Positions 1 to 64,000 of a stretch of DNA of 64,000 bases are shown here, one piece after another (the stretch's first letter is position 1; the number at the start of each line of letters is the position of its first letter). Source of the DNA: Aotearoamyces nothofagi (lineage: Eukaryota > Ascomycota > Leotiomycetes > Leotiales > Tympanidaceae); the NCBI GenBank assembly GCA_015345905.1, contig JADDTR010000006.1:372001-436000 (forward strand). The letters run 5' to 3'. The notes under the pieces were generated by a model that did no database searches, was not told the origin of the DNA, and saw nothing but the letters and a program-made list of their open reading frames with translations. The position numbers and the translations under genes were made by a program.

Positions 1-425
1 GATGGGTGTCTATTTAATTTAAGTCTATTACCTAGAATTAACTATGATCCATAGAGTAAATAGAATAGGGTTTTTTAGATACAGTCAGAAGTTTCTAGCT
101 CATGTTCCGTCACTTTATTCTTCAAGCAAGGTAAGTACGATGCGTGCCACGAAAGCTTATCTCGGTTTAAGTTTAGGCGTGGCTGCGTCCCGCCACTTAT
201 CGGAAGTGAAGTGGGGTTATATTTATACGGGTGTGGAGCTTGAGCTGTTCCGTCTCGTGCCACCTTAACTTCAAGGATTCGTCGGTCAGCCACAGGGTTC
301 AAGCAATTCTGATTTACAAATTTCAGTATCACACAAACGCTTACATTGTATATAAAACTATCAGTTCTTCTCCGAAGATATCTATCCCATTTCTAGTCGT
401 CGATCAATCAATCAAATCGGACGTC
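1..425. other. Upstream region of the aldo-keto reductase gene
   Basis: No gene is supported here. The stretch is AT-rich at its left end and leads into the promoter and 5' leader of the reductase gene that starts at 426. Short open frames on both strands show no family resemblance. Confidence 0.5.
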
Positions 426-1559
426 ATGTCTGTCCCAGAAGGTCTTCCCAAGATGCAATATCGTTTTCTAGGCCGCTCGGGTCTACAAGTCTCTGCTATC
501 GCACTCGGAGGCTGGCTTACATATGGCGGACACGTTGAGAATGGTATATCCCCCAAATTACATCCCCAATCCGTTTCCCAATCCCGCTGCTCCTCCTGCC
601 AAGGTCATCGTAGACTCTGCTAACAGCAGCTAGAAACCACTTTTGCCTGCATGAAAGCCGCCTATGATGTTGGTATCAATTTCTTTGATTGTGCTGAAGG
701 CTACAGCGGCGGCAAATCCGAGCGCCAAATGGGCGAAGCTATCAAGAAGTTTGGCTGGAAGCGCAATGATCTAGTCATCTCAACTAAGATCTACTGGGGA
801 GCAGCCAACGGCTCGAACCCCGTCAACAACGTCGGACTCTCTCGAAAACATATCATTGAAGGTCTTGACGCTTCTCTTGAACGCTTGGGCTTGAAATATG
901 TCGATTTGGTATACGCCCACCGTCCAGACAGGAACACCCCGATTGAGGAAACTGTTCGTGCTTTCAACCATGTCATTGAACAGGGAAAGGCATTCTATTG
1001 GGGTACGTCCGAGTGGTCTGCATCTGAGATTGCGACAGCTTGGCGGTACGCAGACAAGCTTGGACTCATTGGACCTTTGATGGAGCAGCCAGGCTACAGT
1101 ATGCTAGCTCGAGACAAAGTCGAGAAGGAGTTTAACCACCTTTACGAAGAGGTAGGGTTAGGTCTTACAACCTTCTCCCCATTAAAGGCTGGGATTCTTA
1201 CCGGAAAGTACAATGATGGGATTCCAGCCGATTCGCGCTATGCGAACAAGGAGAGCGACCCCTTTATCAAGAACATGGCCGAGAAGTATGAAGATGGGTC
1301 TTGGAGAGACCAGCTAGAGACGGTCAAGAACCTTGCGCCGATTGCTAAAAAATTGGGCGTAACTCAAACGAACTTGGCATATGCTTGGGTGCTGAAGAAT
1401 AAAAATGTTAGCAGCGCGATTACTGGAGCAAGTCGCCCGCAGCAGATTTATGATGCTGTGAAGGCATTGGATGTGGTGCCTTTGTTGACCGATGAGGTTA
1501 TTGAGGAGATCGAGAAGGTGTTGAAGAACAAGCCTTCGCCGCAGATAAGGAGGCTTTAA
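426..1559 (+). CDS. Aldo-keto reductase, voltage-gated K+ channel beta-subunit type
   Basis: Two exons, 426-543 and 634-1559, with a GTATAT...CTAG intron, give 347 residues. The protein is an NADPH-dependent (alpha/beta)8-barrel oxidoreductase that reduces aldehydes or ketones, probably in the cytosol. The AKR tetrad is visible: Asp58 and Tyr63 in FFDCAEGY, Lys91 in STKIYWG and His135 in VYAHRPD. The C-terminal block SSAITGASRPQQI is the cofactor-binding segment typical of the Kv-beta (AKR6) branch, and the length matches. The ATG at 426 is chosen because the first exon supplies the conserved FLGRSGLQVSAIALGGW start, and joining at 543/634 restores the frame. Fungi usually lack the matching Shaker channel, so a free-standing reductase role is more likely than channel regulation. 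The physiological substrate cannot be read from the sequence. Confidence 0.93.
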
Positions 1560-1993
1560 GAACATTTAACGGAAGTTTCAAGTACTAGGATAAATAAAAA
1601 ATAAATTTAATAATAAAAAGTTTCGAGTTTTTCAAACTTCGGATAGTCGTTCAATATTAAATAGTAAATTGGGTGTGTCTGATTACAGAGCACCCAGAAC
1701 GAACACAAAACCACAGAATTCATGATTCATAATTTTGAAGGGACTGCCACCAACTCCCGAAAGGTGCCTGCTTTCCCCTCAAGAGTTGAAAGAAGCTTGC
1801 TAGGTATTTGCTCCATAACTCCAGATCCGTGGCCCCTCCTTCCTATTTGTAAAGCACCCAATATAAACCCAGAGACTGTAATTCCAAGCCCAACTCTCAC
1901 AACCGCATTTCGTTACACTGGGCCAAAGACACATACTCGCGATATCCATCGTCAGTCTGTTCACATTTGGCCATGAATGTTTAAAAGGCTGTC
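1560..1993. other. Convergent intergenic region
   Basis: This is the shared 3' space of the reductase (plus strand) and the RCR-like gene (minus strand). An A-rich stretch just after the reductase stop (about 1590-1620, several AATAAA-like words) could serve 3'-end formation. Nothing else was recognised. Confidence 0.4.
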
Positions 1994-2641
1994 TTATCGG
2001 CGCCAAGTGCTTGGAGATGTGTCGCCATCCGCTTCAGTTGGACTTCGTGAAGCTGCCACAACCGCGGGAGCTGGCGCAATCAGTTCATTGGTGTCCTGTA
2101 GATTATAAGGTGGCGCCAATGGTTCACTCTGACTCGGTGGCGTATCATCGTATCCTGGCGGTCTCTCCGGAAGGGGTTGCAAAGGTATCGATGAGTTCTG
2201 TTGAGATGCAATGTGTGCAACAGCAGCAGAACTGCCCCTGTTTTCCACATGATTTGAGCATGTAGCCCTCGGCGGCTTGTCGCCCGGATTGTATGGAGGT
2301 GGGGCCTCTCCTAGCTCATTCAAGCCCTCATCGCTCCTATGCACGCCTCTATCTCCCGTGCCTGTCATCGTTCTCCAAACACCATAACCTCGCCTTTGCC
2401 ATGATGAGGCTGATAGATTCTCGACATCTTGAGCTAAGGCGTTGACGGCATGGTCCCTCTGTAGTTGGGCGTGCTTACGCTTCTTTTTTCGTGTGATCCA
2501 GAGACCAATGAGGACGAACAAGACTATCACTGCTGCTACAAGAATGAAGATGTAGTTCGAGTACCCGATAGTTTTGCTGTCGTCACTCTCCTCGGTGGAA
2601 GTGGAAGATGTGCCTTGGGCATCTGTGTTCGAGTCTGACAT
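1994..2641 (-). CDS. RCR-like single-pass membrane protein with PY motifs
   Basis: An intronless 215-residue protein. Residues 1-27 are polar and Ser/Thr/Asp-rich. One strongly hydrophobic helix lies at about 28-50 and is followed by a basic RKKKRK stop-transfer, so the long C-terminal part should face the cytosol. That tail carries three proline-tyrosine motifs: PPPY (114-117), PPGY (161-164) and PPY (177-179). This layout matches the fungal RCR family (Congo red resistance, chitin deposition), whose PY motifs bind WW domains of the Rsp5/Nedd4 ubiquitin ligase and steer plasma-membrane and endosomal traffic. The family assignment rests on architecture and motifs, since RCR sequences are otherwise poorly conserved. 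It could be another Rsp5 adaptor of the same shape. Confidence 0.72.
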   Translation of the reverse strand: MSDSNTDAQGTSSTSTEESDDSKTIGYSNYIFILVAAVIVLFVLIGLWITRKKKRKHAQLQRDHAVNALAQDVENLSASSWQRRGYGVWRTMTGTGDRGVHRSDEGLNELGEAPPPYNPGDKPPRATCSNHVENRGSSAAVAHIASQQNSSIPLQPLPERPPGYDDTPPSQSEPLAPPYNLQDTNELIAPAPAVVAASRSPTEADGDTSPSTWRR

Positions 2642-3353
2642 TGTGTGGGGAAGGCGGAGCCTGGGATAAATCGGTATGATGTGTAGTCTATCAGCTCGAG
2701 ATGTAGCCTGTGAAGGCGGAAATGGTAGGTGGTGATAACTCGAGTCCTGAGGTCTAGAGGATGAAACTTGTTAAGAAGGTGGCCGCTGCCGAATACTGGA
2801 TCTGATGAAGGTCCGCGGTCATCCGGCCTATTGAGACAAATGGGACCCTGAGGAAGATCGCGTGAGAATCGAGGGTCGAGGATCCACATATATCTCATCC
2901 CCCGTTTGCGTCAACGTCGCTCCTTAAAACCAATGATGCAATTGCAGGTTTCGTCTGCAATCCCAATACCCGGACATCTGGAGCATTTCTGTGCTGTAGA
3001 CAAACCGGTTGTCTAATAAGATTTCCAGACTCTGGCGGAGAGCATGTAATCACGCCAGTCGGAGTGGTAACGGGCAAAAAATGCACTACCATGCTGTTCG
3101 CGGCAGCTTCGGAACCTTAAGATCGGACAGTCGAGTAGATGCAAAGGCTTAGCACTGTTAGCATGCGATTTTGCGGACCAGAAACGCCAATCGTAATCCC
3201 CGTAGCCCGAGCTCTAGCCATGCAAGCTAAGCGGAGATCCCGGCTGCCTCGCTGCCTCAGACATTCTTCCAGTTCCAGAGGCAAAGTAAAGTGACGCAAG
3301 TGACGAGAAGTTGTCGGACAGCTGTCCGCACGCCCATCGCCGTCGCCATCGCC
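2642..3353. other. Divergent promoter region (RCR-like / TFB5)
   Basis: The 712 bases separate two divergently transcribed genes. No conserved protein, RNA gene or clear repeat was seen. Small open frames here have no recognisable similarity and are treated as chance. Confidence 0.45.
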
Positions 3354-3902
3354 ATGCCGCGCGCCATCAGAGGTAAGCAAGCTCTCTGCCATCTCCTCAA
3401 ACTCCAGCGCCGCTGCAGTATCGGCGTAGTCGTGGCCGGGGCGTTTCGCAACGGGGGATTCATGCTGTGGCCAGCAAGTCCAGACAGCCTCTCTTCTTCC
3501 TCACGTGCCTCTCATACCGTAACCACAACTCTAACTCCCCATGCCAGGTGTGCTGATCGAGTGCGATCCTTCCATCAAGTCCATTATCGTCAAGATCGAC
3601 AGTGAGCGCAACGACTTCATTGTCGAGGAGCTAGATGACCAGACGCTCGTGATCAAAGAGGGCATGCTGCCAAAACTAAAAATGATGTTGGAAGAAGTTC
3701 GTGCTCTCCCTCCTTTTCATCGGCCTCTCTTTTTCCTATCCTCTCTTATCTGTCTTCTCGGAAATTCTGTTTTCGATAGTATCTATGGGTCTATCCAGCT
3801 GTCTGATCCAGACATGCCGTGATTTAGACTAATTTTACTGACCCTATATTGTAGGCACTCAAAGAGACCCAACAGCCGCCAGATGATTCAGGCTCGGAAT
3901 GA
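3354..3902 (+). CDS. TFB5: TFIIH core subunit Tfb5 (TTDA/GTF2H5 homologue)
   Basis: Three exons, 3354-3372, 3548-3696 and 3855-3902, encode only 71 residues. Tfb5 is the smallest subunit of TFIIH. It stabilises the Tfb2 subunit and stimulates the Ssl2/XPB ATPase in transcription initiation and nucleotide excision repair in the nucleus. The diagnostic segments are all present: an N-terminal [17 protein letters not shown], then IIVKID and [10 protein letters not shown] in the central fold, and an acidic tail. Yeast Tfb5 is of nearly the same length with the same CDPSIK and EELDD motifs. The first exon is only 19 nt and is recognised because it supplies MPRAIR directly before the conserved GVLIECDPS. 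The introns are 175 and 158 nt, long relative to the coding part. Confidence 0.95.
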
Positions 3903-4467
3903 GCACTACGCTGTAAAGTGGACTTGCAGATCTCTACCGGAAGGCGTTCATAAAATATGCCTTCATGGTATCGGCATTGAGACTTGGCCAGGCTTGGGGT
4001 GTATGCACAGACGGCTGGCTACTGGCACGGCGGGGGGCCTTGTTGATTGTAAGCGCTGAAGCGGAGCAATCTATCCTGCGAGTCGGTCACATGCGTAATG
4101 CACGACACGTTGTCTCACGATGATCAATATAAGTAGATCATCACGTTACAGTACTATAGAGATCGAAAAGCGGCACTACGAGGTGATAGTCAGTGCTAGG
4201 TCATAAAATAATAGTTGTTAGCAAGATTAGGGCTCTAAGATGAAGATTTTTCTTTTCTCGAATTATGAAATTCTACGATGCATGACCCAATTCAAGAGAT
4301 TTTGATCAATCTTGAATATAACGCCCAAATACTAACGCCTCGCTATGCCAACACTAAATTCTTCTAAACACCGCTACCGTTCAGGTCAATCCTATAGTGG
4401 CTGCCTTGACATTACCCATGAAAGATGTATAAAGATAGCAAATATCAGAGCCACCCTTCTCTATATT
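3903..4467. other. Convergent intergenic region
   Basis: This is the space between the 3' ends of TFB5 and the fusion gene on the minus strand. It becomes AT-rich after about 4120. No gene, repeat or RNA was recognised. Confidence 0.4.
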
Positions 4468-7400
4468 CTAAGTCTGAATTCCAGCTTCAGCAAGAGCCTC
4501 TTTCACTGAATCCCTTTTAATGATACGATCATAATATGCCTTTAGATGCGGACTCTCAATACCGTCCCCCCATTCCCTGATAATCTCATGTAAGACAGGC
4601 CAGAAGGCGAAATCAGCTACTGACAATATTGGACCGGCAATGAATATATCATCAGAAGCATAAGTATCCCATAATGAGAGCGCGTGTTTGAAGGCTTGGT
4701 TATGGAATGGAGTAGTCCGCCAATGCTGAAGCAGCATGTCGGCTTCTTGGAGACGAGTAAACTGACGAGCATACTGAATTTGCGATTTCTGTGCATTTGA
4801 TGAGCCATAGACTGCTTCCAGGTATAAAAGAATAGCTACATCTCCCTGGACGGTTGACTTGGCTAGGTCATTGTCGACAAGTTTGATGGGGAACTTCTGA
4901 GTGATGACCGCTACGTTGTCTTGGGAGTCTCCATACTTCAAGTTGGGGGGCGATGAGAGGGTTCCAGTAGACCAAGCCAGGTCATATTCAGCTAGCATTG
5001 ACTTGGCCCTTAGATCAAATACAATATCTCCCGAGAAAAAGAGCTTTCGTGTGTTTGAGATATGGAGAACATCAAAGCCCTGTCCGTATATCTCGGGCCA
5101 ATCAAATTCACTTTCATGATTCTCTTTGCCAAATGCCCATAGCATCTTCTCAGCCTCCGGCGTCTGTCCGTTTACTACCGAGCGAGCATGCTTCTTGTGC
5201 TTTGCTACAGCCCCTTGTCCCCATATCTTGGTCTGATCCTTATTGAGGAATGTACCAATCAATCTGAAAGTCAAAGAGATACGCCTCGAGTCAAAGGCCA
5301 GCTCAGACTCTGATTTATCGCGCTCCATACGTCTATCTTGCCGAATACTGTGCATCCATCGCATATTTGTGAGAAGACCCATCTTGCACATAGAATTATG
5401 TGGCAAAGGAATCTTGCATGAAGATCGTGGGATCGCCTCCTCGGTCTGTTTCAACTCTCCCTTCTTAGTAGATTTCTTCGTCCTGAAGGTCATCGTCCTC
5501 GTCGCGCCCAGGCTCACATTTGCTATAAAGGTATCCGGTTCAATATCCAGAGTCTTGTCACTGTGTTCCGATATATAGTCCTTCCCGCAGCGGTAGAATT
5601 GAATCAAGCAATGATTTACCGGATGGCCCAATCTCTTCTCGACCTTTTTCCGAATCATTGATATCGTAGAGGAGAATGTAAGCAGAGGTGGAGATTCATC
5701 CGCTGGATGCCGGTAGATCGGAATACTACCATCGTCGCCAATTGTTCCCTGGACAGCAACGAGTCTGGGAACCTCTCCTCCTTGGTGGGACATCTTCTGC
5801 CATTGTACTTCATCCCTAACTCGTTCAAAAACCCCATCCGCCTCTTCATCTGAAAGAATATTGTTGATAACCGTTGTATCCCCTTCGCAGATTGGAGGGT
5901 TATCTCCTTGATGCTCTGAGCTTGAATCTGAACTGATAGCGTTACTGTCTGGTTCCAGTGATGAAGACTCGACACTGATTGCTTTACGAAGCTGTTGGCC
6001 ATTGTCGTAAAGGACTTCTGCGGCAGTCTGTGCAGAGCTAGAGGGTAGCTCTGGTGGGCTGTCGGCTTTGAGGAGGACAGCGAGGTCGGGTTGCTTAGAC
6101 ATCGCTGAAGCGGCAACAACATGTGCACCTGGGGTTATCGTCGCTGGGAGCTTCATTAAAGCCTCTGTAGCTGCTGCAAGTATCTTGCGCGTTGGAGAAA
6201 GTGGTTGTTCAGTCTGTTGCGGACCACCTACTTTCCCACCGCTAGGATGGGAACTGTTTACATCAACCACAGTCTTTGAAGGTCGACGGCGAGTTTTAAT
6301 CTTATTCTGCACTCGCTTCTTCTCATCAGGTTGCGGCCTTTTCGGTAGCTGTATGTTCTCTTGTAATGGCTCATCTCTTGTAACTAAAGTTGACATGTGA
6401 GGTTCGGGGGTATCAGTGGCTTGAGAGACTAAGACATTTGAGCAAGGTGCAACCGCAGAACGTTGTGACGTAGATGACGTGCTTCTTAATGACGATGCAA
6501 CATCCGTCTCATTCTTGAGCTTCAAGTTTGCCATGATCAGATTTAGGTCTCGTCGATCTTGAGTATTACGAACACGACTTTGTGGTTTGGGTGCTCGGTT
6601 TCGAGCAGCCAGCCTAGCCTGTATATCGTCGATGAGCTCAGCACTACTCATTATATCGCAACCGGTTGCATGATCGAGCTGCCTTAAAGCTTCGTCATGT
6701 CTAGCTTTGCTTCGATACCCCAGGCAGTCCTCGACGAGGGTGATTGAATAACCGTAACGGGCTGCATCCATCGCTGTTGCAAATACACTGATGTTAGTGA
6801 GCGCTCCACATATGAATAGATCCGTCACGAGTTGGCCTCGGAGGTTTTGTAACAGATTCCCCGATTTAAACGCTGAATAGTGAGACTTGGTGAATACAAG
6901 ATCTTTGGCGGTATCGATTGCATCATTAACAGCTTGTGTAAAGTCCGATGCAGGAGACATAGAAAGAAGGCATCGCGGTTCCTCGCCAGGCTTAAGTGAT
7001 AAGAATGTTTCATTCTCATACGGCTCCTCCAACTCCCCTTGCACAGCCTCCGGGTCGTCATCCCCTCCATTTCGTTCCATCATACGGCTATACAGATCTA
7101 ACAACATTTTAGAGGGCTTCATGCTGCGTTTAGCATGGCCATCTTCCTCCGCATCGTCTTTCTCCAATTCATAATCTGTTATAACCTTCTCCTCGGCGCC
7201 TCTATCGTCGTTTATTGGCCGATGGCCTTCGAACTGAGTCTTGACCCAGATAACTTTGCCAGCATCTCGGAAGGTTGCCGAAAGATTGATTGTGTCGTTG
7301 ACGAAGTTGGCAGGCTTGTCAACCGGAAGGATGCCTCCGGTTGACACAAGATCATTCTGTAGATCGAGGACTAGAAGTGCTTGCCGTGTTTGAATGATTG

Positions 7401-7479
7401 GCAGGTCTTCTTGGTTGATCTCAATGGTTCTAGCGCTCTGCTTCATGGTTAATGTGCTGCTATTTGATTTCGTGGCCAT
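4468..7479 (-). CDS. Isochorismatase-like / AlkB-like dioxygenase / GST-C-like fusion protein
   Basis: One uninterrupted 1003-residue frame. Residues 30-295 form an isochorismatase-like (cysteine hydrolase) domain with Asp39 in LLVLDLQND and Lys80 in VIWVK. At the nucleophile position, TNxCV of active enzymes, the protein has Ser231 (ALTNISV). Residues 300-540 are low-complexity and basic, with an RRRPSK patch. Residues 575-745 match an AlkB-type 2-oxoglutarate/Fe(II) dioxygenase: the iron ligands are His639 and Asp641 (EHSDKTLD) and a distal His near 710, and RRISLTFR (732-739) fits the 2-oxoglutarate-binding RxxxTFR. Residues 800-1003 end in an all-helical part resembling a glutathione S-transferase C-terminal domain (LSVADFAFWPVL). 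AlkB enzymes demethylate DNA, RNA or protein; the substrate here is unknown. The hydrolase domain may be a non-catalytic binding module. The domain calls are firm for the first two parts and moderate for the third. Confidence 0.85.
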   Translation of the reverse strand: MATKSNSSTLTMKQSARTIEINQEDLPIIQTRQALLVLDLQNDLVSTGGILPVDKPANFVNDTINLSATFRDAGKVIWVKTQFEGHRPINDDRGAEEKVITDYELEKDDAEEDGHAKRSMKPSKMLLDLYSRMMERNGGDDDPEAVQGELEEPYENETFLSLKPGEEPRCLLSMSPASDFTQAVNDAIDTAKDLVFTKSHYSAFKSGNLLQNLRGQLVTDLFICGALTNISVFATAMDAARYGYSITLVEDCLGYRSKARHDEALRQLDHATGCDIMSSAELIDDIQARLAARNRAPKPQSRVRNTQDRRDLNLIMANLKLKNETDVASSLRSTSSTSQRSAVAPCSNVLVSQATDTPEPHMSTLVTRDEPLQENIQLPKRPQPDEKKRVQNKIKTRRRPSKTVVDVNSSHPSGGKVGGPQQTEQPLSPTRKILAAATEALMKLPATITPGAHVVAASAMSKQPDLAVLLKADSPPELPSSSAQTAAEVLYDNGQQLRKAISVESSSLEPDSNAISSDSSSEHQGDNPPICEGDTTVINNILSDEEADGVFERVRDEVQWQKMSHQGGEVPRLVAVQGTIGDDGSIPIYRHPADESPPLLTFSSTISMIRKKVEKRLGHPVNHCLIQFYRCGKDYISEHSDKTLDIEPDTFIANVSLGATRTMTFRTKKSTKKGELKQTEEAIPRSSCKIPLPHNSMCKMGLLTNMRWMHSIRQDRRMERDKSESELAFDSRRISLTFRLIGTFLNKDQTKIWGQGAVAKHKKHARSVVNGQTPEAEKMLWAFGKENHESEFDWPEIYGQGFDVLHISNTRKLFFSGDIVFDLRAKSMLAEYDLAWSTGTLSSPPNLKYGDSQDNVAVITQKFPIKLVDNDLAKSTVQGDVAILLYLEAVYGSSNAQKSQIQYARQFTRLQEADMLLQHWRTTPFHNQAFKHALSLWDTYASDDIFIAGPILSVADFAFWPVLHEIIREWGDGIESPHLKAYYDRIIKRDSVKEALAEAGIQT

Positions 7480-8682
7480 ATGATCTCTCCGCTATGAGCG
7501 AATCACTACAGTAGGTAGTCAAGGCAGGCGAACCAACTTATCGTCAACTTCATAGACGTTGGCGGCTCTCGCACTTCGAGGATCCGTCGAGGCCGAGCTG
7601 GCACAGGTGAACGTGACAGGCGTTATGGTTGCACAGCATCGTGCTGTGGGATTCGGAAAGGCCGCACAACGGGTATGCACGCTTTAAAGGCTAGGGGCCA
7701 TGGAAGGCGAGATGTCGTTACTCGTTCGAGGCTGTAAGGCTGTCGTCCAGAACTGGCTATGTTAGAGTTACGAAGCATGTTATGGAAAGGATCTCCGGTA
7801 CATGGCACGTACAAGTGGATGCGATCTTGAGGTGCCGGTGAATTTGATGTCCAGCGCCCCACTGTGCTCACTTGCCTCAATCGCCCCGTAGAACTTCGTG
7901 CTACGCAAAGCAATCCGAGGCGGTCAAGATCGATTGGATGAGGCCATGTAATCCCCTGGGGTCGAGCAATGTTTGTCGTGCTATTTGCTTGAGTTTGCTT
8001 GAGTTTGCTTGACAGGTGGGGGCAGTGCGTGTAAATAATGTCCACCCTGTTGTTATCTGTGCTACGACAGGACGTACTGCAATCTATAATCCACTCTAAC
8101 GAACGGCAAAGAACGGCAAAGCCGCTGCCGCTTCACTTTAGCCAAACCATGAATGATGGCACATCGATATGCACGGGTATGCACGGATATGCACCTTGAC
8201 TGTTTCAATTTCTACCGAGACCTTGTAGGAAATGCTCGGACTCCGACAGTGCGGCAGTGTGATAAGTACCGCAGCAAAGCAATCGTTCTTCCCAGCTCCG
8301 GCGTAAGAAGCAGAGACGACGAGAATGCCCAGTTGAAGCAAATTCGACCACAAATCGACTGCCGCTTTGAATATCCATGACAACTGATGCCACTCCCGAA
8401 ATGCTGTCTAATGTCTGATCCTTCTGATTATTCTAGTCACGGGTCTCTGCCAGACAGGACTGCCTCTCTAATAAATCACGTGTACCGGCTTTATCCGCTG
8501 TAATCATGATTGAACGCCGAGCCGAGGCTCGCGAGATATATGGGGTAGACCTACGATATGTAAGGTAGGCCAAACATGAGCAGTGAGAATATTACATTTC
8601 AATAGACAGTTCCTTCTAATACTGGTGGTTAACCACAACTAATTGCAACATTTTATTCACCTCAGCATTTTTGTTCCCCGAC
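7480..8682. other. Divergent intergenic region with short tandem repeats
   Basis: The 1.2 kb lie between the fusion gene (minus) and the dienoyl-CoA isomerase gene (plus). Three small direct-repeat runs are visible: TTGCTTGAGT repeated about three times near 7985-8012, GAACGGCAAA twice near 8101-8121, and ATGCACGG-type units three times near 8168-8195. Open frames at 7623-8045 and 8138-8393 show no conservation and read as chance. Confidence 0.5.
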
Positions 8683-9647
8683 ATGTCTCGAGACGGGTAC
8701 TCTGATTTCAAGTATTTCCTAGTCACATCTCCGTCTCCCGATGTGACCCACGTTCAGATCAATCGTCCATCTAAGCTTAATGCTTTCTACGAGCCAATGT
8801 GGTTGGAGATGGGAAGACTGTTTGAGAAGTTGTCTTACGATCCCGATGTTCGAGCGATAGTGTTATCGGGGGCTGGAGAGAAGGCATTCACAGCCGGCCT
8901 TGATGTGCAAGCAGCCAGCCAGGGTGGTGCTCTGGCGAAAGAGAGCGCCGGAGGAAGTGACGTTGCGCGAATAGCACAAGGCATCCGGCGACACGTGGAG
9001 GACTTCCAACACTGCGTCGATAGTGTGGAGCGCTGTGAGAAACGTAAGTCCCATGATTCTCGCCCAGAGCCTCTCTAGGAACCTGGCCAGCTGATCTTAT
9101 TTTAGCTGTGATCTGCGTGCTGCACGGTTACTCATTCGGCCTTGCTATTGACATATCTACCTGTGCCGATATTCGGATATGTTCGAAGGACACAAAATTT
9201 GCTGTTAAAGAGGTTGATATTGGTCTAGCAGCAGATATTGGAACATTGACACGTTTACCAAAGGTTGTTGGAAATTTTGGTTGGGTGAAAGAGGTTTCTC
9301 TGACAGCGAGAGTGTTCGGTGCAGAAGAGGCATATAAAGTCGGCTTTGTAAGTCAAGTATTCGACACTAAGGGTGGGGCTGTCGAGGCGGCTATAAAGCT
9401 AGCAGCGCTGTTAGCTACAAAGAGTCCTGTAGCTGTGCAAGGGACCAAAGAATTGCTAAACCATGCACGGGATCATACCGTCAAAGACAGTAAGTAACAT
9501 AGTTTGAATACAGAAGACTACATGCTGATAGAAATAGGTTTACGATATACGGGGGTTTGGAACGCTGCTTCGATACAGACCAGCGATGTGAAACGGGCGT
9601 TGCTCTCTGGGCTTCAGAAGAGGAAGCCTACCTTTGAAAAGTTATAA
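8683..9647 (+). CDS. Delta(3,5)-Delta(2,4)-dienoyl-CoA isomerase (crotonase family)
   Basis: Three exons, 8683-9043, 9106-9489 and 9538-9647, give 284 residues. The enzyme shifts conjugated double bonds of dienoyl-CoA so that unsaturated fatty acids with odd-numbered double bonds can enter beta-oxidation, in peroxisomes or mitochondria. The crotonase fold is clear: the oxyanion-hole segment KAFTAGLD and HGYSFGLAID, and the three acidic residues that distinguish this isomerase from enoyl-CoA hydratase, Asp136, Glu156 (KEVDIG) and Asp164 (LAADIGTL), with the spacing of rat ECH1. The ATG at 8683 precedes the conserved start of the fold; an upstream in-frame TTG was not used. The C-terminus is -EKL, at best a weak type-1 peroxisomal signal, and no mitochondrial presequence is seen, so location is uncertain. 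Confidence 0.92.
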
Positions 9648-9774
9648 TGCCAATGATACAATCTTGTAATACTAGGAATGCCATGCCCTAATGGACGATG
9701 CCTATATGCATCAACAAATATGAAAGTTAGTTAAGAGTAGTGCCTTTTCTGTCTAATACACATTGCTGTGTATT

Positions 9775-10567
9775 TTACGCTTCTGTCCATCTATACTCTC
9801 CCCAATCACTCAAAGCCTTCCAACCCAACCCATCTACAGCCGCCTGTCTTGCGGACCTCTCCCTTAAGGCCTTATCTACACTCATCCCCGTCTCAAACTT
9901 CGCCACCTCCTCCTTCGCACTCTCAACTCTCAGCCATCCCCTCCATCCAGTCGAAATATCTCCTCCCTGGCCTCCATTTACAATCGTAGCTACTAGATCC
10001 CTACCCTCACTCCCATGTTCCCCATAAAGCAAATAGTCCGCTAGTCCCTCCAAGGTAGCTTTCAAAGCCACTGCGCCATTAACCGGGCAAAAAACATGAA
10101 CATGTTTGAGATCGTCCATCTCACAATCGAGTTTACCCACATCAAACTGTCCATCCACATCAACCACGACAATTGTCCCAGAGCGCGGCGGGGATACAGC
10201 GGTTGAGACAATGTGGTACAGCAGCGGCAGGGCACGTCCTGTGATTTCAAGTCTACCACCATTCTTCGCCCACAAAGCATCAAGTCCTAGAATACCTAAT
10301 CTCGCGGACTTCTTGTATATCCCCTTAGAATAGAGTTGGTGTAAATCATGGAGCAACTAGTGGTGGTGTTAGTACGAACTTGAAAATTGAGTCTTGTATC
10401 GATAGCGACGGAATAAAACAAAGCATTTAAGCATCTCAAAAATCTCCATCTTAATAAATGCGATGAAGTCATGAACTCAAATAACCAAACTATTCTTTAC
10501 TCACATTCTCCAAGCTCCCGTCCTTGACCTCCCCTAACAGCCGCCCGCCCAATACTTCGGCCGTCAT
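9775..10567 (-). CDS. XRCC2-like RAD51 paralogue
   Basis: Two exons on the minus strand, 10567-10505 and 10356-9775, with a 148-nt intron, give 214 residues. The first exon encodes 21 residues (MTAEVLGGRLLGEV...) matching the N-terminal helix of XRCC2, and joins in phase to LLHDLHQLY. A RecA-like core follows. The strand before the P-loop (GRLEITG, about 55-61) runs straight into a helix LPLLYHIV with no GxxGxGKT Walker A. A Walker-B-like strand, TIVVVDVDGQFDV (82-94), corresponds to the LFIDTDYHFDM block of human XRCC2. XRCC2 works with other RAD51 paralogues in homologous recombination. The protein is shorter than the human one (280 residues). I am fairly sure of the RecA/RAD51-paralogue family and less sure of XRCC2 orthology. 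Confidence 0.68.
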
Positions 10568-10618
10568 ATTCCTAACCCCTTCACCCGGGTGCGCCGTAGC
10601 AGAATTAGATCACACCAA

Positions 10619-10980
10619 ATGGCACCACCAGTCGAAACTTGGTCGGCACGCGAACTGCCGGAGCGCATCCAAGTGTCGGCTACAGGCCGAGTACGAAAAG
10701 GCGAGAAAATAGATCTTAAGAAGTGCGAGCTGTTGGAGATGCTGCAGTATGAGTGTGTAGTTGAAGACGAGGGGCGTAGGTGGGATGCTAGGGTTGTGTG
10801 TAGGCCCGTCGAGAGACTTTTTAGGAGGTGAGTTGGCTCTTTGTCTCTGGAGTATTAAATTGGGTCTTGTGATAGGTAAAAAGACTTAGAGCTAATGCTG
10901 GGACTAGATGTCAAGACCGGAATGGCACCGTGATGGTTGAGACGACCGCTTGGGAGGAGAGAGCCAAGGGGAAGAGTTGA
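10619..10980 (+). CDS. Mitochondrial inner-membrane peptidase component Som1
   Basis: Two exons, 10619-10827 and 10908-10980, give 93 residues. Som1 is a small fungal protein that associates with the inner-membrane peptidase (Imp1/Imp2) and is needed for correct processing of some Imp1 substrates exported to the intermembrane space. The family signature is plain: MAPPVETW at the start, KCELLEMLQYEC in the middle, then RLFRR joined across the intron to CQDRNGTVMVETTAWE. The intron of 80 nt is placed by the conserved RRCQD junction. The two YEC/RRCQ cysteines and the PVERLFRRC segment are those conserved in the family. The start codon lies only 51 bp from the ATG of the divergent XRCC2-like gene. 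Confidence 0.9.
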
Positions 10981-11527
10981 AGCGGCCGGTTGGGAGGATT
11001 TTCAGACACGCTGCCGCCTCGATATTGAAGCTATGGAGAAGATACAGGAGTGGGAGATTCTACTAGATTTGCACTAAGGGTATTTCCTCCCAAAAGAGGT
11101 AAATAGATGCCAGTTGAGTAGCCTCATGCTCAGTCATATCACGTGACTAGACCCGGCATCTCAACAGCGTACATAGCAAGCCTGGACCTGGCTGCAATTG
11201 ACAATTCAGGACATACGTGGTAATGGTTGTGCTTTCACTTATGACTGGGGTGTTTAGGGATATAAGGTCACGATTGCCATTTAGGGTCAATGTGCAAGCA
11301 ATGCATATTATCTCTGTTGTAGTGCATGTATCTACGTCTACCGTTCATAGCTGCAAGCATACCTCGATACCTACCATTCGGCCACAAATTTCTTAAATCC
11401 AGTTCAATTTCTGGATATAATCTAGCCGTATTGTGCAATTTTGACCTTATGCCTCATGACGCCTATGCTATGCTCTGAACCGAAAAAACACCCTGTGCTG
11501 ATCATGCAACCCGAAGAAAAGAAAAGC
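10981..11527. other. Convergent intergenic region
   Basis: This is the 3' space of Som1 (plus) and TAF8 (minus). One CACGTG palindrome lies at 11140-11145. No gene or repeat was recognised. Confidence 0.4.
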
Positions 11528-12580
11528 CTACCTCCTGATTCTTGGAACAGGCTTTCTTCTATACAGCTTTCCCGCGTCAACCAATATGCTCTGCTCGTCG
11601 TCTTCAATGTCCTTCGTTCGTGCCTTAGTAAGGACATTTCCAGTAGCGATATCCTTCATCGTTGCCTCCCACATCCTGTGTGTCTTTCTGTGCTTTGCAC
11701 TCTTTTCGGATGCCTTCCTCACACCTCTGTTATCTCCAGCCTTTCCGACTTTGACAAGACGACGCAAAGCTTCTTCTCCCTGTCGTGCTGCTTCGGTAGC
11801 CTTCTCTCTAATCTTCCTTGGATCTTTCTCACGCTGTGGCATTACAACCGTGGACTTGTAGGTATGCTTGCTCGGAAATGCTGGAAATGGCTTGGGTATA
11901 TATGGCTTCGAAAGCTTGTCTGTAGCTCCATCGAGCTCTTCGCCAAGTAAGCTCTTAGCCGTATCCGTTTCTGGTACCATAGGGGAGTTTAACTCGAAGA
12001 CCAGTCGAGTCTTTGAAGGTGAAACAGGTGGCTTTAGATGTGGACGAAGTAACCTGTCTGTAAGGCCCTGGCGTCGTAAGGCATATTCGAAATCTAGAGG
12101 AATTGGCTGCGCTCTACGAGCAGAGAGCATGGACTCGGTCACATAAGACAGGAATTTTGTGGCATCTAGAGTCTCAGTATGCCTAAAAAGTGCGTTTTTA
12201 TGATGGAAATACGTACATGCATCTGCTTCAGCACACAAGCTCTCCAGTGCTTCCTTCGATGCACTATCAAATCCTACATGCTCGAGTACCAGAGCTGTAG
12301 ATCGTTCAAGGAGCTTCCACTGGGTATCATGGAAAGCAGGCGTAGTATCAATAATGGCTGGGGTGATCTCTTGCGATGGGAGAGGATGTAGACTGTCCGA
12401 TGCAATGCGTTGCCTTTTAGCTACCGGTTCTTCTAAACCCGGTCCATCGCTGTGACTTGTTATAGAGCGCTTTCTCGACACAGGTGTCGCAGCGTCTGGT
12501 GTTCCTGTTGTCTCGCTGACGACTGCAGAATGCGGCGAACCCTTGGAGCTCAATGGCTCATCTTTGACTGAGTCTGCCAT
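11528..12580 (-). CDS. TAF8: TFIID subunit TAF8
   Basis: TAF8 is a histone-fold subunit of the general transcription factor TFIID; it pairs with TAF10 and brings in TAF2. The N-terminal third is disordered, with a KRQR basic patch. A histone fold (Bromo_TP type) follows: LLERSTALVLEHVGFDSASK and ESLCAEADA, then SYVTESMLSARRAQPIPLDFEYALRRQ. The conserved TAF8 C-terminal domain is KPYIPKPFPAFPSKHTYK then EKDPRKIREKATEAARQGEEAL. An intron of 51 nt (12216-12166, GTACGT...CTAG) is proposed within the histone fold. It is in phase and free of stops, so both spliced and unspliced forms are open. Spliced exons 12580-12217 and 12165-11528 give 333 residues. An in-frame ATG at 12697 would add 39 unconserved residues and cannot be excluded. 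Confidence 0.88.
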   Translation of the reverse strand: MADSVKDEPLSSKGSPHSAVVSETTGTPDAATPVSRKRSITSHSDGPGLEEPVAKRQRIASDSLHPLPSQEITPAIIDTTPAFHDTQWKLLERSTALVLEHVGFDSASKEALESLCAEADACTYFHHKNALFRHTETLDATKFLSYVTESMLSARRAQPIPLDFEYALRRQGLTDRLLRPHLKPPVSPSKTRLVFELNSPMVPETDTAKSLLGEELDGATDKLSKPYIPKPFPAFPSKHTYKSTVVMPQREKDPRKIREKATEAARQGEEALRRLVKVGKAGDNRGVRKASEKSAKHRKTHRMWEATMKDIATGNVLTKARTKDIEDDEQSILVDAGKLYRRKPVPRIRR

Positions 12581-12825
12581 TGCAGGAGGACGAGCAAATC
12601 GACCTGATTCCGCACCATGGCACTGCGAATGGTAGTGGTTGTTGATTTTTGGCAGCCTCGAGATCCAGTTGCGACACGGCTGTGATTGGTTCGGCATCTT
12701 GAAGTCTTGGCGTTTCCGCGTTAGCGTGAACGTCGTTCGATGTTCGTCACCTCAGCTTCCAACTACAACAAGTTCACATACCCCAAATCCCCAGAAACTA
12801 CTACAACATCCATCCAATTCACAAG

Positions 12826-13318
12826 ATGGCAATTGCACCAATCACCGGAGTATGTTCCCAGTTGCCTTCAATTCAAGTTCACAATCCCGAGGGGTATCTT
12901 ATGCAGGAAGGGATAATAGGCTGACCTTGCTTCTTTGCAGATGCTCCGAAGAGGCCTTGTCCTCGACATCAGCATCGCCTTTGGTAAGTCAATTATGGAT
13001 GTGCATTTGCAGTCAACCATATACGGTTTCGAGTCGATAAGCTACAATCTACAAGCTGCAATGACCGAAATATCCGGACAATGGAAGCGATGATGAATCA
13101 ACTAGGACATTTCGGCTGATGCGCCGTATTCTAGGTCTCGGAACCTCGTTCGGTTACCTCTTCTGGTGTGTAAAGATATCTCATAATTGAATTGCCTGGT
13201 TAAGTCACCGTGAACTGACTTGCGGTACAGGTACGGATACCATGTTCCTGCCATTCGCCGTCGTGATGCACTCTACTCAAAGCTAGAGGAGCAAAGAGCT
13301 GCCGCAGCAGGTATATAG
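12826..13318 (+). CDS. Cytochrome c oxidase subunit VIIa (Cox9-type)
   Basis: Four small exons, 12826-12849, 12941-12983, 13135-13165 and 13231-13318, encode 61 residues. The protein is a single-helix accessory subunit of respiratory complex IV in the mitochondrial inner membrane. The family pattern is complete: MAIAPITGMLRRGLVLDISIAFG, the membrane helix through GLGTSFGYLFWYGYHVP, then the basic RRRD and a short C-terminal helix YSKLEEQRAA. All three introns are phase-checked against this conserved order. There is no cleavable presequence, as is usual for this subunit. It shares a 245-bp divergent promoter with TAF8. Confidence 0.93.
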
Positions 13319-14246
13319 AGGGAGATACGATTGTTTTGGAAGACATAAGAAGCATGATGATGGGAAGGCAAGGGGGATAGCAGAACGATATGCATATATT
13401 CATGTTACGATCGATGGTATTGGCGGAACACCTTAGCTGTACAGGACCTAGGCATTGAGAAATATAACGTCAATTCAGTACTCGGGATTATCTCACGGAT
13501 ATAATACTATGCTATGCGCCTCTGGCTACTGCTGCTAATTATGCCGTCCATCCTGCTGCCATAGCTTGCCCCTCACATTTCTGCTGGAGAATCTAAGACA
13601 ATAGATTCGGCTGTTTTGTAGGTTAATTATACGGTATGATCAAAATCGTAACGTATAGCAGTACACTGTAGTTCATGTTTTATCTCTTCCTCTACGATTG
13701 GCATCCGCACCTATATAGCCGAATAGCCTCACTAAATAGCCGTTCGGGAACAGTAAGATGAGTTCGTCACCAACATACAAATACAGCTTCTGGCAATAGC
13801 AGGCATATTAAAGGTCATTCGTCCCTGCACTCATAGACCTAGCTGCAAATGAGGCGCGATGCATTGTACAACGTACACCCATAAGACTAAGTTTAGCCTT
13901 GGGCGGCTGTGTTAAGACATATATTAAATTCCATTTCTGTAAAGAATAGCTCTCAGTGGCATTGATGCCTTCGAGAGACCTTTATTTTTATTGTAATCGC
14001 CGATTAGTTTATCTTGATAGTCGTTGGTTGAGCCATTAGCCATAAATGAGGCGGATGGCCGAAAAGGAAGCCAACTGAAAACCGCTAGCGCAAAATTTCC
14101 TTAGCCGACACACAACCCTATCCCACAATAGATTTGAAGGATCGCAAAGAGATTCTCGAGAGAACGACATTTCACGTATTCACGACGTCCACAACTCCGA
14201 GAACGTGAAAACCCGTCGTAGTCGATTAAGCAATTGATCGCACATC
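13319..14246. other. Intergenic region upstream of RACK1
   Basis: The 928 bases are AT-rich with no conserved frame. The last 150 bases form the RACK1 promoter and 5' leader. No repeat or RNA gene was recognised. Confidence 0.45.
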
Positions 14247-15508
14247 ATGACGGAACAACTCATCCTCAAGGGTACCCTCGAGGGCCACAGTGGCTGGGTC
14301 ACCAGCTTAGCCACCTCATTGGAGAAGTATGCGCGATGTACATATACTCGCAGACAGGACAATGCTGATTCCTTTACAGCCCAAACATGCTTCTGTCCGG
14401 CAGTCGTGACAAGACCCTTATCATCTGGAACTTGACCCGCGACGAGACCTCATACGGATACCCAAAACGCTCCCTCCATGGTCACTCCCACATCGTCTCT
14501 GACTGTGTATGTTTTTACCGCAGATTGCTAGGTTGGGTGCAATTGCTGATGATTTTCTAGGTTATCTCCTCTGATGGAGCCTACGCTCTCTCCGCTTCAT
14601 GGGACAAGACTCTCCGCCTCTGGGAGCTTTCCACCGGTACCACCACCCGTCGATTCGTCGGCCACACCAACGACGTTCTCTCCGTTTCTTTCTCGGCGGA
14701 CAACCGACAAATTGTTTCCGGCTCAAGAGATCGCACCATCAAGCTATGGAATACTCTCGGCGACTGCAAGTTCACCATCACGGAGAAGGGACACACTGAG
14801 TGGGTTTCGTGCGTTAGATTCAGCCCAAATCCCCAGAACCCAGTCATTGTCAGCTCCGGATGGGACAAGCTTGTCAAGGTTAGTTGGCAATTTTTTCAGC
14901 TGTCTATGCGAGCATCTTGGATCTATATGATGCAACGCAACTTATAAAGTATTTGCTACTTCAGAGCTTGGGAGACCAAGCCATGAGACAATCATTCACC
15001 AATGCCCTGATTAAGATTCCACCGCATGCTTGCATTTCAGATATTTAATACCTCGAAGTTCTATGCTAACTGAATTTTCCAGGTTTGGGAGCTCGCGTCT
15101 TGCCGCCTACAAACTGACCACATCGGACACACCGGCTACATAAACACCGTTACTATCTCCCCCGATGGATCTCTTTGCGCTTCAGGTGGAAAGGATGGAA
15201 CCACCATGCTTTGGGACTTGAACGAGTCAAAGCATCTTTACTCCCTGAATGCTGGTGACGAGATCCACGCCCTGGTCTTCTCACCTAACCGGTACTGGCT
15301 CTGCGCCGCTACATCCAGCAGCATCATCATCTTTGACTTAGAGAAGAAGAGCAAGGTTGACGAGCTAAAGCCAGAGTTTGCAGTCGTTGGCAAGAAGAGC
15401 AGAGAGCCAGAGTGTGTCAGCTTGGCGTGGAGTGCGGATGGTCAGACTTTGTTCGCTGGTTACACTGACAACTTGATTCGGGCTTGGGGTGTTATGTCAA
15501 GAGCATAA
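14247..15508 (+). CDS. RACK1/Cpc2/Asc1 ribosome-associated WD-repeat protein
   Basis: Four exons, 14247-14326, 14380-14506, 14561-14878 and 15083-15508, give 316 residues, the standard length of RACK1. It is a seven-bladed WD40 propeller bound to the 40S ribosomal head. It acts in translation control, ribosome quality control and amino-acid cross-pathway control (cpc-2 in Neurospora, cpcB in Aspergillus). The start [18 protein letters not shown] is nearly invariant in eukaryotes. Typical blade ends include [36 protein letters not shown] and DGTTMLWDL. The third intron is much longer (204 nt) than the first two (53 and 54 nt) and carries a U24 box C/D snoRNA, as the ASC1 intron does in yeast. 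Confidence 0.98.
14919..15020 (+). ncRNA. Box C/D snoRNA U24 (snR24/SNORD24) in RACK1 intron 3
   Basis: The intron holds, in order, a C box ATGATGC (14927-14933), a first guide with TATTTGCTACTT followed by D' CAGA (14962-14965), a C' box ATGAGAC (about 14983-14989), a second guide with TTCACCAATGCC, and a D box CTGA (15007-15010). The flanks GGATCTAT and TTAAGATTCC can pair imperfectly as a terminal stem. The guide words TATTTGCTACTTCAGA and CACCAA match, from memory, those of yeast snR24 and human U24, which direct 2'-O-methylation at neighbouring sites of the large-subunit rRNA. Host and position also match yeast, where snR24 lies in the ASC1 intron. The exact ends are estimated. Release is expected from the debranched intron by exonuclease trimming. 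Confidence 0.9.
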
Positions 15509-15985
15509 AGGGCTCGAGGCAAGGCATGAGGGAATTTGTCATAATCAGGGAAACTTTGCGGGTTTTTGCGATATCTTGCCACTTGGCGAGTTGTACTCCA
15601 AGGACATCGCACTTGCATACGTACTGAGAAAATAGAAACTTCAAAAGTACCAATGTTTTTGAGTATTTTGGTGATATTTGTGATACTCTAAACCTATCAG
15701 ATCTGGTCGAAACAGGTAAATATCCTCGAAATGAAGGGCCACAAAAAGTACAATCAATCATTTGGCCTATAAGCAATGCCGCGAATTCTTTGGTTCGGCG
15801 CAATATGACTTTAACTTGCGCGTGAATTAAGTAAATAGATTATATTGATCGAGGCACCTGCCAGTACTCTCATAAAGGCCATTGGCAATTGATAGATGGC
15901 AGAAATTTAGTCTCTGAACTCCTTTCGTATATATTGCCATAAAAAGTATATTTTCACCTAATAAAGCCTCTATTGACTCCATATC
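15509..15985. other. Convergent intergenic region
   Basis: This is the 3' space of RACK1 (plus) and the SRAP gene (minus). It is AT-rich towards the right. No feature was recognised. Confidence 0.4.
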
Positions 15986-17410
15986 TTACTTACTAAAGAA
16001 ACTCGTAATCTTCTGGCTACCCTTATCCTCATTGCCGGTTTTAAGAGGACTTGTAGTGTGATTGCTAGTCGCGCTCCGTGTCTTCTTTAGTGGTTTCAAC
16101 GGTGATGTCTCTTCCAACTTTACGGGATTGCTTGACATTTTGGAAGCTTTATTTGGTGGCTCATCTGAGACGATATCATCAACGTGCTTCCGCTTGACTC
16201 TGTGTTTCTGCATGCTTCTGGGGATTGGTAGCGGGGCATTGTCTTCTGTGCCGCTGTGATCCACGGTTCCCCGAGTCTCGCCGTCTTCGTGCTTGATTTG
16301 GACATCTTTGAGAGCCTTTGGTGATGGAGTTGACTCTGCATCTTTCATGGCACCATCCTTTTTCGCAGAGTCAGCCTTTGGCTTAGCGTTTGCGAAGAAG
16401 TTGGCGATGTTGTTTTTGTTCTCTGAGCTAGCCACCGGCACGATGAAGTTTGGAGAGTTGTTTCCAACCTTGCCAACATCTTGACTGACAGGGTAGACCT
16501 CCAGTTCACCATCATATGGCTTCAAGAGTGATTGCAATTCCTTAGTCCAGGTGTGACGGTTCGGATCAAGCCAAGCTCTAATATCACCTGATCCGTTCTC
16601 AATAATAACTGGCATTCGATCATGTAGGAAATTTAGCTGCTTATTTGAAGATGTAGTTATTATTGTATAGGTGTATATTTTCTCGTCCGAGCCCTCGTAT
16701 TTTGCGCAGTCCCATAATCCAGCCATGCACATTAGCTGGCCATCCTTTCTCTTGACGTAATGCGGGATCTTTTCCTTGCCGTTGTTCTTTTTAAGCCACT
16801 CATAAAAACCCTGGGCGATAATTATACAGCGTTTCTTTTGCTTCATTGACGTCCACATGCCGCGATTGTCCGCTAGGGAATCATCGCGGCAGTTGATGGT
16901 CTTCATCATGGCACCATAGTCAGGATTCCTAGATTTTCAGGGATCAGTAATTTATATATGAATTTGACTTTTCAGTAACTGGCCTCTTCGTCCAGAATGG
17001 TATTAGCCCTATAGTCCAGTCAGAAGAATAGATAAAGATTATACATTAGGGGTTTCTTACCCCACCTCATCGTTTGCAGCTTGTACCTAACATCCTTTCC
17101 TGTGTCATTTTCTGCGTCATTTTCTACCGCTTGAGGTTCGTCCCTGGTTTCTCCATCACTCTTTGTTTGGGAGTGAGGTCCTGCTCCCCAATCTGGAGTA
17201 TCAGCTCTGTACACAATGCCGTGATATCCAGGAGCAAAGTTGTAGCTCTGCCTTGGTGCCTGGTCGCCTTCGTCTTCCGGGGCGTTGTCTACAGGCATAT
17301 TCTCGGCCTCAAGATAGGCTCGGACCTGCGATGGCCGCTGGTAATGAGTTAGTCGAATTCTAAAGATTCGGATTTTAACATGCCAATGCCAATGAGTACC
17401 GCCCACACAT
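15986..17410 (-). CDS. SRAP-domain abasic-site shield, HMCES/YedK family
   Basis: Four exons on the minus strand, 17410-17384, 17337-17061, 17008-16984 and 16928-15986, give 423 residues. HMCES-type proteins crosslink covalently to abasic sites in single-stranded DNA through Cys2 and protect replication forks. The start MCGRYSLAL supplies Cys2. Other active-site residues are Asn122 (TINCRDD), Glu153 (QGFYEW) and His212 (FLHDRMPV). Residues 240-400 are a lysine-rich fungal tail. The extreme C-terminus, SQKITSFFSK, resembles a PCNA-interacting motif with Ser in place of the first Gln. Introns 1 and 3 can only be joined in phase with GC donors (GCATGT at 17383 and GCCAGT at 16983); intron 2 has GTAAGA. 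Intron 1 has a CTAAC branch site 10 nt from its acceptor. Confidence 0.92.
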
Positions 17411-18591
17411 GCTGCTCTCTAGCTTCGGCGTTGGCGAACTTAGTGGGATAAATCAGAAGGTATTGAGTTGTTTGGCGGTGGCCCGGTGGGATACTGGTTT
17501 ATTTAATTACCGTTAAACTTTATGACATCAGATGGCTGAGGTCGGGTGCCCCTCACCGTAACACATTATTCTCCATCGGGCTCTATTCATCATCAATGCT
17601 CTCAAGGCAAATGCGAGTCAGTACTGTCCATGTTTCTTATCTAATCGTGAGCGTTTGGGGTGCGGGAGGTCAGGCTACTGCAACACGTCTCGAGACACCT
17701 TCTGCGGCAGTTGGATGACGATTTGATTGATCATTGCCTGGCTCTGATAGTTACCTACCTATTTGATTGCTTCTACGAGTAACGCTACTTAGTTCGTTCC
17801 GTCGGGCGGCGAAGTAGCTATACTACACTACAATTATGGCAGCTAAGATGAGAGCCTTTCGCCGACGGCCTCTGTGCTAACAGGAAAGAGGGCTGCCAGC
17901 AGCAGTAGTCTGACACGAAGCATGAAACCGTATTATTCGCGGTTGTTTGCTCCATCCCATTCGTTCCGGATACAGGGTTTTCATCGCGTGGCCCAGATGC
18001 AGCAAAGATTAGCCAACTTCAGGCTCTCCTTCGCCTCGGGATTGCACTCCCTACCACGGCGACGACTTCATAACCGTAACTTCGCCATAGATACAATTGA
18101 ATGGCGATGTTGAGAAGCATGCAGACAAATGGGAGTAAATCAAATCGGCTCTCAACAAATGCCAGCTGCGAATGGGCTGCATTGAAATGCAAACAAAGAG
18201 TTTCTTACCGTAGCGAGTGATGGACGTAACTGGACTAGCGTCATATTTGCTACTCCCTACCTTACCGTACACTCAATAATAATGTTCTAAACTGCGATAA
18301 TCAAAGGAACGAGGCGCGGCTTGCGTATTGCCATACAATAATGAGCGAAAATGCCCGGCACCACCGCGTTGCCAAAATGGCTTCGTCGCAAAAACCTTTC
18401 CTTCCAACCTCTCGTCCTTCAATCACCCACTTCCCATCCACTCTGCACCATAACTTGTCCTGAGATTTCTATATTCTCGAATTCACGATAATTCCGGGTC
18501 CATCAGCGACCGATTTAATATTTCACTACTCAGCCCTCGTCTCACTTCATCCCCGTTGATCTCTATTTCGAACGCCACTTCCAATCTCAAT
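17411..18591. other. Divergent intergenic region (SRAP / Ies4)
   Basis: The 1.2 kb hold no conserved frame. An open frame at 17874-18113 shows no family resemblance. The last 200 bases are pyrimidine-rich and probably contain the Ies4 promoter and 5' leader. Confidence 0.45.
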
Positions 18592-19567
18592 ATGGGCTCG
18601 GCGGTCAAAGCATCACCTGCATCTGGCAGCAATGCTCGACCGAAAAAGGCTCCGAAAACCATGATCGTCACGCTCAAGTTATCATCAAAAAGCCTCCTAC
18701 GGTTTAAACCAGTCGCCGCCGTCAAGAAAGAACCCGAGTCAAAAGCTTCGTCGTCAAAGGCTTCGTCCACTACAGCATCCAATACACTTCAGGCCGCAAC
18801 ATCTTCTCCAGGAGATAATGCATCCGAATCGAATTCCAACACGCCGGCTCCTAGTGGAACCGATGATCCTGCAACTATGCCACCGCCCGGTGAAGGAACC
18901 AAGAAGGAAAAGAAGACAGGAGTCAAAAGAAGTTCTGCACAAGTCGACGGCGTGCCCAAGCCAAGAGGAAAGCCAGGTCCGAAGAAGAAGGCCAAGCTGT
19001 AAGTCTCAACACGTTGCCTTTCCTTTCCCTAACCCAAGTCCCACACATAAACCGAGGTTTTTCGAGGGATTAAATCACGACGTCATTTCCTCGCGACCGG
19101 CATTTTACTGCCAAGTTTTCGAGAGTAACATAAGAGAAACAATGGCTGACAAGTCTTACAGAGAGGATGGTACTACCGACAACGGTGCGAACAATTCAAA
19201 GGGGCCTTCGGCGGCAGGTGCTGCCGCTGCACACAAACTTGGCCCCAAAGCGAATCAAGGTGCAATCAATGCTGGCCTTCGAGCTTTAGATCGTTCTGGT
19301 GCACCATGTCGAAAATGGCAGAAGGGGAGTTTCAGAATAAAGAGCTTTACCGGTACTGTCTGGGAAATACCACGGTGGAAGGCCCCTCCTAAGACGAACA
19401 TAAACGGCCAGACCGCAGGCTCAGCTACAGGAAGCAGCAGCAAGGAGAACAAGGACAGCAGCCAAGTAGAGAGTGACAAGAGCAACAGCGCAGGCGATGT
19501 CGAAATGGCCAGCGTTGCAAGTATACATCCAAGCTCCCCAGCTCCTGTGATTGTAGCTTCAGCTTAG
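18592..19567 (+). CDS. INO80 chromatin-remodelling complex subunit Ies4
   Basis: Two exons, 18592-18998 and 19162-19567, with a 163-nt intron, give 270 residues. Ies4 is a fungal subunit of the nuclear INO80 remodeller and is linked to the DNA-damage checkpoint response in yeast. The conserved parts are MIVTLKLSSKSLLRFKPV near residues 24-42 and a basic PKPRGKPGPKKKAKL that is joined by splicing to EDGT. Then comes KLGPKANQGAINAGLRALDRSGAPCRKW and KSFTGTVWEIPRW. The rest is low-complexity, rich in Ser, Ala, Thr and Lys. The ATG at 18592 is the first in-frame ATG. The exon junction is fixed by the conserved KLEDGT order. Confidence 0.88.
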
Positions 19568-20955
19568 GCGACGATTTCGGTACTGAGTAGCATTTATCGC
19601 GGGTATCATTTGGATGCAGATCGCATTGTTCTGCTGCCATGTATCCTTTCCTTTGCTACATGGGATAGTAGGGAACGCAGGAGTCCATGGTTCAGATCTA
19701 GCATGGAGTTCATTCAAGGTATTCACATTGTATTCTAAGGGCATTTCTCAGATCAGTGAGGCCACTCAAAGCAACAAGGACCTGGGCATCTAGGAAATCT
19801 CGAAGGAGTTCCGTATGTATCAACAGGATGCAACAAAAGGCGCGGTCGGACTAGTCCATTGATGTATTATAGAAACATGGGAAAGGTTACCTCACTTCAA
19901 GCGCAATTATACATGTTCTTACACAGATATTCTCTTACATGCTAGCTGTATTGAAATTTCAAGTGCTTTATGACACAGTTAACGAACTCCCTGACGGCCC
20001 CAAACAGATACTCGCATGGTTTCTATTGCCTGTGGTATGGTGTATCTAAAATGCACTACTGGTATAACATCTAATTTACACTCGACTGAGGCGAACACCC
20101 TTTTCCATGCTCGTGGATTCTTTTCCCTGTGTTAATATAAAAGAGTTGTAGTTTGCTTGTAGGTTCCTTGTCTTATGTAGAATACTCGCATGACAGTTCG
20201 GCAGGTTTACAAGAACCACGAACTCTGGCGCATTCCCATTCCACGAGAAAATGAGCTCTAGGTTCATTAATGACTCTAGTTAATAATAATTGAATTATTA
20301 ATCAGGTATACCCTTGTACAATTATGACCTTGAACATACGCGGATCACAATTATCAGCTCGCGCATAGCTGTCGTTTATTACTACAAATCCGACTTAAAG
20401 CATGACCGTTCAACCATTGTATTAAACATTTAAAATTAAAAGAGCCAGAGATTTGGGAAGATTTGAGCTCTAAGATTTGGTCAGCTGACTAAGTTAATAG
20501 AGCTGTAATTTAATAACAATGTCAGGTCGTACATATTTATTGATACGTTGGAGACTCTCGTCGAATCCCCGCACCCAAACACTGTGAAGTGGCTCAAATG
20601 CTAGTCGGTTAGCTCATAGACTGCCACTCACGTCGACAACATCTGAACCATCTTGTCTATACTGTGTAAACGGACTAGCTACTCTGCAGCAAGGCAAGCA
20701 CTAATCCCCAACAACATGTCAGCTTTCCACGTTTAAGGAGTGAACTCGGCTCATGGGTCGTGACGACAACGTATATACGTCAGCCAACATCATACACTTC
20801 GTCGCCGACCCAAGGAGGTCATTCACCGATAGCCAGATAAGACTATACTCACCTTCGAACTTCGCAGCGGAGCCCTGATCAGTGATATCACCAGCCTTCC
20901 TCGACAGGCTATCGTCACGCGAGACAGGTCTGCCGGTATCTGAGACACTGGATTC
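19568..20955. other. Intergenic region upstream of the RanBPM-like gene
   Basis: The 1.4 kb hold no conserved frame. A word resembling a tRNA B box near 20569-20578 was checked and does not fold into a tRNA. The stretch at 20270-20540 is AT-rich. Confidence 0.45.
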
Positions 20956-23711
20956 ATGACAAACCCGTTTCCTTCGGGCTCGGCGGGTGGTCCAGATTCT
21001 GGCATGCCGACTGGGACTCTCGGACTCATGCCACGTCGCTCGTCATATGCATCTGTTGTTTCCGGTGCAGCTCCTGCAATGTCTCCATCTTATCAGCAGC
21101 CGGCAAGATCCGGAGCGTTCTCACATCTTCTGAATCAACCCAACGAGCTTGGCTACGATACGAATTACCACCAGCCCGGGCGAGCTTCTAGGCACGACTC
21201 ACGCAGCATCGATATGGATATGTATAGAAATGGCGGTAGCTACACGGGCGGCGCAGGCTCATGGGGACGATCAGGACAACTTCCAAGTTTCTCGAGTGCC
21301 TTTGGTTCGCTCACTAATGGGTATAGCTATGATGGTTCTGGGGCAGGAAATGCTGACCAGTTCTTCATACCATCATACCTTAAGGGCTCGAAGTATGTTC
21401 AGAGATTGGAAGAAGCACACAAAGAAAAACTAGCCATACGCAGAGACATTCCTTCAACACATTCGTCCCAGCCCGGATCCCTTTCTACAAGCAATAGCAG
21501 CGCTAACCTGCACGCGAAATTGGTACCTTCACATCGTGGGATGACATACGATTTAATCGAGAAAGCTCCACCGCTTGAAGAAGACTCATTAGCGCCATTA
21601 CCAACAAAGTGGAACACAAATGACAAATATGGCGAATTGGAGGTCCTCGGGGATGGGCAAGAAGTCAAGTTTACGGGAAACAAACCATCACATGAAAGAG
21701 AGCATGAGGCCTCATCTATAAGAGCAGATCATCCGATGCCACCACAATGCGGCATATACTACTACGAGGTCACTATAATTTCGCGAAAGAAGGAGGAGTA
21801 TGCTCCACGTGATGTTTTATCCGGTACCACAAGATCTAACATGCTACATAGGAGCTCTATTGGTATCGGCTTCTCGAGCAAAGAAGTGCCTTTATCAAGA
21901 CCACCTGGATGGGAACCTGATTCCTGGGCTTATCATGGCGACGACGGACATTCCTTCTGCTGTCAAAGTTCGGGCAAACACTATGGGCCGCCATTTACTA
22001 CCGGAGATATCATAGGATGCGGCGTCAACTTTAACACGGGATGTGCTTTCTTCACTAAAAACGGAGTATATCTAGGTATGGTTACAAAGTTTGGACATTT
22101 ACTTACATTCGTGTTCACATCTGCTTATTATTTTCTATTGGTGTTATTAATTTGGAACATTGGTTAGGTTTGATGGACTATGCACTAACTATATGATAGA
22201 TAACGCTTTCCGTGAAATAAAAGGGAGGCTTTTTCCTTCCATAGGAATGAAAAGAGCAGGCGAGCATATTCGTGTAAATTTTGGGCAAAGTCCATTTGTC
22301 TTCGACATAGATGGCATGATGTCGGTTAGTACATTCACTTGGAGTGATTGCACCAGCAGTATCGAAGGACTTTCTCCCTCGAGTGGAGTTGTAACCTAGA
22401 CGGAGCTGGAAGAACAGGATGTCTGAATTTGCCAACACCGAGAAGAAGGCCCCCGTACCTCCAGTTCATCCCCTAGTCTCCGCATTCTAACATCTCCGTC
22501 CTACTCATATATTCCGAATAAATACTGATGTATTTTATCAACAGCTCCAGAAGTCCAATATAAAATCACAGGTGGAAAGGACGATGTTTGAGCCACCTAC
22601 CCCAAAACCAATGTTACTCCTGACTGACATGGTATAATAGTACAGCAAATTTGGCTCCACCACTAGATGAGACGAGCCTGATTCAATCACTGGTACGTTA
22701 TAATCCACGTCTGCTTGTGCATATGAGATCCACTCAAAGTTATGTTCATGGCTTTGCTAATGCTCGGTCTTCCTAGGTTCTCCAGTTTCTATCGCATGAC
22801 GGCTATGTTGAGAGTGCGAAGGCATTTGCTGGAGAGGTCCATGCAGAGAGACAGGCATTGCTTCTCGATTCAAAAACTCGTGTTGAAGACTTCAATTTCG
22901 TCAAGGAAGACGAAGACGCAATCAATCGACAACGTATGTTGACCTCATAAAATAGACTTAGAGAGGCAATAAATTGACAGAATCATAGGCATCCGAACCG
23001 CTATTCTAGATGGTGATGTTGACAAAGCACTCAAGCATACCAACGCATATTATCCAAATGTCCTGAAGGACAACGAGCACATCTATTTTCGCCTGCGGAT
23101 CAGAAGATTTATTGAGATGATACGCAAAGCCGCGGAGATCCGAGCTGGCACGCTGCATAATAATAAAAGTAACGTGCACAGCGGTGATTGGTATGATGAT
23201 GTAATTAACCATGATATGGAGCTCGATGATTTACCAGCTTCGAGTAATGGCTGGGACAGAATGGACACCGAAGGGTCAAACGATCCCCAGGCAGATTACG
23301 AGAAAGTGCTCCATGAAACGATGCAGTATGGACAGGTTCTGCAGGCAGAATTCAAAAATGATTTGAAAAGGGAAGTTCAAAAGACTCTGAAAGATACTTT
23401 TGCTTTACTAGCTTACGAGGATCCAATCAACGCGAAGGAAGTATCTCATTTGTTGAAGCGTGAAGGACGTGTGGCAGCAGCAGAGGAGTTGAATTCGGCC
23501 ATTTTAGGTACGTCGGCTCCAATTCTATGCAGCTTATTTCGTTTATTTATATTGAATAGTCTCTCTCGGCAAGTCATCCTGTGCTGCCCTTGAACGTCTC
23601 ATCCAGCAAACCAATGTCCTTATCGATGATCTTCGAGAAGGTGGAGGATCTGGCTCTTTCGTCAACATTGATGATTTCATCAATCCACAGATACAATTGC
23701 GACGCTCTTAA
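20956..23711 (+). CDS. RanBPM/Gid1-type SPRY-LisH-CTLH scaffold of the GID/CTLH ubiquitin ligase
   Basis: Seven exons: 20956-22075, 22200-22324, 22545-22585, 22641-22692, 22777-22933, 22989-23507 and 23560-23711; 721 residues. The N-terminal 130 residues are disordered. A SPRY domain (about 190-400) shows MPPQCGIYYYEVTI, IGIGFSSKEVPLSRPPGWE and the GDIIGCGVNF turn. A LisH helix (PLDETSLIQSLVLQFLSHDGYVESA) is followed by CTLH (AILDGDVDKALKHTNAYYP) and CRA segments. RanBP9/10 and yeast Gid1/Vid30 are the substrate-receptor-binding scaffolds of the GID/CTLH E3 ligase, which in yeast destroys gluconeogenic enzymes after glucose returns. The fifth and sixth introns are well supported. The 41-nt third exon, with a GTTTGA donor, is inferred from phase and from its fit between MMS and TANLAPP. 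Confidence 0.88.
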
Positions 23712-24693
23712 GACCTGTCATGGCTGCAGCTTTCATTTCTATCGTCTTCGTGTCTAGTCAAGGATCCCCTATTATCCATCATGAAGGCATTGTGGCATCA
23801 TGACTTTCCAGCTTTCCAGCTCCCTAGGCGTTCCAGGTATCTTGCATTGTGGATAGGTTTCGGGATCGGTGGCAGTAGATTGGGTTTGCGTTTCACCGTT
23901 CTACCTGGAATGGCTTCATGGTGCCGTGCTTGCTCGCACGCGTGCACACTGCATAAATTTCTATCGACTAGCAAGCCAGCCATCCAAAGCTGCATGTTTA
24001 TAGCAAGTAATATACAATAAATACCACACTCCTGCTGAATAACAACGTACTATGCTTCAATTTTAAAAAGGGATAATCTCGCATTGAAAGACTTCATTCT
24101 TAGTGGTGGAATGCCTGCCACGACATTTGTATACCGTCTAGGGCATGGTCTCGTAAGCCGTTGCCAAAATTAACCGTCACGTGCATATCACATGTGAGGG
24201 GTAGGTTGTCTTTGCATTACTAGCGTTTCTCGGCATGAAAAGCATGCTGTCTCGCATGCCTACTTAAGTTCGCTGTGAAAAATGAAGAGGCAGGAAAAAG
24301 CCTTGACAAGTTTTGTAGGTATAGTTCTTTAACATTGAGAGTATCTAAACCTGAGCTGAATAGCGCTCACCTAACAGCTACGGACAGTTTGTATTTAGAA
24401 GAAAGCGATGAATGGAGTACTCTAATCCAGATCCTAAACTCCTACACTCCTACACCAAAACTCTTGTAATGCAAACATCTGTCCTAACGCCGTTGTAGCC
24501 CAGAATGGCACGCAGAAATCCCTGCCAGGGCTGTCTCGACTACGAGCAGTATGTCCGTCTTGCCGTTTGACTTCTGTAATGGCCCTTTGTATATGCCAAG
24601 TCTAATTGATACATCCCCCAAACGAAATAAAGCTTGATAACTATGTTGGTGGTATGTCGCACGGAATCGGTCCGTTGCACCGTTACCAGTCGA
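23712..24693. other. Convergent intergenic region
   Basis: The 982 bases separate the 3' ends of the RanBPM-like gene and the small minus-strand gene. A CACGTG lies at 24178-24183. No gene, RNA or repeat was recognised. Confidence 0.4.
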
Positions 24694-25140
24694 TCATAAG
24701 CCGACGGCTTCCATATCCCGCATCAGACAAGCCATTTGTGCTCGTTTTGCCGCTTCGGCAACGAGGGTGAAGTCTCGTAGGAATTGTGATGTGCCGCTAG
24801 GGTCACTCACCCCGCGAGGAGGTGGTGGTGCTTGCGTAGCATGTAATGCTTGCTGTTGCTGATGTTGCTGAGAAGCCGAAGTCGGTACTAGGTTACGCTG
24901 TTGGAAAAACTGCGTTGGCTGGTTCTGAGATGGCGATGACAGAGGCGTGGCCATTGTCTGTCGTGACATGTCGGAGGGTTGCGTGACGGCGGAGAGCGAG
25001 AATGAAGTTGTGGACGATAGTGAGGCTGAAGACGACGACGAAGTCGAAGCCGACGACTGGTCAAAGGGTCTAGAGAATTCGGGGTAGATGGACGATGAGT
25101 GAGGAGAGAAGTCCTCGTGGTTTTGCTGGTATTGGGTCAT
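24694..25140 (-). CDS. Small Ser/Gln-rich protein of unknown function
   Basis: An intronless 148-residue frame. Residues 1-115 are low-complexity: serine runs (about 25-50), Gln-rich stretches (QQHQQQQ near 93-99) and a PPPPRG segment. The last 30 residues, SQFLRDFTLVAEAAKRAQMACLMRDMEAVGL, are amphipathic and look like the conserved core; I have an impression of similar C-termini in other Pezizomycotina proteins but no named family. The contrast between a disordered N-part and an ordered C-terminal helix supports a real gene. The function is unknown, and a role in transcription or protein assembly would be a guess. Confidence 0.6.
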   Translation of the reverse strand: MTQYQQNHEDFSPHSSSIYPEFSRPFDQSSASTSSSSSASLSSTTSFSLSAVTQPSDMSRQTMATPLSSPSQNQPTQFFQQRNLVPTSASQQHQQQQALHATQAPPPPRGVSDPSGTSQFLRDFTLVAEAAKRAQMACLMRDMEAVGL

Positions 25141-25938
25141 AAGGGATTGCTTTGGTGTTTTGTAGCAACGGCAGCAGCGGATATTGTTCGGGTAGGCAGT
25201 GACACCGGCAATTGGCGATGGGGTGATGAGCAGCGGAGAGAATGGCGATGTTCACGATGTACTCGGCCGTAAATGACAATGAAGGCGAGGAGCCGGTTGC
25301 AGAGGTCGTCGGCGATCAAAGGGCGTGCTTCTGGTTGCGGATTGTCGCGGATTGTCGCGGATTGTCACAGGCAGAAGGATGGCAGGACGGCAGGAGGGCA
25401 GGATGGAGGGATGGAGAAATAAAGAGATGGGGGGAAGGGGACAGTGCCGTGCTGGGGTTTAGGCTAAGTGAGCGGGTGTGGGAGGGACTGGTCGGGACTG
25501 CGTTCGCTTCGGTCGGCTTCGGTGGCCTCGCGCTCCAATCGCAATTTCGCCCGGTGGATGCGATGACGCTAGCTGTGGAGAGCAGGTGTGCAGTGTGGGG
25601 TATGCGGCGTCGCGCGGTGCGGGCCTGAGGTGTCAGCCGGCACGGGTCTGGAGAGACGAGGGTGCCGGCTGCTCTGCTGGGCAATCAAAAGCTTCCCTCT
25701 GCAAACTGCCCCGGAGCCAGCGGGAACGGAGCAGCAAATGTTGGGGATCGTTCCGCAACACGTATGAGAGTGGTGTCAAGACTTCTCGTCAGGTTGTCGG
25801 AATCGTTCGAGGCGGCGGATTGCGCGGATCAAATTGCGCCGAGGACGTCGGGCCTAGCGTAGACCCACGGGCAGAGACGCCGCGAAACTGCTTCAGAACA
25901 ACTGTGCTGGCCAGCTACGCGCCGACAGCCTTGCCCAA
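25141..25938. other. Divergent GC-rich intergenic region
   Basis: The 798 bases lie between the small Ser/Gln-rich gene (minus) and the metaxin-like gene (plus). A GCGGATTGTC unit is repeated three times near 25337-25366, and purine-rich GGCAGGAYGG-type repeats follow to about 25440. Overlapping open frames on both strands reflect GC content and are not supported as genes. Confidence 0.5.
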
Positions 25939-26956
25939 ATGTCCCTCGATCCTCCTGTGCAGCCAGCGGGTGACAATGCACCCGGTTCGTTCGGCCACAG
26001 AGTGAGCAGTCTATTCTCGATACCAACTCCCGTGAAAACCCTGTTCGATCGTGTGCCTGTCATCACATACGCCCCAAACGAACTCCCTCAGCGAGCTGCC
26101 AAGCCTACGAAGCTGCCCGTCTTGTATATCTTTAGCACCGATGAAGATGCGGTTGCAGGTCGGCCTTCGTTCAATCCCAGTTGCTTGAAGTGGCAGGTTG
26201 GTCACCCTAGAGGAAGAGCTTGAAGGCCGAAGTGCTAATATTTTGATAGACCTTTTTGAGAATCGCTGGAATTCAGCATCGACTCGTCTCCTCCAGCAAC
26301 CATGCCTCACCTACTGGCAGCCTGCCCTTCCTACTTCCAGCAGTGAACGCACCGCATATTCCGCAGGATTCCCCTCTGCCAATTCCATCCAACAAGCTCG
26401 TCAAGTATGCCTCGGATAATGGCTCGAAAGTTGAGGAGCCACTGAGCATAAGATATGAAGCATACCAGTCTTTGCTAGACCACCGAATACGAAGTGCATG
26501 GGTACGCTCTTGATATGTGTTGAACTAGTATTTGAGCTGACCTGTTGTTAGCTCTACACGCTTTATCTTGACCAGCGCAACTTCAACGCTGTAGCGCAAC
26601 GTCTCTACGTGTCCCCGACCTCTTCCAACCTCATTGTCCGCGCCACAATCTCCCACCAGCTCCGCGCAGCAGCTGAAGCCGAACTCCTGAAGCACGCCTC
26701 CATAATCGACGTAGACGACTTATACAGCGAAGCAGGCAAAGCATTCGAGGCACTTTCTATACTCCTAGGGGAAGATGAATGGTTCTTCGGCAGTGAAAAT
26801 GCTACTCTTTTTGATGCTAGTGTATTTGCATATACCCACTTACTGCTCGATGAGAAGTTGGGCTGGAAGGAGAAGAAGATTGTAAGAGCGGTTTGGGGAA
26901 GGGAGAACCTTGTACAACATCGAGAGAGGATCCTTGTAAGATATTTTAGTAGGTGA
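25939..26956 (+). CDS. Metaxin-like subunit of the mitochondrial SAM complex (Sam35/metaxin type)
   Basis: Three exons, 25939-26196, 26250-26501 and 26552-26956, give 304 residues. The protein has the glutathione-transferase-like layout of metaxins. The N-terminal thioredoxin-like half (LPVLYIFS, then CLKWQTFLRIAGI) is followed by a SLPFLLPA strand. The helical C-terminal half has LYTLYLDQRNFNAVAQRLYV, then EWFFGSENATLFDASVFAYTH. Metaxins and their fungal relatives Sam35/Sam37 sit on the cytosolic face of the outer mitochondrial membrane and help insert beta-barrel proteins. No transmembrane helix is evident, which fits Sam35 better than Sam37. Family membership is fairly certain; the choice between Sam35 and another metaxin is not. 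Both introns are phase 0. Confidence 0.78.
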
Positions 26957-27752
26957 TGAATGAATTTATAGATACTTGTATTAAGTCCGTTTCCTCAATA
27001 TCAGTGATGACATAGCATCTCGTAAGAAATAGAGGCCTGGCAGCATCCTGCTGCCAAGCCTAGAAATGCTAATATGTAGTTATACCAGGCGATATATAGC
27101 CGCCATGATTGTTAGAAAGAATCTCAGTATCTGACCAGTGTAGGCTTTGTCTTGCTGAGGTCTTAGCAATACTGGGATTTTGACTAACCCATTATAAATT
27201 GATAATATTACTGATCTGTCAATTGACATTTTGCTTTTACTCGTTAATTTTTTTATTAAATTTTAGAAATATATAATATTATAGTAAGTTATAACTAACT
27301 ATGTATAAAATCATTAATTATATCTCTAGAGCTCACTCTCCCATGACTCATGAGCCTGACATCCTATGCTACGAGATACTAGTAATTGCCAATAGTTAGG
27401 AAGGAAGAAATCTAGAGAATGGACGTCTCGGTATTTCGATCCCATCCCTAACCTGAAACTTCCCATCAGGATATATAAGATGTAGCGTCACTCAAGTATT
27501 CATGAGAAGCAACGAGATTATTTTATAATGTTTTTTTATTTATATTTACATAATACGATTGTGATAGTTTGAGCTCTATCAACTCATGGTCCCAGCAAAG
27601 CTGTAAAGACCGCTCTTCAGACTGATATCCCCAAACTCCCCCCAAGCGCCGGGTGGACCAATGCAGCCCTGTCCCTTAGGGCGCCGTCCCAATATTTGCT
27701 GCGAGTCGTATGTATATGGATTGGTGTCCTTTATCTAGAACTATGCCGATTT
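26957..27752. other. AT-rich convergent intergenic region
   Basis: The stretch 27170-27560 is strikingly AT-rich, with T-runs and words such as ATATATAATATTATA. No frame, repeat unit or RNA was recognised. It could be a decayed, mutated repeat, but no remnant sequence is identifiable. Confidence 0.4.
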
Positions 27753-28058
27753 TCACATGTGGCCGTCAAGTAGATAGCCAGTGATCACGGGCCAGCCGAG
27801 AACAAAACCCATGAATGGGAAGTAGCTGCGTGGAGAGTTAATTTAGGATCGATAGCGTGTACTGTACAGCAATGATGGTACTTACAACATGGCTGCCCCA
27901 CCAGCACGCTTTGCTAGTCTTCCCCAGTCTGCCTTTGCTGCTGCCTGTGTCTTCGGGTAGCGCTCAAATGGATGAGGCTCTAATCGGGCGGCGCCAGAGC
28001 GCATGCGTGTCAACGAGGAGAAGGTTCGGAACGCGGTTGATCGTGGAAGAGCAGGCAT
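27753..28058 (-). CDS. Small predicted mitochondrial single-pass membrane protein
   Basis: Two exons on the minus strand, 28058-27886 and 27825-27753, with a 60-nt GTAAGT...GCAG intron, give 81 residues. The N-terminus (MPALPRSTAFRTFSSLTRMRSG) is rich in Arg, Ser and Ala, without acidic residues, and looks like a cleavable mitochondrial presequence. A short hydrophilic part follows (PHPFERYPKTQ then ADWGRLAKRAG). A hydrophobic helix (about 55-77, FYFPFMGFVLGWPVITGYLL) leads to a DGHM end at the stop codon. The splice join makes the hydrophobic segment continuous, which supports the model. The layout is that of a small respiratory-chain or inner-membrane protein. I do not recognise the family and assign no function. 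Confidence 0.7.
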
Positions 28059-29300
28059 TCTGGTTGATTGTGTGGAGTAGAGTACGATATATGTACAATG
28101 GATGATGCTATAAGATCGAGTTGAGAAGTCTGGTCGGGCAGAAGAGACGATTGATTGAGTGTAGATATGTCTAGACGATGTCTTGAGGCTCTGAGTGGAG
28201 TGATGCTTGAATGGAGAGAGGATGTCACATCAAGACGAGAGCGATACTTATAATCCGCCGCAATCGCCAACACCGGATACCCAGGGCTCAGGGATACCGG
28301 CGATGGCAGACAGGACGCACTCTCAGACCAGAACGAGCGGAATCAGCCCACGGCCGAAGTCTCTCTGCATCTGGAAAGCTCTGGCATCGTGAGCCTCCGC
28401 GGCACATGAATTGGGACATCAGGAGACTCTGCGGTCCTTACGGTGCGCGCCCGCCTATCAGACGGCAGGTATTAGCCGCAACTGGGGATTGATGGAGCGC
28501 AGGCCGGCTGGCAGCGAAAGGGCAGAGCTGGACGTCGCCGGGCACAGGGAAAGCTCAGGCACGAGCCGGGGACAGGCCAAGGATGAGGGAAGGAAGAGCG
28601 AGAGGGACGAGTGAAAGGACGGGCAGCGCACGGAGCGACAAGCAGTTGCGGACAACAAATTGTCTAATTGTGGGATGTTTTGCTTCTCGTGTGGTCTGAC
28701 AGGTCTGCCAGGCCTGCCCCGGCGCTCTCCGACGACGCGGCAAACCCGCCCCGAGCCCTCTGCCCCGCTAAGCCTGTTACGGACGCTTTGCGTCTAACGC
28801 GCCTGACTCAGCAGACTCTCCCTCCCTATTCGCGGGGATCGCATATTCTGGACGCGGTGTCGTGGCATATCTGCCGCCGTCCCGCGCCGTCGAATTCGGA
28901 GAGGCGGAGAACCTCAGAACTCTGAGGCCGTTGTCTTGTTGCTTGGGGGAACCTCTTCTCTTCCCCGTATGCGTGGCCGAGGGGGCATGGAGAGACGCGG
29001 GAACAAGTGCGGCTGCTGCCGAACGGCTGCTTAGTAGTTGGGCACATGATCACGGCGAGAATGCACTCTGGGACGGAAGGAAAACGTGATGCAACCCGCA
29101 AGTCGCTGTGTCTCGCACGTAGCACTACCAAGTCAGCAGACTGTGCTCCATGTCTTTAATTTGCAGCATGCCATAGCTACGGCTGTTGCATTCTTTCTAA
29201 CCCATCTTTATGATCCCGAGTCTGGGCAGGTATCCTCGAACGCAGCCCTTCTTCTTCTGCCACTGTCGGCCATGGCTTGCTTCGAGGGTAATTTACTCGC
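28059..29300. other. GC-rich intergenic region
   Basis: The 1.2 kb hold no supported gene. The part from 28280 to 29080 is GC-rich and therefore full of overlapping open frames on both strands, none with a plausible protein composition. Confidence 0.45.
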
Positions 29301-30236
29301 TTACCTCAAATTGTATTCCATTTTCCAAGCCTCTTCTCCCCCGGCCTCTCGCTGTTGACCCTCCATCAACTTTCTCTCCTTCCTCGTCATTCTAACCCTC
29401 ATGAAATCTTCTGGTCCTTTCCAAAAACAAGCAGGCCCATCGTTCAAAAGCTCAGCCACTCCTGACCACATCGTTGATATCTCCGTCCACGAATCTTCAT
29501 CTGCACACGGCGACCACTTGACTTGGCCCCAGGCGGAGTCAAGCAAGCACTGGGACTCCGGAGATGGCAGACCTACACCAGAGTCCAAAACTTGTTGCCT
29601 ACTAAATTTTGTGGTGGTGCTTCTTTCTAATTGACTCTGCGACCGAAGATTGTATGGCTGTATACCCCCCCAACATGCTTTGCTTTGATGGCGACCTTGA
29701 AAAGAATTCGATATACTAGCACCGGCCACGATGGAATGCTCCAGTTGCTCGGTCGGCGGAGGACGAGGAAAGAGACCCCCCTTGGTCGGATTTCTGGAAT
29801 TGTAAGGTGGAGGTCCTTTCAAATAACCGGTTAAGTAATCATTAGACTTGGGCACTATAGATTCTCCCGATGGAGGAGGACCTGAGGACCCCTGAAGAGG
29901 TTTCCTACTATCAATGGTTGATTTCGGCCTTCCTCGCTGGGTTTCCCGAGGCCGCCGACCTCTCGAATAACTGGGCGCGCCTGGCCTTTCTACCGTGTGA
30001 GTTTTCAACTGGTTGTTTGACGAAGTAGGAAAAATCCCAAGTCGAGGATATCGCCTGACACTCGATCGCTTTGAGCTTGAACTCCTGGAAATAGGGCTCA
30101 GAGGTGACAGATCTAGCGGACTTGGTACATCAGGATCTGACAGAGTTCCATCAGATGACAGCTTTCTCGGCCTCTTTGATATTAGATTTGAGTTAGGAGT
30201 CATTAGATGTGACACCTTGTCTAGAGGACTAGGCAT
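29301..30236 (-). CDS. Uncharacterised 311-residue protein
   Basis: A single open frame on the minus strand. Residues 1-200 are basic and rich in Ser, Pro and Arg (for example SPLDLSPLSPISRSSSSKRSS and SYSRGRRPRETQRGRPKS) and should be disordered. The last 100 residues are more ordered, with several tryptophans (SAWGQVKWSPCADEDSW, then TEISTMWSGVAELLNDGPACFWKGPEDF) and a charged MTRKERKLMEGQQREAGGEE helix at the end. The long frame, the sensible composition and the ordered C-terminal block support a real gene. I recognise no domain and give no function. Confidence 0.62.
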   Translation of the reverse strand: MPSPLDKVSHLMTPNSNLISKRPRKLSSDGTLSDPDVPSPLDLSPLSPISRSSSSKRSSVRRYPRLGIFPTSSNNQLKTHTVERPGAPSYSRGRRPRETQRGRPKSTIDSRKPLQGSSGPPPSGESIVPKSNDYLTGYLKGPPPYNSRNPTKGGLFPRPPPTEQLEHSIVAGASISNSFQGRHQSKACWGGIQPYNLRSQSQLERSTTTKFSRQQVLDSGVGLPSPESQCLLDSAWGQVKWSPCADEDSWTEISTMWSGVAELLNDGPACFWKGPEDFMRVRMTRKERKLMEGQQREAGGEEAWKMEYNLR

Positions 30237-30730
30237 GTTATAACCATCTCAAAGCAGCTCCATCTAGTAATAGCTCTCTTGATCCAAGATGGCACGAAAG
30301 TGCTGATTTCCTTGGCTAACTGGAGAATGCGTTAAGAATTTAGCCAGTAAGCATGTATTCTTCTCTTTATCAATGCCTTGTGCTCGATCGGTATCTTATT
30401 ATTGTTATTGGTAATGTTATAGATGCGTCTGTCCTCTATTTTTCTCCATATGGACTGCGAGAGATCTAACCGCAAAAACCTCCTCCGTGGCCCTTGCCAC
30501 GTTTTGCTATACAGCTTTTTGACTTTCCATTCCCAGCAAGAGCGAGTCAGGGTATACTTAACTGTAGGAAAGTTATTCTTTCCTCGTTAATGGCCTCCGT
30601 TGGAAGACCAATAGCAGCTTTGCCTCTGACTGTTAAGGAGTTGAGGGGATGGGCGAAAATATTAAACTGGTCTCCGTTTTTGTAATTGGAAATAAACGAC
30701 GGTATATACCTGGGATAAATAGAAGCCGAA
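30237..30730. other. Intergenic region between two minus-strand genes
   Basis: The 494 bases hold the promoter of the 311-residue protein gene and the 3' flank of the DsbA-like gene. No other feature was recognised. Confidence 0.4.
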
Positions 30731-31754
30731 TTACCCAACCTCCTTGACTACCGTTTTTAAGGCCTTCACATAGTCTTCCACTTCTTTCGCTCCGACAAGC
30801 GTGATATCTCTCCTCCTGCCCTCGACGACAATAAACGGCACGCTATCAATACCATTACCTGTCTGCTCCCTGATCAGCATCTTAACATCAGCCAACCCTT
30901 TACCATCGTCCTTGACAAACTTCCTCGCATCATCTTCATCGATCCCCGCCTCGATACATGCCGCTACAAGAGTGGATTCCTGACTGGGATGCTTCTCCTC
31001 TTCAAAATACTGTCTGTATAGACTATCGACAATCTTGTCTGCAGTCTCTGGACCATCAGTTTCTTGGTAATGCTGGATCACACGATGAGCATCTAAAGTG
31101 TTGGCGACTGCGCCACCAAATTTGTAGTTAATACCAGCTGAAACGCCGTATGCACTCATCAAAGTGGTATACGCCTTCATTTTCTCCTCGGAATCGCCAT
31201 AACGAGAATTTTTGTACCAGTTGTACTTGTCTTCGCCAGATTTGCTGGCTTCAGGGTAGAGTTGATATGGGAAGTATTTCACTGTGAAGCTTGCTTTGGA
31301 GTTTGCATCGGTTGCGCGAATACGACGAAGAGCTGGAAATGTTAAAAATGTATCCTTCAAAAGTGTAGTTTTAAGGAGAAGGATGGAACTGGAATTACTT
31401 AAATGTGTAGAGATGAATAGAAGATTCTTCGCTGCTTACCTTCATCAAGTCTGAATTCACGATAGAATCATTAGTGACTAGTCACGGCATGAGTGATAGG
31501 ATATCAAAACCTTTTCTTAGCAAGGTATGTCCTGGTAATTACATATATGGTTAGTCCTTATCTTCGGAGATGCTAAGCGATTTTGGAGGTAAACCGTAAA
31601 CACAAAGTGGTACTTGTACTGTACACATGTTGCTTTATCGATCACGAGCATAATTGAATGCAAGGGAATGAGGCACCGAGTTGATAAAACACGAGATCGC
31701 TCACCATGGACATATTGTATCCAGGGTGAAGGATACCTGGCTCTCGTAACCCAT
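30731..31754 (-). CDS. DsbA-like (FrnE-type) thioredoxin-fold oxidoreductase with micro-exons
   Basis: Four exons on the minus strand, 31754-31705, 31531-31511 (21 nt), 31450-31440 (11 nt) and 31332-30731, give 227 residues. The join produces MGYESQVSFTLDTICPW, then TYLAKKRLDEALRRI, which is the standard start of the DsbA/FrnE-like family (2-hydroxychromene-2-carboxylate isomerase relatives). The thioredoxin motif reads CPWT (15-18) instead of CPWC, so only the first cysteine remains. The family blocks YFPYQLYPEAS, NTLDAHRVI and VPFIVVEGRR (with the cis-proline) follow. Such proteins may act as disulphide or glutathione-dependent oxidoreductases, probably in the cytosol since no signal peptide is seen. 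The largest exon has no usable ATG of its own, so the upstream small exons are required. Confidence 0.82.
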
Positions 31755-33213
31755 CTTCAAGACGTATTCGCGAAAGTGGGTTGGGGCAGGCTATTTGCAG
31801 TCGCGCGGTCAGATGAACAGTCTTAGTGCAACCTTTGACTGATTGCCACAACTCGAGGATGCTGCAGTATGACTTCGAAAGGAAGCCGTTAAGTGTAGTT
31901 GTCGATGATGGGGTGACAGTTTGATATTCCTTCGGTCTCGACCCCGAGGCTCGTCCCCACTCTTGTGACGTTGTTCCCATCCTCCGGAGCTGATCGACGG
32001 ATCTGCTTACCCCGCCCGTGGCAATTTCAGGGGGTGATAGCCACTGACCAGGTCCAGCTGCGCCATCCCGCTGCGCATTTCGGGGCATCAGCAAGCTTCA
32101 GCCACTAAGCATCCGTCAGTGACAAGGCAGTAAAATGGGTTGAGCAAGGTGCGGAATCGGAATACCTTACTCAGCAGGCAAGATAAGCTGGTGTTCCTGG
32201 GGACCCTGTACTCGAAATAGAGTACCGCGATAGCCCGTTGTGGCTTCACGTAAGCTCTAACGTACATGCGGACGGGTAAAGTCATCGATACGAAGTCGAG
32301 TTGCGAGACACTGCAACTCTAGGCGACTCTCAGGCTCAGCACAGCACCGCCTGACCCGCTGTCCAAAAGAAAAAAGCTTGAAATGACATCGAACTGTGGC
32401 GCTGGTAGGCTCAAACGGACATGTAGATAGGACTCCCTTACTTGTTGGCTTCGTGCAAGCTGGGGCGTATGGAGTTTTCGTGACGGAGCCCGTCGCTGTG
32501 ATGCAGGCTCTGGACGAAGCATCAGAATCGGTGTGGTGTTGCAGATATCTCTCTGGACGGCTATCGATGCACATTGCACATTGTACGGAAGACAGTACAG
32601 CACAGTACAGTACAGGGTCGCCTTTCCAGCACTGACGGTACATGTGCGAGACTGGGAATCTGGCCGTTTGTTGTCTCGGGGGTACAGACGTAACAGGGCA
32701 GATGGGTGCGACGTTCAGTGAGTCGTCCAGGTTGGGCGCTGGACGTGGCGGTCTACAGGTACTCTACTACCTTGCGTTGGGTGCCTTGCCCTGCCTGCGG
32801 TGCCTTATTCAGGGATCCGGCTCAGGACCTGTACGAGGTCTATTTTCGCATGCTGACTGGCTGCCTTGGCCAGGTGCAGCCTTGTCCACTCTTGTCCTCG
32901 CAAAGTTCAGCCGAGATGCGGTGCGCTGCTCCCCCTGCATCGTACTTGCGAGTACGGAGTAACTCGAGATTCTCCATGATCAGTATACAGGCAAAGCTTT
33001 GCCATCCACTGTCTCCTGCTGGTAACTTAAATACAACGCAGCCGCACCTACCTCCTTTTCCCATGTCACAACCTGAAGACAACCCACCGTTGCTTTATCA
33101 CTGTCGTTCCAGACTTTAATATCAGTTTCAGACTCTCATATTCCTATTGGACTGAGCTTAGGATTCCCCACTCAGTACACATCTACCCCGTCAAAATAAA
33201 TTGAGGATTCAAG
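31755..33213. other. Divergent intergenic region
   Basis: The 1.46 kb lie between the DsbA-like gene (minus) and the wall-protein gene (plus). A short CAGTA-type microsatellite is at about 32590-32612. The stretch 32640-32960 is GC-rich with open but unconvincing frames. No gene was recognised. Confidence 0.45.
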
Positions 33214-34233
33214 ATGAAGTCTTTCACCAACATCGTCTTCATTGCTGCAACTGCTGCCCTTACCAGCGCCCAAGGCTATACATAGTATGTGTATCTACCA
33301 CGTGATACCTTTATCCCGAACTAATAGACATTAGCAACTCCACCACTGGCGAACTCACCTGCGATGTTGCTAATGCTACCTACTGTGCTGGCGATTCCTT
33401 GACTTCAGAAATCATCATCCGTTGTGAAGGGTTTACTGGATATCCTGGCAACTGTGCCGACGATCTTTCCGGAGAGTTCCCAGGAGGCCTCAACCCTGCT
33501 GAGTGCTATTCCCCATCTATCGGTCTAGCAGCTTGCGAAAAGAAGCAAGTTTCTTCCTCGCATCTCCGTTCGAGCTCTATGCTAATACTTTTATAGCTGC
33601 ATCGTGTATGGTGGCTCTGGTAATCTCAATGGCACATTTACACTCCCAGACTGTACCCCTTCTACAACTGCCTCTACTGCCCTTGCAACACCAACAACTA
33701 TACTCCCGATCGCCAGTACGAACTCGAGCGCTGAAACTGCTTCCACCGCTGTACCTACTGCTGTTTGGACTACCGAGATTGTCACTGCATACACCACCTA
33801 CTGCCCAGCACCCACAACCATTGTCCAGAACTCAGAGACATACACTGTCACAGAAGCCACCACTTTGACCATTACCAACTGTCCTTGCACTATCACCTAC
33901 TCTGCCACTCCCACAGCTCCAGCAACCACCATTCCTTATAGTACTGGACTCACCACAGCCCCAGTCCCTATTGGAACAGGCAGTGCAAGCACTGGTGTCG
34001 TGGGCAACAGCAACGGCACCTCTCCCACTAGCAGTTCAGGAAGCGGTTCAGGAAGCGGTTCCGGCTCAAGCTCCAGCGCGGGCTCTGGCCAAAGTTCAGC
34101 AACAGCCACCCCCATAGGACCAACAGCCTCACCCACCACCAGCGTCCCCGCATCCTTCACTGCCGCCGCCGCCGCCAATTCAGCCGGCTTTAGTCTCGCC
34201 GCCATCGGCCTCCTCATGACTTATTTCCTATAA
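33214..34233 (+). CDS. Secreted, probably GPI-anchored, eight-cysteine cell-wall protein
   Basis: Three exons, 33214-33284, 33335-33544 and 33597-34233, give 305 residues. Residues 1-20 are a signal peptide (MKSFTNIVFIAATAALTSAQ). Residues 24-125 form a compact domain with eight cysteines, two short cysteine pairs and several N-glycosylation sites (NST, NAT, NGT). The cysteine spacing does not fit CFEM. The rest is a Ser/Thr/Pro-rich stalk with a run of GSGSGSG, ending in a small-residue site (ANSAG) and a hydrophobic tail (FSLAAIGLLMTYFL) typical of GPI attachment. The second intron has a GC donor (GCAAGT at 33545); only this joins CEKN to CIVYGG in phase. It is probably a wall or plasma-membrane surface protein, with its binding function unknown. 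Confidence 0.8.
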
Positions 34234-34913
34234 GCTTTTTCTATCAAAGCTTCCCGCTCTGGAAAACCTCGCAACAAACATCCCTCGGCTGTCACCGCGG
34301 CGTCTACGACTCCGCATGCCCCAATAATATCTTTCTACAAATATCCATCCCATGTACGAACACAGATATAACTTCTCTGATTTGCCTTCTTCTTCTTCTG
34401 TTCGTCCATCCCCTTTTTAGCCAATGGCGGGTGTATACGAGTTTAATTTATACCACGAGACACGCTCTGGCGGTGCATCACGAGCTCATGAGGGAATAAT
34501 GGCTCGAGGCGTCTTTTTTGTCTTTTTGGGAAGAGCTTTAAAGCCTATAGCTACATGTCATCTTAGACAGACTAGTATCAAATAATGTTAACATTCATCA
34601 CGTGACTCCCGGGTAGTTAACTGGCGGGGAGCATTGAGAATATAGATTAGATATAATACATTCAATTCTTCAAACGAATAATATCTCAGAAATAGCTTGT
34701 GTTCCCTGGCATGATTGTAATATTTTGAGTAGCAGTTTCTAAAGGATCTCTATGAATGTTTTTGTTGGCTGTCCAAGCCCCTCTCCCCTGTCTAAAATAG
34801 CTAAATGAATAGAGTGTGTTCTTGAAATGCTCCTGATAATATTACAACCTATGCCCATATTTTTTTTTTTTTCCATAATTCGTTAATACAAGGCTCTCGT
34901 GTATGAGAAGCTC
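34234..34913. other. Convergent intergenic region
   Basis: This is the shared 3' space of the wall-protein gene and the NCS1 permease gene. It contains a CACGTG at 34599-34604 and a T-run near 34860-34872. No gene was recognised. Confidence 0.4.
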
Positions 34914-36922
34914 TTAGACAATGTCCTTCGCCTCTGCTTCTGCAGGCAAGACACTAACATTCTGAACCTTCTGTACGACATATTCTTCATCATCATACAC
35001 CAGTGTCGGATCATCAATCGTATCTCCAACCTCCAGCCACTTGTCACTGGTCGCCGGGACGGGCGAGATCTTGCAAAGAATCCAATAACCGGCCGCGGAG
35101 ACGATAAAGCCACAGAAGTAGTTTAGTTTATAAATATACTGTGCGCCCATCGGGACTGCTTTTCCGCCTGTAGGCTCGGTGACTGCGCCGACGAAGCCGA
35201 CAATGTTGACTAAGATGCCGGCTATATAAGCGGCATAGCCACGCCAGTTAAAGCCGAAAGTGTAGTAATAGGGAGATGCTTTGCGGGCCGAGTAGAGGTC
35301 CTTGATTTGAAGGTAACCGCGGCGAACGATGTAGTAGTCGCAGATCATGACACCGGCGATTGACGAAAGGAAGACGGCGTAGGCCGAGAGATAGGTTTGA
35401 AAGTTGTTGGAAGAGGCGACGATCTTCCAGGGACACATGGCAAAACCGACCACGGCACAGACGTATCCACCACGGCGGATGTTGATGTAGCGTGGGAAAA
35501 GAGCGGTCATGTCTGTTCCCTGGAGGGTTTTAGCGGGGGAGTTTTGGAAAGTAGAAATGCTGAAAGGAGACTTACGGCAGACACAGAGTTTGCGGCGATA
35601 TTGGTACCGAGCTGCGCCAAAGCAAATGCGAAAGAGATAAAGAATACGCCGGCGCGGTTGCCGGCGGTTCCTTCATCTAGAAACGAAGTTAAGAGGGTGA
35701 GAGGGTTCCAGATTGGGTCGCCACCGAAGATGACAACGGAGGCGGAAGAAACCATTATCCCGATAAAGGAAGTAAATGCAAAGCCAATGGGAACGGCCAA
35801 GAGCTGGGACCATAGAGCATCTCTGGGTTTCCGAGCGAAACGAGAGAAGTCGGGATCTGAAGGAGTCAATTACTGGGGAACTTCTGTGCTGGTTCTCAGG
35901 AGTAGTTACCATTGACAACAAGAGTGGCAAAGTTAGCAATTGCCGACATGATGCCTTTAACTATTGCCCATCCTAAAGTGCTACCGTAAATGGTGTTCGG
36001 CTCGCGGGCAACGGGGCCAATACCGTGAGCTCGAACGAGAGCCCAGATGAAGAAAGCAATTCCAGCTGGTGGTACAACGTATGCTTTGACAGTAAAGAGA
36101 TGCCTGATTTGGTGCACATGTGGCCAAATCGCAGGCAGAGAAAGGAGAGAGAAGATGAAGAATGATATGAAATCACGAGTCGTGGTTCCAGAGCTTGCGG
36201 GTAGGCCGTTATGGAGTGTCTGGTAGGAGGGCCAGATGGCGCTGATCATGAGGGTGATACATTCGCCACCAAGCCAAGCTTGGACTCCATACCATACGCA
36301 AGCCATCGCTGCTCTATTGAAGACAGGCCACAGAGATCCCCATATACCGAACGATGCACGGCTAGTGACAGGAAATCCGATGTGATATGTAGCTCCGATC
36401 CGACCAGTCAGGCAGATGAAGGCTCCGGCAATACTATATCCGATCCATACACATAGCCATGCCTGCCACCACGACATGCCAGCAACCACATTGGTGCTAG
36501 ATATCATCCATGTATTCTGCAAAGAGGATCTTTTAGCACGTGACCAGCATAGCCAAGAAACGAGCCGAAACTTCTGGCGAGACAGAATTGAAAATTGAAA
36601 ATCAAAAGTAAAGCACTTCGTTAGAGATTGAAATCTCTATCAAAGCCATTGAACATTAAAGTAAACTGTCCAGCTTACGATATTGAACGAATCTGCAATC
36701 CAGAAACCGACGAAGTTCCAGGAACTCCATTGGCGACGGGCAGGCTCGACTGTACTTAGATTTAGTCTGGGATTCAACAATGCAACGCCCTCTCACGAAG
36801 GTCATACCAGGCTTTAGATCCTCATTCGTCAGCATCAACTGAGCCGTGGCTAGGCCCGGTTCTGCGTCGACAGCAATCCTGTCCAGGAAGCGACGGCCTT
36901 TGGCAAATCTGCTGGTCTTCAT
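34914..36922 (-). CDS. NCS1-family nucleobase/hydantoin-type permease (Fur-like)
   Basis: Five exons on the minus strand, 36922-36808, 36749-36679, 36516-35910, 35856-35576 and 35519-34914, give 559 residues. NCS1 carriers are twelve-helix, cation-coupled importers of uracil, allantoin, uridine, hydantoins or related compounds at the plasma membrane. The Fur-type signature is present: [19 protein letters not shown], then ADSFNINTWMISS at helix 1 (joined across an intron), [22 protein letters not shown] in helix 3, and [14 protein letters not shown] before helix 7. [11 protein letters not shown] and CPWKIVAS follow. The C-terminus is acidic (DDEEYVVQK) and cytosolic. The substrate cannot be told from sequence alone. 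The position 3.8 kb from a hydantoinase-containing gene group suggests a cyclic amide or ureide. Confidence 0.92.
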
Positions 36923-39900
36923 GGCGACGGCAGATACTGAGAGGGTTATTTTGATAATCCTCTTGCAGGACTATATCTCGGGCTCTTACGTGTAAGGTAA
37001 TTGATGCCAAGAGCAGCCGAACGACAAGCTTGGGACGACGTGTAGAGTCGCCCAAATCAACGGACGGAAGCAAGTCGGGCAAGGTAGTGCATCACCGGTG
37101 CAACAACACGAAGAATGGGAAGTGGAGACGCAACGGATATATAACAAGGAGGATACAGCTATAGTTTTGGCAAGGTATGTTATGGAAGAGGTAGGTATAA
37201 GACCATACAAAACGACACGGAGAGGGGATGTGAAGGGATATATATACGGTAGGATGGAAGAATTCGTCGAAAGCGTGCCCACATCTGGGATCCCACCACG
37301 CGATCAGCACGGTCTCCGGTCTAGCAATGGGGCCATGGACGCGATCTCTTATCTTCGATACCCAAGGCACCAAGGCACCTTAGTCTGGAGGCGGTCCTCT
37401 CACGCGCAGCAGGTGAAAAGGCACGAGACGGACACCGGAAGGGCCAGGAACAAGTGCCTAAACCGACAACGGGCCCGATGGCGTCCAGATAGGGATGATA
37501 ATGTCCTTGAAGAGGTACTGCAGCTAGGGACAAGAAAGACCTTGACGGGCCTCAAGAGCTTAATACCGTACTGGAACGGGCTTTAAGAGCTCGATTCCTT
37601 ACCGCAACGAGCCTAGAAGCTTGATAGCGTCCCGTAAAATGCGAAAGAGTTCATAAAGCCATATTGTAGTCGGCTGGTTGCACAACTCGGCGGGACGGCA
37701 AAAGCCACCATTGGCACGCGCCGTGGCGTGCATAATGAGACGCATTCAAGGCCTGCCATTGGCTAGGACGAGGGCCACTTCAGTGCACGTATGTAATAGC
37801 CAGTGTAGGACCCTTATAAGTCAGGAAGGCACCGGCACGTGCCTTGGACTTCGCGGGCAGGTGCGGAATACTAAGACTGCAAAGGGACATCTCCGGGCCC
37901 GTTTTTTCAAAGCCCACAAAAAGTGGCCGTTTCTGGCTTATAATAGATAATTCGATTGATTAAATAACTGCACGGCTTCGAGATATATATTCTCTTGCAT
38001 ACGCAGTATATAGAATTTAGTTTTGGGGTCAAATTAGCCTATTCCGGATATTTCTTGCACAGACGGCAGTCCCTGCACTGTTTGGCTTACTTGATTGTAA
38101 GGGTAACTATCCTAGCTGGCGATCCAGCGATAAGGCTGGCCGGCATTGACGTGATACGAGATAGAAACTCGTGCAGGTTTATTTCTTTCAGCGCCAATAG
38201 GCCGTAATATGCCGTCCCACAGTAATTATCTTTTGCAATCCTCACGTGACATCAAAACCCCACAGGGCCCCCATATTTAGCCCACCCACGCTAGACCGGC
38301 ATGTGACGCTTATCGTAATCCCATCGAGTAAAAGAGCACAATCGGCCGGGTGGGCGTCGACCGTCTTTCTGCATCGCAATCGCGAATTGCGAAGACTTGG
38401 CTTTTGATTATGGCTGCCGGAGAGACCGAGCCCTGAGGCAGAACCCCTGTTCTTTGCTAGGGGATATACATATATATGTATTGATATCACGTGATTAGAG
38501 TGATGTACCTTAAGGATGCCTGCTGCCTAGATAGGCGTTGTTTGGCTTGATGGACTGGCTACCTTGCGCAGTCGGACAGCCTGGGCCCGACTATGCAGTC
38601 GAGATGTAAGACGATTTCCAGCTGGCCAACAGCAAATGGTAGATGACCGATATATGACTACCTCTCATATCTGCCTACTCCCCGTGCGCGTCATATGCAA
38701 AATGACGACTGGCGGCATTGGCCAGCGGTTGATATCACATCGGAGCCACCTATCTTGAGATCTGACGTGCAGTTGCAGTGCTGCTGGCCCGGGATTAAAC
38801 CGCTAAATCTCGCACCTGGAATAGCCATTAAGACTGCATTTGCATCAGCATTAGTACCAGCATCAGTATCGCGTCCCACCCGAGTATTCTGCAGGACGTC
38901 GGCTCGACCAGTCGGAAAACACATGGCCATGCGAAGATGACAAAGACCCTTCTGATTCTTCAGTAACGCGGCTCATAGACATGTTTAGTATGTATGACGA
39001 GGCAATATGTATAGCCTATTCTATATTGCCGCAAATGGCAGGATCAAACCTCAACGAACCGGCCGGTGTTCTCCTTGAACATGGGGCCAAAGATCAGACG
39101 TGCCTCTGTTCGACCACAACCAGTGCCTTGGTAGCCTGGTTTGAAGCTAGGCTCCCATGTGTGCACCTGACCCTTCTGAGCGATTCAGCCCTACCGTGGG
39201 GCTTCTTCCTTTCCACTGTTTGTCCGAGGGAGCACACCATCGTTTCTCAGCCTCATCGCTGCCCACGCCGACTGCACATACAGTATTCTCGTCCTTTTCA
39301 TCATTGGACAAGTATACGAGTGAATCGGAGGGTCCTTTCGCTCTGGCAGCCTAATCGCTGCATGTTCTCTCCAGCCTCTCTCGGGGAGAGCGCTTTGTTG
39401 ACTCTACCTGGGTAAAAGAGCCGGACTAAGCAGTTTATTACAAGTCGAGGATCACTGGGTGGGTTCGACAATCTTCCATTGTTCACGTATTGTTGCGTGG
39501 AAATAGGACTTCCGATGCAACCTTCCTATCCCGACAGCTTCCAGGTATGGCAGAGTGCAAAACCTGGATATTGGGGGCCAGCCTCAATGGCCCCTACAAC
39601 TTACCATGTCATGCAAGCGTACCCCAAGCAAGGATTGCATATGTTTAAACTAGTCATAGGGCTACAATCAACTAACTTTCACAGCCCTAGGCATCCTCGA
39701 CGGTGAGTATGCACCGCCCAAATGGTATGCACACCATAATTGCCGCGCAAGCGTCCCTTATACGCAAGGTCGCATCATCGTTCCATAAGACTGCATGCAA
39801 AGAACATTATTTCAAGCGTTAGAATGGCAGACACGGAGGAACATTGTTGCCAGATTTGGTGTCTACATTCGAGCTTTTCGACGCGGTTATAACTGCTGCT

Positions 39901-40680
39901 TTGCAGACGGGCATAGAACACATGATCACGGCTGACGAGTGGGTACAGCTTCGCAGACCCATCCGTGTCAAACAATCCCAGTGCAGCCAGCATCTTCTAG
40001 TGCCCACACCTTCACCAGACCCATCCTGTGGACCTCTAATACTACCTACCGGTGACCCCGAATGGGAGATCAACCGGTACAACAAACCGTTCCTAACGAA
40101 TCACATCCGGAATGCCCTCTATTACCCGTTGGGCAGGGTTCCTAGCCGGCTTCTGTGATGACAAACCTCCTGAACTCATCGGTGAACCCGATAACTATGC
40201 TACACACTATCCCGAGAGCCTCAAGGCAGATACGGCAAATGCTAATCCTAGCCCTCAAATAGCATTTCTCTACTCAAGTTTTGCTTAGATTCAAACTGTT
40301 ATTCGTGGGAGATATTGCTCGCTAGGATTCGAGTTCTGATAGTCTCGAGTGTCTTGCGTGATTACAGCATTTGCTACTGCCGTGTTTAGCAGATCATTTG
40401 ACCGCTTGTTCTTTCCTAAAATCAGGACGATTGCTCAAACACTTTTTGTCACGGACCTAAATTGAGTCAGAGAATGCCTAAAGTTGAAATCACCGCTTGC
40501 TCTGTTTATTCGCTGAAGACGTTTATAGTGCAACGTGAGAATATCCACGTGTGGAGTGGCGTAGAATACAGGGTATTACGGCTCCAAACAACGGTGGCAA
40601 TAAAGTAAAGAAGGAGGAACCTCAACGTAGAGAAATACCAAATATTGTAAAATCTAGCAGTCTAGCTATCGGCAGAGAAA
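36923..40680. other. Long gene-poor region
   Basis: The 3.8 kb are the largest gap in the window. The left part is the permease promoter, with one AGATAAG-type GATA site on the minus strand at 37348-37353. A short 31-bp tandem repeat is at 37554-37640. Open frames at 37098-37586, 38981-39415 and 39844-40158 look protein-like in composition but match no family I know; the last could be a gene remnant. Four CACGTG words occur (37836, 38243, 38488, 40546). No transposon was recognised. Confidence 0.45.
37554..37640. repeat. Imperfect 31-bp tandem repeat
   Basis: Two full units of 31 bp (37554-37584 and 37585-37615) begin AAGAGCT and carry a central TACCG and an ACG-GCC end. A third, truncated unit starts at 37616 with GAAGCTTGATAGCG. 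A related AAGACCTTGACGGGCCTC precedes them. It lies in the gene-poor region and no function is apparent. Confidence 0.45.
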
Positions 40681-41786
40681 ATGATGAGGATTGTCATAGC
40701 AGGATCTGGTGGACTTGCACAGCATTTCGCTCACTTCATTAACAAGACTGCTCATCGCTTTATAATACTTTCAAGGGCAGTAAGTCTTGATATCCGGCAT
40801 TACCAGTTTGCTTGCTTGGCTCACGAGGTGCGCTAACTATGCAACAGCCAAAGCCGCTCCTCACAAACGCTGGTTATCAGGTCGTGTTGGTCAACTATAA
40901 TGACCAAGGAGATCTCCAGTACGCCCTTCAAGACACAGATCTTGTCATCTCCACCGTCTCAGGAGTTCCTCAGCTCAACCTCATCGATGCTGCTTCTCGC
41001 TCTAGAGTACGCCGGTTCGTACCTGCAGAGTTTGAAGGCCCCCCGACAAGGAGATCAAGCAACGACCCACTTGATCGAGGCCGAGCGGCATCACTTGATC
41101 TGCTACGAGAATGCACACGTAGTACAACCCGTCGCCCGATGCAGTTCACTACCTTTACATGTGGCATCTTTTATGAACGCTTCGCTCCTGGTGGACTTGC
41201 TTCTAAGGGCGTTGGCATCGGATCTGGACTAGAACATCAGGGTGCTTACTTGCTGGATATTGAACATAATACTGCCGAAGTCATTGAATTCACTGCCACT
41301 AACCAGCCTGTACGGCTCTGCATGACCTCTATGAGCGATGTTGCACGCTTTCTCGTTGCAGCTCTTGATCTGGGTATCACGAACTGGCCTCCTGAATATA
41401 GGATCAGCGGAGAACGGAAGACTGTTACGCAAATTATTGAAGATGCTGAAGCTGTCAAAGGAAGTCTGTACCCTTGAAATCCTTTGCTGCTTCTCGTTTC
41501 CTTTTCTTTGTTTTTTCCTTCGTCTCACGTCTTTTTAATTGTCACTGGGATGCTAATCCTTCTCAACACAGCCGATTTCCAGATCGTCGTCTACAATTTA
41601 GCAGAGTTGACACAACACCTCCAATACGCACTGAACTATCAGAATCACCCGAGAGCTCTGAAACTACAAGCAATGATCGCTACTGCAAACCGCTACTACG
41701 ATTTCTCAGAACCGACGCTGAATCAGCTCGTCAACATCCAGCCAACGGGTTTCAGAGACTGGCTGCAACGTAACTGGAGCACGTAG
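40681..41786 (+). CDS. NmrA/isoflavone-reductase-like NAD(P)-binding protein
   Basis: Three exons, 40681-40779, 40848-41463 and 41572-41786, give 309 residues. The protein starts with a Rossmann strand and glycine motif (MMRIVIAGSGGLAQHFAHF), followed by DLVISTVSG, SRVRRFVPAEFEG, and a substrate-domain segment FTCGIFYERFAPGG. This is the atypical short-chain dehydrogenase branch that contains isoflavone reductases and the NmrA redox sensor. The SRVRRFVPAEF segment is where the catalytic Lys of active reductases usually follows; here it is not obvious, so a reductase or an NAD(P)-sensing role are both possible. The second intron (donor GTCTGT) is inferred from phase and from DFQIVVYNLAEL matching the family C-terminal part. 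It is the first gene of the proposed catabolic group. Confidence 0.82.
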
Positions 41787-42722
41787 GAGTGTTGAGTCGA
41801 CGATGCTTTAGTGCATTACATATATGACTGCATAAATCATTTTTTTATGTTGCTTCATTATATGATGCGCCCTGCCCTGGTGGTCGAGTATGAGTGGATA
41901 TGGGCGTATTATAAACATTTGCGTGTCTCTAAGATTATTCTTCACTCTACAATTACTCAACGTATGATGACTTAATGATGGAATGAAGGGTATATGTCAC
42001 CTGCTACGGATCCCCTGCCTATGAGACCCATTACTGCTACCTCTAAAGAGTCGTAGCTAAGGGTAGCTTCCACTCCCTAGCGGAACTTACAACTGTACTG
42101 TCCATTGGTTGACCTGTCTGCTATACTCTCCAAACAGTAATTAGTACGTTCAGCAACCACAATTAGTGCCTTCAGAGGTTTATGACTATCACACTATACT
42201 CTTGATTTAGTTAATTATAAGTTCATTTTCCTTCTTCACAGCTCACTAATCTGATGCCCCATTATATAGCTATTGCCCACAGGCCCATAGAGGGAGAAGA
42301 AGTGACTGATACAACCAGTGGTCTGGATAAGTGGCTAGCTGATCTTCCTGGCAAGAGCAAAATATTTGGGAAACGCTACGCGGTCCTTTGCCATCTTTTG
42401 AAATAGGAAGGGGGCGGTGATGAGGAGACGCTTGACGATGAGACTGGCGGTGGCGAGAACTTCAAAATGCCGGGTTGTAATTTAGGGCTTGGTAGGTTTA
42501 TGAAACGCCTGCTGGTAGCGGATGTCGACTCTGAGTTTCTAGAAATGCATGCTTTTGCGGTGACTAGGTTTCTGTGAACTAGGCTGGTGATAGATCCTGT
42601 TATACCTACTGATTTCTTAGATGTTATACGGAAGCCATTAGATGATACTAGTCCCTTTCATTTATATAGAATACGGGCTTTATTATACATCAGTTAACAG
42701 CATCCCGGCCCTTCCAAACTCT
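41787..42722. other. Convergent intergenic region with a possible gene relic
   Basis: The left 450 bases are AT-rich and empty. From about 42270 to 42640 the plus strand keeps stretches with coding-like composition, but not as an intact gene. I read this as a decayed gene or element fragment of unknown family. It lies between the 3' ends of the NmrA-like and the lyase genes. Confidence 0.35.
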
Positions 42723-44432
42723 TCACCGGATCCTTTTCACAGAAACCTCCGCAGCAGGCCCCTCGCCGTAATCTCGCACAGCAATGGTATCGAAGAAGGC
42801 ATCCGCCAGATAACTGCCGCAGTAACTCGCCTTCTCAAAGCCATCTGTCAGCGGCACCGTCATCAGCGCAGGCGTCTGCACTTCTGCGATATAACCTTCA
42901 ATACCCCTCTCGGCCCAGAGCTTCGAAAACTTCTCGGCATGGTAGTTGAGGCCCTGGAGACACCAGATTGGCTGGACCTGCCACACTACGCCTAGCTTGG
43001 CAAGGTCTGATGGCAGCAATTTGATGGCGTCGGGCGTGAAACCGGCTTTTGCGTAATCGTAGTCGCCGGTGTAGCCGAAGGCGAAGATACGATCGGGGTA
43101 GACGGCGCGGACCTGTTCGTGGAATGACGAGATGTCTTTCCAGTTCGGCAGGTCCATGCGTGCCCATGTGACGTCGCCGAGGGGCGCGGCTGCAATTGCA
43201 CGCTCTACGATAGCTTTGACGACGGATTTGTAAAAGTACTGGCCCTCGCGAGAGCGAGAGAGGTCCCAGTCGAAGAAGACCGATTTGGAGACGGTGTCTG
43301 TTGCTATTTCTCGCCTGGTCTTGAGGGATACAACGCCGGTACCGAGCTTGGAGATGTAGGCTGAGTATTCGGATTCCGATGCCACTTTCTTTACGGCTTC
43401 ATCAAAGGTCGAGAGACCGGAATCCTCGATCCATTGCTTGCGCACTGCAAGTAGAGAGACGCCACCGGCTTCAGAAGCTTCTTTCAGAGTGTTTATAAGA
43501 CTCTTTATTGGAACTGTGGCGCCTTGCACAAATTCGTGGTCACGAGGATCAATCACATCAGTGATGAATTCGGAGTGGTCAACATCACAGCGGCAGAGAA
43601 TCAGGGTTTCGGTACTACTTCGAATTAGAATAATATGTTTATTATGAGAATCGGAGCAATCACCCCATAATATCGATTTGCAGTCGTGCAGCAGTCAGAC
43701 GGTCCAAATACTCACCAAAAGGAACAATTGTCCGTCCTTGGCCAATCGTAAACTTCTTCTTACCAGAAGCTAGATCATCTAAATGGAACATGGCCACACC
43801 TGCCTCGACAAAGGCCTTTGTCATCTTAATTGTAGAGGTAAGACCACCAAAGCCCATATCTCCATCTGCAACAATAGGGGTTAGGTAATCCCAGTTTTCA
43901 AGCTCCGCACGCTTTTCTTTGGGATGTAACATCCGGAATTGATGCTGTCTCTGGTCGTGCCATTGTTGTGATCTGAAGATTTTGTCGACGACCTTTGGCA
44001 CAGTATCCCAAGGGTAATCGGCGTGGTCCATTCCTGCTTCTTGAACTTCCGAGAGACCGCAGAGTGCGCCCGAGACGTATAAAGATTCTTGATATTTGGC
44101 CATTTGAGAGGCGATAACCGGATCGGTCACACCAAAGGTCAACTCAGCTGTGCCATTGACACGGTGCTTGTTAAGTTGGTCCCAGAGCTTTATAGCCTGG
44201 GTACTAGAAGCGTACTTTGAAGCGAGGGTTGATCGTAGGGATGCAATTCTTGCTGCAGAATATGGCCTGTAGACCGACAGATGTCAATACCGAGACTGGT
44301 AGAGTATAGTGTTACGTCTTCGTACCGTTGAATATGTTTTTGTTTTGGAGTTTTCCACCATGCTTCGATTTCTAATACAGTAGCATCAAAAGCAGCCTGC
44401 TCTTCGTCTACTGACTGCTGGATGCGTGGCAT
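42723..44432 (-). CDS. Isocitrate-lyase-family protein with a non-canonical catalytic loop
   Basis: Three exons on the minus strand, 44432-44326, 44266-43664 and 43617-42723, give 534 residues, the length of fungal isocitrate and methylisocitrate lyases. The barrel signatures are present: RPYSAARIASLR, then TPIVADGDMGFGGL with the Mg-binding Asp pair (170, 172), FHLDDLASG, VPFGEYLDRLTAARLQIDIMG, CRCDVD and DPRDHEF, and the C-terminal WQVQPIWCLQGLNYHAEKF. In an ungapped alignment the loop KKCGH reads KKFTI (206-210), so the catalytic Cys and the His are Phe208 and Ile210. The PEP-mutase/ICL superfamily cleaves or isomerises C-C bonds next to carboxylates. Without the acid Cys, ordinary isocitrate cleavage is unlikely; a different substrate or reaction is inferred. 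It is divergent from the Dal5-like transporter gene. Confidence 0.87.
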
Positions 44433-45270
44433 ACTTTATGGTACTGAGTATCAGAGGACTGGCGAAAAGTAACACCTACACGAGCTCAAAATGATATAGA
44501 GACCTACCTAGAGACTGGGAAAAGGCTTTATAACAGCACAACGGAATAGGACCTCTGATACTCCGGAGTTGTGCTGAAAGATATCGACAAAGCTTGGACC
44601 GACAATTGGGTCCGTACCTACGCATTGTGGAGAAGGATGCATTGGAGTTGAGCATTACTGAGAGCAGTGCTATCGTCCGGAGACGCAGTCGGACTCAGGC
44701 CCTGCGGTACTGAAGTCCGATGGCTACCATACTTATTCCTATGGAGTCTAAGCCTAACAAATGACAAGTGATGTAGATGTCCGTGAGACAAAAGCATGGA
44801 GACGGGGCGGTTCACGTACCGCCCCGGATGGCGCTAGTAATAAAATGGCTGATAAGCAGGGCCTGTCGTGGAAATCAACGCCGTCGGGCTACTTCGCCGA
44901 AGATGTGCAACATGCAGCATTATCTCGGAGTCGTGCAGCGAGTACCTAGCCATCTCTAAGTCTATTGTAGAAGGTAGGCAAGTAATGATTCTTATTGGCA
45001 ACATTTATTATTGTGTACTTGCCCGTTGATAACAACGAACTACGTACCCACTCTATCAAGTACATCTCCTTCTGGCTCTGGATAAGCCAAGCCCGAAGAC
45101 CTAGTTAGGGAGAGATGTGGCCTATGTAGTTCTTGACTTGTCGTTTGTGCAGCGTGATACAAAGTCAGACTACATTCTCCAACTTTTAACGAATAGCACC
45201 TGAATATAATTTCCCATACAACACAATTAAATCATTTCGCGTCTGTGATTCGTCCCTGAGAATTGTCAAC
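44433..45270. other. Divergent promoter (lyase homologue / Dal5-like transporter)
   Basis: The 838 bases separate two divergent genes of the proposed cluster and probably hold shared control sites. TGATAAG at 44850-44856 and TGATAA at 45027-45032 fit GATA-factor sites, but that number is expected by chance. Confidence 0.45.
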
Positions 45271-46860
45271 ATGTCTTTGGATAAAAAGGAACAAGACATC
45301 TCATTAGCGACAACATCCTCAATCGTCAAAACCGGAAAAGCCGTAAATATCGATGATGGCGGTGATATTGCGGCTGCATATGCTGATCGTCTCGAGGGCG
45401 AAAATGCCTACACGAGAAAGGAGGAAACCCGACTTCGATGGAAGTTAGACCTGCGACTCGTACCGATTCTTTGGTTTAATGTAACCTTGGGTGCAATGGA
45501 CAAAGTCACCACCGCTACAGCTGCTCTTTACGGCTTGAAAACTTCTACTGGTCTCACAGGAGACAGATACTCCTGGGTTGGATCCGCATTTTACTTTGGA
45601 TATCTAGTCTGGTGTCTACCTTCTGCTAGCATCCTACAAAGATTGCCAATAGCAAAGACGATGTGTGGAGCACAGTTTGTTTGGGGTCTCATCCTAATCG
45701 GCACGGGATTTGCTCGTAACTTTGAGACTCTAATTGCTCTACGTGTTTTGCTAGGTGTTCTTGAAGCTCCTATTGTCCCGGGTAACTTATTGATAATGGG
45801 AATGTGGTACTCCCGACGGGAACAACCTCTCAGGGCGGGACTGATGTACACTGGTCTCTCCGTTCTCTTCACAGGTCCTATTGGCTACGGCATTGGTTTC
45901 ATTTCCGGTACTGGCAGTTGGCGATGGTTCTTCTGGATTACCGGCATGATGACTATTGCTTGGGCACTCGTTGTTGGAATCTTCCTTCCTGACAATCCCG
46001 TTAAAGCAAAATTCATCACGGAGCGCGAGAAGGCAATTGCAGTCGACAGAGTCAGAGCTGATCAGACTGGCATTGAGAATAAAACTTTCAAGAGGGAACA
46101 GATGATTGAGGCCTTCCTAGATCCAAAGACTTGGATGATGTTTCTCTTCAATATCTGGATCAGTATACCTAATGGAGGACTTACGAACTTCGCACCACTC
46201 ATCATCAACGGTCTGGGCTATACTGCACAACGGTCAACCCTCCTCACAATGCCAACTGGTATCATTCAAACCGTTTCAAGTTACATGTGCAATGGAGGTG
46301 TCTTCCTTCTTGCAAAATATCTCCCAAGACACCACGCCCGTGGTGTGGTCATAATTATGGGATGCATAGTAGGCATGATAGCAGCTATTTTCCTGTACAC
46401 TCTGCCTTTGGATAACCTCTATGGACGTCTTGCTGCTCTCTACATGTCATACTTCTATCTCGGTCCATATATCGTAGCATTGAGTATGAATACTGCAAAC
46501 ACAGCGTAAGTACTGATCCCTCGAAGCAAAAACGGTATAACGGTTAACCTCTTCAATAGCGGGCACACGAAAAAGGTTACAACAAATGCACTCATTTTTA
46601 TCTCGTATTGCGTATCCAACATCATCGCTCCTCAATTTTTTAAGGCAGACCAGGCACCTCTCTACGTGCTCGGTATGGGCGCTATTCTAGCATCTTACGC
46701 CTTGTCAATCTTTACCGTCACTGCATACTGTGGATATTGTGCCTGGGAGAATCGAAGACGCGATCGTCTAGACGAGGCAGCAGGAGCCAGAATTCACGAG
46801 GATACGGATTTCAGGGATCTAACGGACAAGCAGAATATCCATTTTAGATATGTATGGTAA
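45271..46860 (+). CDS. Major-facilitator transporter, Dal5/allantoate permease family
   Basis: Two exons, 45271-46505 and 46560-46860, give 511 residues. The twelve-helix layout of the anion:cation symporter branch is clear: RKEETRLRWKLDLRLVPILW before helix 1, the helix 2-3 region YSWVGSAFYFGYLVW, RVLLGVLEAPIVPG in helix 4, WYSRREQPLRAG, and a cytosolic loop with LPDNPVKAKFITEREK. The second half has WISIPNGGLTNFAPLII and the C-terminus ends FRYVW, a family habit. Yeast Dal5 imports allantoate, ureidosuccinate and dipeptides; relatives import nicotinate, pantothenate or biotin precursors. A carboxylated amide or ureide is the likeliest cargo given its neighbours, but the substrate is not shown by the sequence. 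The splice join (GC|C) restores NTANTAGHTKK, a conserved segment. Confidence 0.9.
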
Positions 46861-48079
46861 CCCGACTAGGAATAGGGGTCTATATTACGCCTAAGATCTA
46901 GATAGCCGAGCAAAAAGCAAAAAATGGACTTGCGGCCTTGTGGAGTGAAATAATAAATAAGAATAAAAAGAAGAACAAAATGGCAAAAGAAATCCACCAG
47001 TCTGTACCAAAGGGCAACAACTGAAGGAAAGAAACTCAACCGGGGCGAAGGGCGGCCGCCGCCCCGGTTCGGTTTACTTTTTCCGGTGTATGCATACGGG
47101 ATGTTGCGATGCTAGGTAATCTGGTGATCACCCGGCAAGCTCGACCCCGCTGCACAGCCGGTGGGAATATTCAAATAAATCGCTAGGCGAGATTCTGTCC
47201 ACTCGACCACTCGGCTGTTGAGGGTCTTTTGGCTTATTTGGTATTATGTACCTTCGGTGTGAAGGTTTCGGAAGTGAATATGAACTGGCGCGTCAAATCG
47301 AAGCGAATGATTTTTGACTCTCAGACACGTGGCGGGTGGTGGATAGAGGTCCTGAAGAATTAGATACCTTTATAGCGTTCCTTATATTATATCCTACTCT
47401 TCGATACGGGCTGATTATGATATCGCATACCTTTGAACTGGATCGATGCGGATGAAGCAACCCCTATAGGCAATGCGAAGACAAATAGATGTATATCGAC
47501 AAGGCTAACAAGGCTAGCCTTTCTACATTTCCACATCCACCAGAATAAGGTAACCATCAATAATGGCCCTCGGCCACTTCCACACCTTTACTGTCGCTCG
47601 CCGTCGGCCCTCAACCCCAAGTTAGGTACAGTACTTACCCTGAAAACCCAGTGAATCTTGTCCGATAGCCTAGAAACCCAACTCTGGCCTATCTTAGAAC
47701 CAGACCCTGCTCTAAAGATATAAAAATCAAGGGAGTTCAGAGAGTATCGCGCGCTTCGGTGACAAGCCCGATGCATGTCGTCGTTGATATTGATGCGGCA
47801 AACTGCCGCCGTGGGTCCGTGCTTAGATATGCCAGATCCACACAAAATTGCTAACTCCGAAACTGTGAGATAAGGAAATAAGGTAAGCCTATCACGGGTT
47901 GAGTCATAAGAGTTTTGATATCTAAACATATTTTCATAGAGCATGAAGCCCTTTTGTGTCAATTATTCGTGATTTTCGATACCTGCTGTCGTTTTTAGAT
48001 AGATGATAGCCTCAAAAGGGCATCATTTGTATCTCTCGTTCTTATCGGTCCTCTCTTCTGCTTCTCAGGGACGCCTGTT
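46861..48079. other. Intergenic region
   Basis: The 1.2 kb lie between two plus-strand genes. A GC-rich inverted-looking patch (GGGCGGCCGCCGCCCCGG) sits at about 47050-47067. The minus-strand open frame 47588-47962 shows no family resemblance. The last 150 bases lead into the amidotransferase gene. Confidence 0.4.
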
Positions 48080-49064
48080 ATGGCTTCCCATCTCCGCATC
48101 GCGATCCTGAATGCCGACACGCCTGTCCCAAACATCCATGCTGTGCGTGGGCGGTACAGTGATATCTTCTCGACATTGATCAAGGATGGTGCCGCGGCAT
48201 CGCCAGATCTCGCAGATGTAGAGTTTACGTTTAGTCATTATGATTCCGTGCTTCAGGAACTACCTTCAGATAAGGAACTGGAGAATTTGGATGCGATTAT
48301 TGTAGGAGGCTCGGGTGAGAATCGATTAAGAAAGAACATGACGGTGTTGCTTTGCTGACTTTGAGGAAGCCGCGTCAGCGTACGAAACTGCTCCTTGGAT
48401 CATCAACCTCTCGCAATTTATACAGAGTAAATCTCTAGTTCCTTTAGCCAAACTCTTGCTTTTGGAATATCTCGCTGATAGTACCCTAGATATTTACGCC
48501 ACACATGCACACATTAAAATATTTGGTGCATGTTTCGGCCATCAAATCGTCGCCCATTCTCTCTTCTCTCGTCCTGGGCAATCAGTTGTTTCACGTGACC
48601 CCTCAGGCTGGGAACTCGGCGTCCACTCAATCACTTTGACCCCATCATTTCTCTCACATTTTGGTCCCGTGTCATCTAATCCGGACTCCCCAGACCAACT
48701 GAGGATGCAATTTGTGCACGCTGACCATGTTGTGCTCCCTGTGATACCCGAAGGTTTCAGCTCTATCGGTCGTAGCGAGCACTGTTCTCTCCAGGGGATC
48801 TATCAACCAGGAAGGGTGTTGACGTATCAGGGCCATGCGGAGTTTGATCGTTTTGTGACTGCCGAGACGGTTAAAGTGTTCGGGAGGCCGATCTGGGAGC
48901 AAGAGTTTATCGAGAAGGTGTTGGAAGAGATCGAGAAAGATGATGACAGTGTATGGGCCGCACAGGTGATGGTGAAGTTCTTTTTGGAGGACGTAGTTGT
49001 TAAGATAGAGGGCATGGAGGAGAAGGTGATAGAAGAGGAAGTAGATTTACAGGCAAGATTGTAA
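48080..49064 (+). CDS. Class I glutamine-amidotransferase-like hydrolase
   Basis: Three exons, 48080-48314, 48370-48426 and 48490-49064, give 288 residues. The fold is that of the stand-alone class I glutamine amidotransferase/gamma-glutamyl hydrolase type. The nucleophile elbow FGACFGHQI places Cys112, and the catalytic His213 and Glu215 lie in TYQGHAEFD. The N-terminal strands ILNADTPVPNI and DAIIVGGSG (the oxyanion glycines) are intact. Related fungal proteins are annotated as GMP-synthase-like amidotransferases, and the yeast relative is of unknown function. It may hydrolyse a gamma-glutamyl amide or release ammonia. Both introns are phase 1 and the small second exon carries the SAYETAPWI segment typical of the family. 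The tail after 260 is acidic. Confidence 0.86.
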
Positions 49065-49687
49065 AACTTTATGAGCGATTTAGATAGACATTAAAAGATA
49101 GAAGAGAGGGCGTGTCAAGTGACACTTAATGGAAATAATCAAAACACTTGACCTTAGTAGTAAATGACCTTGATTCTTATAGCTCCTATGCGCAAGCTTC
49201 TGAGAGCATGACTCTAAAAAACTTACTGTTGAGACTCCATTGTCGTTGCTGTTAGACCATCAGTTGCATTGATAGTTGTAATGGCGCTCTAGGGAACCCT
49301 GTGAGGGCCTTTAAGGACCCGTCAGCAATTGCAACTGACTCGCTAGTGTTATCTACACCTTGTCGGCCCACGACTCCGATACAGCTGGCCTCTCGGACTT
49401 GGATCATCATCCGCCGAGGGAACGGCATCTGCAGTCACAAGAATGCCCAACTTATCCTACTGGGTATTCCCGACAGGTCCCATATTTCGGAGTTCCTCAT
49501 AGCTGCTATCGTAGCATGCCCCACGACTTTAGACAGGCACATCGATTAAATCGGGGAAGCAGCTTCTACGTCATCGCGGCATGAGTAGTATGAATGACTC
49601 GGCATTCTTCGTAGTTTATGAGCGAACATAGCAATTATATATCTTGAGTGGTTATTTTCCTACGCCTCAACCAGATTGTTATTTGAT
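49065..49687. other. Intergenic region upstream of the oxoprolinase gene
   Basis: The 623 bases separate two plus-strand genes. No conserved frame, RNA or repeat was recognised. Confidence 0.4.
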
Positions 49688-52600
49688 ATGCCTTTCGTAG
49701 GAACTCCACCTCCCGAAGCTGCGTCGGCAGGCATCCAGATTGCTATTGATCGAGGAGGAACTTTCACGGATTGCATCGGTACTAACATTCCTGGAAAGGA
49801 TGACATTGTGGTGAAGCTTCTAAGTGTTGATCCGTCAAATTACGGTGATGCTCCAACTGTAAGTCACTTGCGGACTGTTAGTTTGACTTGCTATTAAAGT
49901 TTAGTTAGGAGGGAATTAGGAGAATCCTGGAGTTTGCAACTGGGGAGAAGTTGGCTCGTGGAGAACCTATAGATACAACTCCTATTGCATCTATTAAGAT
50001 GGGTACGACAGTTGCAACAAATGCTCTGTTGGAGAGATCATCTGAACCTTGTGCTTTGATCGTAACGCATGGGTTCAAAGATCTCCTGAGGATTGGAGAT
50101 CAGACCCGACCGAAGCTATTTGATTTAAACATTCGAAGAGCGTCTCCGTTATTTAAAGATGTCTTAGAGATTGATGAGCGAGTAACCCAGGAGGAATTCA
50201 GTGAAGATCCCGCTCCGAGATCAGTAGCTGAGCTAGAAGCAATTACTGATGATATCGAAGTCGTAAAAGGCATTGGCGGAGAGTTGATTAGGATTCTTGA
50301 ACCACTCAGTGAGTACCTCAAAGAAGACCAGTAAAATGATTATAAACTTACCGTTTGATAGATATCGCAAGTACTCGAGAAGGCCTACAAAAGTTGTATG
50401 ATCAGGGCATCCGGTCATTAGCTGTAATACTCCTTCATTCATATACCTTTCCCAGACATGAGTTGGCCATTGGGAGACTTGCGGAGAGCATCGGGTTTAC
50501 ACAAATATCTCTTTCATCACAGCTATTGCCAATGATTAAAGCCATTTCTAGAGGCCATTCTGCAGTAGCAAATGCCTATCTTACGCCAGTTGTCAAAAAT
50601 TACATTGACAGCTTCCGTGCTGGATTCATCGGCAAATTAGAAAACAACAATAAGGGTACTCGTTGTGAATTTATGCAGTCGGATGGAGGACTAGTAAGCT
50701 GGCAACGATTTAACGGACTTCGAGCAATTCTGAGCGGCCCCGCAGGTATGATAACTGTCTTGTTACTGTATGTGGAAATCGGTCATTAACGCTCTTCAGG
50801 GGGAGTTGTTGGCTTCAGCAGAACTTGCTACGACGAAGCCACTAAAACTCCCGTTATTGGATTCGATATGGGAGGGACTTCAACCGATGTTACAAGGTAC
50901 GCTGGTATCCTAACTCATACTTTGGAAACCGTTATTGCTGGAGTGACGATCCAATCTCCGCAACTTGAGATAAACACTGTTGCCGCTGGTGGTGGGAGTA
51001 TCCTGACCTATCGGAATGGCCTTTTCAACGCTGGACCACAGAGTGCTGGCGCTCACCCAGGCCCACGTTGTTACCGGAAGGGAGGACCACTTTGTGTTAC
51101 GGACGCCAACTTAGTTCTTGGTCGTTTATCTGCTGAGCACTTCCCTAAAATCTTCGGGCTAAATGAAAATGAGCCTCTGGACTACGCAGGATCACGCAAA
51201 GCATTTGAGGAATTGACAGAACAGATCAATGCAGACATAAAAAAGGCCGGTGGAAATACTCTATCTATCGAAGAAGTTGCCTTGGGCTTCATACATGTAG
51301 CAAATGAGAGCATGTGCAGGCCAATTCGACAATTGACAGAATCCAAGGGTTTCAACACTGCTGACCACAATTTAGCTTGTTTTGGGGGAGCTGGTGGGCA
51401 GCATGCTTGTGCAATTGCAGAACGTCTGAAGATAAAGAGAGTCCTTGTTCACAAGCATGCGTCTATTTTAAGTGCATACGGAATGTCGCTGGCAGATACC
51501 GTGCAAGAACGGCATTTACCAATGTCTCATATCTACAAGGACTCGATCATAGAGATTTTCGAACGCCTCGATAAACTCCAAGACCAAGTTATAGAGGATC
51601 TTGGGTTGGAGGGCTTCACTCCTGAACAAATTGAGTTCGAACGCTATGCAAACTTGCGCTACTCTGGTTCAGACACGACTATCATGATTATCCAACCAGC
51701 TGACGGTGACTTTGCTGCTGCATTTATCAAAGAACATCAAAGAGAATTTTCGTTTATGTTGCCTAATAGGGAGGTATTAGTTGAAAATCTTAGGGTTCGA
51801 GGACGTGCCAATCACGTTGTTGTATCCTCGAACAAGAAGACGATCACTGGCGAGCTTTCTTCTTTGACTACGAACCCAATCGATGTTACTACGGGAGCCG
51901 AGGTCCTCCGTGTCTTCTTTGAAGGGGGCTGGGAAGAGGCACCTCTATTTCTATTGAAGGATAGAAATCCTGGAGACGTCATCGTAGGGCCTGCTATGAT
52001 CCACGACGAGACTCAGATGATTGTGATCCACCCAGGAACTATTGCAACAATCCTAGAGGCTCATGTTGTGATAGATCTTGAATCAGAAGCTCATGCTCCA
52101 AAGGCAGCTGCTTATTCGGGGACTATTGTACAAGATCCTGTTACTATTGTACAAGATCCTGTTGAACTTTCTATCATGTCTAATCGTTTCATGGGAATTG
52201 CAGAGCAAATGGGATTAACTCTACAGCGTACGAGTGTGTCAGTCAATATTAAAGAAAGGCTTGATTTTAGTTGTGCTCTTTTTGGGCCAGATGGTGGCTT
52301 AGTTGCAAATGCGCCGCATGTGCCAGTGCATCTTGGGAGCATGGAGCATGCTGTTCGATACCAACATAAGCTGCATGCTAATAATCTTCGTCCCGGAGAT
52401 GTTCTCGTTTCCAACCAGTAAGTAATACTAGTATCTACCTGCGTATGGATAATTAACCAAAAAATAGTCCTCTAGCAGGTGGCACGCATCTACCGGATAT
52501 TACTGTCATCACACCAATCTTCGATGGTAAGGGAGAGAACATAAGTTTCTACACAGCTTCACGAGGTCACCACTCAGAAATTGGCGGAATACTTCCCGGA

Positions 52601-53945
52601 TCCATGCCTGCTGGAAGCACTAAATTGTATGAGGAAGGAGTGCAAATTAAGTCTATGTTCCTTGTTCGAGATGGACGTTTCCATGAAAAAGAAATCTCCA
52701 AAGTCCTTCTTGAAGATACGGCGTCATTTCCAGGCTGCAGTGGAACCAGGAGGTTAAGTGACAACTTGAACGATCTTGAAGCTCAGATCGCTGCAAACTA
52801 TAAAGGTGCTACTCTAGTACACGCACTAATTGAAGAATGTGGCGCCGAGAAGGTACATTTTTATATGAACGCTATTAAGGACAATGCTGCAACGGCCGTG
52901 AGATCATTCTTAAAACGTACCTATAAGCGTTTCAAAGGTCGGCCATTGACCGCCGTAGATCATCTGGATGATGGAACGCCAATATGTGTCACCATAACAA
53001 TCAACGGAGAAGATGGTTCGGCCAAGTTTGATTTCACTGGTACAGGTTTAGAGGGATTGCATTGTTTCAACGCGCCTCCCGCAATCACTCGTTCCGCATC
53101 TATGTATATGTTACGATGCATGATCAACGAAGATATACCTCTAAACGAGGGTTGTCTTATACCCCTCGAATTCGTTATCCCTTTTGGTACAATCCTCAAC
53201 CCAAGCGGTACTGCAGCTGTGTGTGCTGGAAACCCAATAACAAGCCAACGAATCACTGACGTCCTGATCAAAGCATTCCAAGCATGTGCTGCAAGCCAGG
53301 GTGACTGTAATGTTTTCTCTTTCGGATTCGCTGGTAAGAAAGCAGGTACAGGAGTAGGCTTCGGTGAAACCATTTGCGGTGGATCCGGTGCTGGAGATGG
53401 CTGGCACGGAACGAGTGGGGTTCACGTCCATATGACAAACACCCGTAAGAACATTTTCCGAAGAAAATTTGAAGTATTATTGACTTCTTCACATAGGCAT
53501 TACTGATCCTGAAGTTCTCGAAAAGAGGCTGCCAGTTATCCTCCGACAGTTCGCGCTCCGGGAGGGCAGTGCAGGAGTTGGATTGTATAATGGAGGCATG
53601 GGAGTTGTGCGGGAATATGAGTTCATGCGACCCTTAAGTTGCTCGGTATTAACTGAAAGACGAGTGTATCGGCCTTTCGGTTTGTTTGGGGGCGGCCCAG
53701 GGAAAAGCGGTCTTAATACTCTTGTCGAGAAAACACCGGAAGGTGAAAGACGAGTTAATGTTGGTGGAAGAAAGGACTTCACTGTTGGTAGAGGAGACAG
53801 ATTGATCATGGAAACACCTGGTGGTGGTGGATGGGGGGTCCCCGGATCAAGTGCTAAGAAGGTTCTGCATCAGCAAGACGGCATTTTCTCCTTTCCTCCG
53901 GGTTATATTAACTCATTCCAGCTGATGCAGGAACAGAGTAATTAG
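49688..53945 (+). CDS. 5-oxoprolinase/hydantoinase (HyuA-HyuB fusion)
   Basis: Six exons, 49688-49858, 49909-50308, 50362-50745, 50800-52417, 52468-53444 and 53497-53945, give 1332 residues. The enzyme family hydrolyses 5-oxoproline or hydantoin-type rings with ATP in the cytosol. The HyuA half (about 15-720) begins with the nucleotide-binding DRGGTFTDC, and includes [36 protein letters not shown] and [14 protein letters not shown]. The HyuB half (about 750-1310) has [31 protein letters not shown], then [10 protein letters not shown] and the [13 protein letters not shown] metal-site region, [12 protein letters not shown], and [10 protein letters not shown] near the end. Length and order match eukaryotic OPLAH. 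A 21-bp exact tandem duplication adds TIVQDPV twice near residue 745, between the two halves. Whether the substrate is 5-oxoproline or a hydantoin is not decided; a cluster setting with two permeases favours the latter or a relative. Confidence 0.93.
52122..52163. repeat. Exact 21-bp in-frame tandem duplication
   Basis: The unit ACTATTGTACAAGATCCTGTT ends in an identical copy (52122-52142 and 52143-52163), giving TIVQDPV twice in the linker between the HyuA-like and HyuB-like halves of the oxoprolinase gene. Identity of the copies suggests a recent slip. Confidence 0.9.
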
Positions 53946-54505
53946 AAGCCAAGGAGTTTTGCTGTCCTTGTGTGCACAGCTCGATCTGGAGAATATGCTT
54001 ATTAGACGTTAATATCCTAGAGCACGTATTAGTGTTGATGTACTTTTGTAGTACAAAAATAAATCTTAGTTGAAGATGTAGTGCCTTGGTGGAGTGCATG
54101 CTCTCCCATTTTCCCCTCATAATTATTGTTGTCCCACTCTTCCACCTTTATTTCCCTTTTCCGTTCTCAATAAGAACAAATATACTGTTAAATATCTTTA
54201 AATAACAATATCCATCTAATCATTAGGAAGCCTCGAATACAATACAAGTGCTTGTTGATTGAAATGCCACGTGACTATTACCTAGGAATATGCGCGATCA
54301 TGAGGATGATAAGCCCTCCTTATCGCCCCACTCTTGAGACCTTGATGGTGGCTTTTATGGCTACACAAGAACGTGTCAACCTATACTCACACGCATCAAA
54401 CTTTTGAAGATATATGAAAGCACTATAGCATCTCACGTGGTCCGAAGTAATCACAAGTCGAAAAGCAAATTAGTCTCGTGGCTAGCATGCTTGAGTGACA
54501 CCAAC
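53946..54505. other. Intergenic region upstream of the Zn2Cys6 regulator
   Basis: The 560 bases hold two CACGTG words (54268, 54434). An in-frame ATG at 54404 would add 34 residues to the regulator, but 54506 fits the family better. No other feature was recognised. Confidence 0.4.
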
Positions 54506-56777
54506 ATGCCAAGTCCATCGGAGGTCAGGTACCGGCAATCGGCAAGTGCACCTCGACGGAGAAAGAAGGCGTGCCGAAGATGTAGAAGTCGAAAGCAACG
54601 TTGTGATTACCAAGAGCCGATATGCCAAAATTGTAGATCGGCTGGCGTTGGTGAGCTTCGGAGGTCCTTCCAAGGAGGGCATATCAGCTGACTTGCCGTG
54701 AATAGAATGCCTACCTGTCATACAAGAGGTGTATGAACAACACCCAGTGGGGTATGTGCAATCACTAGAGCAACATGCAGCAATGTTAGAACGGGCCTTG
54801 AACCGGCAATATCCTGGCGCAGCTCCAGATCATCTCGATGCTGTACAAGCTCAATATCTAGGTATTGAACCAAACGGGGTATCACCTCACTCTGCCGGGC
54901 AGCTCCAGTGGCAAATAGCACACACAAATCATTTGGCAGATGACCCTTTCCAGGAAGATATTACAGCAGATTTGTGGCGCGATACAGATGCCTTTATGGA
55001 TTTGAGAGGTCTCTCTCACTCCAGCTCTGGAGATGCCATTGACCACTCGGTATCACCATCCTTAAGGATAGCAGAGCCTAGCAATCCTCGTAGCAATTTT
55101 ACCACCCAGCCCGATCAAATACCTACTGTCACAGCAGCATCATTCTTCCGGACATATTTTCAAGCAATACATCCCCAATATCCATTTTTAAATGTAAAGG
55201 ACTGTGGAGACTGGTTTATGGAATGGAAGACGGGGGCTGCAAATGCTTCCATCAGAGGTTGGCCAGCTTTTTTTGTCAAAATGGTATCAACTCCAATTAC
55301 GTGTTTGCCGTGCTATACTAATGGGGCTTAGATTTTTGCAATAGGATCTCTGATCCAGTCAAAATCAGATAACGCGCCTCGATATCAACATCAAGATTTG
55401 AAAGCGCAAGCTCAGGCGGAACAAACCATTATCACAGATTCGGGATCAACACCACTTATTAGGATGCAAGCAATGCTACTTTCTGCAATGCATGCCCTCC
55501 ATAGTGAAAGTACGTCGCGTATAACCCACATTACAGGAGCAATTGTTAGATTTGCTAGTTTGCACGGTTTTCACGTACTGGTAAATTATGGAACTGAAGA
55601 AAGTTTGATGAAAATAAGGGTCTGGTCTTGTGCATACATGTAAGCTTTCTGATTCATTTTGAACATTTGTATTGCAAATACAGCTATAACATCTCCTATG
55701 GCCTCTCTGGCAGGGTTTGCCATTTTGTTTTCCTCTTGTGGGAAACCAAAATACCCACTTCTTAAACGGTGATTAAATAATCTATTTCACATGTTGTAAA
55801 GTGAGAATCTTATCATATTGGTAGTTTCCTTCTTACTAATTCTGATTGTAGACTCGATAGAGCTGTAAGTGGCGTTCTTGACGTACCTGTAAGCCTGTCA
55901 GACATGTATATATCTTCGCCGATATATCAAGATGAGCCACAACCGCCATACTCAATGCCGTGGCTTGCGGATTGTCCTCCATGCGAACAAATACAGGCTC
56001 TTCCCAACCTGAGTACCTTTGCACATGTCTGCAAAATTCGCGTTTTGCAATCATATATCCTACATACGTTACAATCAGTCTCGCTAAAGGATGATGCTAC
56101 TCCTGAATGGCAAGAAAGGATGTGCCAGGAGGTAGACAACTGGGCGCGAGCAGACGAAATTTATAGCCATAGGTACGTGTAGCGTAATACCTGAATGATC
56201 CTAGCATTCAATAGTTTAAATTTGGGGATGTGGTTTGTCACTGACCAATTTATTAAGCTTAATGGACAATGATGGCTACCAAAGTCCCCTCTGGCTCCAA
56301 CTGATCAGCCAGCTCTCCCGCCTCCTATTTTGCTGTCCGAACAAATCCAACATCCACACAGCCGTAAGCGACGTCGCCCTCAAAGCAAGCTGTGATGCAT
56401 GCACCATATTTCGCGCTCTCCAAAAGAAACGCCAGATAGCTCAGCCATGGCTCGTTGTGATTTCCCAATTCCAAGCCGGTGTTACCATCTACTACATCAC
56501 CTGGTCTCGCCGAGCATCCATGTCTCGGCCGGTAGACGTTGCGAGCCGTGACTGCACGGCCGTCTTGGCGATCTTCGCAGACCGCTGGCCAAATGCTGAG
56601 CATTATTGTGCTTGTCTCGAGGTCCTTGCGAGAGCGGTACCGAGGAGCGCGGGGCATTTGGATACGCAGGATAGAGAGGAACTAGCGGTACTGACAAAGA
56701 AGGTTGAGGAGGCTGGAATCCATAGAGGCGTGGCGAGAATGTTGTGGGAGATGTGTGCGGGTGATGATGATGGGTAA
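54506..56777 (+). CDS. Zn2Cys6 transcription factor with fungal-specific TF domain
   Basis: Five exons, 54506-54650, 54706-55283, 55332-55639, 55852-56172 and 56258-56777, give 623 residues. The DNA-binding binuclear zinc cluster is KKACRRCRSRKQRCDYQEPIC then QNCRSAGVEC, with spacing CX2CX6CX6CX2CX6C; its last Cys is supplied by exon 2, which supports the first intron. A short coiled segment (GYVQSLEQHAAMLERAL) follows, then the middle homology region from about 180: TAASFFRTYFQAIHPQYPFLN, FAIGSLIQ (joined across the third exon border), RVWSCAYILDRAVSGVLDVPVSLSD. Such factors are nuclear regulators that often control the metabolic genes beside them. Its place directly downstream of the oxoprolinase gene makes it the candidate regulator of the 40.7-53.9 kb group. 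No binding site was identified. Confidence 0.9.
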
Positions 56778-57864
56778 ATGAAAATATTCGATAACTTGGT
56801 ATATATCAGCATTTAAATTTAATTGAAAAAATTTACGTCCAGCAACAGTACGCCCAGCAACCAACTGTACTTTCAACAACAGTACTGTACGCCGGCCAGC
56901 AACAACTATGCGGTCCTCCAGTTCTGCCTCCCATCTTATATAACAAGCTAAAGATTATAAAATCTCTAAGAGCATGGAGTGGAGTCATGGAGCCGGTGGA
57001 ATTTCAAATTTACTCGAGAAACGTCTTTAAAACTGTTCACGATTTATCATAACTGCAAATCAAGGAGAATATAAGAGGCGGGCACAATCGTATGTTCATT
57101 ACTTGCTCACTAGTTCCCACGTAGGCATGCAATATTAGAGCAGCCAAACTAAATATCTAATCTAAGGCGCGAAGAATCAGAAAACGCCGTGTCTATGGTA
57201 ATGAGCGTGATTTTGGTATCTGCTCTAAGCCGCATGGAGACTTGCGATATAGGCTGGGTGAGATCCAAGTCCGAAAAAGAGTGTGCTTTAGGAAGACGTC
57301 CGAGTTCGGAAAAGAGTGTGCTCTAGGAAGAAGTGGTTGAACAAAAGCCTGTGTGCAAGAAGTATAGTTCGGTTGGTGTAGTTGGTGGTATTTTTGGGCG
57401 CCGCACGTAGACTTGCGATATTGGCGGTTAAGGATTGAGTATCGAGGAAAGAGTGTGTATGCGGGAAATGTCTTGGAAAAAAGCGTGTGCTCAAGAAGCA
57501 GATATCCGATCGATATGCTCGCCAATATTTTTGGTGTCCATCTAGAACTTCACGTAGACTTGCGATATTAGCTCTAGACAGTCGTTTTCGTATGGCGTGG
57601 CCTATTCCGTTTGCCCCGTAATCCGTAATCCGTAATCCGTGATTTTTTTGGTGTCCATCCATAACCGCACGTAGACTTGCGATGTAGGCTCTGGATATTC
57701 GTTTTCATATATTTCGTATTCGATTCAGGCCGCCAGTCGTCGATCCGTAAACGTAATGCATAGTCATATCCATCTAATCGTAACGCCGTCGCCCATGAAA
57801 TTTTTTGTAAATGCCGCTTAGGATCCCAGTTTACCATTCGTCATTTGTCTTGTAAGCCATCCCC
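56778..57864. other. Convergent intergenic region with a repeat block
   Basis: The left 400 bases are AT-rich and empty. The right part, 57235-57710, contains the composite repeats described separately. The stretch lies between the 3' ends of the Zn2Cys6 regulator and the chitinase gene. Confidence 0.5.
57231..57710. repeat. Composite short-unit repeat block
   Basis: Four copies of a core GTAGACTTGCGATATAGGCT-type word lie at about 57235-57254, 57401-57425, 57549-57573 and 57666-57690. Three are preceded by CACGTA, and two also by TTTTTGGTGTCCATC (57528 and 57646). Between the first copies a second word, GGAAAAGAGTGTGCTCTAGG-like, recurs about four times. A TCCGTAA microsatellite of about four units sits at 57617-57642. 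The units are degenerate and unequally spaced (117-166 bp). They give open but unconserved frames on the minus strand. Family and origin are unknown. Confidence 0.65.
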
Positions 57865-59792
57865 TTACGCTTCTAGGCCTTCCTTTGCCCATGTTATAAT
57901 ATCCTTCCCGTCTTCGATATTCTCCAATCCCTCTGACCCATCCCAGAACATGACCCCTCCAAAGTTGCTCAGCCCCATTTCTTCTGCCGTCTTTGCAACA
58001 GCGTACATCCCTTCTGCGGAGCCAATCTGTGCATAAGCTGTGGCTCCGGCGCCTGGCCATGCTGGCGCCCCAAGATAGACCCTTGGTGGTGGGCTTAGGG
58101 TGCTATTTGCCATGGCTGTCGACCATTGAGTGATAGAGGCGTCAAAACCAGTTGACCCAATCTCACAAGATGGATTGTTGTAGAATTGTACAAAGACAAA
58201 ATCACACAATACTAGCATGGCCAGTGGATCGGAGGCATCCGGAAATGGGCATTGCGGGGCAGAGCTGATGTAGTAGCTCTTGCTGGAATTAGTGGCATAG
58301 TTGGTACGAAGAGAAGAGGCAAATGTGTCGTAGTAACCTGGCTCATCATCCTCGTTATCTGTGGTGCGTATTAGCTGCTACCTTCAGAAGTATATCTGTA
58401 CATGTTACGAGCTGGCTACTTACCGATGTCAAATCCATCAATGACCACATCCCCAAAAGGTCTTAGGCCAGAGTCAATGTTTCCGGTAGGGCCAAACAGG
58501 TCCCATAATATATTGGCAAAGTCAGATGCGTCGGTTGCGTTTGAGAACGCGATCGTACTGTCTGCTCCGCCAATACTCAGCAGAACTGGCTTCCCATATG
58601 TGTTTTGGCATTCAGTAATATTGGCGGCAAGCAGAGGACAAGACAGCAGGCCGGGAGCACTTGATTCCATTTCAGAGGTTTGACCCCCACAGGCTGCGCC
58701 AAAGTTCACCTCTGGGTATATAGTTCCTTCGTAATCCTTTGCGATAACGAAGGCGAGGATTACAATATCAATGGAGGTATCGGCACATTGTGCTGCCAGG
58801 CTCGAGTTGCCAGTGGCCTCGGTCTGCCCGAAGTACACTGCAACATTCTTTGAGGATTGGGAATCGAAAACATATTCAGTACTGTTAGCAGCTGTAGTAG
58901 CCGCTGCTGCTGCTGAACTCGTAGTAGCCGGGTTTTGCAAGAAGACCCCACCACCGGCACTGCTACTTACAGTGGCGACAACTGTTGTTGTCCTCTTGAC
59001 GGTTGTATACTCTGCATCACAAGCATCATCTTCTCCACTTGAGGAAGATGCAACAGCCGTAATAACAGATACTGCTACTGTAGCAGCAGATGTTGCTGTT
59101 GTTATAGTGATGCGCACTGTCGCAGCCGTTGTTGATACAACGGTGGTCACCACGCCTTCGCTCCCTACACTTGCAATGGTTGAACTGGCAACTATAGCGC
59201 TAGTAGAGGCTGTCGAAGGTACTGTCAACCCAGCAGCCTCTAATAGAACCAGTAGCTGGGCTATGATCTCCTCAAGCAATTCAAGGATCTCCGCAAGATC
59301 GCTCGCATCAACAGTGATCGTGATCGTGGTCGCACGCTTAACTTTAGCAGAACATGAGGGGCATACATACGTTTTGAGAATATCTAAACCGCTAAATTCT
59401 AAAGTTGCTGAACTTGTAGTATCACGTGGCCATAGAGACCTCAACCAGGATCGTTTTGTCGTGAGCCCTGCGTCTACCGCTGCGGCTTTTACCTGAGTTA
59501 GAATCGAGTGGACTTCCTGGTAGAGTCCCTGTAGATCACCGGTGGGTACATTGATGACGGTCGACGATGAATTATCGGATGTCTGGCGTTTGACTGTAGA
59601 GTTACATGGGGTGCATACATACGTTTGAAGAGAATCAAGCCCTGATACCGCCACCGCCGTTGAGGTTGCTCTTCTTTGCCTTGACCTTCCTGACTTCTCC
59701 ACAGGAACGGCCTCTCCTGCTACTAAAGACGCATGGCTAATTAGAGCTCCGACAAAGAGTGCCGAAAGTAGATATTTGAAGTAACAACGCAT
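57865..59792 (-). CDS. Secreted GH18 chitinase (class III type) with Kex2-site-rich N-terminal region
   Basis: Two exons on the minus strand, 59792-58424 and 58358-57865, give 620 residues. Residues 1-26 are a signal peptide. Residues 30-300 carry two copies of a TYVCxxCxxxVKR block (56-69 and 141-153), a coiled or hydrophobic helix (165-190), a Ser/Thr/Ala/Val-rich linker and several dibasic KR sites. The GH18 barrel starts at about 314 (NVAVYFGQTEATG), with KPVLLSIGG (401-409) and the catalytic DGFDIDNE (452-459; acid Glu459). The central Asp457 is made by the splice join. GH18 chitinases hydrolyse beta-1,4-linked N-acetylglucosamine in the wall or in prey and insects. No chitin-binding module or GPI signal is seen at the C-terminus. 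The N-terminal part is unlike common chitinases. Confidence 0.9.
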
Positions 59793-61263
59793 GATTGTAT
59801 AATTGATAGATGAGATTCTTGATTTGTGATTTGCCTAAGATCTTGAAGGCCATGTTCGTAGCCGCAGTATATAACTTCTTGCCAGGTAAACAGAAATTCT
59901 CCCGGACGACGCATTCCGCATTCGAGGCTATTCGATCTAAGTTTTTAGAATTTGTCGTTATGCCGTTACCGCTTAGGAATGTGGACACGATAATAGCTTA
60001 TAATCTTTCGAGCCATTAAATAGAAGAGATGGACAGCTATGATTCTTGCAATCGATTAATTGAGATAGACATGAGATTTGTAACTTGGAATAGCCTGGTA
60101 TTTAACCCTTGTGATACATCCAGAGAGTCTCTGCATTTACAGAGCAAACGGGAAAACGTTAAGTGTAGGCTTCCTGGAAGCCGCGAGCCTACATTCCTGA
60201 ACAGTTGGTTACCCGACCATTGCACGCCCATCGCGGGATGGCGGCGGTCGCACTTACACATCGTAATCTACTAAAGAACAACCCCATGATGTTTATGGGG
60301 TCTGGCCGTACGAGCTGATGCTGTTACTTTTAAGATTTCGCCAAAAGTAATGAGGTGGGGTTCGTCGCTTCGTGTGTTGGTGACCGTGACCGTGAGGTAA
60401 CTAGAAGTTGTTAACATTTAGCACGTGACCTCCTGATAGTACTATTGGGAGCATAAGGCCAGCGCATAATTCGTACACTTTACATAGTTAGACATAATAA
60501 TACACACAATTTCGCAACAGAAGTGCACGTGCGCGCCACCTGACCGTCTGTTGTACAGTATCTGTCTCCGGATCAAGAGGCGCAATATTCTCGTCTGTTG
60601 ATTATAGCAGATGGGAATACGAAATGAATCTCTATATTCAAAGCCAAAGGAACAGCTTCAATGAGCTGTGTATATGTAGATAGTACCTGCATGACGTGGG
60701 GTATTTTCGGCTTTCGAAGGCCCAGGCGTGTGCAACAGACTTTTTATCAGTATGAGGTGCTGATCAAAGCTTTAGCAGGATTCAAAACTGATTTACCTTC
60801 ATAATATAACCAGAATTTAACTTAGAGGACTTTGAGATATAAGAATCATAGCCAAAACAAGACAATATCACCGACATCACGTGGCCTTGGCTGATCCAAG
60901 ATGTTTTGGACTTGAAGTTTCAATTCCATTCAGCACTGGAAATGTTTTTCACTATCGGCACATATCTGCTTTCAACCTCCATTTTCATATTGATACTCGA
61001 CGACAGGTCTGGTCAGTCATGTGTGAAGCTATTCCTAGTTGGTGAAGGTCGTTTATTGTCTCCTGAAGCCCAAGGCTACCAACTACAAATTTCTATTTGC
61101 GATTTAATTCTCTCATCTCTTCCCACGCTATTGATATACATAGAGATCTCTTGTTAATATCTGACTGATCATCTTACCCTGATTTCAGTCTGTCGTTTGT
61201 AATGCTTGTTCCAAAGAGGCATCTTTTGTACGCAGCCAGGCTGCTCCGAGCTGCTCCGACAAC
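59793..61263. other. Divergent intergenic region
   Basis: The 1.47 kb lie between the chitinase gene (minus) and the large unknown gene (plus). CACGTG words occur at 60422, 60526 and 60878. The open frames 59810-60019 and 60906-61157 have no family resemblance. No gene or repeat was recognised. Confidence 0.45.
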
Positions 61264-63636
61264 ATGAACTGGACCGGCGGGCGACTGTCACGGCATTCTC
61301 GCAATTCCAATGGCTCACTGAAACAGTTACAAAAGCACCATTTTGCTAAAGCGCGCAACAATACACAAAACAGTTCTTCGAAAAGAAGCCTAGCCAAGTG
61401 GTCAATCTTTGATAACGTCCCGGCTATCACCCGAACACAAACGCCGGCACTATCTTTGAATCCTCATAGTGAGGATAGCGGTGTTGTTAATAGGATATAT
61501 TATAGTCCAGATCTTCTGGAAGATGGGGAGAAGCAACATAGGAGCCACGAAGCTATTGCAAACACCGAACCGAATTCCCGAGGCTGGGATAATAAGGCAT
61601 CTTTGTTGCCGAAAGTATCATCAATCAATAACAAGAGCATCAAGAGCACGTACCAAGACGAAGATATTTTGGATGCAACGCCGCCACCAATAAATTTTAA
61701 AAAGCGCAAGAATGAGTTCGCGGTTGATTCGATCGAAGGAGACGATGTCACGGACGAAGCCTTCGACATGAAACAGAGGAAGAAACGCATACTACTCCAA
61801 AAGCAGGACTGGCTCGGCATGAGTATCCAGCGACCTATGCACCTCAAATTCGCACCACTCAATAATAATGAACAACTGGGACTGCGGCGCATAATCCCTG
61901 ATGGTCATGGAGCGAGGTACGGCGAAAAGAGGCCATCGAGGTTTACGTCTCCTTTCGCGCATCTGAGACAAGTTCAATGTCCTACTGATAACTACCATAA
62001 AGCGCAAAATACGAGACGTAGTACATTTAGAGGGCCTGACGGCACTAGAAACAGTGTTAGGATTGTGATTGGTGGAAAGGAGGTGCGACGAGGAGTCAGC
62101 TCTAGTACTACACATGGAAGAGCTCTCCAAGAGCCCTTGCAGTCATCCCAAGTTAGCTCCTCCGATGTCATGCTTCTTGGCGGCGACGAAGCTAGGGAGC
62201 CGAATAAAACAGCCCACAGTAAACACAACCTATCTAATTCTAAAGTGAGATTGGCGAGCCAATCTCAAGCTTACGTGCCATCGAGGGATCCTCATGCCCA
62301 TGGTCTTCACAGCCTATCGTCCGGGTATTTTGGGTCTCATGGGCCTAGCCGGGGACCTGCAGATGTACGGCGGATATCTCTTGGGCGGTCAAGAATAGAC
62401 TCATATGAACTTCCGCTCCCAAGGACAAGACATGACAGTCTCATATTGTTCTCATCACCAGTAGCTTTACAGCACCCTGCACCACAGTCTTCACGAACTG
62501 CACGAGTACTACGGTCGACCCCTTCTGATACTGGAGAAACTACCGCCGCCCAAGTAGGCATAATACCGCCAGTTGTCCCTGCATCCCAAGTATTAAATGA
62601 TGAGATATGGAAGAGCTGGCTTATGCTGGCAAAAGACGAAGAGATAGACGGGGTTTCCCAGGATGAAGGACGTATTGGAGCTGAAGATAGTGGCGACGAA
62701 GATTCTCTCTATGCGCGTATTAGCCCAGGTATTAGCAATTTTACTCCTATCGCTATTCAGGACGGCCGACAAGATCAGTTAGACACCAGAATATCTCTTC
62801 ATAATGAAACTTTCAATGACCATAAGGATGACTCTATTGTAAGAATAAAATATCATACACTGCGGCCAGAAGGGAGCTTTACTGCCAAGCTCTGTACAAG
62901 TACAACCAGCTTTCAAGGGCAAGATGTTCCTTCAAGAACGAGGCTTGAACAGAAGGAAGGTTTTTCTGTACTCTCCCGACAGCCGCCAGTCTCAAAATTC
63001 GCCAGACAAGATGACCCGGATGCAATCTGGAAGAAATTTATTTTCACTAGCGACAGCGACAGCGATGAGGAAGAGGATGGGGCGATTGCTAAACCGCAAA
63101 GCGTTCTAAGAAATAACTTGCAAAACCACACACACCAAAGTCAGACATCGTCACTGCTTGTTTATCCATCTACTGAAGCAAGTCCCGGTATCCAATTAGA
63201 CAACTCAACATTAAATTACATAGAAGCTGCGCCCACACCCAGCGATACACAGAACTTAGTTCCAAATAACAGCTCAGTTCTTGGAGATTACTCGATGTAT
63301 GCTACGCAAGGCTCGAAGCTATCCTCTGAAACTTCTGGTAGCTGTCCCGTCTCTAATTCTATCATTACTCAAGTACCGCCACGGCAGAATGATGCTCTGC
63401 ATTCTTCAGGAGCCGACTCTTTACGAAGAAGGAAGATCGTGTTCACGAAGCCTATCCCATACAAGGGGCGGGCTAGCAGCTCTGAGATAATAGCAGCAGA
63501 GGAGCCTGTTTATATTGGGAAACGATCGATGAACAGGAAAGACCGCATGGACGGCACATCGAGGTTGGGAAGAGTGGAGAAAGATATTTATAGTGTAGAG
63601 GACTCGGATGATATTGAGTCAATTGAGGATGATTGA
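61264..63636 (+). CDS. Large, mostly disordered protein of unknown function
   Basis: A single uninterrupted 790-residue frame. The N-terminus is basic and looks conserved (MNWTGGRLSRHSRNSNGSLKQ then KHHFAKARNN). A second likely conserved block is RKKRILLQKQDWLGMSIQRP then MHLKFAPL (about 178-205). Most of the remainder is Ser-rich and charged and should be disordered, with short acidic runs (DSDSDEEEDG near 605) and a C-terminal RRRKIVFTKPIPYKG then PVYIGK, followed by an acidic end DSDDIESIEDD. I have an impression that similar N-terminal blocks occur in other Pezizomycotina, without a named domain. Several basic clusters would suit a nuclear location. No function is assigned. Confidence 0.78.
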   Translation: MNWTGGRLSRHSRNSNGSLKQLQKHHFAKARNNTQNSSSKRSLAKWSIFDNVPAITRTQTPALSLNPHSEDSGVVNRIYYSPDLLEDGEKQHRSHEAIANTEPNSRGWDNKASLLPKVSSINNKSIKSTYQDEDILDATPPPINFKKRKNEFAVDSIEGDDVTDEAFDMKQRKKRILLQKQDWLGMSIQRPMHLKFAPLNNNEQLGLRRIIPDGHGARYGEKRPSRFTSPFAHLRQVQCPTDNYHKAQNTRRSTFRGPDGTRNSVRIVIGGKEVRRGVSSSTTHGRALQEPLQSSQVSSSDVMLLGGDEAREPNKTAHSKHNLSNSKVRLASQSQAYVPSRDPHAHGLHSLSSGYFGSHGPSRGPADVRRISLGRSRIDSYELPLPRTRHDSLILFSSPVALQHPAPQSSRTARVLRSTPSDTGETTAAQVGIIPPVVPASQVLNDEIWKSWLMLAKDEEIDGVSQDEGRIGAEDSGDEDSLYARISPGISNFTPIAIQDGRQDQLDTRISLHNETFNDHKDDSIVRIKYHTLRPEGSFTAKLCTSTTSFQGQDVPSRTRLEQKEGFSVLSRQPPVSKFARQDDPDAIWKKFIFTSDSDSDEEEDGAIAKPQSVLRNNLQNHTHQSQTSSLLVYPSTEASPGIQLDNSTLNYIEAAPTPSDTQNLVPNNSSVLGDYSMYATQGSKLSSETSGSCPVSNSIITQVPPRQNDALHSSGADSLRRRKIVFTKPIPYKGRASSSEIIAAEEPVYIGKRSMNRKDRMDGTSRLGRVEKDIYSVEDSDDIESIEDD

Positions 63637-64000
63637 GAAACATACTGCTATAAGTTCTCAACGGATTCATCTTTGCTGGACCTGTTGGATCTTCTACATT
63701 AAGATGCATGGTCAGTTAGCCACAATGAACTGTGTCCACAATTCAGAGACTGATGAGTCTTATTCTTGGTAAATGTGACTGTGATCTTTAGCTTAGATCC
63801 TCAGAGGAGTTCATCACGAAGTTTGAAGGCGACCACGAAGCTAAATAGAGATATAGGTCAAGACACAACATAGTTATATTTATTTCTACGGTTATAAAAC
63901 CGAGACAGCAAATTAGAGCCTTTCCCCTAAGCTTACAAATGAGCTCCCAAATCAAGTCCGTTCACGCCCCCAGACAGCCTTGGCATCAACGTTCCGCTCC
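63637..64000. other. Downstream flank to the window end
   Basis: This holds the 3' flank of the 790-residue protein gene. No other gene begins recognisably before the window ends. Confidence 0.4.

Follow-up and report, generated by a model that had tools for sequence, protein, structure and literature searches.

Gene content and arrangement of the locus

Within the 64,000-nucleotide stretch of Aotearoamyces nothofagi DNA analyzed here (the window), six genes follow one another: an NmrA-like gene, an isocitrate lyase (ICL)-like gene, a gene for an MFS importer of the Dal5/anion:cation symporter (ACS) type, and genes for a class I amidotransferase-like hydrolase, a HyuA-HyuB fusion (HyuAB) and a Zn2Cys6 regulator. 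All six families were found where the initial annotation had placed them, and each gene gave a complete protein without interruption when Pfam searches were combined with splicing by eye, which was done on the sequence alone and is least certain for the last two introns of the regulator. An NCS1 carrier (PF02133) had been noted nearby and indeed ends 3,755 bp from the NmrA-like gene; its membership of the set is doubtful.

34914..36925, - strand, NCS1 carrier (approximate extent, partly spliced)
40681..41786, + strand, NmrA-like/isoflavone-reductase-like protein, 309 aa; exons 40681-40779, 40848-41463, 41572-41786
42723..44432, - strand, ICL-like protein, 534 aa; exons 44326-44432, 43664-44266, 42723-43617
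44433..45270, divergent promoter region between the ICL-like and importer genes, 838 bp; CGGN9CCG sites at 44705 and 44885
45271..46860, + strand, MFS importer of the anion:cation symporter (Dal5) type, 511 aa; exons 45271-46505, 46560-46860
48080..49064, + strand, class I glutamine-amidotransferase-like hydrolase, 288 aa; exons 48080-48314, 48370-48426, 48490-49064
49364..49378, CGGN9CCG site upstream of HyuAB, extended TCGGN9CCGA (promoter motif scan)
49688..53945, + strand, HyuA-HyuB fusion of the 5-oxoprolinase type, 1332 aa, one protein over six exons; 49688-49858, 49909-50308, 50362-50745, 50800-52417, 52468-53444, 53497-53945
54506..56777, + strand, Zn2Cys6 regulator (PF00172, PF04082), 623 aa; exons 54506-54650, 54706-55283, 55332-55639, 55852-56172, 56258-56777

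A single divergent promoter had been proposed for the NmrA-like, ICL-like and importer genes. It was present between the latter two (44433-45270) and did not extend to the first: only the ICL-like and Dal5-type genes share a divergent promoter, because the NmrA-like (+) and ICL-like (-) genes are convergent. The NmrA-like protein matched PF05368 at 37.8 bits (cut-off, 27) as well as PF13460; in the PDB it resembled A622-like reductases, though weakly (E 0.001). For the importer, the best family was TIGR00893 at 219 bits, below its cut-off of 395, and the only solved matches were chains of the D-galactonate transporter. The hydrolase has C112, H213 and E215, which we take to be its Cys-His-Glu triad; its nearest solved relative is gamma-glutamyl peptidase 1 (9k7i and others), which shares the class I amidotransferase family and the Cys-His-Glu residues at a match of only ~61 bits. 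In the regulator, CX2CX6CX6CX2CX6C spans C23-C50.

Active sites of the ICL-like protein and of HyuAB

The ICL-like protein passed the curated cut-off of TIGR01346 (361.8 against 275.9 bits), and the altered active site reported for it was borne out: KKFTI (K206-I210) aligns in register with the KKCGH of the two solved fungal ICLs that scored best. Like isocitrate lyase and 2-methylisocitrate lyase, it has the family match and mostly retains the metal-side residues (D116, D170, D172, H197 and R246 are present), but it differs from them in KKCGH and in the succinate-side residues. The equivalent of Trp93 is Ala, N-x-S-P-S has become G-x-T-G-D, the equivalents of Glu182 and Glu285 are Asp, and those of Asn313 and Thr347 (Mycobacterium tuberculosis numbering, which we presume to map onto the motifs of this protein as given here) are Gly418 and Pro453. 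In ICL, Asn313 and Thr347 contact succinate (PMC8099091, in part). Two orthodox ICL genes were found elsewhere in the genome, both with KKCGH, and no relative of the ICL-like protein was found in viral contigs. Lacking the catalytic loop, the protein could be inactive. Since it exceeds a curated cut-off without that loop, its automatic name, and metabolic models that use the name, would be wrong.

The genome encodes four full-length paralogues of the 5-oxoprolinase type, HyuAB and three others termed C2, C5 and C18. In HyuAB, the domains PF05378, PF01968, PF19278 and PF02538 all exceeded their cut-offs. Judged against the CapAB motifs and residues given in part of PMC8453981, the ATP motifs (a ten-residue Hyu motif at 21, DMGGTSTD at 341 and GAHPGP at 402) and the Asp-His-Asp-His metal ligands (D807, H865, D868 and H892) are intact, which upholds the earlier placement of HyuAB in the family of ATP-dependent enzymes that open cyclic amides. 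The HyuA and HyuB domains, the ATP motifs and the metal site are common to the ATP-dependent lactamases (OXP1/OPLAH, HyuAB and CapAB), and the fusion is shared with the eukaryotic 5-oxoprolinases, whereas the pocket positions differ. Of the label oxoprolinase/hydantoinase, the fused 5-oxoprolinase type stood and the specific designation as a hydantoinase did not.

Changes in residues lining or flanking the pocket comprised V1110C, G1111A, V1114P, N1140V, F1154V, Y1156F, Y1157G, T1178V and P906A, so that VVGGNV reads VCAGNP, NN reads NV, GYYET reads GFGET and HTHM reads HVHM. These pocket segments are common to the five references, C2, C5 and three bacterial relatives, and may mark 5-oxoproline use; they are not conserved in the window HyuAB. 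When only positions identical and ungapped across the five reference rows were counted, changes in the HyuB half affected 9 of 42 positions at most 2 residues from the CapB pocket residues (PMC8453981, in part) and 14 of 154 elsewhere (p 0.03), a borderline enrichment that was significant at ±2 only (p 0.11 at ±1 and 0.13 at ±3). The window copy and C18 were both changed at 21 such positions, with an identical new residue at 10 of them; the nonconservative identical changes (V1110C, Y1157G and T1178V) all lie at the pocket. Given this altered pocket, the substrate cannot be taken to be either 5-oxoproline or hydantoin. The bacterial relatives (36-37% identity) come from three Bacteroidota loci found in one scan of genome contigs with six peptide patterns, a search of low sensitivity, and none of the other five cluster proteins had a match in these loci at E 0.01.

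Genomic surroundings and promoters

Among ten flanking open reading frames (ORFs) scanned, TAF8, SRAP and INO80 Ies4 are clear housekeeping genes and one encodes SPRY; the rest comprise two pieces of a chitinase-like gene, one DSBA-like gene, one multidomain isochorismatase fusion and two ORFs without a family. Accessory genes are thus found in the flanks too, and the six-gene run is therefore merely suggestive. Inspection by eye revealed no clear gene in the frames of the 3.75-kb gap between the NCS1 carrier and the NmrA-like gene. A transposon in the gap at 37-40.6 kb was considered and rejected, as the gap sequence matches the genome once, at itself. The sole solved matches of the NCS1 carrier were entries of the hydantoin transporter Mhp1 (two distinct sequences, E about 2e-6), which indicates the family of the carrier, not its substrate.

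Four of the eight CGGN9CCG sites in the window fall in the five promoters, which make up 6.3% of it. This was reached in 0 of 200 shuffles for the single pattern, with a family-wise P of 0.25 (54 patterns, 500 random placements); a common CGGN9CCG motif is not significant after correction. No 8-mer was present in at least four, and no 9- or 10-mer in at least three, of the five promoters (shuffles yielded almost none too), and GATA sites were not enriched in them (lowest P, 0.09).

Within ~20 kb of each of C2, C5 and C18, a sibling cluster (NmrA, ICL, Dal5, GATase and Zn2Cys6) was sought, and the weak or partial matches obtained did not rebuild the set. Around C18, seven ORFs were submitted to Pfam and seven to NCBIfam (two to both), and upstream of it lie an alpha/beta hydrolase gene and a divergent ACS-like MFS gene; the latter shares 31% identity with the window importer over 67 residues only and is missing from the list of importer matches in the genome. 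Scans of part of the listed ORFs, 18 around C5 and 15 around C2, gave no MFS match, and C5 has a transporter of another kind, an amino acid permease, some 6 kb away. Matches to the importer numbered 77 in the genome, grouped by hand into 46 loci, the window's own included.

A candidate catabolic cluster and its alternatives

The reading that we favor, with a probability of about 0.4, is that the genes form a catabolic cluster not described before, with a small, carboxylated cyclic amide (a lactam or ureide) as its substrate. The sequence establishes the families, the unbroken gene models, the intact ATP and metal motifs, the altered pocket positions and the gene order; from these we infer co-regulation, the kind of substrate, the reaction of the ICL-like protein and the order of steps, and the single pathway and C-C cleavage proposed initially stay putative. 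In this scheme the anion would enter through the Dal5/ACS-type carrier. HyuA would use ATP to activate the amide of the ring, which the metal-containing HyuB would hydrolyze in a pocket altered away from 5-oxoproline. From the opened chain, the cysteine hydrolase that resembles gamma-glutamyl peptidase may free nitrogen or an acyl group, and the ICL-fold protein, through its retained Mg-side residues, may cleave or rearrange a hydroxy- or oxo-acid other than isocitrate. The NmrA-like protein would either act as a reductase on an intermediate or serve as an NAD(P) sensor, and the set would be switched on by the Zn2Cys6 protein. A bolder proposal, which we regard as unlikely, is a new fungal pathway: the ATP-dependent lactamase, its pocket re-shaped, would supply an ICL-fold enzyme that acts without the catalytic cysteine loop of the family and cleaves a substrate never assigned to the superfamily.

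The serious rival, somewhat unlikely in our estimate, is that six independent accessory genes with separate roles and no common pathway are neighbors by chance. Gaps of 560-1219 bp within the set are ordinary spacing, orientation is mixed, and no common promoter motif reached significance; the arrangement has no second copy around the other three HyuABs, importer matches occur at many loci, and only three or four of the ten flanking ORFs scanned are plainly housekeeping genes. What speaks against coincidence is that six families, all metabolic or regulatory, follow one another without a break and end in a Zn2Cys6 regulator. Less probable still is gamma-glutamyl or glutathione salvage, in which the hydrolase would free gamma-glutamyl units, 5-oxoproline would form, and HyuAB would convert it to glutamate. 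The best solved relative of the hydrolase and the fused 5-oxoprolinase type of HyuAB fit such a route, as does the aid that Dal5 also gives to the use of certain dipeptides (PMC7067042, in part), but C2 and C5 retain the pocket residues altered in the window copy, and the ICL-like and NmrA-like proteins would have no role in it.

Biosynthetic and detoxification clusters often contain NmrA-like and Zn2Cys6 genes. NmrA-like genes also appear in fungal lists of lactam- or lactone-induced genes (PMC10512309, in part), which is consistent with a secondary-metabolite or detoxification cluster whose enzymes tailor or destroy a product. Pfam searches with part of the window ORFs and with proteins from the window showed no polyketide synthase, nonribosomal peptide synthetase, terpene synthase or P450, and we consider this explanation very improbable.

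The catabolic reading has a precedent. Caprolactamase belongs to the 5-oxoprolinase family, is without activity on 5-oxoproline and is encoded in a lactam catabolic cluster, that of Pseudomonas jessenii (PMC6061476, in part). This cluster likewise combines a 5-oxoprolinase-type enzyme of other specificity with a catabolic setting; unlike the window locus, it is bacterial, has split subunits and carries an aminotransferase and a dehydrogenase in place of the ICL-like, NmrA-like and GATase-like proteins. The hxn clusters of Aspergillus nidulans resemble the window in serving fungal N-heterocycle catabolism with MFS carriers, divergent pairs, a ring-opening hydrolase and their own regulator, and differ in having the imidase HxnM, the amidase HxnN, oxidoreductases and the C2H2 regulator HxnR. 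The mismatch with these nicotinate clusters that had been claimed is in keeping with the portions of text covered: PMC9304392 there contains neither "oxoprolinase" nor "isocitrate lyase," and PMC8478523, which gives HxnR as C2H2, none of "oxoprolinase," "hydantoinase" and "isocitrate." Allantoinase, allantoicase and ureidoglycolate families were likewise absent from the window ORFs scanned (part of the ORFs). No publication on this gene set was among the matches listed from open-licence full texts, which does not prove that none exists.

Fungal 5-oxoprolinase-type genes have been read as glutathione genes (PMC5737690, PMC7067042 and PMC12735256, each in part). They are multicopy in A. nothofagi and in Cryptococcus, and the window locus is a concrete case in which one copy may have another substrate. 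In Cryptococcus, a gene up-regulated in VNI in CSF and MP and the DAL5 homologue CNAG_06875 have near-consecutive tags (within CNAG_06872-06875), by which they would be adjacent; CNAG_06875 is itself up-regulated in VNI in vivo and in PG medium (PMC7067042, in part).

Gene models and promoters of the set

Six neighbouring genes (40681..56777) were modelled in the window, which is C6:372001-436000 of a genome of 25.5 Mb in 55 contigs; splicing was done by eye with GT-AG introns and without transcript evidence. All six were uninterrupted after splicing, and each was supported by Pfam.

Gene models of the set, in order, with the strand
NmrA-like reductase, 309 aa, +
isocitrate-lyase-like (ICL-like) protein, 534 aa, -
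Dal5-type MFS importer, 511 aa, +
class I glutamine-amidotransferase-like (GATase-like) hydrolase, 288 aa, +
HyuA-HyuB fusion (HyuAB) of the 5-oxoprolinase type, 1332 aa, +
Zn2Cys6 regulator, 623 aa, +

The observation held up in all but one respect, the layout of the promoters: the first two enzymes and the importer had been placed around one divergent promoter, whereas the NmrA-like gene converges on the ICL-like gene and only the latter and the importer diverge (838 bp between them). Among the five promoters of the set, no 8-mer was common to four, no 9- or 10-mer was common to three, and GATA sites were not enriched. CGGN9CCG occurred at 8 sites in the window, 4 of them inside these promoters (6.3% of the window), a count reached in 0 of 200 single-pattern shuffles (family-wise P = 0.25 after correction for the 54 patterns tried). 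By eye, the extended form TCGGN9CCGA was confined to two places, the promoter between the ICL-like gene and the importer and the region upstream of HyuAB, a distribution spotted post hoc and taken as a lead only.

The enzymes and the importer

The ICL-like protein scored above the curated isocitrate lyase cut-off. Compared with Aspergillus nidulans ICL (1dqu), the KKCGH loop was replaced by KKFTI and the N-x-S-P-S loop by G-x-T-G-D, confirming the altered active site noticed earlier. By motif position, the equivalents of Trp93 and Thr347 were Ala103 and Pro453, and those of Glu182 and Glu285 were Asp; Asp116, Asp170, Asp172, His197, and Arg246 were retained. The correspondence between Mycobacterium tuberculosis and fungal ICL residues was assumed. 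The M. tuberculosis residue list and the KKCGH numbering were those in excerpts of PMC8099091 and PMC5430663, respectively. Because both loops are changed while two other ICL genes of the genome (contigs C2 and C8) keep KKCGH and N-x-S-P-S, the ICL-like protein is, judged from its sequence, a third, remodelled ICL member, for which the name isocitrate lyase is not warranted. The canonical ICL of the genome gave its top scores against solved ICLs of filamentous ascomycetes, which, together with the spliced genes and the Zn2Cys6 regulator, puts the genome in that group.

Four full-length HyuA-HyuB fusions were found in the genome, and the window copy was 57%, 56%, and 51% identical to those on contigs C5, C2, and C18, respectively. 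The C5 and C2 copies grouped together (support 94/96, slightly below the tool's mark), and the C2 copy probably resembles yeast OXP1 most closely. Three more open frames (C14:553196, C30:39496, and C5:597880; 555 to 800 aa) had partial HyuA-domain matches; no HyuB match on C14, on C30, or near C5:597880 was among the matches listed.

The window HyuAB retained its ATP motifs and all four metal ligands. At 391 positions invariant in the C5 and C2 copies and three bacterial relatives, the window copy had 49 changes and the C18 copy 70. Pocket positions were mapped onto those of the caprolactamase subunit CapB, as given in PMC8453981, with the rest of the HyuB half as control. Up to two residues from the pocket, 9 of 42 invariant positions were changed in the window copy versus 14 of 154 elsewhere (P = 0.03); at one residue (6/30 versus 17/166; P = 0.11) and three residues (9/53 versus 14/143; P = 0.13) the difference was not significant. 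The contrast was stronger in the C18 copy (16/42 versus 18/154 at two residues; P = 0.0002). Both copies were altered at 21 positions, with an identical new residue at 10, the radical ones of which (V1110C, Y1157G, and T1178V) all lie at the pocket. The pocket changes and these identical radical replacements therefore suggest shifted specificity of the window and C18 copies, although the case is borderline when the window copy is taken by itself. A precedent is caprolactamase, a relative described in an excerpt of PMC6061476 as not converting 5-oxoproline.

In the GATase-like protein, C112, H213, and E215 were present, and the top solved relative was gamma-glutamyl peptidase 1 (61 bits). The importer was closest to the anion:cation symporters, with a score under that family's cut-off, and had matches at 46 loci of the genome including its own (77 matches grouped by hand).

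One unit or separate genes

No other single reading suits the set as well as a cluster for the catabolism of a cyclic amide, though this is unproven; the two remodelled enzymes, the ICL-like protein foremost, are the firmer novelty. As had been stated initially, the set does not correspond to the nicotinate system. That six genes, all of them metabolic or regulatory, follow one another without a break favours one unit, as does the C18 HyuAB, which has a similarly changed pocket and, upstream, an alpha/beta hydrolase together with an ACS-like MFS gene in divergent orientation (C18:101001-121000); this region is possibly another specialised lactam locus, whereas no MFS match was found among 18 ORFs scanned round the C5 copy and 15 round the C2 copy. 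Against one unit, however, the C18 MFS gene was only 31% identical to the importer over 67 residues and was absent from the genome-wide importer matches, an amino acid permease lies about 6 kb from the C5 copy, and the arrangement of the set was not found again beside the three other HyuABs. Furthermore, just 3 or 4 of ten flanking ORFs scanned were plainly housekeeping, and accessory genes were among the others. The negative k-mer and GATA results for the promoters also count against one unit.

Flanks of the set

The set and the NCS1 carrier are 3,755 bp apart. The 3.6-kb stretch between them (36960-40600) occurs once in the genome and contained no clear gene, and the carrier looks more like an adjacent gene than part of the set. 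Farther out, a 1006-aa open frame (4468-7488, minus strand) is an unusual fusion, with matches to isochorismatase and 2OG-Fe(II) oxygenase domains, an isochorismatase-linked thioredoxin-like match, and a weak GST C-terminal domain match. On the other side, a minus-strand frame (57288-57704) of ANIASLRE/LDGHQK-like units, recognized by eye, is probably a tandem repeat. The right-hand border of the set is a GH18 chitinase-like gene (57865-59834, minus strand) in at least two pieces, both slightly under the Pfam cut-off, with a long Ser/Thr/Ala/Val-rich stretch.
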